Source: Mycoplasmoides fastidiosum
GTDB taxonomy: Bacteria > Bacillota_I > Bacilli_A > Mycoplasmatales > Mycoplasmoidaceae
Reading direction: 5' to 3'
NCBI RefSeq assembly: GCF_024498275.1
Contig: NZ_CP101809.1
Coordinates: 992,001-1,056,000 of the forward strand
DNA length: 64,000 nt
Of this stretch, positions 1 to 64,000 are shown piece by piece. Position 1 is the first letter of the stretch. Each line of letters starts with the position of its first letter. The translations under genes and the position numbers were made by a program. The notes under the pieces were generated by a model. It saw only the letters and a list, made by a program, of their open reading frames with translations, ran no database searches and was not told the DNA's origin.

Positions 1-62
1 ATGCAAAGACTCCAAATATAAAGGTATAATTAGAACATAATTTTGAACAGACAAAATAGAAT

Positions 63-82
63 GCTAAAAATTGATTTTTAGC
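63..82. terminator. Short perfect inverted repeat, possible terminator
   Basis: GCTAAAAAT and ATTTTTAGC form a 9-bp perfect stem with a 2-base loop, followed within ten bases by a T run. It could end a gene lying to the left of the window. The stem is AT-rich and weak, so this is only a suggestion. Confidence 0.3.
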
Positions 83-187
83 TTCTGATTTTTTAAAAAT
101 GTTTGAATCTTAAAGAGTCTATTTTTTTTATTAAAGTTGGAACAAATTTGAATTTTCCATTGTAGAATAATCAAATTTTTTTACAAC

Positions 188-240
188 TTTTTTTTTTTTT
201 TTTTTGCTGTTGTATTTCTAATTGAAAAAATATATAGGAA
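188..240 (+). promoter_or_regulatory. T18 homopolymer and possible promoter of the restriction-modification locus
   Basis: A run of 18 T (188-205) lies 60 bases before the GHKL-ATPase start codon and is followed by TTGCTG/TTGTAT and, about 15 bases later, TATATA, which could act as -35 and -10 boxes. Homopolymers of this length are slippage-prone. It is comparable in length to the poly-A tracts in the lipoprotein promoters further right, but I see no shared flanking sequence. Confidence 0.35.
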
Positions 241-265
241 CTGATTTATTATCAGATAAACAAAC

Positions 266-2135
266 ATGAACAATGAAGGTTTTAAAATAGAATTTGATAA
301 AAATACAATTGATCATTTAGGCATAAAACTTTACAGTTCATTTCTTCCAGTAATTGCTGAACTTATTTCTAATTCCTATGATGCTGATGCTGAAAATATT
401 GTAATTAGTATTGATTACAACAATAAAATCGTGACTATCAAAGATAATGGAATTGGTATGAATCACGATGAACTAAATCGGAATTTTCTTGTCATTGGTA
501 AAAATAGAAGATTAACTGAAAAAAATGGTCTTTCTCTAATCAAAAAAAGAAAAATTACTGGAAAAAAAGGCTTAGGTAAATTAGCTGTTTTTGGCGTAGC
601 GAAAACTGTAGAAGTTATTTCGGTTAAAGAAGGAATTAAAAACGCTTTTATTATTAATTATGACGATCTAAAAGCTGAAATTAGTAATCATTATCGTCCT
701 AAAATTATTTTTGAAAATCAATCTACAAATGAATCTTCTGGCACAACAATCATAATTAAAGAAATTAAACAAAATAGTATTATGAGTATTGAAGATTTGG
801 CTAAAAGTCTTTCAAGAAGATTTACTTTTTATGATAATGATTTTGAAATAAAAATTCTTAATGAAAATAATAATGTAGAAATTTTAGTAAATAAATCACT
901 TTATTTCGATAGTTTGGAAAAACAATTTGAGTGAAAATTTCCAGCAGATTTTTCAAATGAAATAATAAGTTCTGTTGAACTAAAAAGATTAAATGAACAA
1001 AAAGTAACTGGAAAAATCTATACAAAAAGAACACCTTTAATGAAAAAAGATAGTGGTTTTGTTTTGTATGTGAGAAATAAATTAGCTTCTGAAAATGTTT
1101 TTTTCAATGATCGAGCTAATGACAGATTTAATAGTTATGTAACAGGTTTTTTTAATATTGATTTTATTGATGATTCAAATGAAAACGATTACATTTCTAC
1201 AACCAGACAATCTATTTTATGAGAAGAAAATGAAATCACACTTCAATTAAAAAATGATTTAAATAAATTAATTTCTAAAATTTCTGAATCATGAAGAAAA
1301 AATAGAAAAAAAGAAAAAGAGGATCAACTTAAATTAGATGATAGTTTTTTTAATGGTTTAAATCAGGCTGAAATTAATAGTATTAAAAAAGTTAAAGATA
1401 CTCTCTTAAATAATTCTGCTGAAATTGATGATATAGAATCAATAAAAAGAGTTTTAGAGGGTGTGCGAAATGCGTTTAAATTTGAAAGTTTTCAAAAATA
1501 CATTTATAACTTAAAAGATGAAGAAATTACTGTAGACACTATTGAAAAAATTACTTCTGATTGAGAATATATTGAAGCTAAAGAATTAGCACAAGTTGCT
1601 GTTGGACGTATAAGAGCAATTGAACAATTTGAAAAATTTGTACATGAAAATGCAAGCGAATCAAAAATCATTCAACCATTTCTAGAAAAATTTCCTTGAA
1701 TATTAGATCCAAGAATTACAACATTTAAACGAGAAACAACATATCGTAAACTTTTAAAAGAAAACTTTCCAGAAAAAAAAATTAGAAGAAAAAAATAGAA
1801 GAATTGATTTTTTATGTAATTTGATAAATGATGAACTAATCATTATTGAACTTAAAAGGCCTCAAATAAAAATCGGATTAGAAGATATTCATCAAGCTTT
1901 AAGTTATTCAATCTTTATTAAAGAAAAAGTTAAATTATCTCAAAAAATAAAAACTTTTTTAATATCCGATCGTTATGATATGGAAGAAGTGGCTGAATCA
2001 ATTGCTGAAGAGTTGAATAAATCAGAAAAATTATTCATCAGATCTTATTCCGACTTATTAAGAGATGCCAAAAAATTTAATGAAGAATTTATAAATAAAT
2101 ATGACGAAATCAAAAAATTTCATAATGATAAATAA
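266..2135 (+). pseudogene. MORC/MutL-type GHKL ATPase with C-terminal PD-(D/E)XK nuclease, frameshifted
   Basis: This is the putative restriction subunit of a restriction-modification system. Reading UGA as Trp, the first frame runs from ATG 266 to TAG 1796-1798 (510 aa). GHKL ATP-binding motifs are clear: the N-box ELISNSYDADA (E32, N36, D39), DNGIGM (60-65), GKKGLGK (99-105) and SGTT. The reading frame is broken in an A9 run at 1772-1781. With eight A it continues as RRIDFLC...LIIIELKRP to TAA 2133-2135, giving about 622 aa with a PD-(D/E)XK nuclease core (Asp, then ELK). The stretch PFLEKFPWILDP just before the break resembles Shedu/DUF4263-type nucleases. It sits 20 bases upstream of a C5 methyltransferase, a pairing known from MORC-type restriction systems. 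The break could be phase variation, decay or a sequencing error; the intact downstream frame argues it is recent or reversible. Confidence 0.75.
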
Positions 2136-2155
2136 AACAAAAATATAGGATAAAC

Positions 2156-3403
2156 ATGTTAAAAATCATTGATCTCTTTTCTGGAGCCAGTGGATTAACA
2201 GAAGGTTTTAGGTCGAAAAAAGATTTTAAATTTATTAGTCATATTGAAATGGATGAAAGTGCTTGTTCATCATTAAAACTTAGAAACATTTATTATTATT
2301 TAAAAGATAAAAATAAATTATCCCTATACTCTGATTATCTTCAAGGCAAAATTTCTAAAAGTCAACTTTATGCTGCTGTTCCAGCCAAAATTATTAGCGA
2401 TATTTTGAATGCAGAAATCAATAAACAAACAATGCCTTCAATATTTGAATTTATTGATCAACGTTTAAAAAATCAAAATTTAGATGGCATAATTGGTGGT
2501 CCGCCTTGTCAAGCTTATTCAACTATTGGTAGACATGGTAATAAAGCCAAGAAATCAACTGATGAAAGAATTTATCTCTATAAACATTATTTAGTTTTTT
2601 TAAAGCGCTATAAACCAAAATTTTTTGTTTTTGAAAATGTTAAAGGCTTAATTTCTTTTAGAGATGTGAAAAATGATTTGTTATTTCCTCAAATTCTCAA
2701 CGAATTCACTAAAGCAGGATATCAAGTTAACTATAAAATCATTAACGCTGAAGATTTTGGAGTTCCTCAAAAAAGAGAACGATTATTCATTATTGGACAT
2801 CGCAAAGACTTGTTAGTTAATAAATCTTTTTTTGATTACTTAGATAAACACAAAGAAACTCCTCCTTTGTTAAAAGAATTATTTGCCGAGTTACCTAAAA
2901 TTAAATCTGGTGAATCTGCAAAAGAATATGAAAATACTAAAACCAGTGCTGTAATTCAAAAATACATTCGTAATGGTACACAAGATGTTTTAACCCAACA
3001 TGATGCTAGAATACAAAATAAAAATGATTTAGAAATTTATAAATTGGTTTTAAAAGCAAAACAAAAAGGCACTAATTTAAAGTACGATGGACTTCCCAAA
3101 AAATTACAAACCCATGCAAATCTAACATCTTTTTTGGATCGTTATAAAGCCCTTGATTATAATTCAATTAGTCATACTGTTGTTGCACATATTGCCAAAG
3201 ATGGACATTATTATATTCACCCTGATTTAAAACAAAATCGATCCATTACTGTAAGAGAAGCAGCTAGAATCCAAGGTTTCCCGGATAATTTTTATTTTGA
3301 AAATTCTAGAACAGCAGAATTTAAACAAATTGGTAATGCCGTACCTCCAATTCTTTCCAAAAAAATTGCTACTTCAATTATTCAGTTTTTAAAAACAAAA
3401 TAA
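2156..3403 (+). CDS. DNA (cytosine-5-)-methyltransferase
   Basis: A 415-aa modification enzyme that transfers a methyl group from SAM to C5 of cytosine. The C5-MTase motifs appear in canonical order: motif I DLFSGASGLTEGF near the N terminus, motif IV GGPPCQAYS with the catalytic Cys, motif VI FENVKGL, motif VIII GVPQKRERLFIIG, motif IX VREAARIQGFP, and motif X QIGNAVPP close to the C terminus. The region of about 130 residues between motifs VIII and IX would be the target-recognition domain. The gene is free of UGA-Trp interruptions. ATG 2156 follows an AGGAT Shine-Dalgarno-like sequence. It lies directly downstream of the GHKL-ATPase/nuclease gene, so the two probably form one operon in which the methyltransferase protects host DNA. 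The target sequence cannot be read from the gene. Confidence 0.93.
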   Translation: MLKIIDLFSGASGLTEGFRSKKDFKFISHIEMDESACSSLKLRNIYYYLKDKNKLSLYSDYLQGKISKSQLYAAVPAKIISDILNAEINKQTMPSIFEFIDQRLKNQNLDGIIGGPPCQAYSTIGRHGNKAKKSTDERIYLYKHYLVFLKRYKPKFFVFENVKGLISFRDVKNDLLFPQILNEFTKAGYQVNYKIINAEDFGVPQKRERLFIIGHRKDLLVNKSFFDYLDKHKETPPLLKELFAELPKIKSGESAKEYENTKTSAVIQKYIRNGTQDVLTQHDARIQNKNDLEIYKLVLKAKQKGTNLKYDGLPKKLQTHANLTSFLDRYKALDYNSISHTVVAHIAKDGHYYIHPDLKQNRSITVREAARIQGFPDNFYFENSRTAEFKQIGNAVPPILSKKIATSIIQFLKTK

Positions 3404-3417
3404 CTTAACTTTTTCAG

Positions 3418-3447
3418 CAGTCAAGAATTTTCTTGACTGTTTTTTTA
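3418..3447 (+). terminator. Terminator of the restriction-modification operon
   Basis: CAGTCAAGA and TCTTGACTG form a 9-bp stem with a 4-base loop, followed by a run of T. It starts 15 bases after the methyltransferase stop codon. Confidence 0.85.
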
Positions 3448-3482
3448 TTGTTTCAATTAAATTTAAATTTTTATCTAAAAAA

Positions 3483-3545
3483 TTATCCCCATCATTTTGC
3501 CTTTATTCACGCCAAAAAAAAAAAAAAAAAGCCCTTGGCTAAAAT
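3483..3545 (+). promoter_or_regulatory. Poly-A (A17) promoter module of lipoprotein L1
   Basis: TTATCCCC (3483-3490), A17 (3514-3530), then GCCCTTGGC and the -10-like TAAAAT (3540-3545). 49 bases separate TTATCCCC from the -10 box. There is no recognisable -35 hexamer, because its place is occupied by the A tract. Confidence 0.75.
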
Positions 3546-3553
3546 TGGATTTG

Positions 3554-3573
3554 TTCAAACTAAAATGTTTGAA
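3554..3573 (+). promoter_or_regulatory. Leader stem-loop of L1
   Basis: TTCAAAC and GTTTGAA form a perfect 7-bp stem with a 6-base loop, just after the predicted transcription start and 39 bases before the start codon. Hairpins of different sequence occupy the same place in L2-L9. Confidence 0.55.
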
Positions 3574-3612
3574 TGTCAAAATTATTTTTAGACAATTAAG
3601 GATCTTAATTTA

Positions 3613-4908
3613 ATGAAAAAATTCAATTTATTCAAGAATAATAAACTGTGATTAGCCAGTTTAGGAATTGCTACTACCAGTAGCTTAGTTCTAGCCGCAT
3701 GTGCGAGTCAAAATACTAATAACAGCAGTAATAATACTGTTCACCCAGAAAATTCCAAACCAACCCCTGCGCCTGACTCTGGTACAATTCCCCAAACACC
3801 AGCAACTCCAGAAGTACCAAAATTACCAACTGCAACTGTAGAACAAAAATCTTTAGCAACAGCCATTTTAAATAATAGTGATGTGAAAGCAGTTTTACAA
3901 GAAACTGTAAATAAAACTAAAGAAAATATTTTGAATCAAATTAAAACAGTTACATTGCTTGATACACTAAATCAAGACACTGTAGCTCAATCCATTCAAG
4001 CTCTTGGCAAAACAGAAGATCCTATGGCTGGTTCAGCAACAGCATCAGTTGTTGCTTTAATCAAAACATTAGAAGATAACGTTACTAAAGCTGATAACAA
4101 TAGTGTTCCAACTGCACAAAAAGATAAATTCAAAAAAACTCTAAAAAAAGTTATTAGTGATGCTGATGCGCTATTAAAAACTTTAAATGCTTTGCCCAAA
4201 AAAGATGATGCAACCAAATTAGCTGATTTAGAGAAAAAATTAGAAACTGCAGTTAATGAGTTTGTTAGTGTGAGTGCTGAAGCCGAATTAACAACTAAAT
4301 TAGAAGCTTTACTTAATGCACATAAAAACTATCAAACAGAAGTAAAAGTAGTTACAGAACGATTGGTAAATGCTGAACAAAAAGCTTTCATTTTAGATAG
4401 TTCCACATCAGCTTTAGAAAAATACATTGGTTCTGAAGTGGCAACATTTTTAACCGGAACTGATGGCAAAAAACATACTGATACTTTAGCCCATTTAACT
4501 AATCAAGTTCGTACTGGTGTTTTAGGTACATTAGGTGCTGATTTATGAACTGTTGGTAATATTAGTGAAACTGTAGCCATGAATAATCGACCAACAAGCA
4601 TTCAAAAAGATTCTAAAAGTGATCGGTTATATAAAATTGTAGTTTATCTTGCTGAACAGCAATTTTCATGAAATCAAATTAATTCTGAACTAAAGAATTT
4701 AACTTATCACCAAAGTTTATTATTAAAACTACCAAGTGCGCTAAATTTATTAGCTTTACATGCTGATGTTATTGTTCCGGTTGATGTGGCGCGGTTAAAT
4801 GCTTATTTATTAAATAATGTTGTTCTAAAAAATTATCCCCATTCTTTTATTCAATCTGTGGTCAAAAAAAAAAAAAAAAAGCCCTTGGCTAAAATGGGTT
4901 CTGTTTAG
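3613..4908 (+). CDS. Lipoprotein L1, 3'-truncated copy reading into the next promoter
   Basis: Array lipoprotein with signal peptide KKFNLFKNNKLW..., lipobox VLAAC (Cys30) and an N/S/T/P-rich linker to about residue 75, followed by helical A/K/T/L-rich sequence. The conserved DVARLNAYL motif is at residue 391, the same position as in full-length L5. Only about 13 residues later (after base 4824) the family sequence stops, and the frame runs into TTATCCCC, through the A17 tract (read as lysines) and the -10 box of L2, ending at TAG 4906-4908 (431 aa). The C-terminal 300 residues and the terminator are missing, which fits a deletion between repeats. The protein may be exported and lipid-anchored but lacks the C-terminal domain. 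The reading frame of its tail depends on the length of the poly-A tract. Confidence 0.8.
4833..4895 (+). promoter_or_regulatory. Poly-A (A17) promoter module of L2
   Basis: TTATCCCC (4833-4840), A17 (4864-4880), GCCCTTGGC and TAAAAT (4890-4895), with a spacing of 49 bases. The whole module also lies within the open frame of truncated L1. Confidence 0.75.
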
Positions 4909-4927
4909 AGTTTAAAAAACTTTAAAC
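4903..4927 (+). promoter_or_regulatory. Leader stem-loop of L2
   Basis: GTTTAGAGT pairs with ACTTTAAAC: nine pairs, one of them G-U, with a 7-base loop. L6 and L7 have A-U at the G-U position, which keeps the stem. Confidence 0.55.
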
Positions 4928-4978
4928 ACTCTAAAAATAATTTTTAAGAAAACATAAAAATAGGTAATTTTTTAATTC

Positions 4979-7117
4979 ATGAAGAAATTAAAATTCCTCC
5001 ACAAAAATAAATTATGATTGGCTAGTTTAGGTTTAGCTACAACAGGAAGTTTAGTCCTTGCGGCTTGTGGAAATAATGTTCATCCTAACCAACCTAAATC
5101 TGATGACAAGAAATCAGATAATACCGGTTCAACAAAACCAAACACGGATGATTCATCTAAAAAAGATGAATCAGGTAATGAACCTAAACAAGAAGATACT
5201 AAATCTAAAGTCCCAATAGCTACAACCCAACAATTAGCAGCTACAAAAAGCTTATTGTCAAATTCTGAAATTAAAACCCATTTAACTGATGTAGTTAAAC
5301 AAGCTTATGATTTAGTTAAACAAAATCTAACAGAAGTAACTGAAATTGGCGCTTTTAACCGTAGTAAAATCACTAGTTCAATTTATGCTTTAGATAAATC
5401 TAAAAAAACTTCTCCAGCAGCTGGTGATACAGATGTAAAAACTTTAGTGAATAAATTAAAAGCTGATGTTGAAGCAACTGATAGTAATGTACCTAGTGAA
5501 GAAAAAGCTAATTTTAATGCGGCATTAAAAGCAGTGACTGATCATGCCACTAGTTTATTAACTGCTTTAGAAGCACTGCCAGCTGATGATGCAACTAATG
5601 AATTAGCCGCTTTACAAAAATCATTAGAAGCAGCACTAGATAATTACAAAGAAGCAACAGCAACTGATGGACAAACTAAATTAACTGCTTTAGTAACTGC
5701 TAAAAATAACTATCAAACTAAACTAAGTGCGGTTAATTCTTTGTTGCTAACAGCAGAACGTAAAGCCTTTGCTTTAGATCGAGCAACTTCTGAACTGCAA
5801 AAATACATCAATACTAAAGTTGCTGCTTTTTTAACTGGCGCAAAACAAGGTCAACATACTAAAGATTTAAATGATTTAGTTGCTAAAGTACGCACCAATG
5901 TTTTGGGAACACCTGGTAAAGATTTATGATTAGAAGATGATGCACCAGCTGATATTGCAACCGATAACAAGAAAAAAGAAAGCACTCAACTTTATGCCAT
6001 GGTTGCTAGTTTAGCGCACCAAATTGCCTCTTGAAATAGTCTGAATAACGCTTTTAAAGTATTTACTTACAATCAAGGTTTATTATCTGAATTACCAAGT
6101 GCTTTAAATGTTTTAGGTTTACACATTGATGTCAAAGCCCCATTAGATGTAGCGCGGTTAAATGCTTATTTAGTTGTTGACAAAGCTAATATTGTGAAAC
6201 TACTAATTAAAGATGATGCTAATAGCATTAAAAAAACTTTAGAAAAAGTTAGTGCAGGAATTAAACACTACGAAGATGTTTTAGTAGCATCTGGTGATAA
6301 AAGCAATAATATGGCAAAATTAGTTAAAGATTTGACTGATTTAGAAGAAGCAGTAAAATCTGATACTGATAAAAAAAATAAAGTTGCTGCATTAAAAACT
6401 GCTGCTACAACATTAGTATCTCATTTTAGTAAATTCCAAGTTGAATGAAAAAAATTAGAAAGTTTTTTGGTAACTACAGAAAAAACTACTAAAGTTTATC
6501 CATTGTTACAAATTGCTGATAATTTAAATCAAGCGATTGCAGTTTCTGATAGTTATGGACAAGTTTTAGAAGTAATTAGTCAAGCTAAAAAATTAGAAAC
6601 TGTTGTTGATGGCATTAACGATAACTTAATGATTAAAAAAGGAGCAGCTGCTACTACAGTTACTTCTACTTTAAAAACTTTAGTTGATGATATTAAAAGT
6701 ACTACTAAAGGTTTTGGTAAAGCTTTAAATGATTACTTAAATGTAACAGGTTGACCAGAAACTGCTGTTACTGGCAGAAATGATGCAAATAATAAAGCAA
6801 AAGGTTTAGCAGAATCAATTGCTAAAAAAACAGGAACTACTTATTCTGGTTATTTATATAAAGAAGGAATTGTAAAACCAACAACTGCAGCAACAGGTAA
6901 TAAACTTTCATTAGAAGAGTTACAAACTGAATTAGTTAAACTACAGCTTAATGATAATGCAGCTCAACCTACAAATAAAACTTTAGGTGATGTTAAAGAT
7001 CTTTTAGTTAAACAATTAACTCCAAACAAAGATAGTCAAACTGCAGCGCTAAACAAACATTTACCAGAAATGTTTAATAACGGTGATGTGTTACCTGAAA
7101 CTGAAAATCATATTTAA
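4979..7117 (+). CDS. Array lipoprotein L2 (712 aa)
   Basis: A full-length member of the array, probably exported by Sec, lipid-modified at Cys30 (lipobox VLAAC) and displayed on the cell surface. A K/D/S/P-rich linker (31-75) leads into A/T/K/L-rich helical sequence. The recognisable family blocks, in order, are EIGAFNRSKI, AERKAFALDRATSEL, KVRTNVLGTPGKDLW, QLYAMVASLAHQIASW, DVARLNAYL, and the C-terminal FNNGDVLPETENHI. Trp codons are mostly UGA, including Trp13. A weak AGG ribosome site precedes ATG 4979. Closest relatives by eye are L3, L4 and L5, which share the charged KSDDKKSD-type linker (reduced in L3). I recognise no enzymatic motif. Adhesion or immune evasion is inferred from family behaviour only. 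Confidence 0.9.
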
Positions 7118-7150
7118 TTAATTCAAAATTTTTAATCTGACAAATTACAA

Positions 7151-7182
7151 AACAGATCACAATTAATGTGATCTGTTTTTTT
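7151..7182 (+). terminator. Terminator of L2
   Basis: AACAGATCAC and GTGATCTGTT form a 10-bp stem with a 7-base loop, then a T run. This stem is reused with small changes after most genes of the array. Confidence 0.88.
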
Positions 7183-7193
7183 GTTGCTAAAAA

Positions 7194-7253
7194 TTATCCC
7201 CATTTTTTTATTAGTTGTACCGCCAAAAAAAAAAAAAAGCCCTTGGCTAAAAT
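7194..7253 (+). promoter_or_regulatory. Poly-A (A14) promoter module of L3
   Basis: TTATCCCC (7194-7201), A14 (7225-7238), GCCCTTGGC and TAAAAT (7248-7253). The spacing is 46 bases, three shorter than in the A17 copies, and the difference lies entirely in the A tract. Confidence 0.75.
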
Positions 7254-7260
7254 GGGTTCT

Positions 7261-7285
7261 GTTTAGAGTTTGCAAAACTTTAAAC
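7261..7285 (+). promoter_or_regulatory. Leader stem-loop of L3
   Basis: GTTTAGAGTTT pairs with AAACTTTAAAC: 11 pairs including one G-U, with a 3-base loop. It is the strongest leader hairpin in the array. Confidence 0.6.
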
Positions 7286-7335
7286 ACTCTAAAAATAATT
7301 TTTAAGAAAACATAAAATAGGTAATTTTTTTATTT

Positions 7336-9450
7336 ATGAAGAAATTAAAATTCCTCCACAAAAATAAATTGTGATTGGCGAGTTTAGGTCTTGCTACAAC
7401 TGGGATTTTAGTACTTGCCGCTTGTGGGAGTAATGTTCAACCTAACCAACCTAAATCTGATGCAGCTAAACCAAATACCGATGATTCATCTAAAAAAGAT
7501 GAATCAAGTAATGAACCTAAACAAGAAGATACTAAACCTAAAGTTCCAACAGCCACAACTCAACAATTAGCTGTTACAAAAAGCTTATTGTCAAATGATG
7601 AAATCAAAACCCATTTAACCAATGTAGTTAAACAAGCTTATGATTTAATTAAGCAAAATCTTGAAGAAGTAACTGAAATTGGAGCTTTTAACCGAACTAA
7701 AGTAAATAATTCTATTTATGCTTTAGATAAAAATAAAAACACAGCCAAAAAAGACGGTGATACTGATGTTAAAGAGTTAGTTGAAAAACTTCAAACAAAT
7801 CTAGCTGCTAGTGATAGTAATGTTCCTGAAAATGAAAAAGCTAATTTTAATGCCGCATTAAAAGAAGTGACTGATCATGCTGCAAGTTTATTAACTGCTT
7901 TAGAAGCGCTTCCAGCTGATAATGCCACTAATGAATTAACTGCTTTAAAAGATGCTTTTGTAAAAGTTCTTGATGAGTATAAAACAGCTAATGCAGCCGA
8001 TGCACAAACAAAATTAACTGCATTAGTAACTGCTAAAAATAATTACCAAACTAAATTAAGCGCAGTTAATTCATTGTTGTTAACTGCAGAACGTAAAGCC
8101 TTTGCTTTAGATCGCGCAACTTCTGAATTAGAGAAATATATTAACACTAAAGTTGGTACATTTTTAACTGAAGGCAATAAAAGTAGTGAACATTCAACCA
8201 ATTTAAATAATCTAATTACCAAAGTACGCACCAATGTTTTAGGAGCTCCAGGCAAAGATTTATGATTAGAAAATGATGCTCCAGCTGATATTGCAACAGA
8301 TAAAAATAAAGCAACCAGCAGTCAACTATATGCTATGGTCGCGAGTTTAGCCCATCAAATTGCTTCTTGAAATAGTTTGAATAACACTTTCAAAGTATTT
8401 ACTTACAATCAAGGATTACTGTCTGAATTACCAAGCGCTTTAAATGTCTTAGGTTTACATATTGATGTCAAAGCACCATTGGATGTTGCATGATTAAATG
8501 CTTACTTAGTTGTTGATAAAGCTAATATTGTGAAATTATTAAATGCTGGTGATGCTAATAGCATTAAAAAAGTTTTAGAAAAAATTAGTGTCGGTATTAG
8601 TCATTACGAAGAAGTTTTAGGCAAACCTGAAGGACAATCTAATGGAATGGCTAAGTTAGTAAAAGATTTAACTGATTTACATGCTGTTGCAACTGGTAAT
8701 GGTAAAACTAAAGCTGCTGCTTTAAAAACTGAGGCTGAAACACTAGTAACTAATTTTGAAAAATTTAAAACTGAATGAAATAAATTAGAAGGATTTTTAT
8801 TTACGGGAAAAGATGCTGCTAAAGTTTATCCGTTATTACAAATTGCTGATAATTTAAACCAAGCAATCGCTGTGTCTGATAGTTATGGTCAAGTTCTAGA
8901 AGTAGTGAGTCAAGCTAAAAAATTGGAAACCCTTGTTGACGGTATTAATAATAATTTAGTTGCTAAAGCAGGATCAGCTTCTACAGTTATCTCAACTTTA
9001 AAAACACTTGTAGATGATATTACAAATACCACAACTAAATTTGGAAAAGCATTAGCTGATTTTGCAAAGGAAACCACTTGAGGAACAACAGCTGTTACTG
9101 GTCGGTCTGAAACAAATACAGAACAATTAGCTTCTTCAATTGCACGTGAAAAAACTGAAAATAGTAAAAAAACCTATTCAGGTTATGTTTATCTTAACGG
9201 AATTGTTAAATCAAATCCAGCTGCAACAAATGCTAAATTTTCATTAGAAGACTTACAAACTGAATTGAAAAAACTAACTCTAAAAAATACTGCAACCCCT
9301 GCTGCAAATCAAACTTTAGGTAATGTAAAAGATCTTTTAGTTCAACAATTAAGACCAAATATTGATAGTCAAACTGCAGCATTAAATAAACATTTACCAG
9401 AAATGTTTAATAATGGTGATGTGCTACCTGAAACTGAAAATCATATTTAA
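7336..9450 (+). CDS. Array lipoprotein L3 (704 aa)
   Basis: Member of the L2-L5 subgroup with lipobox Cys30 and a shortened K/D/E-rich linker that lacks the KSDDKK block present in L2, L4 and L5. The helical body carries EIGAFNRTKV, LLTAERKAFALDRATSEL and the TNVLGAPGKDLW block, and the C terminus is FNNGDVLPETENHI. The otherwise invariant DVARLNAYL motif reads DVAWLNAYL because the Arg codon has become UGA (base 8491), which is Trp here. A stretch of 107 bases (8563-8669) is identical to L5, while L4 differs there, a mosaic pattern that suggests gene conversion. Its promoter has the shortest A tract of the long-tract group. Confidence 0.9.
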
Positions 9451-9480
9451 CTAATTAGAAATTTTTAATTAAAAAATTAC

Positions 9481-9513
9481 AAAACAGATCACAAATTTGT
9501 GATCTGTTTTTTT
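9481..9513 (+). terminator. Terminator of L3, 30-bp perfect palindrome
   Basis: Bases 9481-9510 are a perfect inverted repeat (15-base arms, AAAACAGATCACAAA and its complement), followed by more T. An identical copy ends L4. Confidence 0.88.
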
Positions 9514-9573
9514 ATTGTAATTTAGCTAATTTATAAAATAGTCAGAATCAATTTTAATTTCTGATTAAAAAAA

Positions 9574-9636
9574 TTATCCCCACTCTTTTATCCAATTTAC
9601 AGCCAAAAAAAAAAAAAAAAAGCCCTTGGCTAAAAT
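9574..9636 (+). promoter_or_regulatory. Poly-A (A17) promoter module of L4
   Basis: TTATCCCC (9574-9581), A17 (9605-9621), GCCCTTGGC and TAAAAT (9631-9636), with a spacing of 49 bases. Confidence 0.75.
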
Positions 9637-9643
9637 GAGTTCT

Positions 9644-9668
9644 GTTTAGAGTTGAAAAAACTTTAAAC
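9644..9668 (+). promoter_or_regulatory. Leader stem-loop of L4
   Basis: GTTTAGAGTT pairs with AACTTTAAAC: ten pairs including one G-U, with a 5-base loop. Confidence 0.55.
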
Positions 9669-9720
9669 AATCTAAAAATAATTTTTAAGAAAACATAAAA
9701 ATAGGTCATTTTTTTAATTC

Positions 9721-11850
9721 ATGAAGAAATTAAAATTCCTCCACAAAAATAAATTGTGATTAGCTAGTTTAGGTTTAGCAACAACTGGAAGTTTAGTACT
9801 TGCGGCTTGTGGGAGCAATGTTCAACCTAACCCATCCAAATCTGATGACAAGAAATCAGATAATACTGATTCAGCAAAACCAAACACGGATGATTCCACT
9901 AAAAAAGATGAATCAGGTAGTGAAGCTAAAAAAGAAGAACAAACTCCTCAAATTCCAACAGCCACTGTTCAACAATTAGCTGCTACAAAAAGTTTATTAT
10001 CAAATGCTGAAATCAAAACTCATTTAACTGATACTGTTAAACAAGCTTATGATTTAGTTAAACAAAATCTTGAGGAAGTGACTGAAATTGGTGCTTTCAA
10101 TCGTGGTAAAGTAAACAATTCTATCTATGCTTTAGATAAATCTAAAAATCCTTCCAAAACTAATAGTGATACAGATGTAAAAGATTTAGTAGCTAAATTA
10201 GTAACTGATGTGACAGAGGCTGATAGTAATGTCCCTGAAAATGAAAAAGCTAATTTTAATGCCGCATTAAAAGAAGTGACTGATCATGCTACAAGCTTAT
10301 TAACTGCTTTAGAAGCCCTTCCAGCTGATGATGCAACTAATGAATTAACAGCATTAAAAACTGCTTTTGAAAAAGCGCTTGATGATTATAAATCAGCCAC
10401 TTCTGCTGATGCTCAAACTAAACTAACTGCACTAGTAACTGCTAAAAATAATTATCAAACTAAATTAAATGCGGTTAATTCATTATTATTAACTGCTGAA
10501 CGCAAAGCATTTGCTTTAGATCGAGCAACTTCTGAATTATCCAAATACATTAACACAAAAGTTGCTGCTTTTTTGACAACAGGAAGTAAACATACTCAGC
10601 ACACAACAAATCTAAATGCATTAGTTGCTAAAGTCCGTAATGATGTTTTAGGCACTCCTGGCAAAGATTTATGGTTAGAAAACGATGCACCAGCAAATAT
10701 TGCTACTGATGCAAATAAAGCAACCAGTACCCAACTTTATGCCATGGTTGCTAGTTTAGCGCACCAAATTGCTTCTTGAAATAGTTTGAATAACACTTTC
10801 AAAGTATTCACTTATAATCAAGGCTTATTATCTGAATTGCCAAGTGCTTTAAATTTATTAGGTTTACACATTGATGTCAAAGTCCCATTGGATGTGGCAC
10901 GATTAAATGCTTACTTAGTTGTTGATAAAGCTAATATTGTGAAATTATTAAATAATGGTGGTGCTAATAGCATTAAAAAAGTTTTAGAAAAAGTTAGTGT
11001 TGGAATTGGTCATTACGAAGGAGTTTTAGGCAAACCTAATGCTCAGACAGCTGCAAAATTAGTTAAGGATTTAACTGATTTAAACACTGCTGCAACCGGC
11101 ACTGGTAAAACTAAAGCTGGTGCTTTAAAAACTGAGGCTGAAACACTAGTAACTAATTTTGAAAAATTTAAGACTGAATGAAATAAATTAGAAGGATTTT
11201 TATTTACCGGAAAAGATACTGCTAAAGTCTATCCATTATTACAAATTGCTGATAATTTAAATCAAGCAATTGCTGTTTCTGATAGCTATGGTCAAGTATT
11301 AGAAGTTGTAAGTCAAGCTAAAAAATTAGAAACCGTTGTTGATGGTATTAATGATAATTTAATTACTAATACTGGTCAAAATCCCGCTGCAACAGTTGCA
11401 TCAACTTTAAAAACACTTGTGGACGATATTACAAATACTACTGCTAAATTTGGTAAAGCATTAACTGAATTTCTTGCTGTAACAGATTGATCAAATGATA
11501 TTGATGTAACTGGTAGAACAGGCGCAACTGCAAAAGTAAAAGGCTTGGCTGAATCTATTGCTAAAAAAACTGGCAGTAATTATTCAGGTTATATTTATGC
11601 TGATGGCATTGTTAAATCCACTTTAAATAATGCAAAATTTTCTCTTGAAGACTTACAAACTGAATTAAAAAAACTAAATCTAAAAAATAATGCAACCCCT
11701 GCAGCTAACCAAGTTTTAGGTAATGTGAAAGACCTTTTAATTCAACAACTAAGCCCAAATATTGACAGTCAAACTGCAGCCTTAAATAAACATTTGCCTG
11801 AAATGTTTAATAATGGTGATGTGTTACCTGAAACTGAAAATCATATTTAA
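9721..11850 (+). CDS. Array lipoprotein L4 (709 aa)
   Basis: Same architecture as L2: lipobox Cys30, K/D/S-rich linker, A/T/K-rich helical body, DVARLNAYL near residue 390, and C terminus FNNGDVLPETENHI. The block encoding LEALPADDATNEL through SADAQTKLTALVTAKNNYQTKL is almost base-for-base the same as in L5, whereas the SVGIGHYEGVLGKP block differs from the L3/L5 version. It is therefore a mosaic. The Trp codon in the KDLW block is UGG here and UGA in most copies. The gene has the full set of poly-A promoter, leader hairpin and palindromic terminator, and can be transcribed on its own. Confidence 0.9.
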
Positions 11851-11880
11851 TAATTCAAAAAAATCAAGCAAAATAAATGT

Positions 11881-11913
11881 AAAACAGATCACAAATTTGT
11901 GATCTGTTTTTTT
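11881..11913 (+). terminator. Terminator of L4, 30-bp perfect palindrome
   Basis: Identical to the L3 terminator: a perfect 15-base inverted repeat followed by T. Confidence 0.88.
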
Positions 11914-11972
11914 GTTGCGATTTAATATTTTTACAAAGAAAACTAGTTTGATTTTCATTTCTGATTAAAAAA

Positions 11973-12034
11973 TTATCCCCACTCTTTTATTCAACTTGGA
12001 GCCAAAAAAAAAAAAAAAAGCCCTTGGCTAAAAT
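11973..12034 (+). promoter_or_regulatory. Poly-A (A16) promoter module of L5
   Basis: TTATCCCC (11973-11980), A16 (12004-12019), GCCCTTGGC and TAAAAT (12029-12034), with a spacing of 48 bases. Confidence 0.75.
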
Positions 12035-12041
12035 GAGTTCT

Positions 12042-12066
12042 GTTTAGAGTTGGAAAAACTTTAAAC
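12042..12066 (+). promoter_or_regulatory. Leader stem-loop of L5
   Basis: GTTTAGAGTT pairs with AACTTTAAAC (one G-U pair) with a 5-base loop. Confidence 0.55.
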
Positions 12067-12117
12067 AATCTAAAAATAATTTTTAAGAAAACATAAAAAT
12101 AGGTCATTTTTTAATTC

Positions 12118-14268
12118 ATGAAGAAATTAAAATTTCTATACAAAAATAAATTGTGGTTGGCAAGTCTAGGTTTAGCCACAACCGGAAGTTTAGTGCTTGC
12201 GGCTTGTGGTAGCAATGTTCAACCTAACCAATCCAAATCTGATGACAAGAAATCAGATAAATCTGATTCAACAAAACCAAATACGGATGATTCCACTAAA
12301 AAAGATGAGTCAAATTCAGAATCTAAAAAAGAAGATGCTAAACCTAAAGTTCCAACTGCAACAACTGAACAATTAGCAATTACAAAAAGCTTACTATCTA
12401 ATGCTGAAATTAAAACTTATTTAACTGATACAGTTAAACAAGCTTATGATTTGATTAAAGAAAACCTAAAAGAAGTAACTGAAATTGGTGCTTTTAACCG
12501 TAGTAAAATCACTAATTCCATTTATGCTTTAGATAAATCTAAAAAAACTTCTCCAACAGCTAGTGATACAGATATAAAAACTTTAGTGGACAAATTAAAA
12601 CAAGATGTTGCAGCAACTGATAGTAATGTGCCTGATGACGAAAAAACTAATTTTAATGCAGCACTAGAATTTGTAACAATCCATGCAGCCGCTTTATTAA
12701 CTGCTTTAGAAGCCCTTCCAGCGGATGATGCAACTAATGAATTAACAGCATTAAAAACTGCTTTTGAAAAAGCCCTTGATGATTATAAATCAGCCACTTC
12801 TGCTGATGCCCAAACCAAACTAACTGCACTAGTAACTGCTAAAAATAATTACCAAACTAAATTAAGTGCAGTCAATTCATTATTGCTAACAGCAGAGCGC
12901 AAAGCATTCGCTTTAGATCGAGCAACTTCTGAATTAGCAAAATACATTAATACTAAAGTTGGCACCTTTTTAACTGCAGGAACTAAAAAAGATCAACACA
13001 CAACCAATTTAAATAATTTAGTTGCTAAAGTGCGCACTGATGTTTTAGGAACTCCTGGCAAAGATTTATGACTAGAAAATGATGCACCAGCAGATATTGC
13101 TACTGATGCAAATAAAGCAACTAGTACCCAACTTTATGCCATGGTGGCTAGTTTGGCACACCAAATTGCTTCTTGGAATAATTTAAATAACACTTTCAAA
13201 GTATTTACCTACAATCAAGGCTTATTATCTGAATTACCAAGTGCCTTAAATCTATTAGGATTGCATGTTGATGTCAAAGCACCATTGGATGTGGCACGAT
13301 TAAATGCTTACTTAGTTGTTGATAAAGCTAATATTGTGAAATTATTAAATGATGGTGGTGATAATAGTATTAAAAAAGTTTTAGAAAAAATTAGTGTCGG
13401 TATTAGTCATTACGAAGAAGTTTTAGGCAAACCTGAAGGACAATCTAATGGAATGGCTAAGTTAGTAAAAGATTTGACTGATTTAGAAAAAGCAGTTAAT
13501 AGTGACACTGCTAAAAAAGGTAAAGTTACACCATTAAAAACTGCAGCTGAAGCATTAGTAGCTAATTTTGCTAAGTTCCAAACTGAATGAAAGAAATTAG
13601 AGAATTTTCTATTCACTGACAAAGATGCAACTAAAGTTTATCCGTTATTGCAAAATGCTAATAATTTAAATCAAGCAATTGCGGTTTCTGATAGTTATGG
13701 TCAAGTGTTAGAAGTTGTAAGTCAAGCTAAAAAATTAGAAACCGTTGTTGATGGGATTAATAATAATTTAGTTGCTAAAACAGGATCAGCACCTGATACT
13801 GTTGCTTCAACTTTAAAAGCTCTTGTAGATGATATTACAAATACTACTGCTGCTGCTAAATTTGGTCATGCCTTAACTCAATTTCTTACTGTAACTGGTT
13901 GAGCAACAACAAATGTTAGTGATCGAACTCCAAACATAACAGTTCAAAAACTAGCTGAATCAATCGCTAAAACTTCTGTAACTGGTTCTACTACAACTTA
14001 TTCTGGTTATATTTATGCTAATGGTATTGTTAAATCTACATTAACTGAGGCTAAATTATCCCTTCAAGATTTACAGACTGAATTAGCTAAATTAAAACTG
14101 AAAGATAGTGCAGCTAAACCAGCTAACCAGACTTTAGGTAATGTGAAAGATCTTTTAGTACAGCAGTTAAGTCCAAATATTGACAGTCAAACTGCAGCAT
14201 TAAATAAACATTTACCCGAAATGTTTAATAATGGTGATGTACTACCTGAAACTGAAACTCATTTTTAA
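12118..14268 (+). CDS. Array lipoprotein L5 (716 aa)
   Basis: Full-length member with lipobox Cys30 and a lysine/aspartate/serine linker up to about residue 80. The N-terminal helical half ends in KVRTDVLGTPGKDLW (Trp318), then comes a conserved QLYAMVASLAHQIASW segment, DVARLNAYL at residue 391, and a C-terminal half ending FNNGDVLPETETHF. Trp13 is encoded by UGG. It shares a 107-base identical block with L3 and a long near-identical block with L4, so it is a patchwork of its neighbours. Its N-terminal half has few UGA codons compared with L2-L4. Confidence 0.9.
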
Positions 14269-14299
14269 TTAATTAAAAATTTTATTCCTAACAAATTAC

Positions 14300-14331
14300 A
14301 AAACAGATCACAATTATGTGATCTGTTTTTT
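14300..14331 (+). terminator. Terminator of L5
   Basis: AAACAGATCACA and TGTGATCTGTTT form a 12-bp stem with a 4-base loop, then T. Confidence 0.88.
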
Positions 14332-14384
14332 ATTTTTGTAGGATTGTAATTATGATTGACCATCAGTTTTTCACATCTTGAAAA

Positions 14385-14446
14385 TTATCCCCATGTTTTT
14401 ATTTTTACTTTTGCCAAAAAAAAAAAAAAAAGCCCTTGGTTAAAAT
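14385..14446 (+). promoter_or_regulatory. Poly-A (A16) promoter module of L6
   Basis: TTATCCCC (14385-14392), A16 (14416-14431), GCCCTTGGT and TAAAAT (14441-14446), with a spacing of 48 bases. Confidence 0.75.
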
Positions 14447-14453
14447 CATTGCT

Positions 14454-14479
14454 GTTTAAAGTCCTTAATTTCTTTAAAC
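14454..14479 (+). promoter_or_regulatory. Leader stem-loop of L6
   Basis: GTTTAAAG pairs perfectly with CTTTAAAC across a 10-base loop. Compared with L2-L5, the G-U pair has become A-U. Confidence 0.55.
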
Positions 14480-14528
14480 GCTCTAAAAATAATTTTTAAG
14501 AAAATATAAAATAGGTAATTTTTAATTC

Positions 14529-16670
14529 ATGAAGAAATTAAAATTTCTGCAAAAAAATAAATTATGGTTAACCAGTCTTGGTCTTGTCACCACAAGCAGT
14601 TTAGTATTAGCTGCATGTGCAAACAATACCAACACTCCTCCAGCCAATAATTCTGGTCAAAATTCTAATAACCAAAACAATAATTCTGGCACAGACAGTG
14701 GCACCACCAATACCACACCCACTCCTGAACCAAATCCTTCTAAAGTTCCTGTTGCAACTGAAGCCCAGTTAGCAGCAGCTAAAACTCTATTACAACAAAA
14801 CACCATCAAAACTGTTTTAGCTAATAACAAAAATAATGCTATTGACCAAATTAAAGCCTATTTGTTAACTATAAACGAAGTAGGAACATTTAGCCAAGAA
14901 ACTGTTGCTGCTTCTAAAACAGCACTAAGTTCTGACGATGATGCTGCGGTGACTGATATTACTGATGCAAATGCAAAAGCGGCTTCATTATTAGGTTTAG
15001 TTAAGACTTTAGAAGCACAATTAAAATTGTCAGAAAATAACACAGCAATTGTACCTGCTAATAAAAAGGATCAATTTACTCAAGCGATTAATAGTGTGAA
15101 AACAATTGCAACTACACTGCTAAATAAATTAAACGAATTGCCAGCTACTGTTACTGCTGATAATAATGTTTTAAATTCAGCTAAAACTGCATTCGAAACT
15201 GCTTTAGATAGTTATGTTAACCCAACTACAGCTGAAACATTAAATCCAACTTGAACAGCTTTAAAAAAAGCCCATGATGATTATCAAGCTAAAGTTAATG
15301 AAGTAACACCCAAATTAATCGATGCGCAAAAAAGTGCATTTGATTTAGACCAAGCAACTTCAGAATTAGACACTTTCATTAACACTGATGTAGGGGCATT
15401 TTTGACTGATACAACTAATGGTGGTAAAAATACCATTGTTTTAAATACCTTAGTTACTAAAGTTCGCACAAATATTTTAGGTAATCCTGGATATGATTTA
15501 TGGGCTAAAGATGATGCTCCAGTTGGCATTAGTGTTGATGAAACTAAAAAAAGTAGTCAACTTTATGCGATTGTAGTCGGATTAGCAAACCAAACTGCAG
15601 CATGAAACCAAATAAATGACAAAATAAAAACTTTAACATTCAATCAAAATTTACTACTTGAAAATAAAGAAGCAGTTAATGTGTTTGCTTTACATTTAGC
15701 AATTCCAGTTCCAGTTGATGTAGCGCGTTTGAATGCTTATCTAACTTTAGATCAATCAAATGTGCAAAAAATTTTACACGCAACAACTGGTGATAATATT
15801 GCCACAGTTTTAGAAACAATTGCTCATGGTGTCGATTATTTCAATACACTTTTAGCTGATAGTGGTGATGACACTTTAGTGAAAAAATTAACTGATTTAG
15901 AAAATGCAGTAACTGATAATGGTCGCAAAGCAAAAGTAACTGCTTTAAAAACAGCAGCTGAAGGGTTGGTAACTAAATTCACAGCATTCAAAAAAGAATG
16001 AGATAAGTTACAACCTGCTTTATGAATTAAAAAAGACACAACTATTACTTATCCTTTATTAGATGGTGCTGTTAATTTAAATCAATTGATTGGCTTAGCA
16101 AATCATTATGGTGATGTTTTACAAGTTGTTGGCCAAGCCCAAAGTTTAAAAGCATTAGCAAAACAAATTACAACTGCTGTAAACCCAATTCCAAGTGAAG
16201 CTAACAAGGCTGAAAAAGAAGCACCTTTATTACATGCTTTACAAGCCATTATTACTGACATTAAAGCAAGTACAGATACAACTTTTGGCAAAGCTTTAGC
16301 AGATTTTGCCAAAGAATCTAGTTGAACAACTGGTAATAATAAAACTAATGCTGAAGCATTAGCAAATGAAAAAACTGATGGTTCAACAACTTATGAGGGA
16401 ATTATTTATACCACTTTAGTGAATGGTGCAGCAGCCGTTGCTAAAAACGGTGATACCCCTGCCAAACCAAAAGTACTTTCATTTGAACAACTAAAAACTG
16501 AATTAGAAAAACTTCAAAATGTTTCAAATAAAAAATTGAATGATTTAATTAATTTGTTAAACAAACAATTACAACCAAGTGATGGTAGTCAAACTACCCG
16601 ATTAAACAATCATTTAGCCGCAATGTTTAACAATGGTGATGTTTTAGCTGAATCAGAAGTGCATAATTAA
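14529..16670 (+). CDS. Array lipoprotein L6 (713 aa)
   Basis: First gene of a second subgroup (L6, L7, L9 and the L10-L12 relatives) with an asparagine-rich uncharged linker (NNTNTPPANNSGQNS...) after lipobox Cys30. The body has the subgroup version of the family blocks: NEVGTFSQETVAAS, QKSAFDLDQATSEL, KVRTNILGNPGYDLW, QLYAIVVGLANQTAAW, VPVDVARLNAYL, and the C terminus MFNNGDVLAESEVHN. Trp13 is UGG. By eye L7 is its closest copy, with a near-identical upstream region, signal peptide and linker, so the pair probably arose by recent duplication. No catalytic motif is visible. Confidence 0.9.
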
Positions 16671-16710
16671 TTAAAAGTCTTTTATCAATTAAAAAATATT
16701 TCAATCAATC

Positions 16711-16744
16711 AAAAACAGATCACAATTGTGTGATCTGTTTTTTT
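16711..16744 (+). terminator. Terminator of L6
   Basis: AACAGATCACA and TGTGATCTGTT form an 11-bp stem with a short loop, followed by seven T. Confidence 0.88.
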
Positions 16745-16797
16745 GTTTTTGTAGGATTGTAATCATGATTAGTAACCAGTTTTGAACATCTTAAAAA

Positions 16798-16861
16798 TTA
16801 TCCCCATGTTTTTATTTTTACTTTTACCCAAAAAAAAAAAAAAAAAGCCCTTGATTAAAAT
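16798..16861 (+). promoter_or_regulatory. Poly-A (A17) promoter module of L7
   Basis: TTATCCCC (16798-16805), A17 (16830-16846), GCCCTTGAT and TAAAAT (16856-16861). The spacing is 50 bases, the longest of the set, because of one extra C before the tract. Confidence 0.72.
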
Positions 16862-16868
16862 CATTGCT

Positions 16869-16894
16869 GTTTAAAGTCCTTAATTTCTTTAAAC
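16869..16894 (+). promoter_or_regulatory. Leader stem-loop of L7
   Basis: GTTTAAAG pairs with CTTTAAAC over a 10-base loop, as in L6. Confidence 0.55.
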
Positions 16895-16943
16895 GCTCTA
16901 AAAATAATTTTTAAGAAAATATAAAATAGGTGATTTTTAATTC

Positions 16944-19052
16944 ATGAAGAAATTAAAATTTCTACAAAAAAATAAATTGTGGTTAACCAGTCTTGGTCTT
17001 GCTACCACAAGCAGTTTAGTATTGGCTGCATGTGCAAGCAATACCAACACTCCTCCAGTCAATAATTCTGGTCAAAATTCCAATAACCAAAACAATAATT
17101 CTGGCACAGACAGTAGCACCATCAATACCACACCAACTCCTGAATCAAATACTCCCAAAGTTCCTGTTGCAACTGAAGCCCAGTTAGCAGCTGCTAAAAC
17201 TTTATTACAACAAGACACCATCAAAACTGTTTTAGCTAATAACAAAAATAATGCTGTTAACCAAATTAAAGCTCATTTATTAACTATAAATGAAGTGGGC
17301 ACATTTAGTCAAGAAACTGTTGCTGCTTCTAAAACATCACTAAGTTCTGGCGATAATGCTGCTGTAACTGATATCACTGAAGAAAAAGCTAAAGCAGCAT
17401 CAGTATTAGCACTAGTTAATACTTTAGAAGCCCAATTAAAAGCTGTTGAAAATAACACAGCAATTATACCAGCTGCTAAAAAAGAACAGTTCACTCAAAC
17501 TGTTACTAATGTTAAAAACACCGCAACTACTTTACTAAATAAACTAAACAAATTACCAGCCGCTGTTACTACTGATAATAATCTTTTAAATACAACTAAA
17601 ACTGCAATCGAAACTGCATTAGATAATTATGTTAAAGCAACTACAGTCCAAACATTAAATCCAACTTGAACAGCTTTGAAAAAAGCTCATGAAGAATACC
17701 GAGTTAAAGTTAATGAAGTAACGCCCAAATTAATTGATGTGCAAAAAAGTGGATTTGATTTAGATCAAGCAACATCTGAATTAGAAACCTTCATTAATAC
17801 TGATGTGGGCGCATTTTTATCAGATGCAACTAATGGTAGTAAAAATACAACTGTTTTAAATAACTTAGTTGCTAAAGTCCGAACCAGTGTTTTAGGAGCA
17901 CCAGGTTATGATTTATGAGTAGTGGGTGATGCGCCTAAAGGAATTGAAACTGGTGATGGCAAAAAACCAAGTACTCAACTGTATGCGATTGTCGTTGGAT
18001 TAGCCAATCAAACTGCGGCTTGAAACAGTTTAAATGATGCTGTTAAAGTATTAACTTTTAATCACAGTTTATCATTACAAACTCCTGAAGCAGTGAATGT
18101 TTTCGCCTTACACTTACAAGTTTCAGTGCCGGTTGATGTAGCGCGGTTAAATGCTTATTTAACTGTGAATGAATCTAATATTGTAAAAATTTTAAACCCA
18201 ACAACTGGAAGTATAAAAAGCATTTTAGATAATTTACGTCAAGGAGTTAGTCACTTTGATCAGTTTTTAGTTGCGGGCTCTGAAACTGGTGCTCAAGCTA
18301 AATTAGTTAAAGATTTGACAGAATTAGAAACTGCATTAAGTGGTGATAGTAAAGCTACTCTTAAACAAAAAGTAACTCCACTAAAAACTGCAGCAGCAAC
18401 ATTAGTTGAGAATTTTGGTAAATTCAAAGAACAATGAACTAAATTTAGTGCGCTGTTATGAACTGGTAATACAAGCCAAGAAACTTATCCAATTCTCATT
18501 GAAGCAGCTGCATTAAACCAAGCAATTGGATTAGCTAATGGTTATAGTGATGTTTTAGAAGTTGTTGGTCAAGCCCAAACTTTGCAAACTCGTATTCAAA
18601 CAATTACTACAAGTGTAAAAGATGATACTGCTCCGTTATTAGCAACTTTAAAAGTATTGATTGATGCAGTTGCTGATAGTGGTAGTTTTGGTACAGCACT
18701 AAAAACTTTTGTTGCTGAAACAACATGAGATACTGACACAAAAACTAAAGCTGAAGCAATTGCTAAAACAGCATCACCTAATAATTCTGGTTATGTTTAC
18801 ACTGATTTAATCAATGGAACTGCTGCTACAACTGGGGAAAATCCAACACCAGCTAAACTTTCATTTAGTCAATTAAAAACTGAACTTGAAAAATTACAAG
18901 GTAGTTCTGATAAAATTTTAGGTCAAGTTCTTGCTTTATTAAACCAACAATTAAAACCAAGTGATGGCAGTCAAACAACCCGATTAAATAACCATTTAGC
19001 CGCAATGTTTAACAATGGCGATGTTTTAGCTAAATCAGAAGTTCATAATTAA
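16944..19052 (+). CDS. Array lipoprotein L7 (702 aa)
   Basis: Sister of L6: same signal peptide and Asn-rich linker after Cys30, same NEVGTFSQETVAAS and FDLDQATSEL blocks. The C-terminal half departs from L6, with SILDNLRQGVSHFDQFL and a differently composed 18440-18900 segment containing several UGA-Trp codons, so no uninterrupted standard-code frame is visible there even though the code-4 frame is continuous. Similarity to L6 is much higher in the N-terminal half, which again points to segmental exchange. It ends in FNNGDVLAKSEVHN. Confidence 0.9.
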
Positions 19053-19094
19053 TTTAAAATATTTTCATTCATCAAGAAATACTTTAATCAATCA

Positions 19095-19128
19095 AAAACA
19101 GATCACAACCAATGTGATCTGTTTTTTT
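19095..19128 (+). terminator. Terminator of L7
   Basis: AAACAGATCACA and TGTGATCTGTTT form a 12-bp stem with a 4-base loop and a T run. Confidence 0.88.
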
Positions 19129-19140
19129 GTTGCTAAAAAA

Positions 19141-19192
19141 TTATCCCCATGTTTTTATTAGCTGTGCCGCCAAAAAAAACCTTGGTTAAAAT
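19141..19192 (+). promoter_or_regulatory. Short-tract (A8) promoter module of L8
   Basis: TTATCCCC (19141-19148), only eight A (19172-19179), CCTTGGT and TAAAAT (19187-19192). The spacing is 38 bases, 11 shorter than in A17 copies, and the GC just after the tract is missing. A tract this short should slip rarely. Confidence 0.7.
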
Positions 19193-19199
19193 TGATCCT

Positions 19200-19223
19200 G
19201 TTCCAGCTCAAAAAGAGTAGAAC
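19200..19223 (+). promoter_or_regulatory. Leader stem-loop of L8
   Basis: GTTC pairs with GAAC, then a small internal loop, then G-U plus CTC with GAG closing a 5-base A loop. It has the same layout as L9 with different paired bases. Confidence 0.5.
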
Positions 19224-19263
19224 ATATAAATTATTTTTAGAGAAATAAGGACTTTTGTCATAA

Positions 19264-21336
19264 ATGAAAAAATTCAATTTATTCAAAAAGAATAAACTGT
19301 GATTGGCCAGTTTAGGGATTGCAACTACAAGTAGTTTAGTACTTGCAGCTTGTGCTAATCAAACTCAAAACACTGGCGGAACAAGTTCTGGTAACACTAG
19401 TGGTTCAACTAATACCCCAGGTACTGGTGGTGGTGATTCCAACCAACAACCAGTTAAGCCAGCTCCAGCACCAGAAGTGAAAAAACCAACAGAACAACAA
19501 TTAAAATTAGCTAATGTTGTACTAGACAATGCTGAAGTAAAAACAGCCTGAAAAGCCTCAATTGTTGCTGATCAAAAAGTGATTACAGATTTATTAACTA
19601 AAGTAACTGCAATTGATGATTTAAATAAAACAACTGTAGAACAATCAATTACAAATTTAGGAACTGCAGCTAATGCAGCTGCTAATGAAGCAACTTCATC
19701 TGTGTTTGCTTTAATCAAGAGTTTAGAAGATGGCGTTGCTAAAGCTAATACAACTTTAGTTCCTGAAGCTGAAAAAACTCCATTCACTGATGCAATTGTT
19801 CAAGTCAAAAATAGTGCAACCGCATTATTAACCAGTTTGCAAGCTTTACCTGAAGCAAATGCAACTAAACAACTAAAAGATTTGCAAGATAAATTTACTG
19901 AAGCGTTAACTGCGTTTGTCACAAACCAAACTCAAGCTAATGTAGCAACTACACTAGCCGCATTACGTACTGCTAAAAATGCTTATGAAGCTGAAGTACA
20001 AAAAGTTGCTCAAAAATTAGTAGAAGCTGAACAAGCTGGATTTGTTTTAGATAGTGCCACTTCTGCACTATCTAATTATGCAAATACCAAATTAGCAACT
20101 TTTTTAAGTTCAGAAAGTAATAAATATTCAACTACGCTAAACAACTTGGTAACTCGAGTACGGACTGGTGTATTGGGTACTTTAGGTGCTGATTTATGAA
20201 CTGCTGGTAATGTTGATGCAACTGTGGCCACAAAAAACCGTCCAAGTGGGATTGAAGATGGTGCAGTAAGTAGCCAATTATACAAAATTGTAGTTGGTTT
20301 AGCCAATCAAAACGCATCATGAAAAACCATTTCTAACACTTTGAAAAAATTAACCTTTAAACAAAGTGCAATCACGAAAGCTGAAAACGCTGTTGATTTA
20401 TTAGCTTTCCATGTGGAAAATAGTGTGCCGGTTGATGTAGCCCGTTTAAATGCTTATTTAGTAACTAACAATGCTAATGTTGTGAAATTGTTAGATGTTA
20501 GTTCCAATAGTGTTAAAAATAGCTTAGAAGATATTGTTAATAGTATCAGTACTTACCAAACCTATTTAGTTGCCCCTGCAAATAGGACTGCAAAATTAGT
20601 TTCTGATTTGACATCTTTAAGTACTGATGTAAGCAGCGAATCAGACAAAACAGCTGATAAAACTAAAATTGATAACTTCAAAACCGAAGTTGAAAAAGTA
20701 GTAACTAGTTTCACTAAATTTAATCAAGAATGAGCTAAAGTCAGTGCGGCATTTACAACCAAAACTGGAGATGTCGTTACTTATCCGTTACTAAACCAAG
20801 CTGATCAATTGAACCAGTTAATTGGAGTTTCTAAAAATTATGCCGATGTAGTGCAAGTAGTTGCTAAAGTTAAAACTTTAGATACTTTGATTACGCAAAT
20901 TGATACTGCAGTTAAAACTACTGCAACAAAATCTGCATTAATGACAGCATTAGAAGAATTAATTGAAACAGTTAAAAATGATAGTGCTTTTAGAACTAAT
21001 TTAACCTCTTTTGCTGCGATTACTGGTTTAAACCAAACTAACCAAGCTGCTTTAGATGCAATTGCTAAAGCAAGTACTGGATATTTACACACTTCAGGAT
21101 TAAGCCAAACAACTAAAGCCCGATCCGGATCAACACCTGCTAATTTTTCTTTTGCTGATTTAAAAACTGAGTTAGAAAAATTACAAAATGCTGATGGTAA
21201 ACAGTTAAAAACTGTGTTTGATTTATTAAACAATCAACTACAACCAAACCAAGGTAGTCAAACTTTTGATCTAACTGCGCATTTAGCTACTTTGTTTAAC
21301 AACGGTGATGTCCAACCGGACACTGAAAATCATTAA
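19264..21336 (+). CDS. Array lipoprotein L8 (690 aa)
   Basis: Divergent member that resembles L1 rather than its neighbours: signal peptide KKFNLFKKNKLW, lipobox Cys30, and a glycine/threonine/serine linker. The body has TTVEQSITNLGTAAN, EQAGFVLDSATSALSNY, RVRTGVLGTLGADLW, VPVDVARLNAYL and the C terminus FNNGDVQPDTENH. An AAGGA Shine-Dalgarno sequence lies upstream of ATG 19264, stronger than the AGG of L2-L7. Because L1 shares its VLDSSTSALEKY and TGVLGTLGADLW versions, L1 and L8 may show the full-length and deleted forms of one subtype. Confidence 0.9.
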
Positions 21337-21377
21337 TCTAAAACTTTTTTAAATTAATGATTTCTAACTAAAAATTC

Positions 21378-21412
21378 CAACCAATCAAACAAAAAGTTTG
21401 GTTGGTTTTTTT
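21378..21412 (+). terminator. Terminator of L8
   Basis: CCAACCAATCAAAC and GTTTGGTTGG pair with one bulge, then T7. This is not the GATCACA-type stem used by most of the array. Confidence 0.8.
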
Positions 21413-21450
21413 ATATTCTTGAGAATTTATTAAAGTAATTTTTCAAAAAA

Positions 21451-21513
21451 TTATCCCCATATTTTTATTGACTGTGTGACTAAAAAAAAAAAAAAAAAGC
21501 CCTTGGCTAAAAT
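21451..21513 (+). promoter_or_regulatory. Poly-A (A17) promoter module of L9
   Basis: TTATCCCC (21451-21458), A17 (21482-21498), GCCCTTGGC and TAAAAT (21508-21513), with a spacing of 49 bases. Confidence 0.75.
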
Positions 21514-21520
21514 TGATACC

Positions 21521-21545
21521 GTTCAAGCCCCAAAAGGGGTGGAAC
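21521..21545 (+). promoter_or_regulatory. Leader stem-loop of L9
   Basis: GTTC/GAAC outer stem, small internal loop, G-U and CCCC/GGGG inner stem with an AAAA tetraloop. The same plan as L8, with CTC/GAG replaced by CCCC/GGGG. Confidence 0.6.
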
Positions 21546-21584
21546 ATATAAAATATTTTTAAAGAAATAAGGACTTTTGTCTTC

Positions 21585-23711
21585 ATGAAAAAATTCAATT
21601 TATTGAAGAAAAATAAGCTTTGATTGGCCAGTTTAGGTCTTGCTACAACGGGTAGTTTGGTTTTAGCAGCTTGTGCTAGTAATAACACTACCCCATCTAA
21701 TAATAGCAATAACACTAACAATAATTCTGGACAATCCAATCAAAATAACACAGATGAAACAACCAATAACCAAACCCCTGAACCAAGTACGCCTACAGTA
21801 CCTCAAGCAACCGAAACCCAATTAGCAGCGGCTAGAACTTTGCTACAAAATGAACAAATTAAAACTGTTCTAACGAATAACAAAAATTTTGCTCTAGCTA
21901 AAATTGAAGCTAATTTATTAACTGTGAATGAAGTTGGTACTTTCAGCCAAGAAACTGTTAAAGATGCTAAAGCTGCACTTGGAGAAACTAATGCTGCAGT
22001 TGTGAGTGATGTTAGTGGTACCAATGCACAAAATGCATCAGTCATGGCTTTAATTAACACTTTAGAATCACAATTAAAAGCAGCTGAAACTAAAGCAACA
22101 GTTGTACCAGCTGATAAAAAAGACCAATTTAACGCAGCTGTAAGTGCAGTTAAAACTCAAGCAACCAATTTATTAACCAAATTGAATGCATTACCAACAA
22201 CAGCCAGTGCGGAAACTAATGTGTTAAATGCTGCGAAAAAGGGTTTTGAAGAAGCTTTAAAAACTTACTCAACAGCAACTGCAGCAACATTAACTACCAC
22301 TTGAACTGCTTTGAAAAAAGCCCACGAAGAATATCAAGCAAAATTAAATGAAGTAACCCCCAAATTAATTGATGCGCAAAAAAGTGGGTTTGATTTAGAC
22401 CAAGCAACTTCTGAATTAGAAACATTTATTAACACCGATGTCGCTACTTTTCTATCAGATGCAACTGATGGATCTAAACACTCTTCTGTTTTAAATGCTT
22501 TAGTTGCTAAAGTCCGCACTAGTGTTTTAGGAACCCCAGGTTATGATTTATGAGTAGCGGGTGATGCGCCTAAAGGAATTGAAACTGGTGATAATAAAAA
22601 ACCAAGTACCCAACTGTATGCGATTGTCGTTGGTTTAGCCAATCAAACTGCAGCTTGGAATAGTTTAAATGATGCTGTTAAAACTTTAACTTTTAATCAA
22701 AATTTATCCTTAGATGTTGCTAGTGCTGTAAATGTGTTAGCTTTACATTTAACCATTCCAGTTCCGGTTGATGTTTCGCGTTTAAATGCTTATTTAACTT
22801 TAGATCAATCTAATGTGGTTAAAATTTTACACGCTACTGACACAAACATTGCCACAACTTTAGAAACTCTTGCTAAAGGTGTTAATCAATATGCAACTCT
22901 TTTATCAGGAACTGGAACAGATACTTTAGTTCAAAAATTAACAACTTTAGAAACTGCTGTTACTGATGATGCTCGAAAAGCAAAAGTAACCGCTTTAAAA
23001 ACAGCCGCTGAAGGATTGGTAACTAAATTTGCTACTTTTAAAACTGAATGAGACAAATTACAACCAACATTGTGAACCACAACTGGTACTACAACTACTT
23101 ATCCATTATTAGAATCTGCAGCAAATTTAAATCAATTAATTGGTTTAGCTAATCATTATGATGATGTCTTACAAGTGGTTGGTCAAGCCCAAAGTTTACG
23201 CGCTTTAGTAACACAAATTACCACTGCTGTTAAAGCTGTTCCATCAGACATGTCCCAAGCAACCCAACAAGCTCCATTAATGCATGCTTTGCAACAAATC
23301 ATTACTGATGTGAGTGCAACTAGTGATAATTCATTTGGTAAGGCATTAACTGAATTTGCCACAGAAACCGGTTGAACCGGAACCAACAAAACTAGTGCAG
23401 AAGCATTGGCTAAATCAACTACAGCTGATAGCACAACAACAAAAACTGGATTGATTTACACTGATTTAGTTGAAGGTGTTGCCGCAACAACGGGTGACAG
23501 TGCTACTCCAGCCAAACTTTCATTTACTCAATTAAAAACTGAATTGGAAAAATTACAGACTGGTACAAATAAAAAACTAGAAGAAGTGTTGGGCTTGTTA
23601 AACCAACAACTAAAACCAAGTGATGGTAGTCAAACAACTCGATTAAACAATCATTTAGCTGCCATGTTTAATAATGGTGATGTTTTACCCAAATCAGAAA
23701 TGCACAATTAA
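21585..23711 (+). CDS. Array lipoprotein L9 (708 aa)
   Basis: Hybrid between subgroups. The leader, the AAGGA ribosome site and the KKFNLLKKNKLW signal peptide are L8-like, but the Asn-rich linker after Cys30 and the body (NEVGTFSQETVKDAK, QKSGFDLDQATSELETF, RTSVLGTPGYDLW, VPVDVSRLNAYL, MFNNGDVLPKSEMHN) belong to the L6/L7 type. The motif Arg is kept but Ala is replaced by Ser (DVSRLNAYL). Last gene of the array with a poly-A promoter. The hybrid structure is what one would expect from recombination near the 5' end of neighbouring copies. Confidence 0.9.
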
Positions 23712-23755
23712 TTCAACAAATATCCAACCACTGCAAAAACATTTAAACAAATTTA

Positions 23756-23789
23756 AAACAGATTACATCAAATGTAATCTGTTTTTTTT
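23756..23789 (+). terminator. Terminator of L9
   Basis: AACAGATTACAT and ATGTAATCTGTT pair fully. The C-to-T change relative to the other copies is matched by G-to-A on the other arm. Confidence 0.88.
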
Positions 23790-23795
23790 ATTAAA

Positions 23796-23824
23796 TTCGA
23801 ACTAAATCAATATCGTATTATAAT
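23796..23824 (+). promoter_or_regulatory. Promoter of L10, no poly-A tract
   Basis: TTCGAA (23796-23801), 17-base spacer, TATAAT (23819-23824). The -10 is a perfect consensus and the -35 is weak. TTATCCCC and the A tract of L1-L9 are absent. Confidence 0.55.
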
Positions 23825-23963
23825 TTTCCTGTTAAAAAAATAATCATCTATTTTTTAATCAAATTAATAATTAAAAAATTACGTAATTAAAATTAACTAT
23901 ATTGAAATCAAAATGAATTTAATATAAAAAATTATTTTCAGAAAAATGAGGATTTTCATCTTA

Positions 23964-26081
23964 ATGAGAAAATGAAATTTATTCAAAAAGAATAAACTAT
24001 GATTAACTGGTTTTGGTTTGGCCACAATAAGCAGTTTAATTCTTGCTGCTTGTAGCACTACTGATGTAACACCACCAAATAATAGTAATAATAACTCTGA
24101 ACAACCTAATTCAGCAAACACAGAAGGCTTGAATAATAATCAAACCCCTGAAACAGTAACTCCTATAATTCCTCAAGCCACTGAAAACCAATTAGCAGCA
24201 GCAAAACTTTTGCTACAAAGTTCACAAATTAAAACTGTTTTAGCCAATAATAAAAATACTGCTTTAACAGATATTAAAGCTCATTTATTAACTGTAAATG
24301 AAGTGGGGAGATTTAGTCAAGATACTGTAAAAGATGCTAAAGCCGCACTTGGGGGTTTAACTGATGTTGCTATTACTGGAATAGATCAAGATAAAGCTGA
24401 TGCAGCTTCAGTCATAAGTTTAGTTAACACTTTAGAAGCCCAATTAAAAGTAGTTGAAAATAATCCAGCAATTGTACCAACTAATAAAAAAAATCAATTT
24501 AGTACTGCTGTTAATGAGGTGAAAGTTCAAGCAACTAATTTATTAGCTAAATTAAATGCTTTACCAGCACAAATCAGTGTTGATAATAATCTTTTAGATC
24601 AAACCAAAAGAACATTTGAAGCTGCTTTAAAAACTTATGTAGAAGCAAATGCAACAACATTAAATACCGCTTGAACTGGTTTGCAAAAAGCCCATGAAGA
24701 TTATCAAGCTAAATTAAATGAAATTACTCCCAAATTGATCGAAGCCCAAAAAAGTGGCTTTGATTTAGATCAAGCAACTTCAGAATTAGAAAAATACATC
24801 AACACTGATGTAGCTACTTTTTTATCAGATACAACTAATGGGACAAATCATTCCCTTGTTTTAAACGCCTTAGTAACTAAAGTGCGAATTAATGTTTTAG
24901 GTACTGCTGGTTATAACTTGTGAGCAGAAGGAGATGCACCTAAAGGAATTCCAACCGGCACTAATAAAAAACCAAGTACGCAACTTTATGCAATTGTGGT
25001 TGGTTTAGCAAATCAAACTGCCGCTTGAAATCATTTAAGTGAGGCAATCAAAACATTGACTTTTAACCACAATTTAATTTTAGGAACCACTAGTGCTGTT
25101 AATGTTTTAGCATTACATTTAGCAACTCCAGTTCCAGTAGATGTTGCTCGACTAAATGCTTATTTAATTGTTGCTGATGCTAATGTTGTTAAAATTTTAA
25201 CTGAGGGCACTGATAGTATTGCCAAAGTTTTAGAAACAATTGCCAAAGGGATTAGTCAATATGAAGTTCTTTTATCTGAAGAAGGAAAAGATAGTTTAGT
25301 GCAAAAATTAACCGTTTTAGAAAATAAGGTGGAAGATACTCAACGCAAGAAAAAAGTAACTGATTTAAAAACGGCAACTCAAGAATTAGTAACTAAATTT
25401 GCTACTTTTAAAAAGGAGTGAAATAAATTACAACCTTTATTATGAACCACAAGTGGTACTAAAATAACTTATCCATTATTAGATAATGCCACTAATTTGA
25501 ACCAATTAATTGGTTTAGCTAATCACTATGATGATGTCTTACAAGTTGTTGGTCAAGCCCAAAGTTTAAAAACATTGATAACTCAAATTACTACCGCAGT
25601 AAAACCTATTCCCGCAGATACAACTAACTCAATCAAAGAAGCCCCATTGATTGCATCATTAACTGGAATGGTTGCTAATATTAATAGTTTGACTCAAGGA
25701 TTTGGTAAAGCATTGAATGATTTTATTGCTGAAACCGCATGAACTAGTGAAAATAGAACCACTGTAGAAGCGCTTGCTAAATCCACAACTACTGGAAAAA
25801 CAACAACCAAAACTGGTTTAATTTACACTGATTTAGTAGAAGGCGTCGCTGCACAAACTACTGGGGACATCCAAACACCTACTAAATTATCCCTTAAACA
25901 TTTAAAAATTGAACTAGAAAAATTACAAGATACAACTGGTAGAAAATTGCATGATTTATTAGGGCTATTAAACAAACAACTACAACCAAGTGGAAGTAGT
26001 CAAACTGCTCGTTTAAATAATCATTTAGCTGCAATTTTTAATAATGGTAATGTTCTACCTGAATCAGAAGTGCATAATTAA
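23964..26081 (+). CDS. Array lipoprotein L10 (705 aa)
   Basis: First of three related genes (L10-L12). Lipobox LILAAC with Cys30 is followed by an Asn/Ser/Thr linker (about 31-72) and the body NEVGRFSQDTVKDAK, QKSGFDLDQATSELEKY, KVRINVLGTAGYNLW, VPVDVARLNAYL and NNGNVLPESEVHN. Start ATG 23964 gives MRKWNLFKKNKLW and follows a GAGG ribosome site. Sequence is like L9 in the first half. The C terminus has NNGN rather than NNGD, a change shared with L11. Confidence 0.9.
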
Positions 26082-26116
26082 TAAACAAGTAATTTTTTTA
26101 GACAATACTATAAAAA

Positions 26117-26150
26117 CAAAACAGATCACATTGAATGTGATCCGTTTTTT
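26117..26150 (+). terminator. Terminator of L10
   Basis: AACAGATCACATT pairs with AATGTGATCCGTT apart from one A-C mismatch; T6 follows. Confidence 0.85.
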
Positions 26151-26161
26151 GTTTTATTAAA

Positions 26162-26191
26162 TTTACAAGTGAGAAAATATCATATTATAAT
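26162..26191 (+). promoter_or_regulatory. Promoter of L11
   Basis: TTTACA (26162-26167), 18-base spacer, TATAAT (26186-26191). It lies inside an 89-base block (26144-26232) that is identical upstream of L12. Confidence 0.7.
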
Positions 26192-26319
26192 TCCCCTGTT
26201 GTGAAAAATGATTGTTCCGTTTTCAAATCAAATTTGCAATCAGAAAATCACTTATTAATATTAATTACATAAAAAATAACACCGAAAATTATTTTTTAAA
26301 AAAGAGGGCTTTTACCTTA

Positions 26320-28518
26320 ATGCAAAAATTAAATTTATTCAAAAAGAATAAACTATGGTTAGCTAGTTTAAGCATTACTACAATGAGTAGTTTAGTGCTG
26401 GCGGCTTGTGGAGCCACTGATCTAACATCGCAAAATAATAATACCAACAATAATTCTGAGCAATCTCATTCAAATAATTCAGAAGATGCAAATAGTAATC
26501 AAACAGCTCCTAAACCAAATCCTGATTCTAATCATAACGAAGCGAATCAAAATTCAAACAATGATCAAACTGGTTCTAAACCAAATCATCTTATAATTCC
26601 TCAGGCCACTAAAAACCAATTAGCAACAGCAAAAATTTTGTTACAAACCCCAGAAATTAAAACTGTTTTAAACAATAATAAAAAAGCTGCTTCAGCAACT
26701 ATTACAGCTAATTTATTAACTCTTAATAAAATTGGTACATTCAGTCAGGATACTGTTAAAGATGCTAAGACTGCTCTTGGTATTTCAACTAACCCATCTA
26801 TTGATGAAGTAGACCAAACAAAGGTTGAAGCAGCATCAGTCATGAGTCTAATCCATACTTTAGAAGCTCAACTAAAAACAGCTGAAAATGATTCAAATAT
26901 TGTACCTAATGATAAAAAAGATCAGTTTGGTACTGCTGTTAATAAAGTGAAAATTCAAGCAAGCAATTTATTAACCAAATTAAATGCTTTGCCAACAAAA
27001 TTAAGTGAAAATGCTAATTTTTTAAATAATGCTAGAGAAGCATTTGAAGCTGCTTTGACAACTTATAAAGCAGCGGATACAACAACATTAAGCACCGCTT
27101 GAGTTGGTTTGAAAAAAGCTCATGCAAATTATCAAACTCAACTAAATGAAATTACTCCTAAACTAATTAGCGCTCAAAAAAGTGGCTTTGAATTAGATCA
27201 GGCAACTTCAGAATTAGAAAAATACATTAATACCAATGTAGCCACCTTCTTATCTAACACTAATAATGGTACTAAGCATTCACTTGTTCTGAATACTTTA
27301 GTAACCAAAGTGCGGACTAGTGTTCTAGGGACTATTGGTTATGATTTATGACCTGAAGGAAATGCCCCAGCCGGAATTCCCACCGGTAATAACAAAAAAT
27401 CAAGTACCCAACTTTATGCGATTGTCGTTGGTTTAGCTCATCAAACTGCAGCTTGAAATAATTTAAATCAAGCAATGAAAATTTTAACTTTCAATCAAAG
27501 TTTGATTTTAGAAGCTGTTAGTGCTGTTAATGTTTTTGCTTTACACATCGATGCAACTGTTCCATTAGATGTGGCACGATTAAATGCATATTTAGTTGTT
27601 GATGGTGCTAATGCTGTTAAAATTTTGACTGATAATGAAACAAATAACAGTATTGCCAAAACTTTAACAACTATTGCTAAAGGTATTGATCATTTCGATA
27701 CACTTTTAGCAGAAACTGGAACCAATAGTTTAATTCATAAATTATCCGATTTAGAAAGTAAGGTTAGCGATGGAAATCGTAAGAAAAAAGTGACTGATTT
27801 AAAAACAGCCACCCAAAAATTACAAACTAAATTTGCTACTTTTAAAGATGAATGAAATAAATTGCAACCTTTATTGTGAACAACAACTGGTACTACAACT
27901 ACTTATCCATTATTAGATGCTGCTAATAAGCTTAATCAATTAATTGGTTTAGCCAATCACTACAGCGATGTTTTACAAGTTGTTGGCCAAGCACAAAGTT
28001 TACAAACATTAGTAAATCAAATTACCATCGCAGTAAATATTATTCCAAGCAATCAACTCGATAACCCACAAGAAACTACATTGGCAACGATATTAGATGA
28101 GATTGTTGCTGATAATAATTCTATTATAGATAACAGTTTTGGTAAAGCATTAGATGATTTTGCCACAGAATCTGGATGAACTGATGAAAATAAAACCGCT
28201 GCAGAAGCGCTTGCTAAATCAATGACCAGCAGCGATTCAAAAACAATAAGAACTGGTTTAATTTATACTGATTTAGTTGGTGGTGCAACACAAAATAGTG
28301 CAAATGATGAATCATCTAAAAAATTGACATTCGAAAATTTAAGTTATAACTTAAGTAATTTAGAAAACGAAACAGATAAAAAACTACACGATTTATTAGA
28401 ATTATTAAACAAACAATTGCAACCAAGTGATGGGAGTCAAACTAGTCGATTAAATAACCACTTAGCTGCAATTTTTAATAATGGTAATGTTCTGCCTGAA
28501 TCAGAAGTGCATAATTAA
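26320..28518 (+). CDS. Array lipoprotein L11 (732 aa)
   Basis: Start taken at ATG 26320, which follows AGAGGG and gives the family signal peptide (MQKLNLFKKNKLW, Cys30). An in-frame ATG 108 bases upstream would put 36 unrelated residues ahead of the signal peptide and is rejected. The linker is long (about 31-95) with Asn, Ser, His and several PNP/PN pairs. The body has NKIGTFSQDTVKDAK, QKSGFELDQATSELEKY, VRTSVLGTIGYDLW, VPLDVARLNAYL, LNNHLAAIFNNGNVLPES. Trp13 is UGG. It differs from L12 mainly in the linker and in being unbroken. Confidence 0.9.
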
Positions 28519-28557
28519 TTCAACAAATAATTTTTGAATAAAAATATATATAAAACA

Positions 28558-28591
28558 AAAAACAGATCGCATTAAATGTGATCTGTTTTTT
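28558..28591 (+). terminator. Terminator of L11
   Basis: AACAGATCGCATT pairs with AATGTGATCTGTT, with one G-U pair; T6 follows. Confidence 0.87.
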
Positions 28592-28602
28592 GTTTTATTA
28601 AA

Positions 28603-28632
28603 TTTACAAGTGAGAAAATATCATATTATAAT
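28603..28632 (+). promoter_or_regulatory. Promoter of L12
   Basis: TTTACA (28603-28608), 18-base spacer, TATAAT (28627-28632), identical with the L11 promoter and its surroundings. Confidence 0.7.
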
Positions 28633-28765
28633 TCCCCTGTTGTGAAAAATGATTGTTCCGTTTTCAAATCAAAGTTTCAATCAGAAAATCACTTATTAAA
28701 ATTAATTATATATTTCGAAAAATAACATCAAAAATTATTTTTCAAAAAAGAGAGCTTTTACTTTA

Positions 28766-30902
28766 ATGAAAAAATTAAATTTATTCAAAAAGAATAAACT
28801 ATGGTTAGCTGGTTTAGGCATTGCCACGATGAGTAGTTTAGTGTTAGGTGCTTGTGGAACGAATGATATAACACCTTCAAATAATAGCAACAGTATTAAT
28901 AATAATTCTGAACAACACAACCCAGATAATTCAGAAGGTGCAAACAGTAGTAAAAATACTTCTGAACCAAATATTCCTATAATTCCCCAAGCAACTGAAA
29001 ACCAATTAGCTGCAGCAAAAATTTTGTTACAAACTCCAACAATTAAAACTGTTTTGAACAATAACAAAAGTGCTGCTTGAGCAACTATTACAGCTAATTT
29101 ATTAACCGTCAATGAAGTGGGTATTTTCAGTCAAGATACTGTTAAAGATGCTAAGACTGCTCTTGGTGTTTTAACCAGCACAGCTCTCACTGAAGTGGAT
29201 CAATCAAAAGCAGAAGCAGCTTCAGTCATGACTTTAATTAATACTCTAGAAACTCAACTAAAAACAGCCGAAAATGATCCAACAATTGTGCCTAACAATA
29301 AAAAAGACCAATTTCGTGCTGCAGTTAATGAGGTAAAAGTTCAAACAAACAATTTATTAGCTAAATTAAACGCTTTACCGACAAAAGTGGGTAAGGGTAT
29401 TAATCTCTTAGATGATGTTAAAAAAAACATTTGAAACTGCTTTAGCAGCTTATACAGCAGCCAATTCGACAACATTAAATACCACTTGAGTTACTTTGAA
29501 AAAAGCTCATGAAAATTATCAAAATAAGTTAAATGAAATCACTCCTAAATTAATTGATGCCCAAAAAACTGGATTTGATTTAGACCAAGCAACTTCAGAA
29601 TTAGAAAAATACATCAATACCGATGTAGCTACTTTTTTATCAGATGCAGCTAATGGCACTAAGCATTCGCTTGTGTTAAATGCCTTAGTAACTAAAGTAC
29701 GCACCAATGTTTTGGGTACTATTGGTTCTGATTTATGAACAGAAGATAATGCACCAGCCGGCATTCCAACGGGCGATAATAAAAAACCAAGTACTCAACT
29801 TTATGCCATTGTCGTTGGTTTAGCTCATCAAACTGCAGCTTGAAATAATTTGAAAAATGCAATTAAAATTTTAACCTTTAATCAGAGTTTGATTTTAGAA
29901 GCTGTTAATGCTGTTAATGTCTTTGCTTTACACCTAACAACTCTAGTTCCACTTGATGTAGCTCGATTAAATGCTTACTTAATTGTTCCTAGTGCTAATG
30001 TCGTTAAAATTTTGACTGAAAATCAAAACTATGATAGTATTGCTAAAACTTTAGAAAATCTTAGCAAAGGTATTGATCATTTCGATAAATTTTTAGCAAA
30101 AACTGGAACGGATAGTTTATTGCAAAAATTATCCGATTTAGAAAATAAAGTTAGCGATGAACCTCGTAAGAAAAAAGTAACTGATCTAAAAGTTGAAACT
30201 GAAAAATTAATTACTAAATTTGATGCATTTAAAGTAAAGTGAGAGAAATTACGGCCCTTATTATGGACAAAAAATGATACCACAATTACTTACCCATTAT
30301 TAGATGCTGCCACTAATCTTAACCAGTTAATTGGCTTAGCCAATCACTACGGTGATGTTTTACAGGTTGTCGGTCAAGCCCAAAGTTTACAAACATTAGT
30401 AACTCAAATTACGACTGCAACAAAAATTATTCCAAATAATCCATCCCAGAAAACTCAAGAAACCTCATTAGCAACAATATTGGGAAAAATTGTTAGTGAC
30501 ATTCATTCGCTAGTTACTGGTTTTGGTAAAGCGTTAAATAATTTTGCCACAGAATCTGGATGAACCGGTGAAAATAAAACTAAAGCAGAAGCCCTTGCTA
30601 AATTAACGACCAGCAGTAGTTCAAAAACAATAAAAACTGGTTTAATTTATACTGATTTAGTGGGTGGTGCAACACAAACTGATGGAACCAATCAACCATC
30701 TGATAAATTGTTGTTTAGCACTTTAAGTTATAATTTAAGTAATTTAGAAGATGTAACTGATAAAAAATTACACGATTTACTAGAATTATTAAACAAACAG
30801 TTGAAGCCAAGTGATGGTAGTCAAACTAATCGATTAAATAATCACTTAGCTGCAATTTTCAATAATGGTGATGTTTTATCTGAAACCGAAATTCATAACT
30901 AA
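28766..30902 (+). pseudogene. Array lipoprotein L12, frameshifted in an A8 run
   Basis: From ATG 28766 the frame encodes signal peptide and lipobox (MKKLNLFKKNKLW, VLGAC, Cys30), an Asn/Ser linker and the N-terminal helical region as far as GINLLDDVKK. There an A8 run (29420-29427) shifts the frame, and translation would end at TAA 29525-29527 (253 aa). With seven A the sequence continues in family register (KTFETALAAYTAAN...) to TAA 30900-30902, giving about 711 aa ending FNNGDVLSETEIHN. The downstream frame keeps all family blocks (FDLDQATSEL, VRTNVLGTIGSDLW, DVARLNAYL). The break is therefore recent, reversible by slippage, or a sequencing error. The lipobox has Gly before the Ala-Cys, where the other copies have Ala. 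Confidence 0.8.
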
Positions 30903-30931
30903 TAAATTTTTCAATTAACTTTAAAGATTAA

Positions 30932-30964
30932 AAAAACAGATCGCTTTTAGTGATCTGTTTTTTT
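30932..30964 (+). terminator. Terminator of L12
   Basis: AACAGATCGC and GTGATCTGTT pair (one G-U) over a short loop; T7 follows. Confidence 0.85.
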
Positions 30965-30989
30965 GTTTTAATCAGATAGACAAACCATT

Positions 30990-30998
30990 TGTTAAAAT
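30990..30998 (+). promoter_or_regulatory. Possible extended -10 promoter of L13
   Basis: TGTTAAAAT has the TGnTAnAAT form of an extended -10 box, 132 bases before the L13 start. No -35 is seen. Confidence 0.4.
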
Positions 30999-31081
30999 AC
31001 TAATTGAATTATTTTTTAAAAACTATTTCAATCATTTTAAAAAGAAAAAGACAAAAAATTAATTTAATTAAACAATATACG

Positions 31082-31094
31082 GATTCATGGAATC
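31082..31094 (+). promoter_or_regulatory. Leader mini-hairpin of L13
   Basis: GATTC and GAATC flank a 3-base loop, followed by GTTGATAA. L14 has the same stem and following bases at 33531-33543. Confidence 0.4.
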
Positions 31095-31129
31095 GTTGAT
31101 AACCTAAAAAAGGATCTATCCTTAATTTA

Positions 31130-33343
31130 ATGAAGAAATTCAAATTTCTACACAGAAAAAATTTTTGATTAGCCAGTTTTGGCTGAACTATAACTAGCAG
31201 TTTAGTTTTAGCTGCTTGCGCACATAATCCTGTTGTTGATTCTCAACAAACTAAACCGAATAATTCAGAAGCAATGAATAATTCTGCCAATCCCGAACCA
31301 ACTAAACCCGATCAGTCTAATCAGAATAATTTAGACATAATAAATAAAACTGAAGATGCATCAAAACCTGGATCTGATCAATCAAATAATGATGTTATTC
31401 CCCCTAGTTCTGACACATCTCAGATTTCAGCAATAACTCAAGCAACTCAACAACAAATAGTAGATGCTAAAAGATTGCTGCAACAGGCTGAAATTAAAAC
31501 TGTTTTAAACAATAATAAAGAAGTAGCAAGTAAAAAAATTAAAGCCAATATTTTAACTGTAACCAAAATTGGTAAATTCAGCCAAGAAACTGTTGCTAAT
31601 TCCAAGCAAGCTTTGGGAACTACAAGTGATGCAATCATCACAACTATTGATGGCAATAATGAAAAAAATCAATCAGTTGCAGCATTAGTCAAAACTTTAG
31701 AATCACAATTAAATGCCCCTACAACAACTGTACAAATTGTGCCAACAGATAAAAAAACAGATTTTAGTAAGGCGATTAACGATATAAAAATACACGCAAA
31801 TAATTTATTGTCTAAATTAAACGATTTACCTGCAACAGTAACTACAGATACTAATATTTTTCATGTAGCAAAAACTACATTTGAATCTGCTTTAGATAGT
31901 TATAGCTCTGCAACTACAACAGAAAATTTACAAACTGCTTGATTAAATTTGAAAAAAGCTCAAGATGATTTTCAAGCAAAATTAAATGAAGCAGCTCCTA
32001 AATTAGTTGCTATTCAAAAAGCCGCACTTGAGCTTGATAAAACAACTTCTTGATTAGAAAGTTTTATTAATACAGATGTAGCTAATTTTTTATCCAACAC
32101 AACAAATGGAAGCCAAAATTCTAAGATCTTAAATGCTTTAGTTGCTAAAGTGCGTACAAATGTTTTAGGGACATTAGGACATGATTTATGAGCTACAGAT
32201 GATGCCCCACCGGGTGCTGAAAGTGATACTCAACCAAGTACACAACTCTATGCTATTGTGGTTGGCTTAGCTAATCAAACTACAGCATGAAATAATTTAG
32301 AACACGAAATAAAATCTTTAACTTTCAATCAAAATTTGTTGCTTGGTGTTGAAAGTGCAATTAATATTTTTGCCCAGCATTTAGAAACTTTAGTTCCTGT
32401 TGATGTTGCGCGGTTAAATGCTTATTTAATCTTTGATCAATCCAATCTTTTAAAAATATTGCATTCACAATCTTCAATTAATACTATTGAAATTTTAGAA
32501 AAAATTGCTAAAGGTGTGAATCAGTATGCAACTCTTTTAGGTAGTTCAGAAGAAGAAACTTTAGTTAAGAAATTAACCACTTTAGCAGCTAAGGTTAGTG
32601 ATGCTAGTCGTCAAACTAAAGTCAATACATTAAAAACAGCAGCCGAAGGATTGGTGACTAAATTTACTGCTTTTAAAACCGAATGAGATAAATTACAAGA
32701 CTCATTATGAATTATGAATCAATCTCAAATTAAATTTCCATTGCTAGAAGGTGCTGTTAATTTAAATCGATTAATTGGATTAGCCAATAATTATGGTGAT
32801 GTTTTACAAGCACTAGGACAAGCTTTAAGTTTAAGAGCAATAGGTAATAAAATTGTAGATGCAGTATCTCCCACTTTATCATCAACATCTCAAGAAGAGC
32901 AATCACCACTAATAAAATCTTTACAAGCAATCATTACTGAAATAAAAAATACAGCAGATAATTCCTTCGGAAAAGCACTTGATGAATTTGCTAAAGAAAC
33001 CCAATGAACAGAAACTAATAAATCTGAAGCTGAAGCCATTGCACATTCAAATACCACTTCAACTCCAGCCAATACTGGTTTGATTTATACTGATTTAGTT
33101 GAAGGCACTATGGCCACAACAGGTACGCCTTCAACTCCTGCTAAACTTTCGTTTGAACAATTAAAAACTGAATTAGAAAAATTGCAAGACGTAGGTAATA
33201 AGCCATTATATTATTTTTTAGGTTTATTAGGTCAGCAATTACAACCAAGTGATGGTAGTCAAACAGCTCGTTTAACTAATCATTTGGCTGAAATGTTCAA
33301 TAATGGTAATATTCTTCCTGAGACTCAAATACATAATTCATAA
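31130..33343 (+). CDS. Array lipoprotein L13 (737 aa)
   Basis: Signal peptide MKKFKFLHRKNFWLASFGW with lipobox Cys30 and a long linker (to about residue 110) rich in Asn, Asp, Ser and Pro, containing several PNQ/DQSN-like segments. Family blocks are more diverged: TKIGKFSQETVANSK, AALELDKTTSWLESF, KVRTNVLGTLGHDLW, VPVDVARLNAYL and a C terminus NNGNILPETQIHNS. It pairs with L14, which has the same leader and linker style. The start is preceded by AAAGGATC. A diverged older duplicate seems likely compared with L2-L7. Confidence 0.9.
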
Positions 33344-33368
33344 AAAATTTTGAATTATTCTTTCATAA

Positions 33369-33402
33369 AAAAACAGGTCACAGAAAGTGATCTGTTTTTT
33401 TA
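33369..33402 (+). terminator. Terminator of L13
   Basis: AAACAGGTCAC and GTGATCTGTTT pair with one G-U, then T7. Confidence 0.85.
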
Positions 33403-33530
33403 TTTTTTATAAACAATGAAACCTTTTATTAAAAATAGAATTAAATTTACTTTTAACAATTTTTTCACATTAATTTTTTTAAACTTCAAAAAATCTTAAT
33501 TACAATTAATCCTAAACTAATAAAATTATG

Positions 33531-33543
33531 GATTCGTTGAATC
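33531..33543 (+). promoter_or_regulatory. Leader mini-hairpin of L14
   Basis: GATTC and GAATC over a GTT loop, then GTTGATAA, as in L13. Confidence 0.4.
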
Positions 33544-33577
33544 GTTGATAAGCTAAAAAAAGAATATTTTTTATTTC

Positions 33578-35809
33578 ATGAAGAAATTAAATTTTCTACA
33601 TAGAAAAAAATTTGGATTAACCGGTTTTAGTGTAGCTACCACTAGTAGTATTGTTTTAGCTGCATGTGCAAATAATGCTGCTGTTGCACAAAATAATAAT
33701 ACTGGTAATAACTCCAATCAACCCAATCAAAATGATGCAAACGGAATTAATAATTCCAATAACTCGGCAAATTCTGAACCGAATGCCCCTAATCAATCTG
33801 ATCAAAATAATTTAGACAAAACTAAAAAATCAGATAATTTAGTTGATCAAATTAATATGAATAGCAGTAACAGTTCAAATAATGCATCAACCACTAACCC
33901 ACTTCTTAAAGTTCCTCAAGCAACTGTTAATCAAATTGCAGCCACTAAACATTTATTGCAACAAGCTGAAATTAAAACTGTTTTAACAATCGATAAAGAA
34001 AAAGCACTTGAAAAAATTAGAGCTAATATTGTAACTGTTAGTGAAGTAGGCAAATTTAGTCAAGAAACAATTGCCACTTCTAAAACTGCTCTAGGAAATG
34101 TTTCAGATGAGATAGTAACAACCATTGATGGCACTAGTGAAAAATCTCATTCTGTTATGGCTTTATTAAAAACATTAGAGTCTCAATTAACAACTTCAGC
34201 AATTGACACTAGTATTATTCCCGTTACAAAAAAAGATGAATTTTCCCAAACCATTAAAAACGTAAAAAAATATGCTAGTAATTTATTAATTAAATTAAAT
34301 ACATTGCCATCGAGTAAAAGTGCAAATACTACACTTTTAAATACTGCTAAACAAACATTTGAAACTGCTTTAGAAGCTTATGCTAAATCAACTACCCAAG
34401 ATAATAGTTGAACAACTCTAAAAAACGCTCATGAAAATTATCATAAAAAATTAAAACAAGTCATTCCCCAATTAATTGAAGTTCAAAAAGCAGCGTTTGA
34501 TGTGGATAAAGCAACTTCTTTACTAGAAACCTTTGTTAATCATGATGTTGCAACCTTTTTATCAGACAAAACAAATGGCACTAAACATTCTCATATTTTA
34601 AATGCTTTAGTATCTAAAGTGCGGATTAATGTTTTAGGCACTGCTGGTTATGATTTATGAGCTGAAGATAGTGCTCCCTTTGGTATTGAAGATGACACAA
34701 ATCCAAGCACTCAACTTTATGCGATTGTTGTCGGATTAGCTGATCAAAATGCTGCTTGAAGCAGTTTAAATAAACAAATGAAGGTTTTAACCTACAATCA
34801 AAGTTTATTAATCAATAATGATAGTGCTGTGAATTTTTTAGCCCTACATTTAAACACTTTATTGCCGGTTGATGTTTCGCGTTTAAATGCTTATTTAACC
34901 GTAGATGCATCTAATGTTTTAAAAATCTTAAATCCTGTTGATAAAAACGTATCAGAAATTTTAGCAAAAATCGCTAATGGTTCAAATCAATACTCAACTC
35001 TTTTAACAGGAGATGGAACAAATACTTTAGTAAAAAAACTAGAAACTTTAGCAACTAAAGTTAGTGATTCTGGTCGTCAAACTAAAGTAAATGCATTAAA
35101 AACCGCAGCAGAAAAATTAAAAAATTTATTTACGTCTTTTCAAACCGAATGAGACAAACTACAAAAATTATTATGAATAAAAAATGAGTCCAATAAAATT
35201 ACATACCCGTTATTAGAAGGTGCAGCTAATTTAAATCGTTTGATTGCATTATCTAATAATTATGGCGACGTATTACAAGTTGTTGCTCAAGGCCAAGCTT
35301 TAAGAAAATTAAGTATTGAAATTGCAACAATATTGTACAATCCGCTTGGTAATGATTCACAACCATTAAATAAAAAATCATTAATGTATTTTTTAGAACA
35401 AATTATTACCGAAATTAAATCAATGACTGAAGGATCATTTGGCAAAGCATTAAGTGAATTTGCCAGTGAAAATCAGTGAGAAGAAAGTGCTAAATCTGAT
35501 GCTGAAGCCATTGCTCACTCATCAACTTCAGGTACCACGACTACTAATGTTGGCTTAATTTATGCTGATTTAGTTGAAGGAACCACATCTAGCACAAACC
35601 AAGCTGCTAAACTTTCATTTGAACAATTAAAAACTGAATTAGAAAAATTACAAAATAATAGTGGTAATCCTTTGTCTAACTTGTTATCTATATTAAGTTT
35701 GCAACTACAACCCAGTGATGGCAGTCAAACCGCACGATTAACTAATCATTTAATTGAAATATTTAATAATGGTAATATTCTGCCCGAAACAGAAATACAT
35801 GATTTGTAA
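33578..35809 (+). CDS. Array lipoprotein L14 (743 aa)
   Basis: The longest member. Lipobox VLAAC with Cys30 is followed by the longest linker in the array (about 31-118), very rich in Asn with Asp, Ser and Gln. Body blocks are SEVGKFSQETIATSK, AAFDVDKATSLLETF, KVRINVLGTAGYDLW, LPVDVSRLNAYL and NNGNILPETEIHDL. Trp codons are mixed UGA and UGG. It is the nearest relative of L13. The 3' end lies 33 bases before a hairpin that also faces an oppositely oriented gene, so this copy ends the main tandem run. Confidence 0.9.
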
Positions 35810-35840
35810 AAAATAAATAGTTTTTTTCTTATTTGATTTA

Positions 35841-35878
35841 AAAATCCAGGTCATTTTTTATGACCTAGATTTTTTTTG
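35841..35878. terminator. Bidirectional terminator between L14 and a minus-strand lipoprotein gene
   Basis: AATCCAGGTCA and TGACCTAGATT pair except at one position, with T8 on the + side and A runs on the other. It serves L14 and can serve the convergent gene ending at 35890. Confidence 0.8.
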
Positions 35879-35889
35879 TTCTTCAAAAT

Positions 35890-36435
35890 TTATTGAATCG
35901 GAAAAATATCACGATTATTTTCGATATTGACCTGACTAAATAAAATCCTTTGACTTCCGTCATTTTTAATGAAGTAAAAAGTAAAAAATTGACCTTTTTT
36001 AGTTACATCTAACTGATCAAAAACAAAAACTAAAGATGATTCAGCATCGATGTCATGAACTGCTTGAACTGTTGCTGTAGCTGAATAAACAGTAATTGGC
36101 TGAAATAAATCATTATTATGCATCGCTTTTACCCGAGTTGCATAAGCAGTCCATTCACCCATTAAACCTTGCACTGGGGAATGATGTAATTGAAACCGAA
36201 ATTTTCCTTCAGCATTCAATTTATTTTCAGCTATCGCTGCGGGAAATTTTAAAATGCGATCTTCCACATTTGGTTGGGGTTTAATTGCAAAACCTCGATA
36301 ATCAATATTTCGTTGTCTTTTTTGGGTTTGAACATGATTTCCATTTTGATGGTCTCCACATGCTGCTAACAAACTTGCTGAAAATAAACTCATTGCGCCA
36401 AAAGCAAGCACTTTTTTTAAGAATTTAAAAAACAT
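35890..36435 (-). CDS. Small lipoprotein unrelated to the array
   Basis: A 181-aa protein with a basic N terminus (MFFKFLKK), a hydrophobic core and lipobox LLAAC (Cys26), so it is predicted to be a membrane-anchored lipoprotein. The mature part has mixed, non-repetitive composition with aromatic residues (YRGFAIKP, EGKFRFQLHH, VFVFDQLDVTKKGQFFTFYF), quite unlike the A/T/K-rich array proteins, and suggests a compact beta-rich fold. No motif allows a function to be named. It is transcribed against the array and lies between L14 and L15. The start is the only ATG that gives a signal peptide. It contains no UGA codons. Confidence 0.8.
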   Translation of the reverse strand: MFFKFLKKVLAFGAMSLFSASLLAACGDHQNGNHVQTQKRQRNIDYRGFAIKPQPNVEDRILKFPAAIAENKLNAEGKFRFQLHHSPVQGLMGEWTAYATRVKAMHNNDLFQPITVYSATATVQAVHDIDAESSLVFVFDQLDVTKKGQFFTFYFIKNDGSQRILFSQVNIENNRDIFPIQ

Positions 36436-36794
36436 TTTTTCTCACTTATGAATAAATTTATGTTTTTAGTAATTATGAGAACTATTAAAACTTTCTAACT
36501 AAAAAATTTAAATGGAATTTTAACAATCTTATTGTATTTCCCATTAAGCATTAACAATCCTCACCTAAATGAAGATTGTTGATTTAAATTAATTCAGAAA
36601 TTAAAAAAAATCTGATATTTTTATTGTAATCAATGGTTCATATTTACCATCAATATTTTGCACTAAAATTCATTTTGTAATAAATGATTTCTTTTAATAA
36701 AGAAATTTTCCAAGGGTAAAATTATATTAATAAATAATTAGTTCTATTTTGAGCTAAATTATCATGCAAAAAGAAAATTAAAGATTTTGTTGTT
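36436..36794. other. 359-base intergenic region between divergent genes
   Basis: No gene is visible. It contains a 7-bp inverted repeat AACAATC/GATTGTT (36553-36580, 14-base loop) and a TTTTGCACTAAAAT box (TAAAAT 36664-36669) that could be the -10 of L15. The rest is AT-rich without clear signals. TTATCCCC and poly-A are absent. Confidence 0.45.
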
Positions 36795-38872
36795 ATGAAA
36801 AAAATAGGTTTATTTCGAAAGAATAAGTTGTGATTAGCGGGTTTAGTTTTTGCAATTACTAGCAGTTTAGTACTAGCCGCTTGTGGTGATTTTTGAGGCG
36901 AGAATACAGTAAATAAAGATATAACGACTGAAAATAACAAGCCTAATATTGTTCCTAAAATAAAAAGGCCAAGTCCTGATTCTAATGATAGTCCAAAAAC
37001 AGAATCCAAGAAATCCACTCCTGAAATTAAAAAGAATGATGAAGCTAAAACTAAACCTGAAACTTTGGAGCATAATCAACAAGAAATGCCAAGTCCTGAA
37101 GTTATCCCAGCTGAGCCTGTAATTCCTGCTGAACCAGTTGAAACTCCCGAAGTAATAGCCCAAAAAGAACGTGTAATGCAAGCTAAGATGGTTTTACAAC
37201 GAACCGAAGTAAAAATGGCATTACAACAAAACGAAGAAAGAACTGTTGCAGCTATTAATCAAAACTTAACTGCAGCAACTACTGGTGCAATTAATTTGAT
37301 CCCCAAGTTGCAAAGGTTTCTTTAACCATTTTGGGCAATTCTAGTGATCAAGCTGCTAATTCGTCAACCGCTTCAATTCATTCTTTAGTCAATTTCTTAC
37401 AATCTGCAGTGCAAACAGATAAAAATAACCCTCCTGCTAAAAATCAAAAACCAGATCCCAATTATACTCTTAGTTCACTTTTAAATGCAGTCTCTAGTGC
37501 AGCAACTACTTTAACCACTCAATTAAATGCTTTAGCTAATCCTACTAGTACTGAATCATTATCAACACTTAAAACCAAACTAGCAGATGCTTTAGTAGCT
37601 TATACTAATGCAACTAGTGATAATCAAGAAGCCAAATTACAAGCATTATTAGGTGCTAAAAATAAATATCAACAAGAATTAAGTTCAACTACTCAAAAAT
37701 ATTTAACCGTTGCCAATGCGACTATAACCCTTGATTTTGCAACAATTAAACTCAATGATTTTAGTAGTCAAGAAGGGTTAGTAGTTTTAAATGCTAATGG
37801 TCGTTCTCAACAAAATCAAGAAGCGTTAGAGAATCTATTAATTCGTACCCAAGATCAATTTTTGAATCGATCTAACAGCGATCCCCAAAAAAATTTCAAC
37901 AGTTTATTAAATGATTTAATTAATCAAAATCGAGCTTGAAATCAATTAACAAATGATCTTAAAGTTTTAACTTTAAACAGAAGTTTAACAAACGAGAATC
38001 AAGCTGCTTTAAGTTTATTAAATCAGAATGCTGATCAGTTGTTGGCTGAATTAAATGCTAATGTTGATGTTAATAATCCAACTAATTCATCTAGTTTTTC
38101 CACATTATTAGCTCAATTAAATCAAACCAATCCTCGTCCAACAGTGCGAAATATTAGCAATCAGACTAATCAGTACCAAACTTTTTTAGGATCAAATGCT
38201 TGAAATGACTTAATTCGGGACTTACAAGCCGTTAATCAAATAGAAAATAATGCTTATTTAACAAACCAATTAAAATCTTTTTTCAGTATTAATGGTGAAT
38301 TCAATCAGAAATTCACTACTTTTTATCAAGAATGGGATAAATTCCAATCATTCATCAACACTCTTCAATCCATCAAAGAACATTATCAGGCTTATCAAAC
38401 AGCTGAAAGTGTTGCGACATTAAGAAATTTAATTACTTCACCAACTTCAGCTGATCCTGAAATTGCAAAAGGAATGCAAATCTTAAAAGAAATTTTAGGC
38501 GATATCAGTACAAGAGTGTTTCCAGTTCAAAAAAATACTTTAAAAAGAGCTTTAGAGCAATTAGTTCTTGTCTTAGCTAACAATAATAATTCTGAAGCTT
38601 TAAATCGGCTTTTAGAGGCTTTTGCTAGTGGTAAAATTGAAAATCTAAGAATTTTTATCGGTTCTCAGCCAAGCACCAAAACTAATACAGCTAGAGATTT
38701 ATTTCAACAAATGCAAACCAAAGTAGAAAATCTAATTAGTTCTGCAGATCAAGAAATCAAAACTCTTACCGAATTATTTAGAAAACACCAAGATAATTCG
38801 GTTAACAATCCTCAACCTTCAGTCAATCATTCCTTAGCTGAAGCCTTTAATAACGGAATTGTGAGACAATAA
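36795..38872 (+). pseudogene. Array lipoprotein L15, frameshifted
   Basis: Diverged family member with the usual start (MKKIGLFRKNKLW, lipobox VLAAC, Cys30) and a charged K/E/P-rich linker including a VIPAEPVIPAEPVE repeat. The first frame ends at TAA 37323-37325 (176 aa). Between 37290 and 37301 one base appears to be missing. In the next frame the family sequence resumes (DPQVAKVSLTILGNSSDQAANSST) and stays open to TAA 38870-38872, ending SLAEAFNNGIVRQ. In total about 692 aa would be restored. DVARLNAYL is not recognisable here. Since the lesion is not in a homopolymer, simple decay is more likely than switching, though the long intact downstream frame shows it is recent. Confidence 0.75.
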
Positions 38873-38903
38873 TTTCCACGTTTTAAAAAACTATCATCAT
38901 TAC

Positions 38904-38938
38904 AAAAAAACAGAGCAGTATTAAATGATCTGTTTTTT
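38904..38938 (+). terminator. Terminator of L15
   Basis: AACAGAGCA and TGATCTGTT pair imperfectly around a longer loop, followed by T6. It is a degenerate version of the array terminator. Confidence 0.65.
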
Positions 38939-39063
38939 ATTGTTGAAATTTAATAATTAACTGTAAAATTAACTTGAAATTTTCAGTATTATTTCTTTAA
39001 AATGAAAAACTTATACGGATAAAAAATATTAGTAATAATTTGTTTTATGTAGTTAATTTAAAT

Positions 39064-39083
39064 ATTGTTCTGAACAGAACAAT
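39064..39083 (+). promoter_or_regulatory. Inverted repeat in the L16 leader
   Basis: ATTGTTCTG and CAGAACAAT form a perfect 9-bp stem with an AA loop, 11 bases before ATG 39095. It could be an operator or a translational hairpin covering the ribosome site. Confidence 0.45.
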
Positions 39084-39094
39084 TCTTTAATTTG

Positions 39095-41269
39095 ATGAAA
39101 AAAATAAGATGATTTAAAAAAAGTAAATTATGAGTGGTTCAATTGGGATTGGTGAATATTGGCAGCTTAGTTTTAAGTGCTTGTTCAGAACAATTGGCAA
39201 ACACTGAGTCAATCAATAATAACCAACTCTCAAGCAAGGAGACAAAAGATGGTCGGCCTTTAATTAAAAATCCAGAAACCACTTTAACCAAACCTCCAGT
39301 ACAATCAGAAGACTCAAAACCTAAACCAGATGTTGATGCTAATTCTGAAATAGGAAAAAATCAAGAACAAGCTCTATATTTTTTTGAAAAACCTTTCAAA
39401 GATCTTTCAGATAATAATAAGACTCAAAATCAACCTAATAAAAATAATATCCCATTAATTACAACAAATGCTGAACAATTGGATAGAATAAAACAGATTT
39501 TAGCTCAAAGCGAAGTTCAAACAACACTAACAAATAATAAAAAGAAAACTATTGATGAAATTAATAGTCAATTCAATCTTTTAAATACTAAAAGTGTAAG
39601 TTTGAGTTCACAGACAATTACAAATGCTCAATCTAGCTTAGGCAAATCTAATGATACAGCTAATAATTCTGCTACCGCTTCAGTTCATGCATTAACAAAA
39701 TTCTTGCAATCTTCTCTTGTCAAGATTCAAAGCTCTGACACTTCCCAAGAAGATCAAAAATTTTTTAATGATTCTTTCAATGCTTTAACAACCCAAGCAA
39801 ACCAGTTATCCTCTGAATTAACCAAGTTATCTAGTTCTGCTGATCAAGAAAAATTATTATCATTAAAAGCAGATTTTTCAAAAGTCTTAAAAACATATAT
39901 TGATTCAAACAATAATCAAGTGCAGAACTTGCGATCTTTAGTAGAAATTAAAGATCAATATCTAATTCATTTAAGAAATTTAACTGAAAAATACGTTAAA
40001 ATTGCCAATCTTCTAGAAGATCTTAGTTTAAAAGCAATTAAATTAGAAGATCGAGCTAATCATTTGAAATCCGATATTTTCCAATCTAAGGAAAATCAGG
40101 AAGCTTTAGATCATTTATTAGATCAATTACAATCCCAACTTTTAGGTAGATCAAGTGATAATATTGATCAAAATTTCAATTATTCTTTTGAGAATTTAGT
40201 TCATCAAAATCAAACTTGAAACCAATTAGATTATGAAATAAAAGCATTAACTCTAAACCAAGGCTTATTAAGCAACAATCAAGATGCTTTAATTTTTTTA
40301 GCTTTAAATTCTGACAAACTTTTAGACCAATTAAATTTTGCTCCTAATTTAAATCATTCCGCCCAAGTAGCTGGTGTCGCTCCTTTGCTAACCCAATTAA
40401 ATAAAAATAACACCAGAAATGTTGCAAGAGATATCAAGAATCAAACAAATAAATTCCAAAATCTTTTAACATCTAGCAAATGAACAAGTTTAACATCTAA
40501 TGGATGAACAAGTTTAATTGGTGATTTGCAAAAAATCAAGCAACTAGAAACCAGAGATTCAAATTTTCTTGGAAGTACAATAAGTAATTTAGAATCAATG
40601 ATTCAAATTAATAAACAATTTCACGATAAATTTACTAATTTTTATCAAGAATGAAATAAATTTCGTGCCATATTAACTACTCTGCAATCTTTAAAAGATC
40701 ATTATCAAGTTTTTCAAATCAGAAATACCAAAAACTTACTGCAATATTTTATTGATGGTTCTGATTTAAAAGAAGATTGATCCAAAGACTTTGCTGAAAT
40801 GGAAAAGATTCTTAAGGATGAACAAGGCGAAGGTGAGGCTAGTTCGATCAAAAATTTTGCTGATATGGAAAAGATTCTCAAAAATATTCAGACTAAAATC
40901 TCTAGCACTGAAAAAAATACATTAACAGCATCTTTAAAGCAACTAATTGATAGTTTAAGCAGTAGTAATGAATTTCGAATTTTCGACCAATTCCTAGCCA
41001 GCTTCCTTAAAAGCGAAAATCCAAGTGTTAACACTGATGTTGGATCAGATTCCAATGGTTCCATGCAATCTGCTAGTGCTTTATTTGAAAAATTAAAATT
41101 AGAAACCAATAATCTCATTACTTCTTCTGAAAAAATAATCGAAGCACTTTTAAAACTATTTGCAAATCAAAATTCATCCTCAACTAAATTATCTCCATCT
41201 TCTTCTGTTAATGAATTAGCTAAATTATTTAATAGTGATAAAAAACAACCTGAATCAACTCCAAAATAA
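39095..41269 (+). CDS. Array lipoprotein L16 (724 aa)
   Basis: Most diverged intact member. Signal peptide MKKIRWFKKSKLWVVQLG with lipobox LSAC, Cys30 again, and a linker of about 100 residues rich in K, P, D and N. The helical body keeps LSSQTITNAQSSLGKS, NNSATASVHALTKFLQSS, YVKIANL and NFNYSFENLVHQNQTW, and aligns with L15 rather than L1-L14. Two short internal duplications are visible, KWTSLTSNGWTSL and EMEKILKD...DMEKILKN. The C terminus (SSVNELAKLFNSDKKQP) is shortened relative to the NNGD type. It marks the right edge of the array. Confidence 0.88.
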
Positions 41270-41286
41270 TTTCTTTCTAAAATCAA

Positions 41287-41322
41287 AAAAACAACCACTA
41301 AAACTTAGTGGTTGTTTTTTTG
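41287..41322. terminator. Terminator of L16
   Basis: AACAACCACT and AGTGGTTGTT form a 10-bp stem, followed by T7. It also faces the convergent minus-strand gene ending at 41345. Confidence 0.85.
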
Positions 41323-41344
41323 TGTTTAATAAAATAATTTGCTA

Positions 41345-41878
41345 TTAATTATTTTCAGTTGAATTTTTATTTTGTTTTGGTTTGTGGGCTTTATTAGCTG
41401 TAAATTTACGCACTCGATGACAAAAAACAATATCGCTAATAAAAGAAACAAGAGGAAAAATATATTGAAAAATTAAACTGATTAAGGCTAAATTATTCAA
41501 ATTACTTAGTCTGGTTTCTAGATTCGCTTGAAAATCAGGAGTATTCATTAATTTAGCGCTGTTTAAATATAAAAAAATAGCAATAATTAAATTAGCAAAA
41601 AGCGCAATACCAATAACAAACAAGACAAAAACCTGGCCCGAGTTTTGATTTGCAATTAATGCAGGATTAGATAATCATCCAGTAATATTAAGATCGCTCA
41701 ATCCAGCAATACCTTGACCAGGAACACCAAGTTGCAAAGCAGCAGAAACAGCAATTCCTACTGAAATAATAACAAAAAGAAGTCCTAAACTATGCAACAC
41801 AAGTTTAACAATAATTCAAGTTTTCACTTTTTGCAATAATAAATTGGTCTCTGGCTGAAAATTATAAGTTTCGTTCAT
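41345..41878 (-). CDS. Unknown membrane protein, four hydrophobic segments
   Basis: A 177-aa protein read with two UGA-Trp codons. ATG 41878 is preceded by GGGAGG, a strong ribosome site. A short soluble N terminus is followed by a hydrophobic segment (about 20-55), a G/A/L-rich loop (VPGQGIAGLSDLNITGW), a second segment (VFVLFVIGIALFANLIIAIFL), a loop with NTPDFQANLE, a third region (ALISLIFQYIFPLVSFI), and a basic, Asn/Lys-rich cytoplasmic tail. I do not recognise the family. It lies between the lipoprotein array and an RpiR-type regulator and is probably monocistronic. Confidence 0.75.
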
Positions 41879-41977
41879 ATATGAACCTCCCGAAAATTAT
41901 GTTTTTAATTATATTTTAAAAATTGTTTTTTCGGTTAATTATCTAAATATGAAAATAAATAAATTGAATTGTATTTT

Positions 41978-42805
41978 TTAAATTCATTTCTTCAAAATGT
42001 TTTGGGTTTTATCCAGATTTTTTTTGAATTTAGGATTTTTGTTTAATAAATGATCAAACAAATAATCAATAATTAAAAACTGACTAATTTTCGAAGCCGA
42101 TGGCACATGCTTGTTTTTATCATGAATTTTATGATAGCTAATTTTCAGATCAATACAGTTATTTAAAATATTTTCTTCATTAGAAGTAATCACAACAATT
42201 TTACATTGTTGTGATTTGGCAGTTTCGATCGCAATAATAATTTCACGATTTATCATTTTATTAGAAACAACAATGAGTAAAGATTTTTTATCCAATAACG
42301 CAATTAAAGGAAAAAAGACATGAAAATCTGGATCTGAAATTACATTTAACCCAATTTTGCGTAAGTTAGCGGCAAACTCGCTTGCTGTTTTATATGATGA
42401 TCCTAAGCCTAACACCGCCACCCGATTGGCCTGATAAATCATATTGGCCGCTGTTTTAATTTTTTGTAAATTTCGGTCATTAATTGTTGCTTGAAAGGCA
42501 TAGTTTTGAATGTTATACAGCTTATTAAATTCTTCATCTTGATTAATCAACAAGCAACTCTGACTGTTGATAGATTGGATTTGTTTGTTGATATATAACA
42601 CCATTTCTCGGTATGAGTTAAACAAATTTTTTCGAACAAACCGACTCACACTTGCTTCGGATACAAAACATGCTGCTGCTAATTCAGTAAGATTAAGATT
42701 AAAAGAATCATCAGGAAAACTATTAATGTAATTGAAAATATTTAAATCAGATTCTGAGAGTCTATTCCTTTTTTGCAAAATTGGTTTAAAGACACCTTTT
42801 TTCAT
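41978..42805 (-). CDS. RpiR/MurR-family transcriptional regulator with SIS domain
   Basis: A 275-aa regulator. Residues 15-75 form an RpiR-type helix-turn-helix (LTELAAACFVSEASVSRFVRK) and about residues 110-250 are a SIS sugar-phosphate-binding domain (VAVLGLGSSYKTASEFAANLRKIG, LLIVVSNKMINREIIIAIETAK, CKIVVITSN). The last two residues, Trp-Ile, follow a UGA read as Trp; the true stop is TAA 41980-41978. Regulators of this family respond to phosphosugars and usually control nearby sugar-uptake genes, so the two ula-type PTS operons 1.5-4 kb away are natural candidate targets. It is divergent from the gene at 42941, with 135 bases between them. Confidence 0.85.
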
Positions 42806-42940
42806 AAAATAATTTTTAAACTTTTCTTTTTAGGAATTAGGATTTGCAAAAGATAGCAAATTATTTTTAATCCTATATAATTTAAACCAGATAATTTGAT
42901 TAACTAAAATTTCTCATTAAATGATTGGTTTTGTAGCTTT
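42806..42940. promoter_or_regulatory. Divergent promoter region between rpiR-type gene and 42941 gene
   Basis: A TATATAAT box (TATAAT 42876-42881) reads toward the + strand gene, with TTGCAA (42844-42849) further upstream at non-standard distance. No obvious dyad operator is seen. Confidence 0.4.
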
Positions 42941-43582
42941 ATGCTTCTAAGAGTTTCTTTGTATGTGGCAATTACAATTTTATGTTTAATTGCACTAGGA
43001 GCTTTAATTTATTATCTTAAAACCAAAAACAAACATTCTAACCAAAAAGCCCAAAACCAAATTGGTTCAGTCTCTCGACAAACAATTGAAGAACTAGATT
43101 TCTTTTGTAAAAGTAATAACTTTACAAATACTTTTGTCAATTTACTAATTAAAAATAAATTTGCTAAACGGAATTTTTCAGTCATTCCTGGAGTAATTAT
43201 TCTCCCTAATAAAATTGTAGTCCTTTCTGATTTTTTAAATACGAAAAAAGCAAATAAAATCGAAATCACCAATCAGAATTTCAATTCCGGATTTTTGTAT
43301 TTCAAAAACAAGAAAAGAGTGATTGAAAACTTTCACTTAACTTGATACAAAGAAATTGAAAGATTTATGCGCCAAAATTTTGGCAGTGTCGAAGTGGTGC
43401 TTATACATAATAATTCTGATTTAGAAATTGTTAATTCCACTAAATACAAACTTATGACTCTAAGCCAATTAGAAACCTATATTAATTCTAATGCTTCTAA
43501 TCAAGGTGAAATTAGAGTTGAACAAGTTGTCAATCGTTTAGAAAACATTAATAAATTTGAAACTGAAAACAAAAGGCGTTAA
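42941..43582 (+). CDS. Unknown membrane-anchored protein
   Basis: A 213-aa protein read with one UGA-Trp. One N-terminal transmembrane helix (about 5-27, YVAITILCLIALGALIYYL) is followed by a basic stretch and a soluble domain. The segment IPGVIILPNKIVVLSDFLNTKKANKIEIT, then VEVVLIHNNSDLEIVNS and LMTLSQLETYI, gives alternating strands and helices that faintly recall NERD-like nuclease-related domains. The catalytic pattern is not convincing, so I do not assign it. The stop codon directly abuts the start of the next gene (TAA-ATG), so the two are co-translated. Confidence 0.7.
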
Positions 43583-44254
43583 ATGACTTTTCAATTCAAC
43601 TGACTGGGTTTATATTTACCTTTTGTTATCATCACAATTTCTTTTTTGATTCGGTGAATTTATGTTGAAAATTTACGGCATAAATATTCCCAGATTTTTG
43701 TGAAATCGACCAAAAATAATTCATTATATTTTTTAAAAAATCAATTACAATCTCACGATTATCATTATTCACTCCAAATTCAAAAACACTTTTTAGCAAC
43801 TGAATTTAATTCCAAAACACAAACATTACGTATCATTAATCATCTTGATAATAATTCTGTTTATGCGTATGTTAATGCTATTTTTATTTTTCATAAAAGA
43901 GTACACGCCTCAAATCAGTACTATCAAATTGAACAAGGATTTAAAATTACTCAATTAGTTTTATTCCTGTTGTATTCGTTTTTCCTAATTGTGAACTTAT
44001 GAATTGTGACTGTTGTTTTAGTCGGAATTAGTTTGCTTGTTTTTCTAATTGATTTACAAATTAGTTATCAATTATTTCGTAATATTTATTCAGATTGTCT
44101 AAAAGTTTTACCCACCATTTTAGAACCAGATGAACTTAAATTGGGTTTAAAGTATTTACGAACCAAAAAATATTTTTGAGTCTATAAACATCTTGTCTTT
44201 TTTTTAGAAAGCCTTGTTACCACAGTGATTAGTTTTAATCGTTGGGGCAAATAA
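43583..44254 (+). CDS. Membrane protein, possibly a degenerate YugP-like zinc metallopeptidase
   Basis: A 223-aa protein with an N-terminal hydrophobic segment (LGLYLPFVIITISFLIRWIY), a soluble part, then two hydrophobic segments (TQLVLFLLYSFFLIVNLWIVTVVLVGISLLVFLI). The layout, and FNSKTQTLRIINH followed about 20 residues later by FHKRVHAS, resemble YugP-type membrane zinc peptidases, where that site reads AHExGHA. Here only the last His remains, so the metal site would be lost. That relationship is a guess from layout. The gene starts immediately after the preceding stop and ends 26 bases before the first PTS gene, so it may be co-transcribed with it. Confidence 0.65.
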
Positions 44255-44280
44255 TTTTATTTATAAAGTGATCATTCGTT

Positions 44281-44727
44281 ATGTCTCAACAATCCAAATT
44301 ATTTGATCCGGACATGTTAGCATGGAGTGATGAAATTAAAGATTGAAAAACTGCTGTTTATAAAGGTGTTGACTTATTAGTTCAGCAAAATAAAGCTACT
44401 CCTGAATTAGCTACAGCAATTTTTGCTACTACTGATAAATTTGGTCCATACTATGTATTTGAACCAGGATTGGCTTTATTACATGCTGAACCAAATTCAC
44501 ACTCATTAACAGCAGCTACTTCTACTTTGATCTTAAAAGATAATGTAATCTTTGCTGATCAAGCTGATAAACAAGCCCGCATTATCATTACTATGGCTGC
44601 ACCCGATAGCAATAGTCACATTGATTTAATTGCTGAATTTAGTAAAGTTTTTGGGGATCAAGAACTAAAAAACCAAATTTTACAAGTACAGTCGTTGACT
44701 GAATTTAAGAAATTGGTCAAAATTTAA
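44281..44727 (+). CDS. ulaC: PTS EIIA component, ascorbate/mannitol-fructose type (copy 1)
   Basis: A 148-aa cytoplasmic phosphotransferase domain. LALLHAEP carries the active-site His68 that accepts phosphate from HPr, and the flanking GPYYVFEPG and ADKQARIIITMAAPDSNSH blocks are typical of EIIA of the UlaC/MtlA-FruA fold. It is the first gene of an EIIA-EIIB-EIIC operon: 15 bases to EIIB, which is followed by EIIC after 12 more. The second copy at 46910 has the same length and the same His68 and is almost identical over the central 35 residues. Confidence 0.88.
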
Positions 44728-44742
44728 GAAGGAGAGAATATC

Positions 44743-45015
44743 ATGCGAATCAAATGTGTTTGCGGTTCAGGATTAGGCTCTTCATTGTTATTAGAAATGA
44801 ATGTCAAGTCGGTGCTGGAGAAATTAGGCATTAAATATGAAAGTGTTGAACACACAAATATTTCTTCTTTTAACGGAATTGATGTTGATTTCATTGTCAT
44901 TGGTGCTGATGTTGCCTCATCTTTGAATTATCCGCATGAAAAAATGGTGCTGATCACCAATATTTTGTCAAAAGAAGAAGTGGAAACCAAACTAAAAACT
45001 TTTTTAAAGTTATAA
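44743..45015 (+). CDS. ulaB: PTS EIIB component, ascorbate (Ula) type (copy 1)
   Basis: A 90-aa protein with the lactose/ascorbate EIIB phosphocysteine loop at the N terminus: CVCGSGLGSSLLLEMN, in which Cys7 directly before GSGLGSS is the phosphorylated residue. The rest alternates strand and helix with ISSFNGIDVDFIVIGADVA. GAAGGAGAG ahead of ATG 44743 is a strong ribosome site. It accepts phosphate from EIIA and passes it to the substrate bound by EIIC. Confidence 0.9.
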   Translation: MRIKCVCGSGLGSSLLLEMNVKSVLEKLGIKYESVEHTNISSFNGIDVDFIVIGADVASSLNYPHEKMVLITNILSKEEVETKLKTFLKL

Positions 45016-45027
45016 GGATTTAAAAAT

Positions 45028-46584
45028 ATGTGATTTCTAATATTTTTACGTGATTTTGTTGGTTTACCAGCCTTTTTAGTTGCCATTTTCGCACTAATTG
45101 GAGCTTTGTTACAACGTAAAAAACTAAACGAGATTGTTACTAGCGTTTTTAAGGTAATTGTTGGATTTTTAATTTTAGGTGCTGGTGCTGGAGTATTAAT
45201 TGGCTCGCTGAACCAGTTTCAACCCCTATTTGAATCTGCATACAGTTTGCAAGGAATTATTCCTAATAATGATGCTTTTTCAGGTTTGTTAGCTAATGTT
45301 TTACCAAAAATGGGTAGTTTAGCTTCGTTAATCATGATTGTGGGAATGATCATGAACTTGATTTTGGCTGGTTTTTCCCGCTTCCGTTATGTGTTTGTTT
45401 CTGGACACATGTTATATTATTTAGGTTTGATGTTATCAGGGGTTTTTTATAAAATCGGGTTTGATTTTGAAAATAATCCTGCTGATTTTGTCATTTCTTT
45501 ATTCGGCGGAGCTGCAATTTTATCTTTGTATATGGCAATTTCACCAGCCATGATGCAACGTTATACCCGTACTATTACTGGAACTGATGAATTTGGTCTT
45601 GGCCATACTGGTAGTTTTGGTTATGCAATTAGTGGAGTGATTGGTGAAGCAGTGGGTAAACTTCGCAAGGGAAAAATTACTTCTACTGAAGCAATTAATT
45701 TCCCTAAACAATTATTCTTCTTAAGAAATATTTTAGTTTCCATTACTTTAACCATTTTTATTTTCTATATGTTAGCCTTTATCCCAAGTGGTGTCATGTA
45801 TGAATTGGGTCATTATACCCAAGTGGTTGATGGTCGCACTGTCCCTAAAGTAGGAAAAGAAGTCATCGTTGGAATTTTAAGTACTCGCAACTGGTTTGTG
45901 GAAATGTTGATTCAAGCTTTTACATTTACAGCTGGAGTCGAGATTATCTTAGTGGGAGTACGCATGTTTATTGGTGAGCTAGTCCCTTTATTTAAAGGAA
46001 TTAGTGAGAAATTTATTAAACGGGCTAAAGCCGCGGTCGATTGTCCGGTTCTATTCCCTTATGCTCAGAATGCTGTTTTAATTGGATTTATTAGTTCATT
46101 CTTGGGTGGAATCGTCGGGTTGGGAATTACGATTGGTCTATCCCAAGGCGCATTCATTCCTGCTGTTATTTTGCCTGGTTTAGTACCCCACTTTTTCTTA
46201 GGGGCAACTAATGGGATTTATGGTAATGCTAAAGGCGGATATTTAGGCGCAATTTTAGCTGCTTTTACCGTCGGAATCTTAATTACTTTTGTTCCAATCA
46301 TCTTTATCCTAGGACAATGGGTTCCCGGGGCCAATAAAGAATTAGAAGCAATTGCTATTCAAAATGGTGGTGAAAGTCAGCTCGATGGATTAAGAACTTT
46401 AAACTGAGGTGATACTGATTATACATTAGGTATTATTCCTGGAGTTTTAGGTTTAATTAACAAATGGGTTGGTTTTGCTTTTGCACTTGTGGTTTATGGT
46501 TTATTAATTATTGATGGTATCTTATTGAAATTTGTGCCATGATGACCGCGTCGTAAAACTCCAGTTGCTGTTGAAACTAAATAA
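45028..46584 (+). CDS. ulaA: PTS EIIC permease, UlaA/SgaT family (copy 1)
   Basis: A 518-aa polytopic membrane permease. ATG 45028 opens MWFLIFLRDFVGLPAF, with UGA as the second codon. Family hallmarks of UlaA include KVIVGFLILGAGAGVLIGSL, GELVPLFKGISEKFI, AAVDCPVLFPYAQNAVLIGF and GLVPHFFLGATNG, and the protein has ten or more hydrophobic segments. It ends with a basic PWWPRRK tail and a short soluble end. It takes up L-ascorbate or a related sugar acid and couples transport to phosphorylation by EIIB. Substrate is inferred from the family. A strong terminator closes the operon 30 bases downstream. Confidence 0.9.
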
Positions 46585-46616
46585 CTTAATTGATTTTTAC
46601 CGTTTCTTTTATTAAA

Positions 46617-46645
46617 AAAACCAAGAGCTAGCTCTTGGTTTTTTT
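46617..46645 (+). terminator. Terminator of PTS operon 1
   Basis: CCAAGAGC and GCTCTTGG form a perfect stem with a 2-base loop, extended by A/T pairs and followed by T7. Confidence 0.9.
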
Positions 46646-46909
46646 CTTGCTTTCAGCAGTTATTTTTATTCTTGATCAATGATTATTTTTTCTTGAAAAG
46701 GTTGTAGAAATCATCTAATTATTACTAAAAAATTGCAATTTCACCAGCAAAAAGGTCTTGTTTTTTCTATTGAAGGTTTCTAAAATTTTTTTTATAAATT
46801 TGTGTTAATTGAAAAAAATTTTCCAAAATCACGAAAACTTTTTTTGGATCGATAAAATTTAGGTGGGTGGTTTCTTTTATTAATCTAACTAAAACAAAAC
46901 TAATCAATC

Positions 46910-47356
46910 ATGGCCGAAAAATTACAATTATTTCACCCTGAAATGATCGAATGAAGTGACACCATTCACGACTGAAAAACAGCCGTAATTAAGGGAGTGG
47001 AAATTTTAGTACGACATAATAAAGCAACTGCTCAACTAGCTAATGCGATTTTTGCAACAACGGCGAAATTTGGTCCTTACTATGTTTTTGAAGGGGGTTT
47101 AGCTTTATTACATGCTGAACCAGGCACTTATGCTTTAGCTCCGGCTACATCAACTTTGATCTTAAAAGATAATGTAATCTTTGCTGATCAAGCTGATAAA
47201 CAAGCCCGCATTATTATCACTATGGCGGCACCAGATAATAATAGTCACATGGATTTAATTGCTGAATTTAGTCAATATTTTACTGATGAACAAACTAAAG
47301 CTGCCATTTTAAAAGTTCAATCGTTAGCTGAATTTAAAAAAATTATTAAATGATAG
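46910..47356 (+). CDS. ulaC: PTS EIIA component (copy 2)
   Basis: A 148-aa paralogue of the EIIA at 44281, with the phosphoacceptor at the same place (His68 in LALLHAEP) and the same DNVIFADQADKQARIIITMAAPD core. The C terminus ends Lys-Trp because UGA is followed directly by TAG 47354-47356. The first 30 residues and the last 40 differ from copy 1 by many substitutions, while the core is kept. It is preceded by 264 bases without a gene, in which only a weak TAAAAT box (46853-46858) suggests a promoter. Confidence 0.88.
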
Positions 47357-47371
47357 GGAAAACGATATCAA

Positions 47372-47644
47372 ATGAAAATTACATGCGTTTGTGGATCTGG
47401 GTTGGGTTCATCTTTATTACTTGAAATGAACGTGAAAAGTGTTTTAGATGCTTTGGGTGTTCAATATGAAAGTGTTAATCACACTAACATTTCCTCTTTT
47501 AATGGACAAGGATTAGATTTCATTGTCATCGGGAAGGATGTAGCTCCATCACTAAATTTTCCCGAAGACAAAATGATTGTTTTGACTAATATTTTGTCCA
47601 AACAAGAATTGGAAACAAAAATAAAAGCTTTTTTAAAAATATAG
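47372..47644 (+). CDS. ulaB: PTS EIIB component (copy 2)
   Basis: A 90-aa EIIB with CVCGSGLGSSLLLEMNVKSVL at the N terminus and phosphocysteine Cys7, closely matching copy 1. Differences are concentrated in the C-terminal half (GQGLDFIVIGKDVAPSLNFPEDK). It follows EIIA by 15 bases and precedes EIIC by nine. Confidence 0.9.
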   Translation: MKITCVCGSGLGSSLLLEMNVKSVLDALGVQYESVNHTNISSFNGQGLDFIVIGKDVAPSLNFPEDKMIVLTNILSKQELETKIKAFLKI

Positions 47645-47653
47645 GCACAGAAA

Positions 47654-49219
47654 ATGTGAGTTCTAATTTTCTTACGCGATTTTGTAGCTGTTCCAGCTTT
47701 TTTAGTGGCCATTTTTACCCTAATTGGTGCACTGCTACAAAAACGTAAAATAACCGAAATTACAATTAGTGTTTTTAAAGTAATTGTCGGTTTTTTAATT
47801 TTAGGTGGGGGTGCTGGAGTTTTAGTGGGATCACTAAATAATTTTCAGCCCTTGTTTGAAGTGACCTACAATTTAAACGGAGTGATTCCTAACAATGATG
47901 CATTTGCTGGATTGCTAGCCACTGCTTTACCCCGCATTGCTACTTTAGGATCATTAATTATGATCGTGGGCATGGTGATGAATTTAATTCTAGCTGCTTT
48001 CTCTCGGTTTAAATATGTTTATTTGTCAGGTCATGTGTTGTATTACACATCATTGATGTTAGCTACTGTCATGTACACAATTGGGTTTGACTTTGAGAAT
48101 AATGTTTCTGATTTTGTCATTTCCCTATTTGCTGGTTCATCAGTAATAGCAGTTTATATGGTTTTATCCCCCGCTTCTCAGCAACGGTATATGCGGTTAA
48201 TTACTGGCACCAATGAAATTGGTTTAGGTCATACTGGTGGATTTGGGTATGCGATTAGTGGGTTAATTGGTGAAGTCATTTATAAATTAAAAAAAGGCAA
48301 AGTTACTTCTACTGAAGCAATTAAATTCCCCAAAGGTTTATTCTTTTTTCGTAATACTCTAGTCTCTATTTCCATTACGATTTTTATTTTCTACATGTTT
48401 GCATTTATTCCTAGCGGTATCATGTATGATCTGGGGCGATATACCCAAGAAGTTGATGGGGTTCATGTTCCTCTTCCTGGATTAGAAAATGTTGTCAAGA
48501 TTTTAAGCTCACCCCATTGGTTAGTGCAAATGTTTTTACAAGCCTTTATTTTTACTGCTGGTGTAGAAATCATTTTAATTGGGGTACGAATGTTTATTGG
48601 TGAACTGGTTCCCCTATTTAAGGGCATTAGTGACCGGTTTATTAAAAATTCTAAAGCTGCTGTAGACTGTCCTGTTGTTTATCCTTACGCACCTAATGCG
48701 GTGATTATTGGGTTTATTAGTTCGTTTGTTGGCGGCATTATTGGTATGGGGATTACGATTGGATTATCAGGTGGTCAAATTATTGTCGCTACAATTTTAC
48801 CTGGTTTAGTGCCCCATTTCTTTTTAGGTGCGACCAGTGGTGTATTTGGCAATGTTAAAGGGGGGATTTGGGGCGCAATTGTGGGTCCATTAATTATGGG
48901 AATTTTTATTACTTTTATTCCGGTGATTTTTCTTGCTGGAAAATGAGTGCCAGGAACAAATGAACAATTGTCCGCTTTAGCCGCCAGGGCTGAAGAACCA
49001 AGTTCTTTAATTTCTCTAAACTGGGGTGATACTGATTACATCATTGGTGCAATTCCTGGGGTTCTTGGTTTAATTAGTAAATGAGTGGCTTTTGGGTTAG
49101 CTCTTATTATTTATTTTGGTTTAATCGTGGATGGGTTATTACTAAAATATGTGTCATGATGACCACGCCGAAAAACCCAATTATCACCCGAAGAAAATTT
49201 GGATACAAACGGAAAATAA
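47654..49219 (+). CDS. ulaA: PTS EIIC permease, UlaA/SgaT family (copy 2)
   Basis: A 521-aa permease starting MWVLIFLRDFVAVPAF (UGA-Trp at codon 2), clearly paralogous to the EIIC at 45028: same GELVPLFKGIS, AAVDCPVVYPYAPNAVIIGF and GLVPHFFLGAT blocks, same WWPRRK near the C terminus. An extracytoplasmic or loop region (TQEVDGVHVPLPGLENVVKIL) differs, as does the stretch after VPGTNEQLSALAA, so the two transporters may differ in affinity or substrate. Its stop is one base from the transketolase start, which ties sugar entry to the pentose-phosphate pathway. Confidence 0.9.
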
Positions 49220-49220
49220 A

Positions 49221-51173
49221 ATGTCAAATATTCACCAAAAATTTGTAGCCGCAATGCGGGGAATTAGTTTAGATGCAATTAATCAAGCCAAACAAGGACA
49301 CATTGGGATGGCTTTAGGAGCAACCAATTTAGCTTATAACCTGATTGGTCGAAAAATGAAATTCACTCATAAAAGACCGAATTGGATCAATCGTGACCGG
49401 TTGATCCTAAGTGCGGGGCATGGGTCCTTATTGCTTTATTCAATTCATCATTTCATGGGTTTGCTAACCAAAGAAGACATGCAAAAACATAAACAACTAG
49501 ACTCCAAAACGCCCAGTCATCCCGAAATCAGTTATGATGGTTACATTGATGCTTCAACTGGTCCATTAGGTCAAGGTGTTGCTATGGGCGTAGGCATGGC
49601 CATTAGTCAAACTTATTTAGCCAAACAATTTAATCGTCCCAATTTCCCCATTATGGATCATGAAATTTTTGTTATTTGTGGGGATGGCGATTTACAAGAA
49701 GGGGTTGCTTTAGAAGCGATTCAGTTAGCTGGAACTTTAAATTTAAACCAGCTAATTTTGTTACACGATTACAATGATTGTCAAATTGATTCACGTTCGT
49801 CTGCAGTTAATAAGATTGATTTTGTGCAATATTTTCAATCCCAAAATTTTGATGTCATCATTTTAGAAAATGATGATTCAGAAGGAATTTTAGCAGCAAT
49901 TGATCAGGCTAAACTCAATCAAAAGCCCACTTATATTCAAGTTAAAACCGTAATTGCTAAAAATACAAAATGAGCCAATCAACCAAAAGGGCATAATGGA
50001 ACTTTAAATCCTGAAGAAACAATTGCTTATAAAAAACTGAATGGATTAACTTCTTTTGTCCCTTTTGAATATCCAGATGAAATTTATCAACACGGAAAAA
50101 AACTTTTGGAACAAAAAAACGAGGCCTATGAAGAGTGATTTCGGTTATTCAATGAATATATGACGCAATATCCAGCTGAAGGAATTAAATTTTGCAGTTT
50201 AATGAATGAGAACCTGTCTTATCCTGATTTTAATTTTTCTTTTAAAAAAACAAACAGTGCCATCCGTGACTACATTCAAGAAATCATGGCACAAATTGAA
50301 CAAGACTTCTGAAATATCATTGGTGGTTCAGCTGATCTAAAAACCGCATGTCGGGTTGGTTTTACAACTGATTTAGAAGAAGGAGGAAGAAACATTAAAT
50401 ATGGAATTCGGGAATTTGCTATGACCGCAATTAATAATGGCATTTATTTACATAGTAAATTACGAACTATTGATGCTACTTTTCTAGTTTTTTCTGATTA
50501 TTCTAAACCAGCTTTACGCTTAGGAGCAATCATGAAAATTCCTAGCATTCATGTTTTTACCCACGATAGTTATCAAGTTGGCGGGGATGGACCAACCCAT
50601 CAACCAATTGAACAATTAGCAACTTTACGAGCTATGCCTAATACTTTAGTGATTCGTCCTTGTGACGAAGCTGAAACCAATTTAGCTTTTAAACGAGCTA
50701 TTAACAGTCAAGATCAACAAGTAATTATTATTGGTTCACGACAACCTTTAAAATCATTTAACTTAGCTCCAGCAACTAATTTTGCTGCTTATCCTATTTT
50801 GCAACCTGAAAAATTTGACATCTCTATTTTGGCTTCTGGTTCTGAAGTAGAATTAGCGGTCAAGGTAGCTGAAAAATTACAAGCAGAACATGAAATTATT
50901 GCCCAAGTTATTTCTGTGCCCATTTTACAAGAATTAGTTACTGATTATCAATTGATAACAAAACTAAAATTAAAAACTAAACCTATTTTTGCTATTGAAG
51001 CTTCTAATGATAAGATGTGATACATGCTAGCTAAATTTAACCGTTTTGAGTGTTGTTTAGCTAAAAGATTTGGTAAATCAGCAGATGGTCAAAAAGTTTA
51101 TGAATCCAATGGTTTTAGTGTTCATGGGATTGTTGACCAAATTTTAAGTTGAAAATATTGAAGTTTTTACTAA
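49221..51173 (+). CDS. tkt: Transketolase
   Basis: A 650-aa thiamine-diphosphate enzyme, normal length for the family, read with seven UGA-Trp codons. It moves two-carbon ketol units between pentose phosphates and glycolytic sugars. Visible motifs: GHIGMALGATN, SAGHGSLLLYS, DASTGPLGQGVAMGVGMA, the TPP/Mg site GDGDLQEGVALEA with NDCQIDS, the activating Glu in FGIREFAMT, and THDSYQVGGDGPTHQPIEQ. ATG 49221 is one base after the preceding EIIC stop. In-frame codons upstream lie inside that gene and are not used. Co-transcription with the PTS genes suggests pentose phosphates derived from the imported sugar acid are a substrate. Confidence 0.93.
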
Positions 51174-51257
51174 TTGATAAATTAAAACCGACTGGTTTAA
51201 ATCAGCAAATATGGTATAATTGATTCGAGTTTGTTTTCTATGATTTTAGAAACATGC

Positions 51258-51331
51258 GCAGAATTAGTTTAATGGTAGAATATAACCTTGCCAAGGTTAA
51301 GACGCGAGTTCGATTCTCGTATTCTGCTCCA
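51258..51331 (+). tRNA. tRNA-Gly (GCC)
   Basis: A 74-base cloverleaf. The acceptor arm GCAGAAT/ATTCTGC with discriminator T and encoded CCA, anticodon arm TAACC-TTGCCAA-GGTTA with anticodon GCC at 51290-51292, and T-arm CGAGTTCGATTCTCG are all visible. Confidence 0.95.
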
Positions 51332-51344
51332 TATATATAATTAA

Positions 51345-51379
51345 AAATCTCCTTAATTAAAAATTAAGGAGATTTTTTT
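51345..51379 (+). terminator. Terminator after tRNA-Gly
   Basis: AAATCTCCTTAATT and AATTAAGGAGATTT form a 14-bp stem with a short A loop, then T. Confidence 0.88.
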
Positions 51380-51400
51380 ATGCAGTAAAATTAAGTTACT

Positions 51401-52030
51401 ATGCGCATTTATCATTGAAAAGACTTAAAATCAATTGTTTTTGAATTAAAGATGAACAAAGCCGCAATTGTTGACACTGATACGGTTAAGGGTTTAATTG
51501 CTATTCAACCCGACATTATTTATGAACTAAAAAAACGTTCACTACGAAAACGATTAATTGTATTTATTTCTCGGCTAGAACAAATTCCCGAAGTTTTACC
51601 TGAAGATTTACAACCTTTAGTTAATAATTATTGGCCTGGACCGTTAACAATTGTTTTAAATGGAACTTCTTATCGAATGCCCAAATATCAACCCCTACTT
51701 CATTTAATTGATGAAGTAGGCCCGCTTTATTCTTCTTCAGCTAATTTATCTGATCAACCTCCTGTGACTAATTTAGCTGAAATTCAAACCCAATTTCAAG
51801 GCAAAATCAACAAGCTAATTATTGTCGAAGCCAACAGTTTTCATCCTGCTAAAATTTCACGAATTGCATCAACAATTTTTGATTACAACCAGAAAAAAAT
51901 TTTACGTTCTGGTGAAATTTCTGCTGAACAAATTAGTGCATATGTTCCTGTTAAAAAAGATCGACCAATTAATCTGTTTCTATCTTTTTTACGAAAGAAA
52001 AACGCTGCCCGAAATAATCACAACAAATAA
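51401..52030 (+). CDS. tsaC: Sua5/YciO/YrdC-family protein, threonylcarbamoyl-AMP synthase
   Basis: A 209-aa protein starting at ATG 51401 (MRIYHWKDL; Trp is UGA), which is needed to include the whole N-terminal strand. It makes threonylcarbamoyl-AMP from Thr, bicarbonate and ATP for the t6A37 modification of ANN-decoding tRNAs. Seen: DTDTVKGLIAIQ (the family TDTVYGL site), WPGPLTIVL (PGPxT motif) and LYSSSANLSDQPPVTNL (SSANxSG-like), with KKILRSGEIS close to the C terminus. The KRP-x-NPL substrate segment is not recognisable. Length suits the short TsaC form. Confidence 0.82.
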
Positions 52031-52063
52031 AAAACCACCATTGATAACAATGGTGGTTTTTTT
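52031..52063. terminator. Bidirectional terminator after tsaC
   Basis: AAAACCACCATTG and CAATGGTGGTTTT form a 13-bp stem with a 4-base loop, flanked by A and T runs. It lies between convergent genes and can serve both. Confidence 0.9.
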
Positions 52064-52120
52064 AAAATCTTTTATAACTATTCGCCTGAAGTTACGATTT
52101 TAATATGTTCTTCTTCGGAT

Positions 52121-52831
52121 TTAGGTTTTTCTTCCTGAACTTCTTTTAAAGATTTTTTTCATGTTTACTAATTCGGCCACTCTTTTTCCGACAAAATCAC
52201 CAGAAATTTTGGGTTTTTGAATTTCACGAATTACTTCCACAATACGAGCATCAATATATTTAGATACTCGTTCTTTTTGTGATTTCTTCGCTGAAACATC
52301 AAGTTCCACAAATTTAACTAATGCTCCGTTTTTCAACTGGGGCAAAAATCTTTCAACATTACGAGTATGTACGTAATGAGAAACTTTTTGACCAATTTTT
52401 CGGGCTAATTCATGTTCATTTTCCGGAGTGAAAATTGAAATATCTTCAACTTCAGAAATGAATCCTCAATTAGAATTTTTAGGGTCGCTTTCGCTATCAC
52501 CCATAGAATTTTTATTTTGATAACTCATTCGAAATAAACCAGTTAACACTCTGCCATCTTTTTCAGGCCAATCCAAATAATCAATGTAGTAACGTTGGGA
52601 ATTAGAGATACCAATTTTTCCTTCAACAATTAATTCACTTAAAATGTCAATGAAAAAGTCATCTCGAATATAACTCTCATCGTTGTCTGCTCTAATCTTC
52701 TCAATCAACTTAAATCGTAAAGAACGGTAAGGAACAGTTCTTTCACTCTCTAGCAAAATATCAATAATATATTTGCTAATCTTGTTCCTCAACTCTTCTG
52801 AGTATTCCTGATTAGTTTCGCTATAATTCAC
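52121..52831 (-). CDS. Unknown soluble protein, possible 3' frameshift
   Basis: A 236-aa protein with one UGA-Trp. The N-terminal part (ELRNKISKYIIDILLESE...YRSLRFKLIEKI...DDFFIDILSELIVEGKIGI) looks like a winged-helix-type helical domain ending in a small sheet (RYYIDYLDW). The middle is acidic and loose, and the end (SKYIDARIVEVIREIQKP...VGKRVAELVNMKK) is helical and basic. I do not recognise the family. As read it stops at TAA 52123-52121 after a basic KIFKRSSGRKT tail. With one A fewer in the A7 run at 52153-52159 it would instead run to TAG 52080-52078 with an acidic tail (SLKEVQEEKPKSEEEH...), ending right at the terminator. Confidence 0.65.
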
Positions 52832-53086
52832 AGCAATCTATCCTCTGGGCATTCATAAAAAAATTTTTCATAAACCTTAAAAATTAGTAGTAATTTTTAA
52901 AATTAATATGAAAATAACACAAAAAAATATTCCTTTATTTTAATTTAGAAAGTTAAGAAGACTTAGAGATAAAACTAAGCCTTCGAAACCTTAATTTATT
53001 TTAGCATGTTTAAATAACTAAAATAAAAAAAATAAAAATTTTCTTATTCTAAATGAATTTTGTGAAATTAATTTATTTTTTTGCCT

Positions 53087-53791
53087 TTAATCCTCAAAGC
53101 TAATATTCGAACTAATCGCTTTATAAGCATCGCAAACCCGAACATGTTTATCTAAATGACCCGGTAAAATCATTTGGCATTTACAAAAATTTTTAAAAAA
53201 TTTTTGTAAACTTGTCTTCATTTGCATGGGATCACTAAGATATAAATCAGTTCTACCAATTGTGGTTGCAAAAACATGATCACCCGAAAAAACATAATCA
53301 TCAAAACTAAAACAAACCGAACCAGGACTATGGCCAGGAGTATGCAAAACCCGTAACCGAAAATTATCGATTTCAATTACATCATGATCTTTTCAGTTTT
53401 GATAGACAACTAAATCATTAATTAATTGTTTAGGATCATAACTAGGGTCCATGGAATGAATTCGTGCTAAACCATTTTCTAGAACGGGTTGATCAGCTTT
53501 GTGACAATAAATTGGGAGTTTGGTATATTCAATGATGGACCGAGCATAAATTCAGTGGTCTCAATGACCGTGAGTTAAAAAAATACCAACAACTTCTAAA
53601 TTATTTTTTTGGATAAATTCAATCAAAAAATCACCAATGAAACTGGGATCAATAATTAAAACTTTATTTTCATCAACCAGAAGGTAAGTGCAGTTTTGCA
53701 ACTGATTATCATCATTGTAAATTTGAATTAATTGATTAGAAATTTTATTAAATTTAGGATTAACTGTTTTGATATTTAATGATGCCTGCAT
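53087..53791 (-). CDS. Metallo-beta-lactamase-fold hydrolase (glyoxalase II-like)
   Basis: A 234-aa cytoplasmic hydrolase. The di-metal site is intact: THGHWDH (the HxHxDH motif, with Trp from UGA), a third-motif His in LHTPGHSPGSVCF, the bridging Asp in FSGDHVFATTIGRTDL, and a final His in ILPGHLDKH. The GRTDL segment and short length fit the YcbL/glyoxalase II-like group of MBL proteins that hydrolyse thioesters; the substrate is unknown. ATG 53791 is used. It is monocistronic as far as visible, with no neighbour in the same transcript. Confidence 0.88.
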
Positions 53792-53912
53792 TAACTTTAA
53801 CTCCGGCTTAAATTAGATATTAAATGGCTTTATTTTAAATATTTAAAGCCAAAATTTTGGTTATTTTTTCAAAATTCTAGTCTCATTTTCTCTGATGAAC
53901 TCGATAAATAGA

Positions 53913-53948
53913 TAAAAAATCTACTTGATAGTCAAGTAGATTTTTTAT
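53913..53948 (-). terminator. Terminator of the ABC-transporter operon
   Basis: TCTACTTGA and TCAAGTAGA form a stem with a 3-base loop, flanked by A6 and T6. It overlaps the stop of the minus-strand ABC gene. Confidence 0.88.
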
Positions 53949-55615
53949 TAGTTCCAATCAATTTCATTAACCCGTTTAGGTTTTAAATTGATTTGATTCC
54001 GCACAATTTTACCATTGCTTACCACAATTACTCGGGTAGCCATTTCTGCAATTAATGGGTTGTGGGTCACCATTAACACTGTTGTTTTAGCAAGAGTGTT
54101 AATTAAATAAAATAATTCTAAAATTTGTTTAGACATTTCCACATCAATCGCACCAGTTGGTTCATCACCAAATAAGATATCTGGATGTTTAACAAAAGAA
54201 CGAGCAATTGCTACCCGTTGTTGTTGACCACCCGATAACTGTGAGGGGTACTTGTTAGCGTGAATTTCTAGATCTAATAGTTTTAAGATTTCATCAACAA
54301 AAGAGTCTTTAGCAGTTTGAATACGCAAACCTTTGGATAAATTCAAACTAAATTTTTTCTTACCTTGAATTTTACTAATCTTTTTATTTCGAGCTTTGGC
54401 TAAATATGAACCGATCATCACATTTTCACGCACTGTTAAATTGGGTAATAAACTATATTGTTGAAAAATGTAGCCTGTTTTTTCACGGCGATATTTAGTT
54501 AAGGCTTCAGGCTTCATCCGAATAATGTTTTTGTTGGCAACAACAATTTCTCCATCAGTTGGACGATCAACCCCAGAAATAATATTTAATAAAGTTGTTT
54601 TCCCCGATCCACTTGGACCCAAGATAACAACAAACTCGCCTTGTTTAATCCGTAAGTTAATGTCTTTTAAAGCATGTAGTTTTAAACCATTACTAATGAA
54701 GTATTTGTTAACATTTTTAATTTCAATAATATAACCTTCATTATTAACCGCATTAATGCTACCTTTATGTGGTTTGTTTGCTTTAATTAATTGATATTGT
54801 TCTTTAAAACTCATGGTTTCGCCAACATAATCAATGCGTTTTCATTCTTTTTTTTCAAAAGAAAAAAAGTAACGATAACCAATGAAACGCTGACGAATGT
54901 AAAACAAATACATTGAGACTAATAAAAATAAGTTAACTGAATTACTTACAATTAGTGCTAAACCTGTTTGATTAAAATTGATCGGTACTGTTTGCAAATC
55001 ATTTTTAGGTGGGATTATAAAAACTAAAGTCTCAAATCCCTGACTAGCTTGAGCTAAAGGAATATAAAACATTCCAAACAGTAATCAACCAAACATTGAA
55101 GTACCATAAACAACTAAACAAAAAACAAAGATTTGAAAGAAAGTAATTTTACGATGTCAAGTTTTAATATTATTCTTAGTTGTGGCTTTTTTGATTTCAT
55201 CAATGTATTTAAAAGTAACAACAACTGTATAAATTGTCAGTAAAAATAAAATAATTGTGAAAGCAATAAAAATGTAGGCCTGAACCAAAAATTGTACTGC
55301 GACGACATCAGCATTTAATGCTAAAGCATTTTCTAGGTTCCCTAATTTCCAAAAAACACTTTGTAAATAAAAATTAAATAGCCCGTGCTCATCAATAACC
55401 GTTGGTTTAGGTAAAATGACTGATAAAGTTCAAGATTGCCAAATTAATCATAAAACAACAGTAATGTTAATAAAAACATCTTGGTTTAATGCCCAATATT
55501 TAAAAGGTCGATCATTACGTAATTTTTGGCGATTCGAATCCACAAATTTTAAACATCGATTCATAATAAAATCTTTGTCAAAAATAGGATTATTTTTTCT
55601 AATATCTACATTCAT
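53948..55615 (-). CDS. ABC transporter ATP-binding protein with fused N-terminal membrane domain
   Basis: A 555-aa protein when UGA is read as Trp. Residues 1-267 hold a hydrophilic start followed by four or so hydrophobic segments (INITVVLWLIWQSW, VQAYIFIAFTIILFLLTIYTVVV, ITFFQIFVFCLVVYG, ALIVSNSVNLFLLVSMYLFYI). Residues about 295-555 are a MacB/LolD-type ATPase: Walker A GPSGSGKT (333-340), Q-loop IFQQYSLL, signature LSGGQQQR, Walker B ILFGDEPTG and H-loop THNP. An internal ATG (54814) would give the ATPase alone, but the frame is open and membrane-like upstream, so the fused start at 55615 is chosen. That ATG overlaps the preceding stop (TAATG). No separate large permease gene is present. 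The substrate is unknown. Confidence 0.8.
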
Positions 55616-56559
55616 TATTCAATTACTCAATTTAATTCATCAACAGATTTAGGCACTTGTTCACGAACTTCTTTTAAAGTTCCAGAACTTACCACTATAA
55701 CTTTGGTTGCCAATTCAGCAATGATGGGGTTGTGAGTCACAATAACAATCGTTGTTTTATAAATTGCATTAATCTCACAAAACATTTTTAGAATTTGTTT
55801 AGAAGTTTCTTCATCAACCGCACCAGTTGGCTCATCTCCAAAAAGGATTTCCGGATTTTTAACCAATGCCCGGGCAATTGCTACCCGTTGCTGTTGACCT
55901 CCCGAAATTTCCCGAGGGAATCTCAAACTATGACGTAAAATCCCTAGGTTAGAAATCACCTCATCGATATCTAATCGTTTTCGATAATTATCTTGTAATT
56001 GAGCTCCTAATTCAATATTTTCCCGAATTTTTAAGTCCCCTAATAAACCATATTGCTGAAAAACAAAGCTAACATATTCTTTGCGGAATTTAGTCAATTG
56101 TTTATTTGACATTGTAATCAAATTATGGTTAGAAACAATAACTTGGCCATTTGAAGCTCGGTCCATCCCTGAAATAATATTCAGTAGAGTTGTTTTCCCT
56201 GATCCACTTGGACCAAGAATCACAACAAATTCACCCCGTTTGATTGTTAGGTTAATGTTTTCTAAAATTTTGTTAACACTAAAATTGTTGCTGTACCATT
56301 TAGAAACGTTTTCTAATTCAATAACACAATCAGGAGAATTTTTATAAAAAATACTTCCGCTGTGTTTTTTGTTCATTTTTTTAACAATTCTAATTGATTT
56401 GCGCAATTGTTTTTTAGCAGCAGCATCCAATTTGGTTTTTTTGGGTTTAGTACTAGTTTCAGAATTAGTTTCAGTTGATTTTACCGAATTTTTAGTTATT
56501 AATTTTTTTCTGAAATATTCAGGGTTTTTGGCAGGATTTGATTTATTTGTTTTAATCAT
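55615..56559 (-). CDS. ABC transporter ATP-binding protein
   Basis: A 314-aa ATPase with a basic, disordered N-terminal extension of about 75 residues before the nucleotide-binding domain. Walker A GPSGSGKT (116-123), Q-loop VFQQYGLL, signature ISGGQQQR, Walker B ILFGDEPTGAVDEETS and THNP are all intact, of the LolD/MacB subfamily that pairs with FtsX-like permeases. The last residues WVIE follow a UGA-Trp and the stop overlaps the next start by one base. With the next gene it could form a heterodimeric ATPase. It resembles the pairs of MacB-type ATPases found in other mycoplasmas. Confidence 0.85.
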
Positions 56560-56941
56560 TATCAGCTCATTTTATGCGAAATACCTTAGGATCATTTAAA
56601 AGTTTTTCTTGTTCTTGTTGTCTGATTTTATCGATAGAACCATCGATAAATCCGGACTCTTCAAAGACTTTAGTGAATTTGTTAAATTCTTCTTCATCTT
56701 TTTTAACATTTAAATGATTTTGAACTCGAGTGTTTTTTGGTTCTTCGAAAACTTTTGCTTTAACGTTTCGAGCACTCAAGATTTTAGCTTTTTGTTTTAA
56801 GATTCTAATATCGTATCGATTTAGTTTTTTCTCGTTTTCCAGTTCTTGAATTCGCTGCATGATTTTATTATTTTCAAGTGATTTATTATCATTGCGTTTG
56901 CGAAATCTGAAGCTGAAAAAAATGCGATTTTTTAAAATCAT
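56552..56941 (-). CDS. Small charged coiled-coil protein, first gene of the ABC operon
   Basis: A 129-aa protein with very high Lys/Glu/Asn/Arg content and helical heptad-like stretches (IMQRIQELENEKKLNRYDIRILKQKAKIL; FNKFTKVFEESGFIDGSIDKIRQQEQEKL). It starts MILKNRIFFSFRFRKR, a basic/aromatic N terminus that might touch the membrane. The end (KWADND, UGA-Trp) overlaps the start of the next ATPase gene by eight bases, so translation is coupled. No family is recognised. A role as accessory or cytoplasmic partner of the transporter is inferred from position only. Confidence 0.65.
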
Positions 56942-56983
56942 TAAAATACCTATATAAAATTTTCTTCAGAAAATTGCTAAATA

Positions 56984-56989
56984 ATTATA
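56984..56989 (-). promoter_or_regulatory. Possible -10 box for the ABC operon
   Basis: A perfect TATAAT on the minus strand, 43 bases before ATG 56941. No good -35 hexamer is visible. Confidence 0.4.
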
Positions 56990-57041
56990 CTATCAAAAAT
57001 TACAATTGATTTAATCATAATTATTTGTCCCTCTAGTATAC

Positions 57042-57082
57042 AAAAAAACAACCACAAAATTTCAAAAAATATTTTGTGGTTG
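57042..57082 (-). terminator. Terminator of the recA transcript
   Basis: CAACCACAAAAT and ATTTTGTGGTTG form a 12-bp stem with a 10-base loop. On the minus strand it is followed by T7. Confidence 0.88.
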
Positions 57083-57133
57083 TTGTTTCTTTATGGTGAT
57101 TGTTTTGACAATAAAAAATTACAAAAATAGTTT

Positions 57134-58204
57134 TTATTTTTCTTGTTCTAAAACTTGGTTTTTTAAGGTTGTAAACAGTTCAGTATTATTTACTAATTTT
57201 TCCCGAACAGCTTTAATACCTTGACCTAAATTTTCATCTTTTAAATAGTATCAAGTACCTTTTTTAATTAAAATGCCCTTAGATAAAGCCGCTTGAATGA
57301 TTTCGCTAATTTGATCAAATCCCACTTGAAAATAAAAAGGTAATAGAGCATTTTTCATTGGAGCTGCTAATTTATTTTTAATAACTGTTGCCTTAATATG
57401 GTAGCCAATGATATCTGCACTTTCACGAATTGCTTCATATTTTTTCAATTCAACCCGTACTGATGCAGCAAATTTTAGAGCATTACCACCAGTAGTAGTT
57501 ATATTTGAGCCATAAGTAACACCAATTTTAGAACGAGTTTGGTTAATAAAAATAATAGTAGTGCGATCGTTATATAACAAACTAGCCTGAATTAAGCGCA
57601 TCGCTTTAGACATTAAACGCGCATGCAAACCCATACTTTGATCAGTAACATCAGCCTCAATTTCCACACTAGGAGTCATACTAGCAACTGAATCAACAAT
57701 AATTAAATCAACCAACTTTGTTTTAACTAAAGCATTAACAATGGTTACAGCTTGTTCACCTGTTTCTGGTTTAGCTAACATCAATTTATCCAAGTTCACT
57801 CCATTAGTCTGGGCTCATTTTCCATCAAAACTGCCCTCTGAATCAACATAAACCACATTCCCGTCATTTTTCTGACATTCAGCAATTGCTTTTAAAGCTA
57901 AAGTAGATTTACCAGATGATTCAGAACCATAAATTTCAATAATTCGACCCTTAGGTCAACCCCCCGTACCCAGAATTTTGTCTAAATAATAAGATCCTGT
58001 TGAAAAGAAATCAACATTTGCAAAACTTTGATTAGCTAAAAAAATTTCTTTAGCACCAACAAAACTTTTTAAATCATTTAACTGCTTGTTTACTTCTGTT
58101 TTCATTTTTTTTCCTTTTTTGAAATCATTTTCAGAGTAGGAAAATAAATCAGTTGTTAAATGTGAAGCTGTTGCTGCATTTTTAGTTTTTGATTTTTTGT
58201 TCAT
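57134..58204 (-). CDS. recA: Recombinase RecA
   Basis: A 356-aa strand-exchange ATPase, essential for homologous recombination. Walker [10 protein letters not shown] (93-101), [11 protein letters not shown], Walker [41 protein letters not shown] and the [19 protein letters not shown]-binding loop region are all present. The frame contains three UGA-Trp codons. The N terminus is about 30 residues longer than usual and Lys-rich. ATG 58204 overlaps the stop of the upstream gene (TAATG), which supports this start, although an internal Met (MKTEVNKQL) is an alternative. RecA-dependent exchange would drive the mosaicism seen in the lipoprotein array. Confidence 0.95.
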
Positions 58205-58656
58205 TAAAGATTATTAGTTACTTCTGTCACAATATCAATCAAGCGAACATAGGCTTCATAAATTTGGTCTGTTACCGATACATCATTTAAACTAAATTCA
58301 GCTTCATAAAAATAATTGCCAGTAATCGCTATACAAACATAAGTTTTTTGCTGATAAACCATTACCGCAATGATGAAATCATTTTGAGTTTTTTGAAAAA
58401 GTCGGGCAGCAATAGTTTTAAGAACAAACGCTGGTAACTGAATTTTTTCAGCTTCAACATAAAGTAATTCTTGTTCATTAAATAGTTGACGATAAAAAAG
58501 TAATTGATCATCCGCAATACCAAAGACCCGAAAATTTTGACCAAAATTTTCGTGCATTTGGTTAATTAACAAACCACGTAAACCACTCTCATAAACACAA
58601 AAACCATTAATGACACCTTGCAGTTTTTTGCTGATGTCTTGAATTTGTTGGTTCAT
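58204..58656 (-). CDS. CinA C-terminal (PncC)-like protein, degenerate
   Basis: A 150-aa protein translationally coupled to recA. In many Firmicutes cinA lies directly upstream of recA, and the length matches the CinA C-terminal nicotinamide-nucleotide amidase domain. The segment YESGLRGLLINQMHE stands where CinA has AESCTGGLL, and the following alternation of strands and helices (FRVFGIADDQLLFYR, DFIIAVMVYQQKTYVCIAITG, IYEAYVRLIDIV) could fit. The catalytic Ser/Thr residues are not convincingly present, so it may be inactive or a different family. Assignment rests mostly on context. Confidence 0.55.
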   Translation of the reverse strand: MNQQIQDISKKLQGVINGFCVYESGLRGLLINQMHENFGQNFRVFGIADDQLLFYRQLFNEQELLYVEAEKIQLPAFVLKTIAARLFQKTQNDFIIAVMVYQQKTYVCIAITGNYFYEAEFSLNDVSVTDQIYEAYVRLIDIVTEVTNNL

Positions 58657-58978
58657 AAAATTTTAAGCTTCTTAGTTGGGCTGAAATTTGGTTATTTTTC
58701 CTACATTCTTTAATTAGGTGAAAAAAAGAAAAAAGGAGAATTTAAATAATTAAATTATGCTAAAAAATATTTCGCCCTTATTATTAATATGTTGGTATTA
58801 TAATAAAATATTAAGTTTTTATTATTTTGATAACAAATTACTACTAATAAAAGAAGTTGATTAGCACAATTTTAGGCCAGTAAAATTAGCAAAATCACTA
58901 AAAATAAGACCTTTCAAAACAGTTGACAAATTGTTTTTTACTTACTCACCCCCAAATCATGCTAAAAAGGAAAATGTA
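58657..58978. other. 322-base divergent intergenic region
   Basis: No gene is seen. It holds a TATTATAAT box (58796-58804) that reads as a perfect -10 on both strands, a TTGACA (58923-58928) with no matching -10, and AAAACA/TGTTTT dyads close to the right-hand gene. It must contain the promoters for the recA operon and for the RNase J-like operon. Confidence 0.45.
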
Positions 58979-60676
58979 ATGGCAAATATTAAATATTTTG
59001 CTTTAGGAGGCCAAGACGAACGCGCTAAATACTCTGGAGTTTTAGAAATTAATGATGAAATTTTCATCTTAAACACCGGAATTGGCGATGATATTACCAA
59101 CCAATTTGGAATTTCTAAAGTAATTCCAGATCTTCATTATTTGAAGAAAAACAAACGCCGAATTAAAGGAATTTTTCTGGGTACTCCAGAATTTTTAAAC
59201 ATTGGTGCTTTACCATTCTTTTTAGAAGCTTTAGGCCACGAAATTCCAGTCTATACTTCTAAAGTGGGGCAAACTATCATTCAGAACTGGTTTGCCCGAA
59301 AAAGTCGATCTGAATCCTTCAGCAAAAAAGAACCGAAAATTCGGGTTTGTTCCGCTTTAAAAACCTTTAAAGCAGGGCAATGCGAAGTTGTTCCCTTTAA
59401 AATTTTTAACAGCATGCCTGACTCATTAGGTTGGGTTTTTAAGACTAATGATGGAGCAATTGTATTCATTGATCAATTTATTGTAGAAAACACCAAAATG
59501 CCTGGTTATGAATCCCAATTATTAATGTTGCCCCAATTAACTAACTTTAATGTTTTAGCTTTAATTGTTGGTTTACAAAATGTGGGTAAAAATTTAGGTT
59601 TTGCAGCACCTTCTTATAAAAATTTCTCTTTTCTAAAAAAAGCAATTGCCAACAGCAATAATCGCATGATTGTCGCATGTTATGACAATGATTTGTTAAC
59701 AGTTTTAAATGTCGCAGAAATTTCAAAAATTTATGGACTAAAATTAGTTATTTACTCTAATACTTTATCCAAGTTATTTGATCAACTAATCAAAATGAGA
59801 TACATTAGTAATGAGGGCTTATCATTAATTGATTCCAAAAAAATTCCCAAAGATAATGATGTCATTATCTTAATTACAGGTAATCAGGATCGTTTGTACC
59901 ACAAGATGCACAAGATTTTAACTGGTCAGGATTCTAATATTAGTTTTGGTGATAACGATACTTTTATTTTGAACACCATTACTCAATCTGGTTTAGAATT
60001 ACGAGAAGCAAAATTATTAGATGAAATTTCACGGAATGATGTGCGCACTAAAAAAATTGGGCGTACCATTCAGTTACCAATTGCTGGATCTGAAGATCAT
60101 AAATTTTTATTAAACTTACTAAATCCTAAATTAGTTTTTCCAGGAATTGGTTATTATAAAGAGTTCGCTTCTTATATTAAAGATTGCGAGAACACCATTA
60201 ATCCTCATAAAATTCGTTTCTTATACAACGGGGAAATGACCAATTTAATTGATGGTAAAGCCCAAAAAACTTCCCAGCTACAAGTGGGCGAACAATATGT
60301 GGATTTTGGAGGAGTAGTTGATATTCAAACATCAATTTTGTTAGAACGCCAAAACATGTTTGCTTATGGTTTGGTAATGATTAACACCATTTATGATAAA
60401 GAAAAGAATTTATTTTCCCAACCAGCGATTCAAACTATGGGATTAATTTCTTCTGACCACGAACGTACAACTGATATTGAAAAAATGATTTCAAAAACTG
60501 TAACAGATGAAATTCAGAAGAATTTAGGGTTAGCTAAAAGTAATTCAGTAAGCATTAAATTACTGAAGATTAACTTAAAAAAATCAGTCATGCGTATGAT
60601 TGAGCGACAGTTACAAAAAAAACCAATGATTTTGGTTACAATTAGTCAACTATCTGATTATCGACAGAAAAAATAA
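58979..60676 (+). CDS. RNase J-family protein lacking the catalytic metal-binding motif
   Basis: A 565-aa protein with the size and domain order of RNase J (beta-lactamase fold, beta-CASP, C-terminal domain): MANIKYFALGGQDERAKY at the start, IGALPFFLEALGHEIPVYTS, and AIQTMGLISSD...VTDEIQKNLG near the end. The metal site HxHxDH that should precede IGALP reads TPEFLN (69-74), and the later SGHxS and VHGE sites read AGSEDH and PGIGYY. All metal ligands seem lost, so it is probably not a nuclease and may act as a structural partner, like RNase J2 with J1. ATG 58979 follows AAAAGGAAA. An upstream in-frame ATG adds 16 unlikely residues. The next gene, topA, starts 20 bases after its stop. Confidence 0.85.
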   Translation: MANIKYFALGGQDERAKYSGVLEINDEIFILNTGIGDDITNQFGISKVIPDLHYLKKNKRRIKGIFLGTPEFLNIGALPFFLEALGHEIPVYTSKVGQTIIQNWFARKSRSESFSKKEPKIRVCSALKTFKAGQCEVVPFKIFNSMPDSLGWVFKTNDGAIVFIDQFIVENTKMPGYESQLLMLPQLTNFNVLALIVGLQNVGKNLGFAAPSYKNFSFLKKAIANSNNRMIVACYDNDLLTVLNVAEISKIYGLKLVIYSNTLSKLFDQLIKMRYISNEGLSLIDSKKIPKDNDVIILITGNQDRLYHKMHKILTGQDSNISFGDNDTFILNTITQSGLELREAKLLDEISRNDVRTKKIGRTIQLPIAGSEDHKFLLNLLNPKLVFPGIGYYKEFASYIKDCENTINPHKIRFLYNGEMTNLIDGKAQKTSQLQVGEQYVDFGGVVDIQTSILLERQNMFAYGLVMINTIYDKEKNLFSQPAIQTMGLISSDHERTTDIEKMISKTVTDEIQKNLGLAKSNSVSIKLLKINLKKSVMRMIERQLQKKPMILVTISQLSDYRQKK

Positions 60677-60696
60677 AATGTTTTAGGGGATTGCCG

Positions 60697-62841
60697 ATGT
60701 CTAAAAATTTAATGATCATTGAGTCACCAAATAAGATTAAAACTATTTCTCATTACTTGAAAAATCAAGACATGGAATTATTAGCTACTTATGGTCATTT
60801 GCGTGATTTAAATAAATTTGGAATGGGATTTAATCGTGATCTAGATCCTAACTGGGTAATCGTTGAAACTAAAAAAATCAACGATAAAAATAATAAAAAA
60901 GAGATTTTAAAAACAATTCGTGATGCGGCGAAAGCTGCGGATAAAATCTATTTATCTACTGACCCTGACCGTGAAGGTGAAGCTATTGCTTGACACGTTT
61001 GATCTTTATTACCAGAAGAAGATCAAAAAAAATGTGTTCGGGTCGTTTTTAATGAAATCACTGATCGTGCTATTCATGAAGCGTTGAATCATCCGCGTCA
61101 AATTGATTTAAGCCAAGTAAATTCCTATTTAGCTCGGAGATTATTGGATCGTAATTTTGGTTATAAATTATCAGGATTTGTCCGCCAATTTTTAGGTGGT
61201 ATTTCTGCTGGTCGAGTCCAAAGTGTTGCCTTAAAATTTTTACAGATTCGTGAAAATGAAATCCGTAATTTTATTCCCGAATCTTGATTCACCATTAATG
61301 TATTGTTAAAAAACAAATTAAACTTAACTTTACGTAAATTGGGTAGTAACATCAAAAATTACAAATTAAATGAAAACATTAATGATGGTAAAGTTAATTT
61401 TCATGATGCACTAAGTGCACAAAATGTGATTGATCAATTGAATGATGAATACATCTTTGTTAAAGAACATGCTCCTAAAGAAGAAAAAATTAATGCAAAA
61501 CCTGCCTTAAAAACTTCTACTTTACAACAAGAAGCCATTAGCCGATTTAAAATTTCATCTAAACTAGTTGAATCAACTGCTCAAAAATTATATGAAGGAG
61601 TAGAAATTAATGGCCAAATGTATTCGTTAATTACCTATCCTCGTACTGATCGCACTGATTTGTCTGAAACTTTTGTTGATTTAGCCAAAACCTACATCAA
61701 AAAAACTTTTGGTGCAGATTATTGAAAAGGTGTGCAAGTCAAAAAAACAACCAAGAAAAACCAAAGCGAAAAAGAACTAGTTCAAGGGGCTCACGAAGCA
61801 ATTCGGCCAAGTGATTTGTCCTTAACTCCTGAAATTGTTAAGCCTTATTTGGATAAAACTAAATTTCAAGTTTATTGTTTAATTTGAACTCGGGCTTTGG
61901 CTTCTTTGATGAGCCAGGCTGTATACCAATACCAATATTATGATTTCGAAAATAATGGTTGTTTGTTCAACAATTACACTCGGGTTCGCAAATTTGACGG
62001 ATTTGAACGAGTTTTTGATCAATACAAATTACGTAAAACTAACGTCGAATTAGACGAGACAAATGAAGAAGAAAATATCGAACTAAACCAAACTGCTAAA
62101 CTAGTTTTAAACGAAGCTTATCCTTTAAAAACCATTGATGTCGAACAGCATGATAAAAAACCACCCGCACGTTTTAATGAAGCTAGTTTAATTCGGGCCT
62201 TAGAAAAAGAAGGCATTGGTCGACCTTCAACATATGCAACAATCGCTAACACCGTTTTAAAACGTGATTATGCTCAAAAACAAAATTCTGCTTTAGTTCC
62301 GACTGATGTAGGAATGAAGATTGTTGAACGATTACAAGATATTTTCCCAAACATCATGTCCTTTGATTTCACTCGTAAAATGGAAGAAGGACTGGATGAA
62401 ATTGCCTCAGACAAAGTTGAGTGAAAAAACTTTTTAAAAGAATTATTTACCCAATTTCAAGCTACTTTGACCGAAGCCAAAAAAAATCAACCCCCAGTTG
62501 AACCTGAATATGTTGGTCGTTTGTGTCCATTATGCGAACACCAATTAATTTATCGCAAAAGTTATCGTACTGCTAATCCCAAAAAATTTATTGGTTGTTC
62601 TAACTATCCAAAATGTCGGTTTGTTGAACCATTAGTAAAACCCGTTTTTGTTGGTGAGGATTGTGAATTGTGTCAAAGTCCTTTAGTTCGTCGTACTAGT
62701 CGTTATGGTAACACCTTTTTTGGTTGCTCAACATTCCCCAAATGTCGGTTTATTAAAGATGATCCCGAAAATCCCAAACCACTAAAAAACCAACAAGCTA
62801 AAAAAACCACTCGCACGAAAACTAAAGCCGCTGAGGAATAA
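60697..62841 (+). CDS. topA: DNA topoisomerase I (type IA)
   Basis: A 714-aa enzyme that relaxes negative supercoils. The TOPRIM domain is at the N terminus (MIIESPNKIKTISHYL; LSTDPDREGEAIAWHVW). The catalytic Tyr314 lies in LITYPRTDRTDLS. EALIRALEKEGIGRPSTYATI is a family signature; here it begins EASLIRALEKEGIGRPS. The C terminus has two four-Cys zinc fingers (CPLCEHQL...CSNYPKC and CELCQSPL...CSTFPKC) and a basic tail. ATG 60697 follows AGGGGA. A TTG two codons upstream is possible but less well spaced. It is co-transcribed with the RNase J-like gene. Several UGA codons (for example the Trp in AWHVW) are read as Trp. Confidence 0.95.
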
Positions 62842-62843
62842 AA

Positions 62844-62870
62844 AAACAAAGGAAAACTTCCTTTGTTTTT
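62844..62870 (+). terminator. Terminator of topA
   Basis: ACAAAGGAA and TTCCTTTGT form a 9-bp stem with a 3-base loop, then T5. Confidence 0.85.
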
Positions 62871-62916
62871 CGTGTTTTAATGGTCATTATTTCATTGATT
62901 TAAAGGTACTTATTTT

Positions 62917-64000
62917 ATGGAAACAAAAAAATACGACATCATTGTCGTTGGAGCTGGCCATGCTGGATTAGAAGCTGCTTTTGCTCCAGCACGAATGGGG
63001 TTAAAAGTTGGTTTGTTTAACTTAAATTTAGCCAGCATCGCTAATCTACCTTGCAATCCCTCAGTTGGTGGTCCAGCTAAAGGTGTAGTTACTCGGGAAA
63101 TTGATGCATTAGGAGGCATGCAAGCAATTGCGGTTGATGCAACTAAAGTTCAAATTAAAAAACTGAATTATTCTAAAGGTCCTGGGGTTTGATGTTACCG
63201 AGCCCAAATTGATAAAGAGTTGTATCATGCTTGGTTTTTAAATCGCATCGAACAAGAACCCAACCTTGATTTAGTTTTAGATGAAGTGACTGAATTATTA
63301 ATTGAAGACCAAAAAATTATTGGATTAAAAACTGCCGCCCAAACCTATTATGCTGATGCTGTCATTATTACCGCAGGAACTTATTTAAAAGCTGCATTAT
63401 ATCGTGATAAAAAATTCGCTGATTCTGGTCCAGATCAAAACCCTGCTGCTAATTTTTTATCAACCTTTTTAAAGGAACAAGGTTTTAAATTATTACGTTT
63501 AAAAACCGGAACTCCGCCACGGGTTTATTTAAAATCACTAGACTTATCTGTCATGCAAGAAGATCGGGGTGATGATCCTGATTTATGCTTTTCATACACC
63601 AATCCCACCAAAATTGATTTTGATAACCAAATGAGTTGTTATCTTACTTTTACTACTCCCGAAACTAATCAATTGATTGCTGATAACATTCATTTAGCTG
63701 GAGTTTACAACGGCACAATCGATGCAGTAGGACCACGGTATTGTCCTAGTATTGAAGATAAAGTGGTTCGGTTTCCTGATCGGTTAAAACACCAAATTTT
63801 TGTTGAACCAATTGCCCGAAATTATGACTGGTATTATGTTGCTGGGGTGTCAACTTCATTTTCTGAAGAAATGCAGGTAAAAATTTTGAAAACAATTAAA
63901 GGATTTGAAAACGTTGAAATCAAAACTTTTGCTTATGCGATTGAATATGATGCGATTGATCCCATTCAGTTGTATCAAACCCTAGAATCTAAAAAAATTA
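62917..64000 (+). CDS. mnmG: tRNA uridine-5-carboxymethylaminomethyl synthesis enzyme MnmG (5' part)
   Basis: The first 361 residues of a protein of normally about 620; the gene runs off the right end of the window. MnmG, with MnmE, modifies the wobble uridine of several tRNAs using FAD and NADH. Seen: the FAD-binding [15 protein letters not shown] at the N terminus, [56 protein letters not shown], and [13 protein letters not shown]. The usual NYSKGPAV-RALRAQ segment reads [14 protein letters not shown], with Trp from UGA. ATG 62917 lies 76 bases after the topA stop, beyond a terminator. Confidence 0.95.

Follow-up and report, generated by a model that had tools for sequence, protein, structure and literature searches.

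The vlp genes of Mycoplasma hyorhinis are presented in published descriptions as a family of surface lipoprotein genes with one promoter each and a poly-A tract in that promoter (PMC10502178, PMC2268961), and insertions or deletions in this tract are stated to switch expression (PMC10502178). For vlp, maa2 and vmm alike, the summary given in a later paper is that the indels change the spacer between the -35 and the -10 (PMC2268961), and in M. agalactiae the T homopolymer that immediately precedes the -10 of the vpma genes was shown not to vary expression (PMC2268961). The vlhA genes of M. gallisepticum form a large tandem lipoprotein family with a spacing of around 2.3 kb, and how the minimal transcription machinery reads their length-changing repeat is still open (PMC6258824). 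Transcription in that species starts 5-7 nt after TAWAAT, preferably at G or A, and a -35 is rare (PMC5138195).

We analysed a stretch of 64,000 nucleotides (the window; positions 992001-1056000) of the Mycoplasmoides fastidiosum genome, which is a single contig of 1.22 Mb and was translated with TGA as W. A preliminary description had reported nine paralogous promoters (L1-L9; see Table 1) with a variable poly-A tract. That number is an effect of the window: a genome-wide pattern search recovered 25 copies, all on one strand, of which 24 make up a 65-kb array (948759 to 1013451) and the remaining one lies 148 kb off, at 1161362. The consensus of the module is A4-6-TTATCCCCA-N3-T4/5-N11-(GCC)-A(7-20)-GCCCTTGGC-TAAAAT, in which the GCC is loosely kept, followed by seven bases, a hairpin beginning with GTTYAR, the sequence TTATTTTTA and the ATG, which in most copies is preceded by AAGGA, resembling a ribosome-binding site. 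The + strand of the window carries TTATCCCC at the nine box starts of Table 1 and at one further, unrelated site (48164), against a chance count for the whole window of 0.89 on average and 4 at most (dinucleotide shuffles). The exact full module pattern was found 22 times in a 126-kb region and in 0 of 200 order-1 Markov simulations, and of the 37 A runs of at least 13 in the genome 22 are located inside the module.

Tract lengths in the 25 copies were: A17 (nine copies), A16 (five), A14 (four), A15 (two) and A20, A18, A9, A8 and A7 (one each), all as given by one assembly, in which homopolymers are error-prone. Re-measurement returned exactly the lengths first reported for L1-L9 (17, 17, 14, 17, 16, 16, 17, 8 and 17), as well as the spacings between the end of TTATCCCC and TAAAAT (49, 49, 46, 49, 48, 48, 50, 38 and 49) and the sequence variants TTGAT in L7 and CCTTGGT in L8. 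The differences in length do reside nearly entirely in the A run, since outside it only L7 (one extra base ahead of the tract) and L8 (7 nt between tract and -10, where the others have 9) deviate within the window. In the full set, 22 copies have 23 nt between the end of the box and the tract, and three have 24 nt; tract and -10 are 9 nt apart in 23/25. TAAAAT is present in 25/25, as the search pattern requires, and was also recognized by eye in the nine copies of the window. The mean pairwise identity amounts to 98% for the box with its A, 89% for the preceding A5 and 86% for the T run, and to 37-39% for the linker and the upstream DNA; because of this difference, selection most likely preserves the box.

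Table 1. Promoters, lipoprotein genes and terminator-like hairpins in the window (positions counted from its first letter)
Feature	Position	Strand	Details
L1 promoter	3483..3545	+	box 3483-3491; A17 3514-3530; GCCCTTGGC; -10 3540-3545; hairpin from 3553
L2 promoter	4833..4895	+	box 4833-4841; A17 4864-4880; -10 4890-4895; hairpin from 4903
L3 promoter	7194..7253	+	box 7194-7202; A14 7225-7238; -10 7248-7253; hairpin from 7261
L4 promoter	9574..9636	+	box 9574-9582; A17 9605-9621; -10 9631-9636; hairpin from 9644
L5 promoter	11973..12034	+	box 11973-11981; A16 12004-12019; -10 12029-12034; hairpin from 12042
L6 promoter	14385..14446	+	box 14385-14393; A16 14416-14431; -10 14441-14446; hairpin from 14454
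L7 promoter	16798..16861	+	box 16798-16806; 24-nt linker; A17 16830-16846; GCCCTTGAT; -10 16856-16861; hairpin from 16869
L8 promoter	19141..19192	+	box 19141-19149; A8 19172-19179; CCTTGGT, 7 nt; -10 19187-19192; hairpin from 19200
L9 promoter	21451..21513	+	box 21451-21459; A17 21482-21498; -10 21508-21513; hairpin from 21521
Lipoprotein gene L1, 3'-truncated	3613..4908	+	431 aa; frame crosses the L2 box and A17 tract (..KNYPHSFIQSVVKKKKKKPLAKMGSV)
Full-length lipoprotein genes L2-L5	4979-7117, 7336-9450, 9721-11850, 12118-14268	+	signal peptide, lipobox LAAC
Full-length lipoprotein genes L6-L9	14529-16670, 16944-19052, 19264-21336, 21585-23711	+	signal peptide, lipobox LAAC
Family paralogs, upstream DNA without module (region 23946..35809)	e.g. 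23946-26081, start near 26320, 31130-33343, 33578-35809	+	
Terminator-like hairpin before L1 promoter	3416..3441	+	11 pairs, T-rich tail
Terminator-like hairpins before L3-L5	7149-7179, 9481-9510, 11881-11910	+	12-14 pairs
Terminator-like hairpins before L6-L9	14300-14329, 16711-16742, 19094-19126, 21379-21407	+	12-14 pairs

The resemblance to the poly-A switch of vlp, which the preliminary description had pointed out, holds for the tract, a variable A run just upstream of the -10, and for the type of gene, surface lipoproteins with promoters of their own; it does not hold for the spacer. In vlp, as described in later papers, the tract separates the -35 from the -10, whereas here the -35 position falls inside the tract, the near end of which is 9 nt away from the -10; the conserved upstream box and the hairpin at the predicted +1 are additional with respect to the published vlp descriptions. 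The earlier remark that a canonical -35 is absent proved correct and can be made stronger: AAAAAA occupies the -35 hexamer in 21/25 copies if the spacer is taken as 17 nt and in 22/25 if it is taken as 16 nt. With vlhA the module shares the large tandem lipoprotein family at a comparable spacing, the variable tract between flanks that are conserved on both sides, and the conserved leader (PMC6258824, PMC5138195, and nine vlhA-type promoters that we inspected in genome G092). It differs in that the vlhA tract consists of GAA instead of pure A and lies ~38 nt further from the -10, that the vlhA -10 is GCGAAAAT and not TAAAAT (25/25 here), that the flanks have no evident sequence similarity, and that the proteins belong to another family. 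In sequence terms the module is therefore vlp-like in its tract and vlhA-like in its flanks, and we file it under neither system because the spacer arrangement, the GAA repeat and GCGAAAAT are all lacking. Two other ways to partition the promoter were rejected: a GCCAA...TTGGC dimer site around the tract, of which both arms (GCC/TTGGC) are found in just 7/25 copies, and TTGGC as a -35, which has no consistent -10-like hexamer 16-18 nt downstream, while the start of the hairpin fits TAAAAT.

Since the A run spans the -35 region, tract length cannot alter the spacing between -35 and -10. With tracts of at least 14, the stretch between the -10 and about -35 reads the same after an indel, so that, judged by the layout, a change in length shifts only the upstream box relative to the -10; the sequence thereby argues against the explanation published for vlp, maa2 and vmm in most copies, the tract being built of one base and containing the -35 position. 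The modal distance from box start to -10 start is 56-57. Diverged relatives that lack the arrangement of GCCCTTGGC and A17 point to a preferred distance of 57-60: measured start to start, it is 60 in the paralog at 136774(-), where the box is exact and a long A run is absent, 59 in the one at 953622, which combines a three-mismatch box with A14 and a 13-nt spacer, and 57-59 in the one at 951294, whose box has three mismatches as well. Boxes with at most three mismatches were found in 4/8 diverged promoters versus 0.46 expected from shuffles, a comparison that was chosen post hoc and in which the mismatch cases are weak by themselves. The family thus offers ~25 natural length variants in one genome, plus a diverged copy that has no long A run. 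The suggestion that the far-side TTATCCCC is functionally tied to the tract is supported in so far as the box stands at 98% against 37% for the linker, the A run covers the -35 and the diverged copies keep 57-60; the 'helical phase' and the 'bound activator' that went with it are readings of the pattern, and distances of 46-60 would fit either helical phase or plain distance.

The leader hairpin begins exactly 7 nt past TAAAAT in 25/25 leaders, and its paired positions covary. Its predicted pairing comprises 91% of the cells in 23 distinct leaders, against no more than 48% after sliding, and 16 cells were changed on both sides versus 5.8 ± 3.1 in shuffles, counts that are inflated by the kinship of the copies. 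Because of the start position known for M. gallisepticum, 5-7 nt after TAWAAT (PMC5138195), the hairpin is predicted to begin at +1, the G of GTTYAR. Terminator-like hairpins of 11-14 pairs are found ahead of 8/9 promoters in the window, L2, which comes after the truncated L1, being the exception. Each gene of the family has its own promoter and, with that one exception, its own terminator, and by these predicted terminators most genes are set apart as single units.

Phase variation by tract length is likely, and we favour a ruler from box to -10 that would be read by a putative box-binding factor; that the module is a poly-A contingency promoter read in this manner we consider evenly poised between right and wrong. 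Slippage in the A run, which we infer, would lengthen or shorten it by one base or a few. The core from -10 to about -35 would remain constant, and the distance and rotational phase of A5-TTATCCCCA-N3-TTTT with respect to TAAAAT would change, such that a DNA-binding protein, or a contact of RNA polymerase at the upstream element, might allow transcription at permitted distances alone. A16-A17 (about 56-57 from box start to -10 start) would be the likeliest ON range because these lengths are the mode. Genes in the ON state would start at the G of GTTYAR and yield an mRNA whose very 5' end folds into a hairpin that possibly guards it against decay, and most units would terminate at their own terminator. 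With ~25 such units, cells could show random combinations of lipoproteins, for which an antigenic role may be supposed. Somewhat more tentatively, the poly-A switch could be described as a length-tunable linker between TTATCCCCA, as a dedicated upstream site, and the -10, with one protein reading ~25 independently slipping rulers and a 5'-terminal mRNA hairpin added; if true, it would act otherwise than through -35/-10 spacing.

An array without any switch, in which the A run is static, its lengths reflect neutral drift and some assembly error, and the genes mainly serve as a store for recombination, would find a precedent in the vpma T tract beside the -10 that leaves expression unchanged (PMC2268961). 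It would also agree with tract lengths that were taken from a single assembly and with the rearrangement or decay seen in L1 and in the gene at 948881. We nevertheless regard it as unlikely, as long A runs are enriched at exactly these promoters and near-identical sister promoters differ in length: one pair with identical linkers has A15 versus A16, another, whose linkers differ by two substitutions and whose leaders begin identically, has A14 versus A16, differences that favour a mutable tract.

Such a mutable tract could still be read by the A run itself, through curvature or a UP-like contact of the alpha subunit, with TTATCCCCA constitutive or uninvolved. Between -20 and -40, A runs could plausibly act as intrinsic elements of a promoter, and lengths of at least 14 dominate in the set; against this stands that the box is the most conserved part of the module and that in one diverged paralog box and distance persist although a long A run is missing, and we rate this mode of readout as rather unlikely. 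A third reading takes TTATCCCCA for a DnaA-type box, so that the lipoprotein promoters would answer to DnaA or to replication. TTATCCCCA has one mismatch to the DnaA box TTATCCACA (8/9), the promoter at 986061 carries exactly TTATCCACA, and TTATCCACA and TTATCCTCA occur in the DNA just after dnaA. The likeness was, however, noticed after the fact, the stretches inspected beside dnaA did not contain TTATCCCCA, and the C at position 7 falls outside the usual relaxed DnaA-box consensus; this we hold to be very improbable.

The proteins of the family are ~700 aa when intact and 37-77% identical to the first member in the sample that was aligned. None of the members scanned matched a Pfam or NCBIfam family above cut-off, a profile of the lipoproteins found no relative in the named genomes, and a search of 320 genomes of the order gave just short, mostly N-terminal matches; the taxonomic family of the organism was represented by 95 genomes, with no second one of the same genus. 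The predicted structure is mostly helical (pLDDT 75), and the fold search returned no significant match. The L1 gene ends prematurely and runs into the L2 promoter, a configuration suggestive of a recombination or deletion event between repeats; rearrangement or decay is likewise seen in the gene at 948881.

Partial likenesses to the module were encountered in other genomes. A genome of another genus (G144) has three TTTGGC-A13/14/16-G-TAAAAT promoters ~1 kb apart in one stretch (L084), with variable A runs that adjoin TAAAAT, as here; there the A run and one G form a -35/-10-like spacer of ~14-17 nt and the TTATCCCCA box is absent. These promoters, at 546, 1501 and 2595 (A13, A16 and A14, in that order), constitute a candidate vlp-style spacer switch. 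In the genus g29 (G126-G132) the repeat A(13-20)-TGYTTGGTC-TAAAAT is closely alike in its downstream half (A run, YTTGG and TAAAAT 9 nt on) and differs in being dispersed, in its upstream half and in a further TATAAT downstream; several copies occur per genome (e.g. in L068 and L190), followed by ATG-T5-7-GTC. We did not retain these repeats as homologous promoters, on account of the other upstream half and of the lack of a long ORF directly after most copies examined. A scan of the named genomes for TTATCCMCA-N-A12 gave no mycoplasma among the matches listed, many of which came from two uncultured alphaproteobacterial MAGs (CALXZJ01 and CALXTI01; L091-L168). These contain a dispersed promoter-like repeat, TTATCCCCA..TTTAAAATTGC-A12-CGGTTTAGAAT, with 60 copies in the sampled stretches, 52 of which have exactly 12 A's, a count biased by a sampling pattern that required at least 12 A's.

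Other homopolymer runs were observed near genes of the same genome. In the window, an ATPase-type restriction gene (266-1798), BbrUII/HgiDII-like at a score under the curated cut-off, has an 18-T run (188-205) ~60 nt ahead of it and a gene for a C5 cytosine methylase (2156-3403) behind it, and together they form a possible phase-variable restriction-modification system. At 522-549 of the stretch L203 (598000-600600 of the genome), an A17 run is found ~10 nt ahead of the start of a cas9-like gene, which the assembly shows broken up into three different reading frames and the identity of which was read by eye, Pfam giving just a weak RRXRR match; an A14 run is located upstream of cas1 (L204). 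Finally, A14-A15 runs occur at the start of further predicted surface proteins or lipoproteins, or upstream of it, at ~636.4, 569.7 and 314.3 kb (L205, L202 and L200, respectively).
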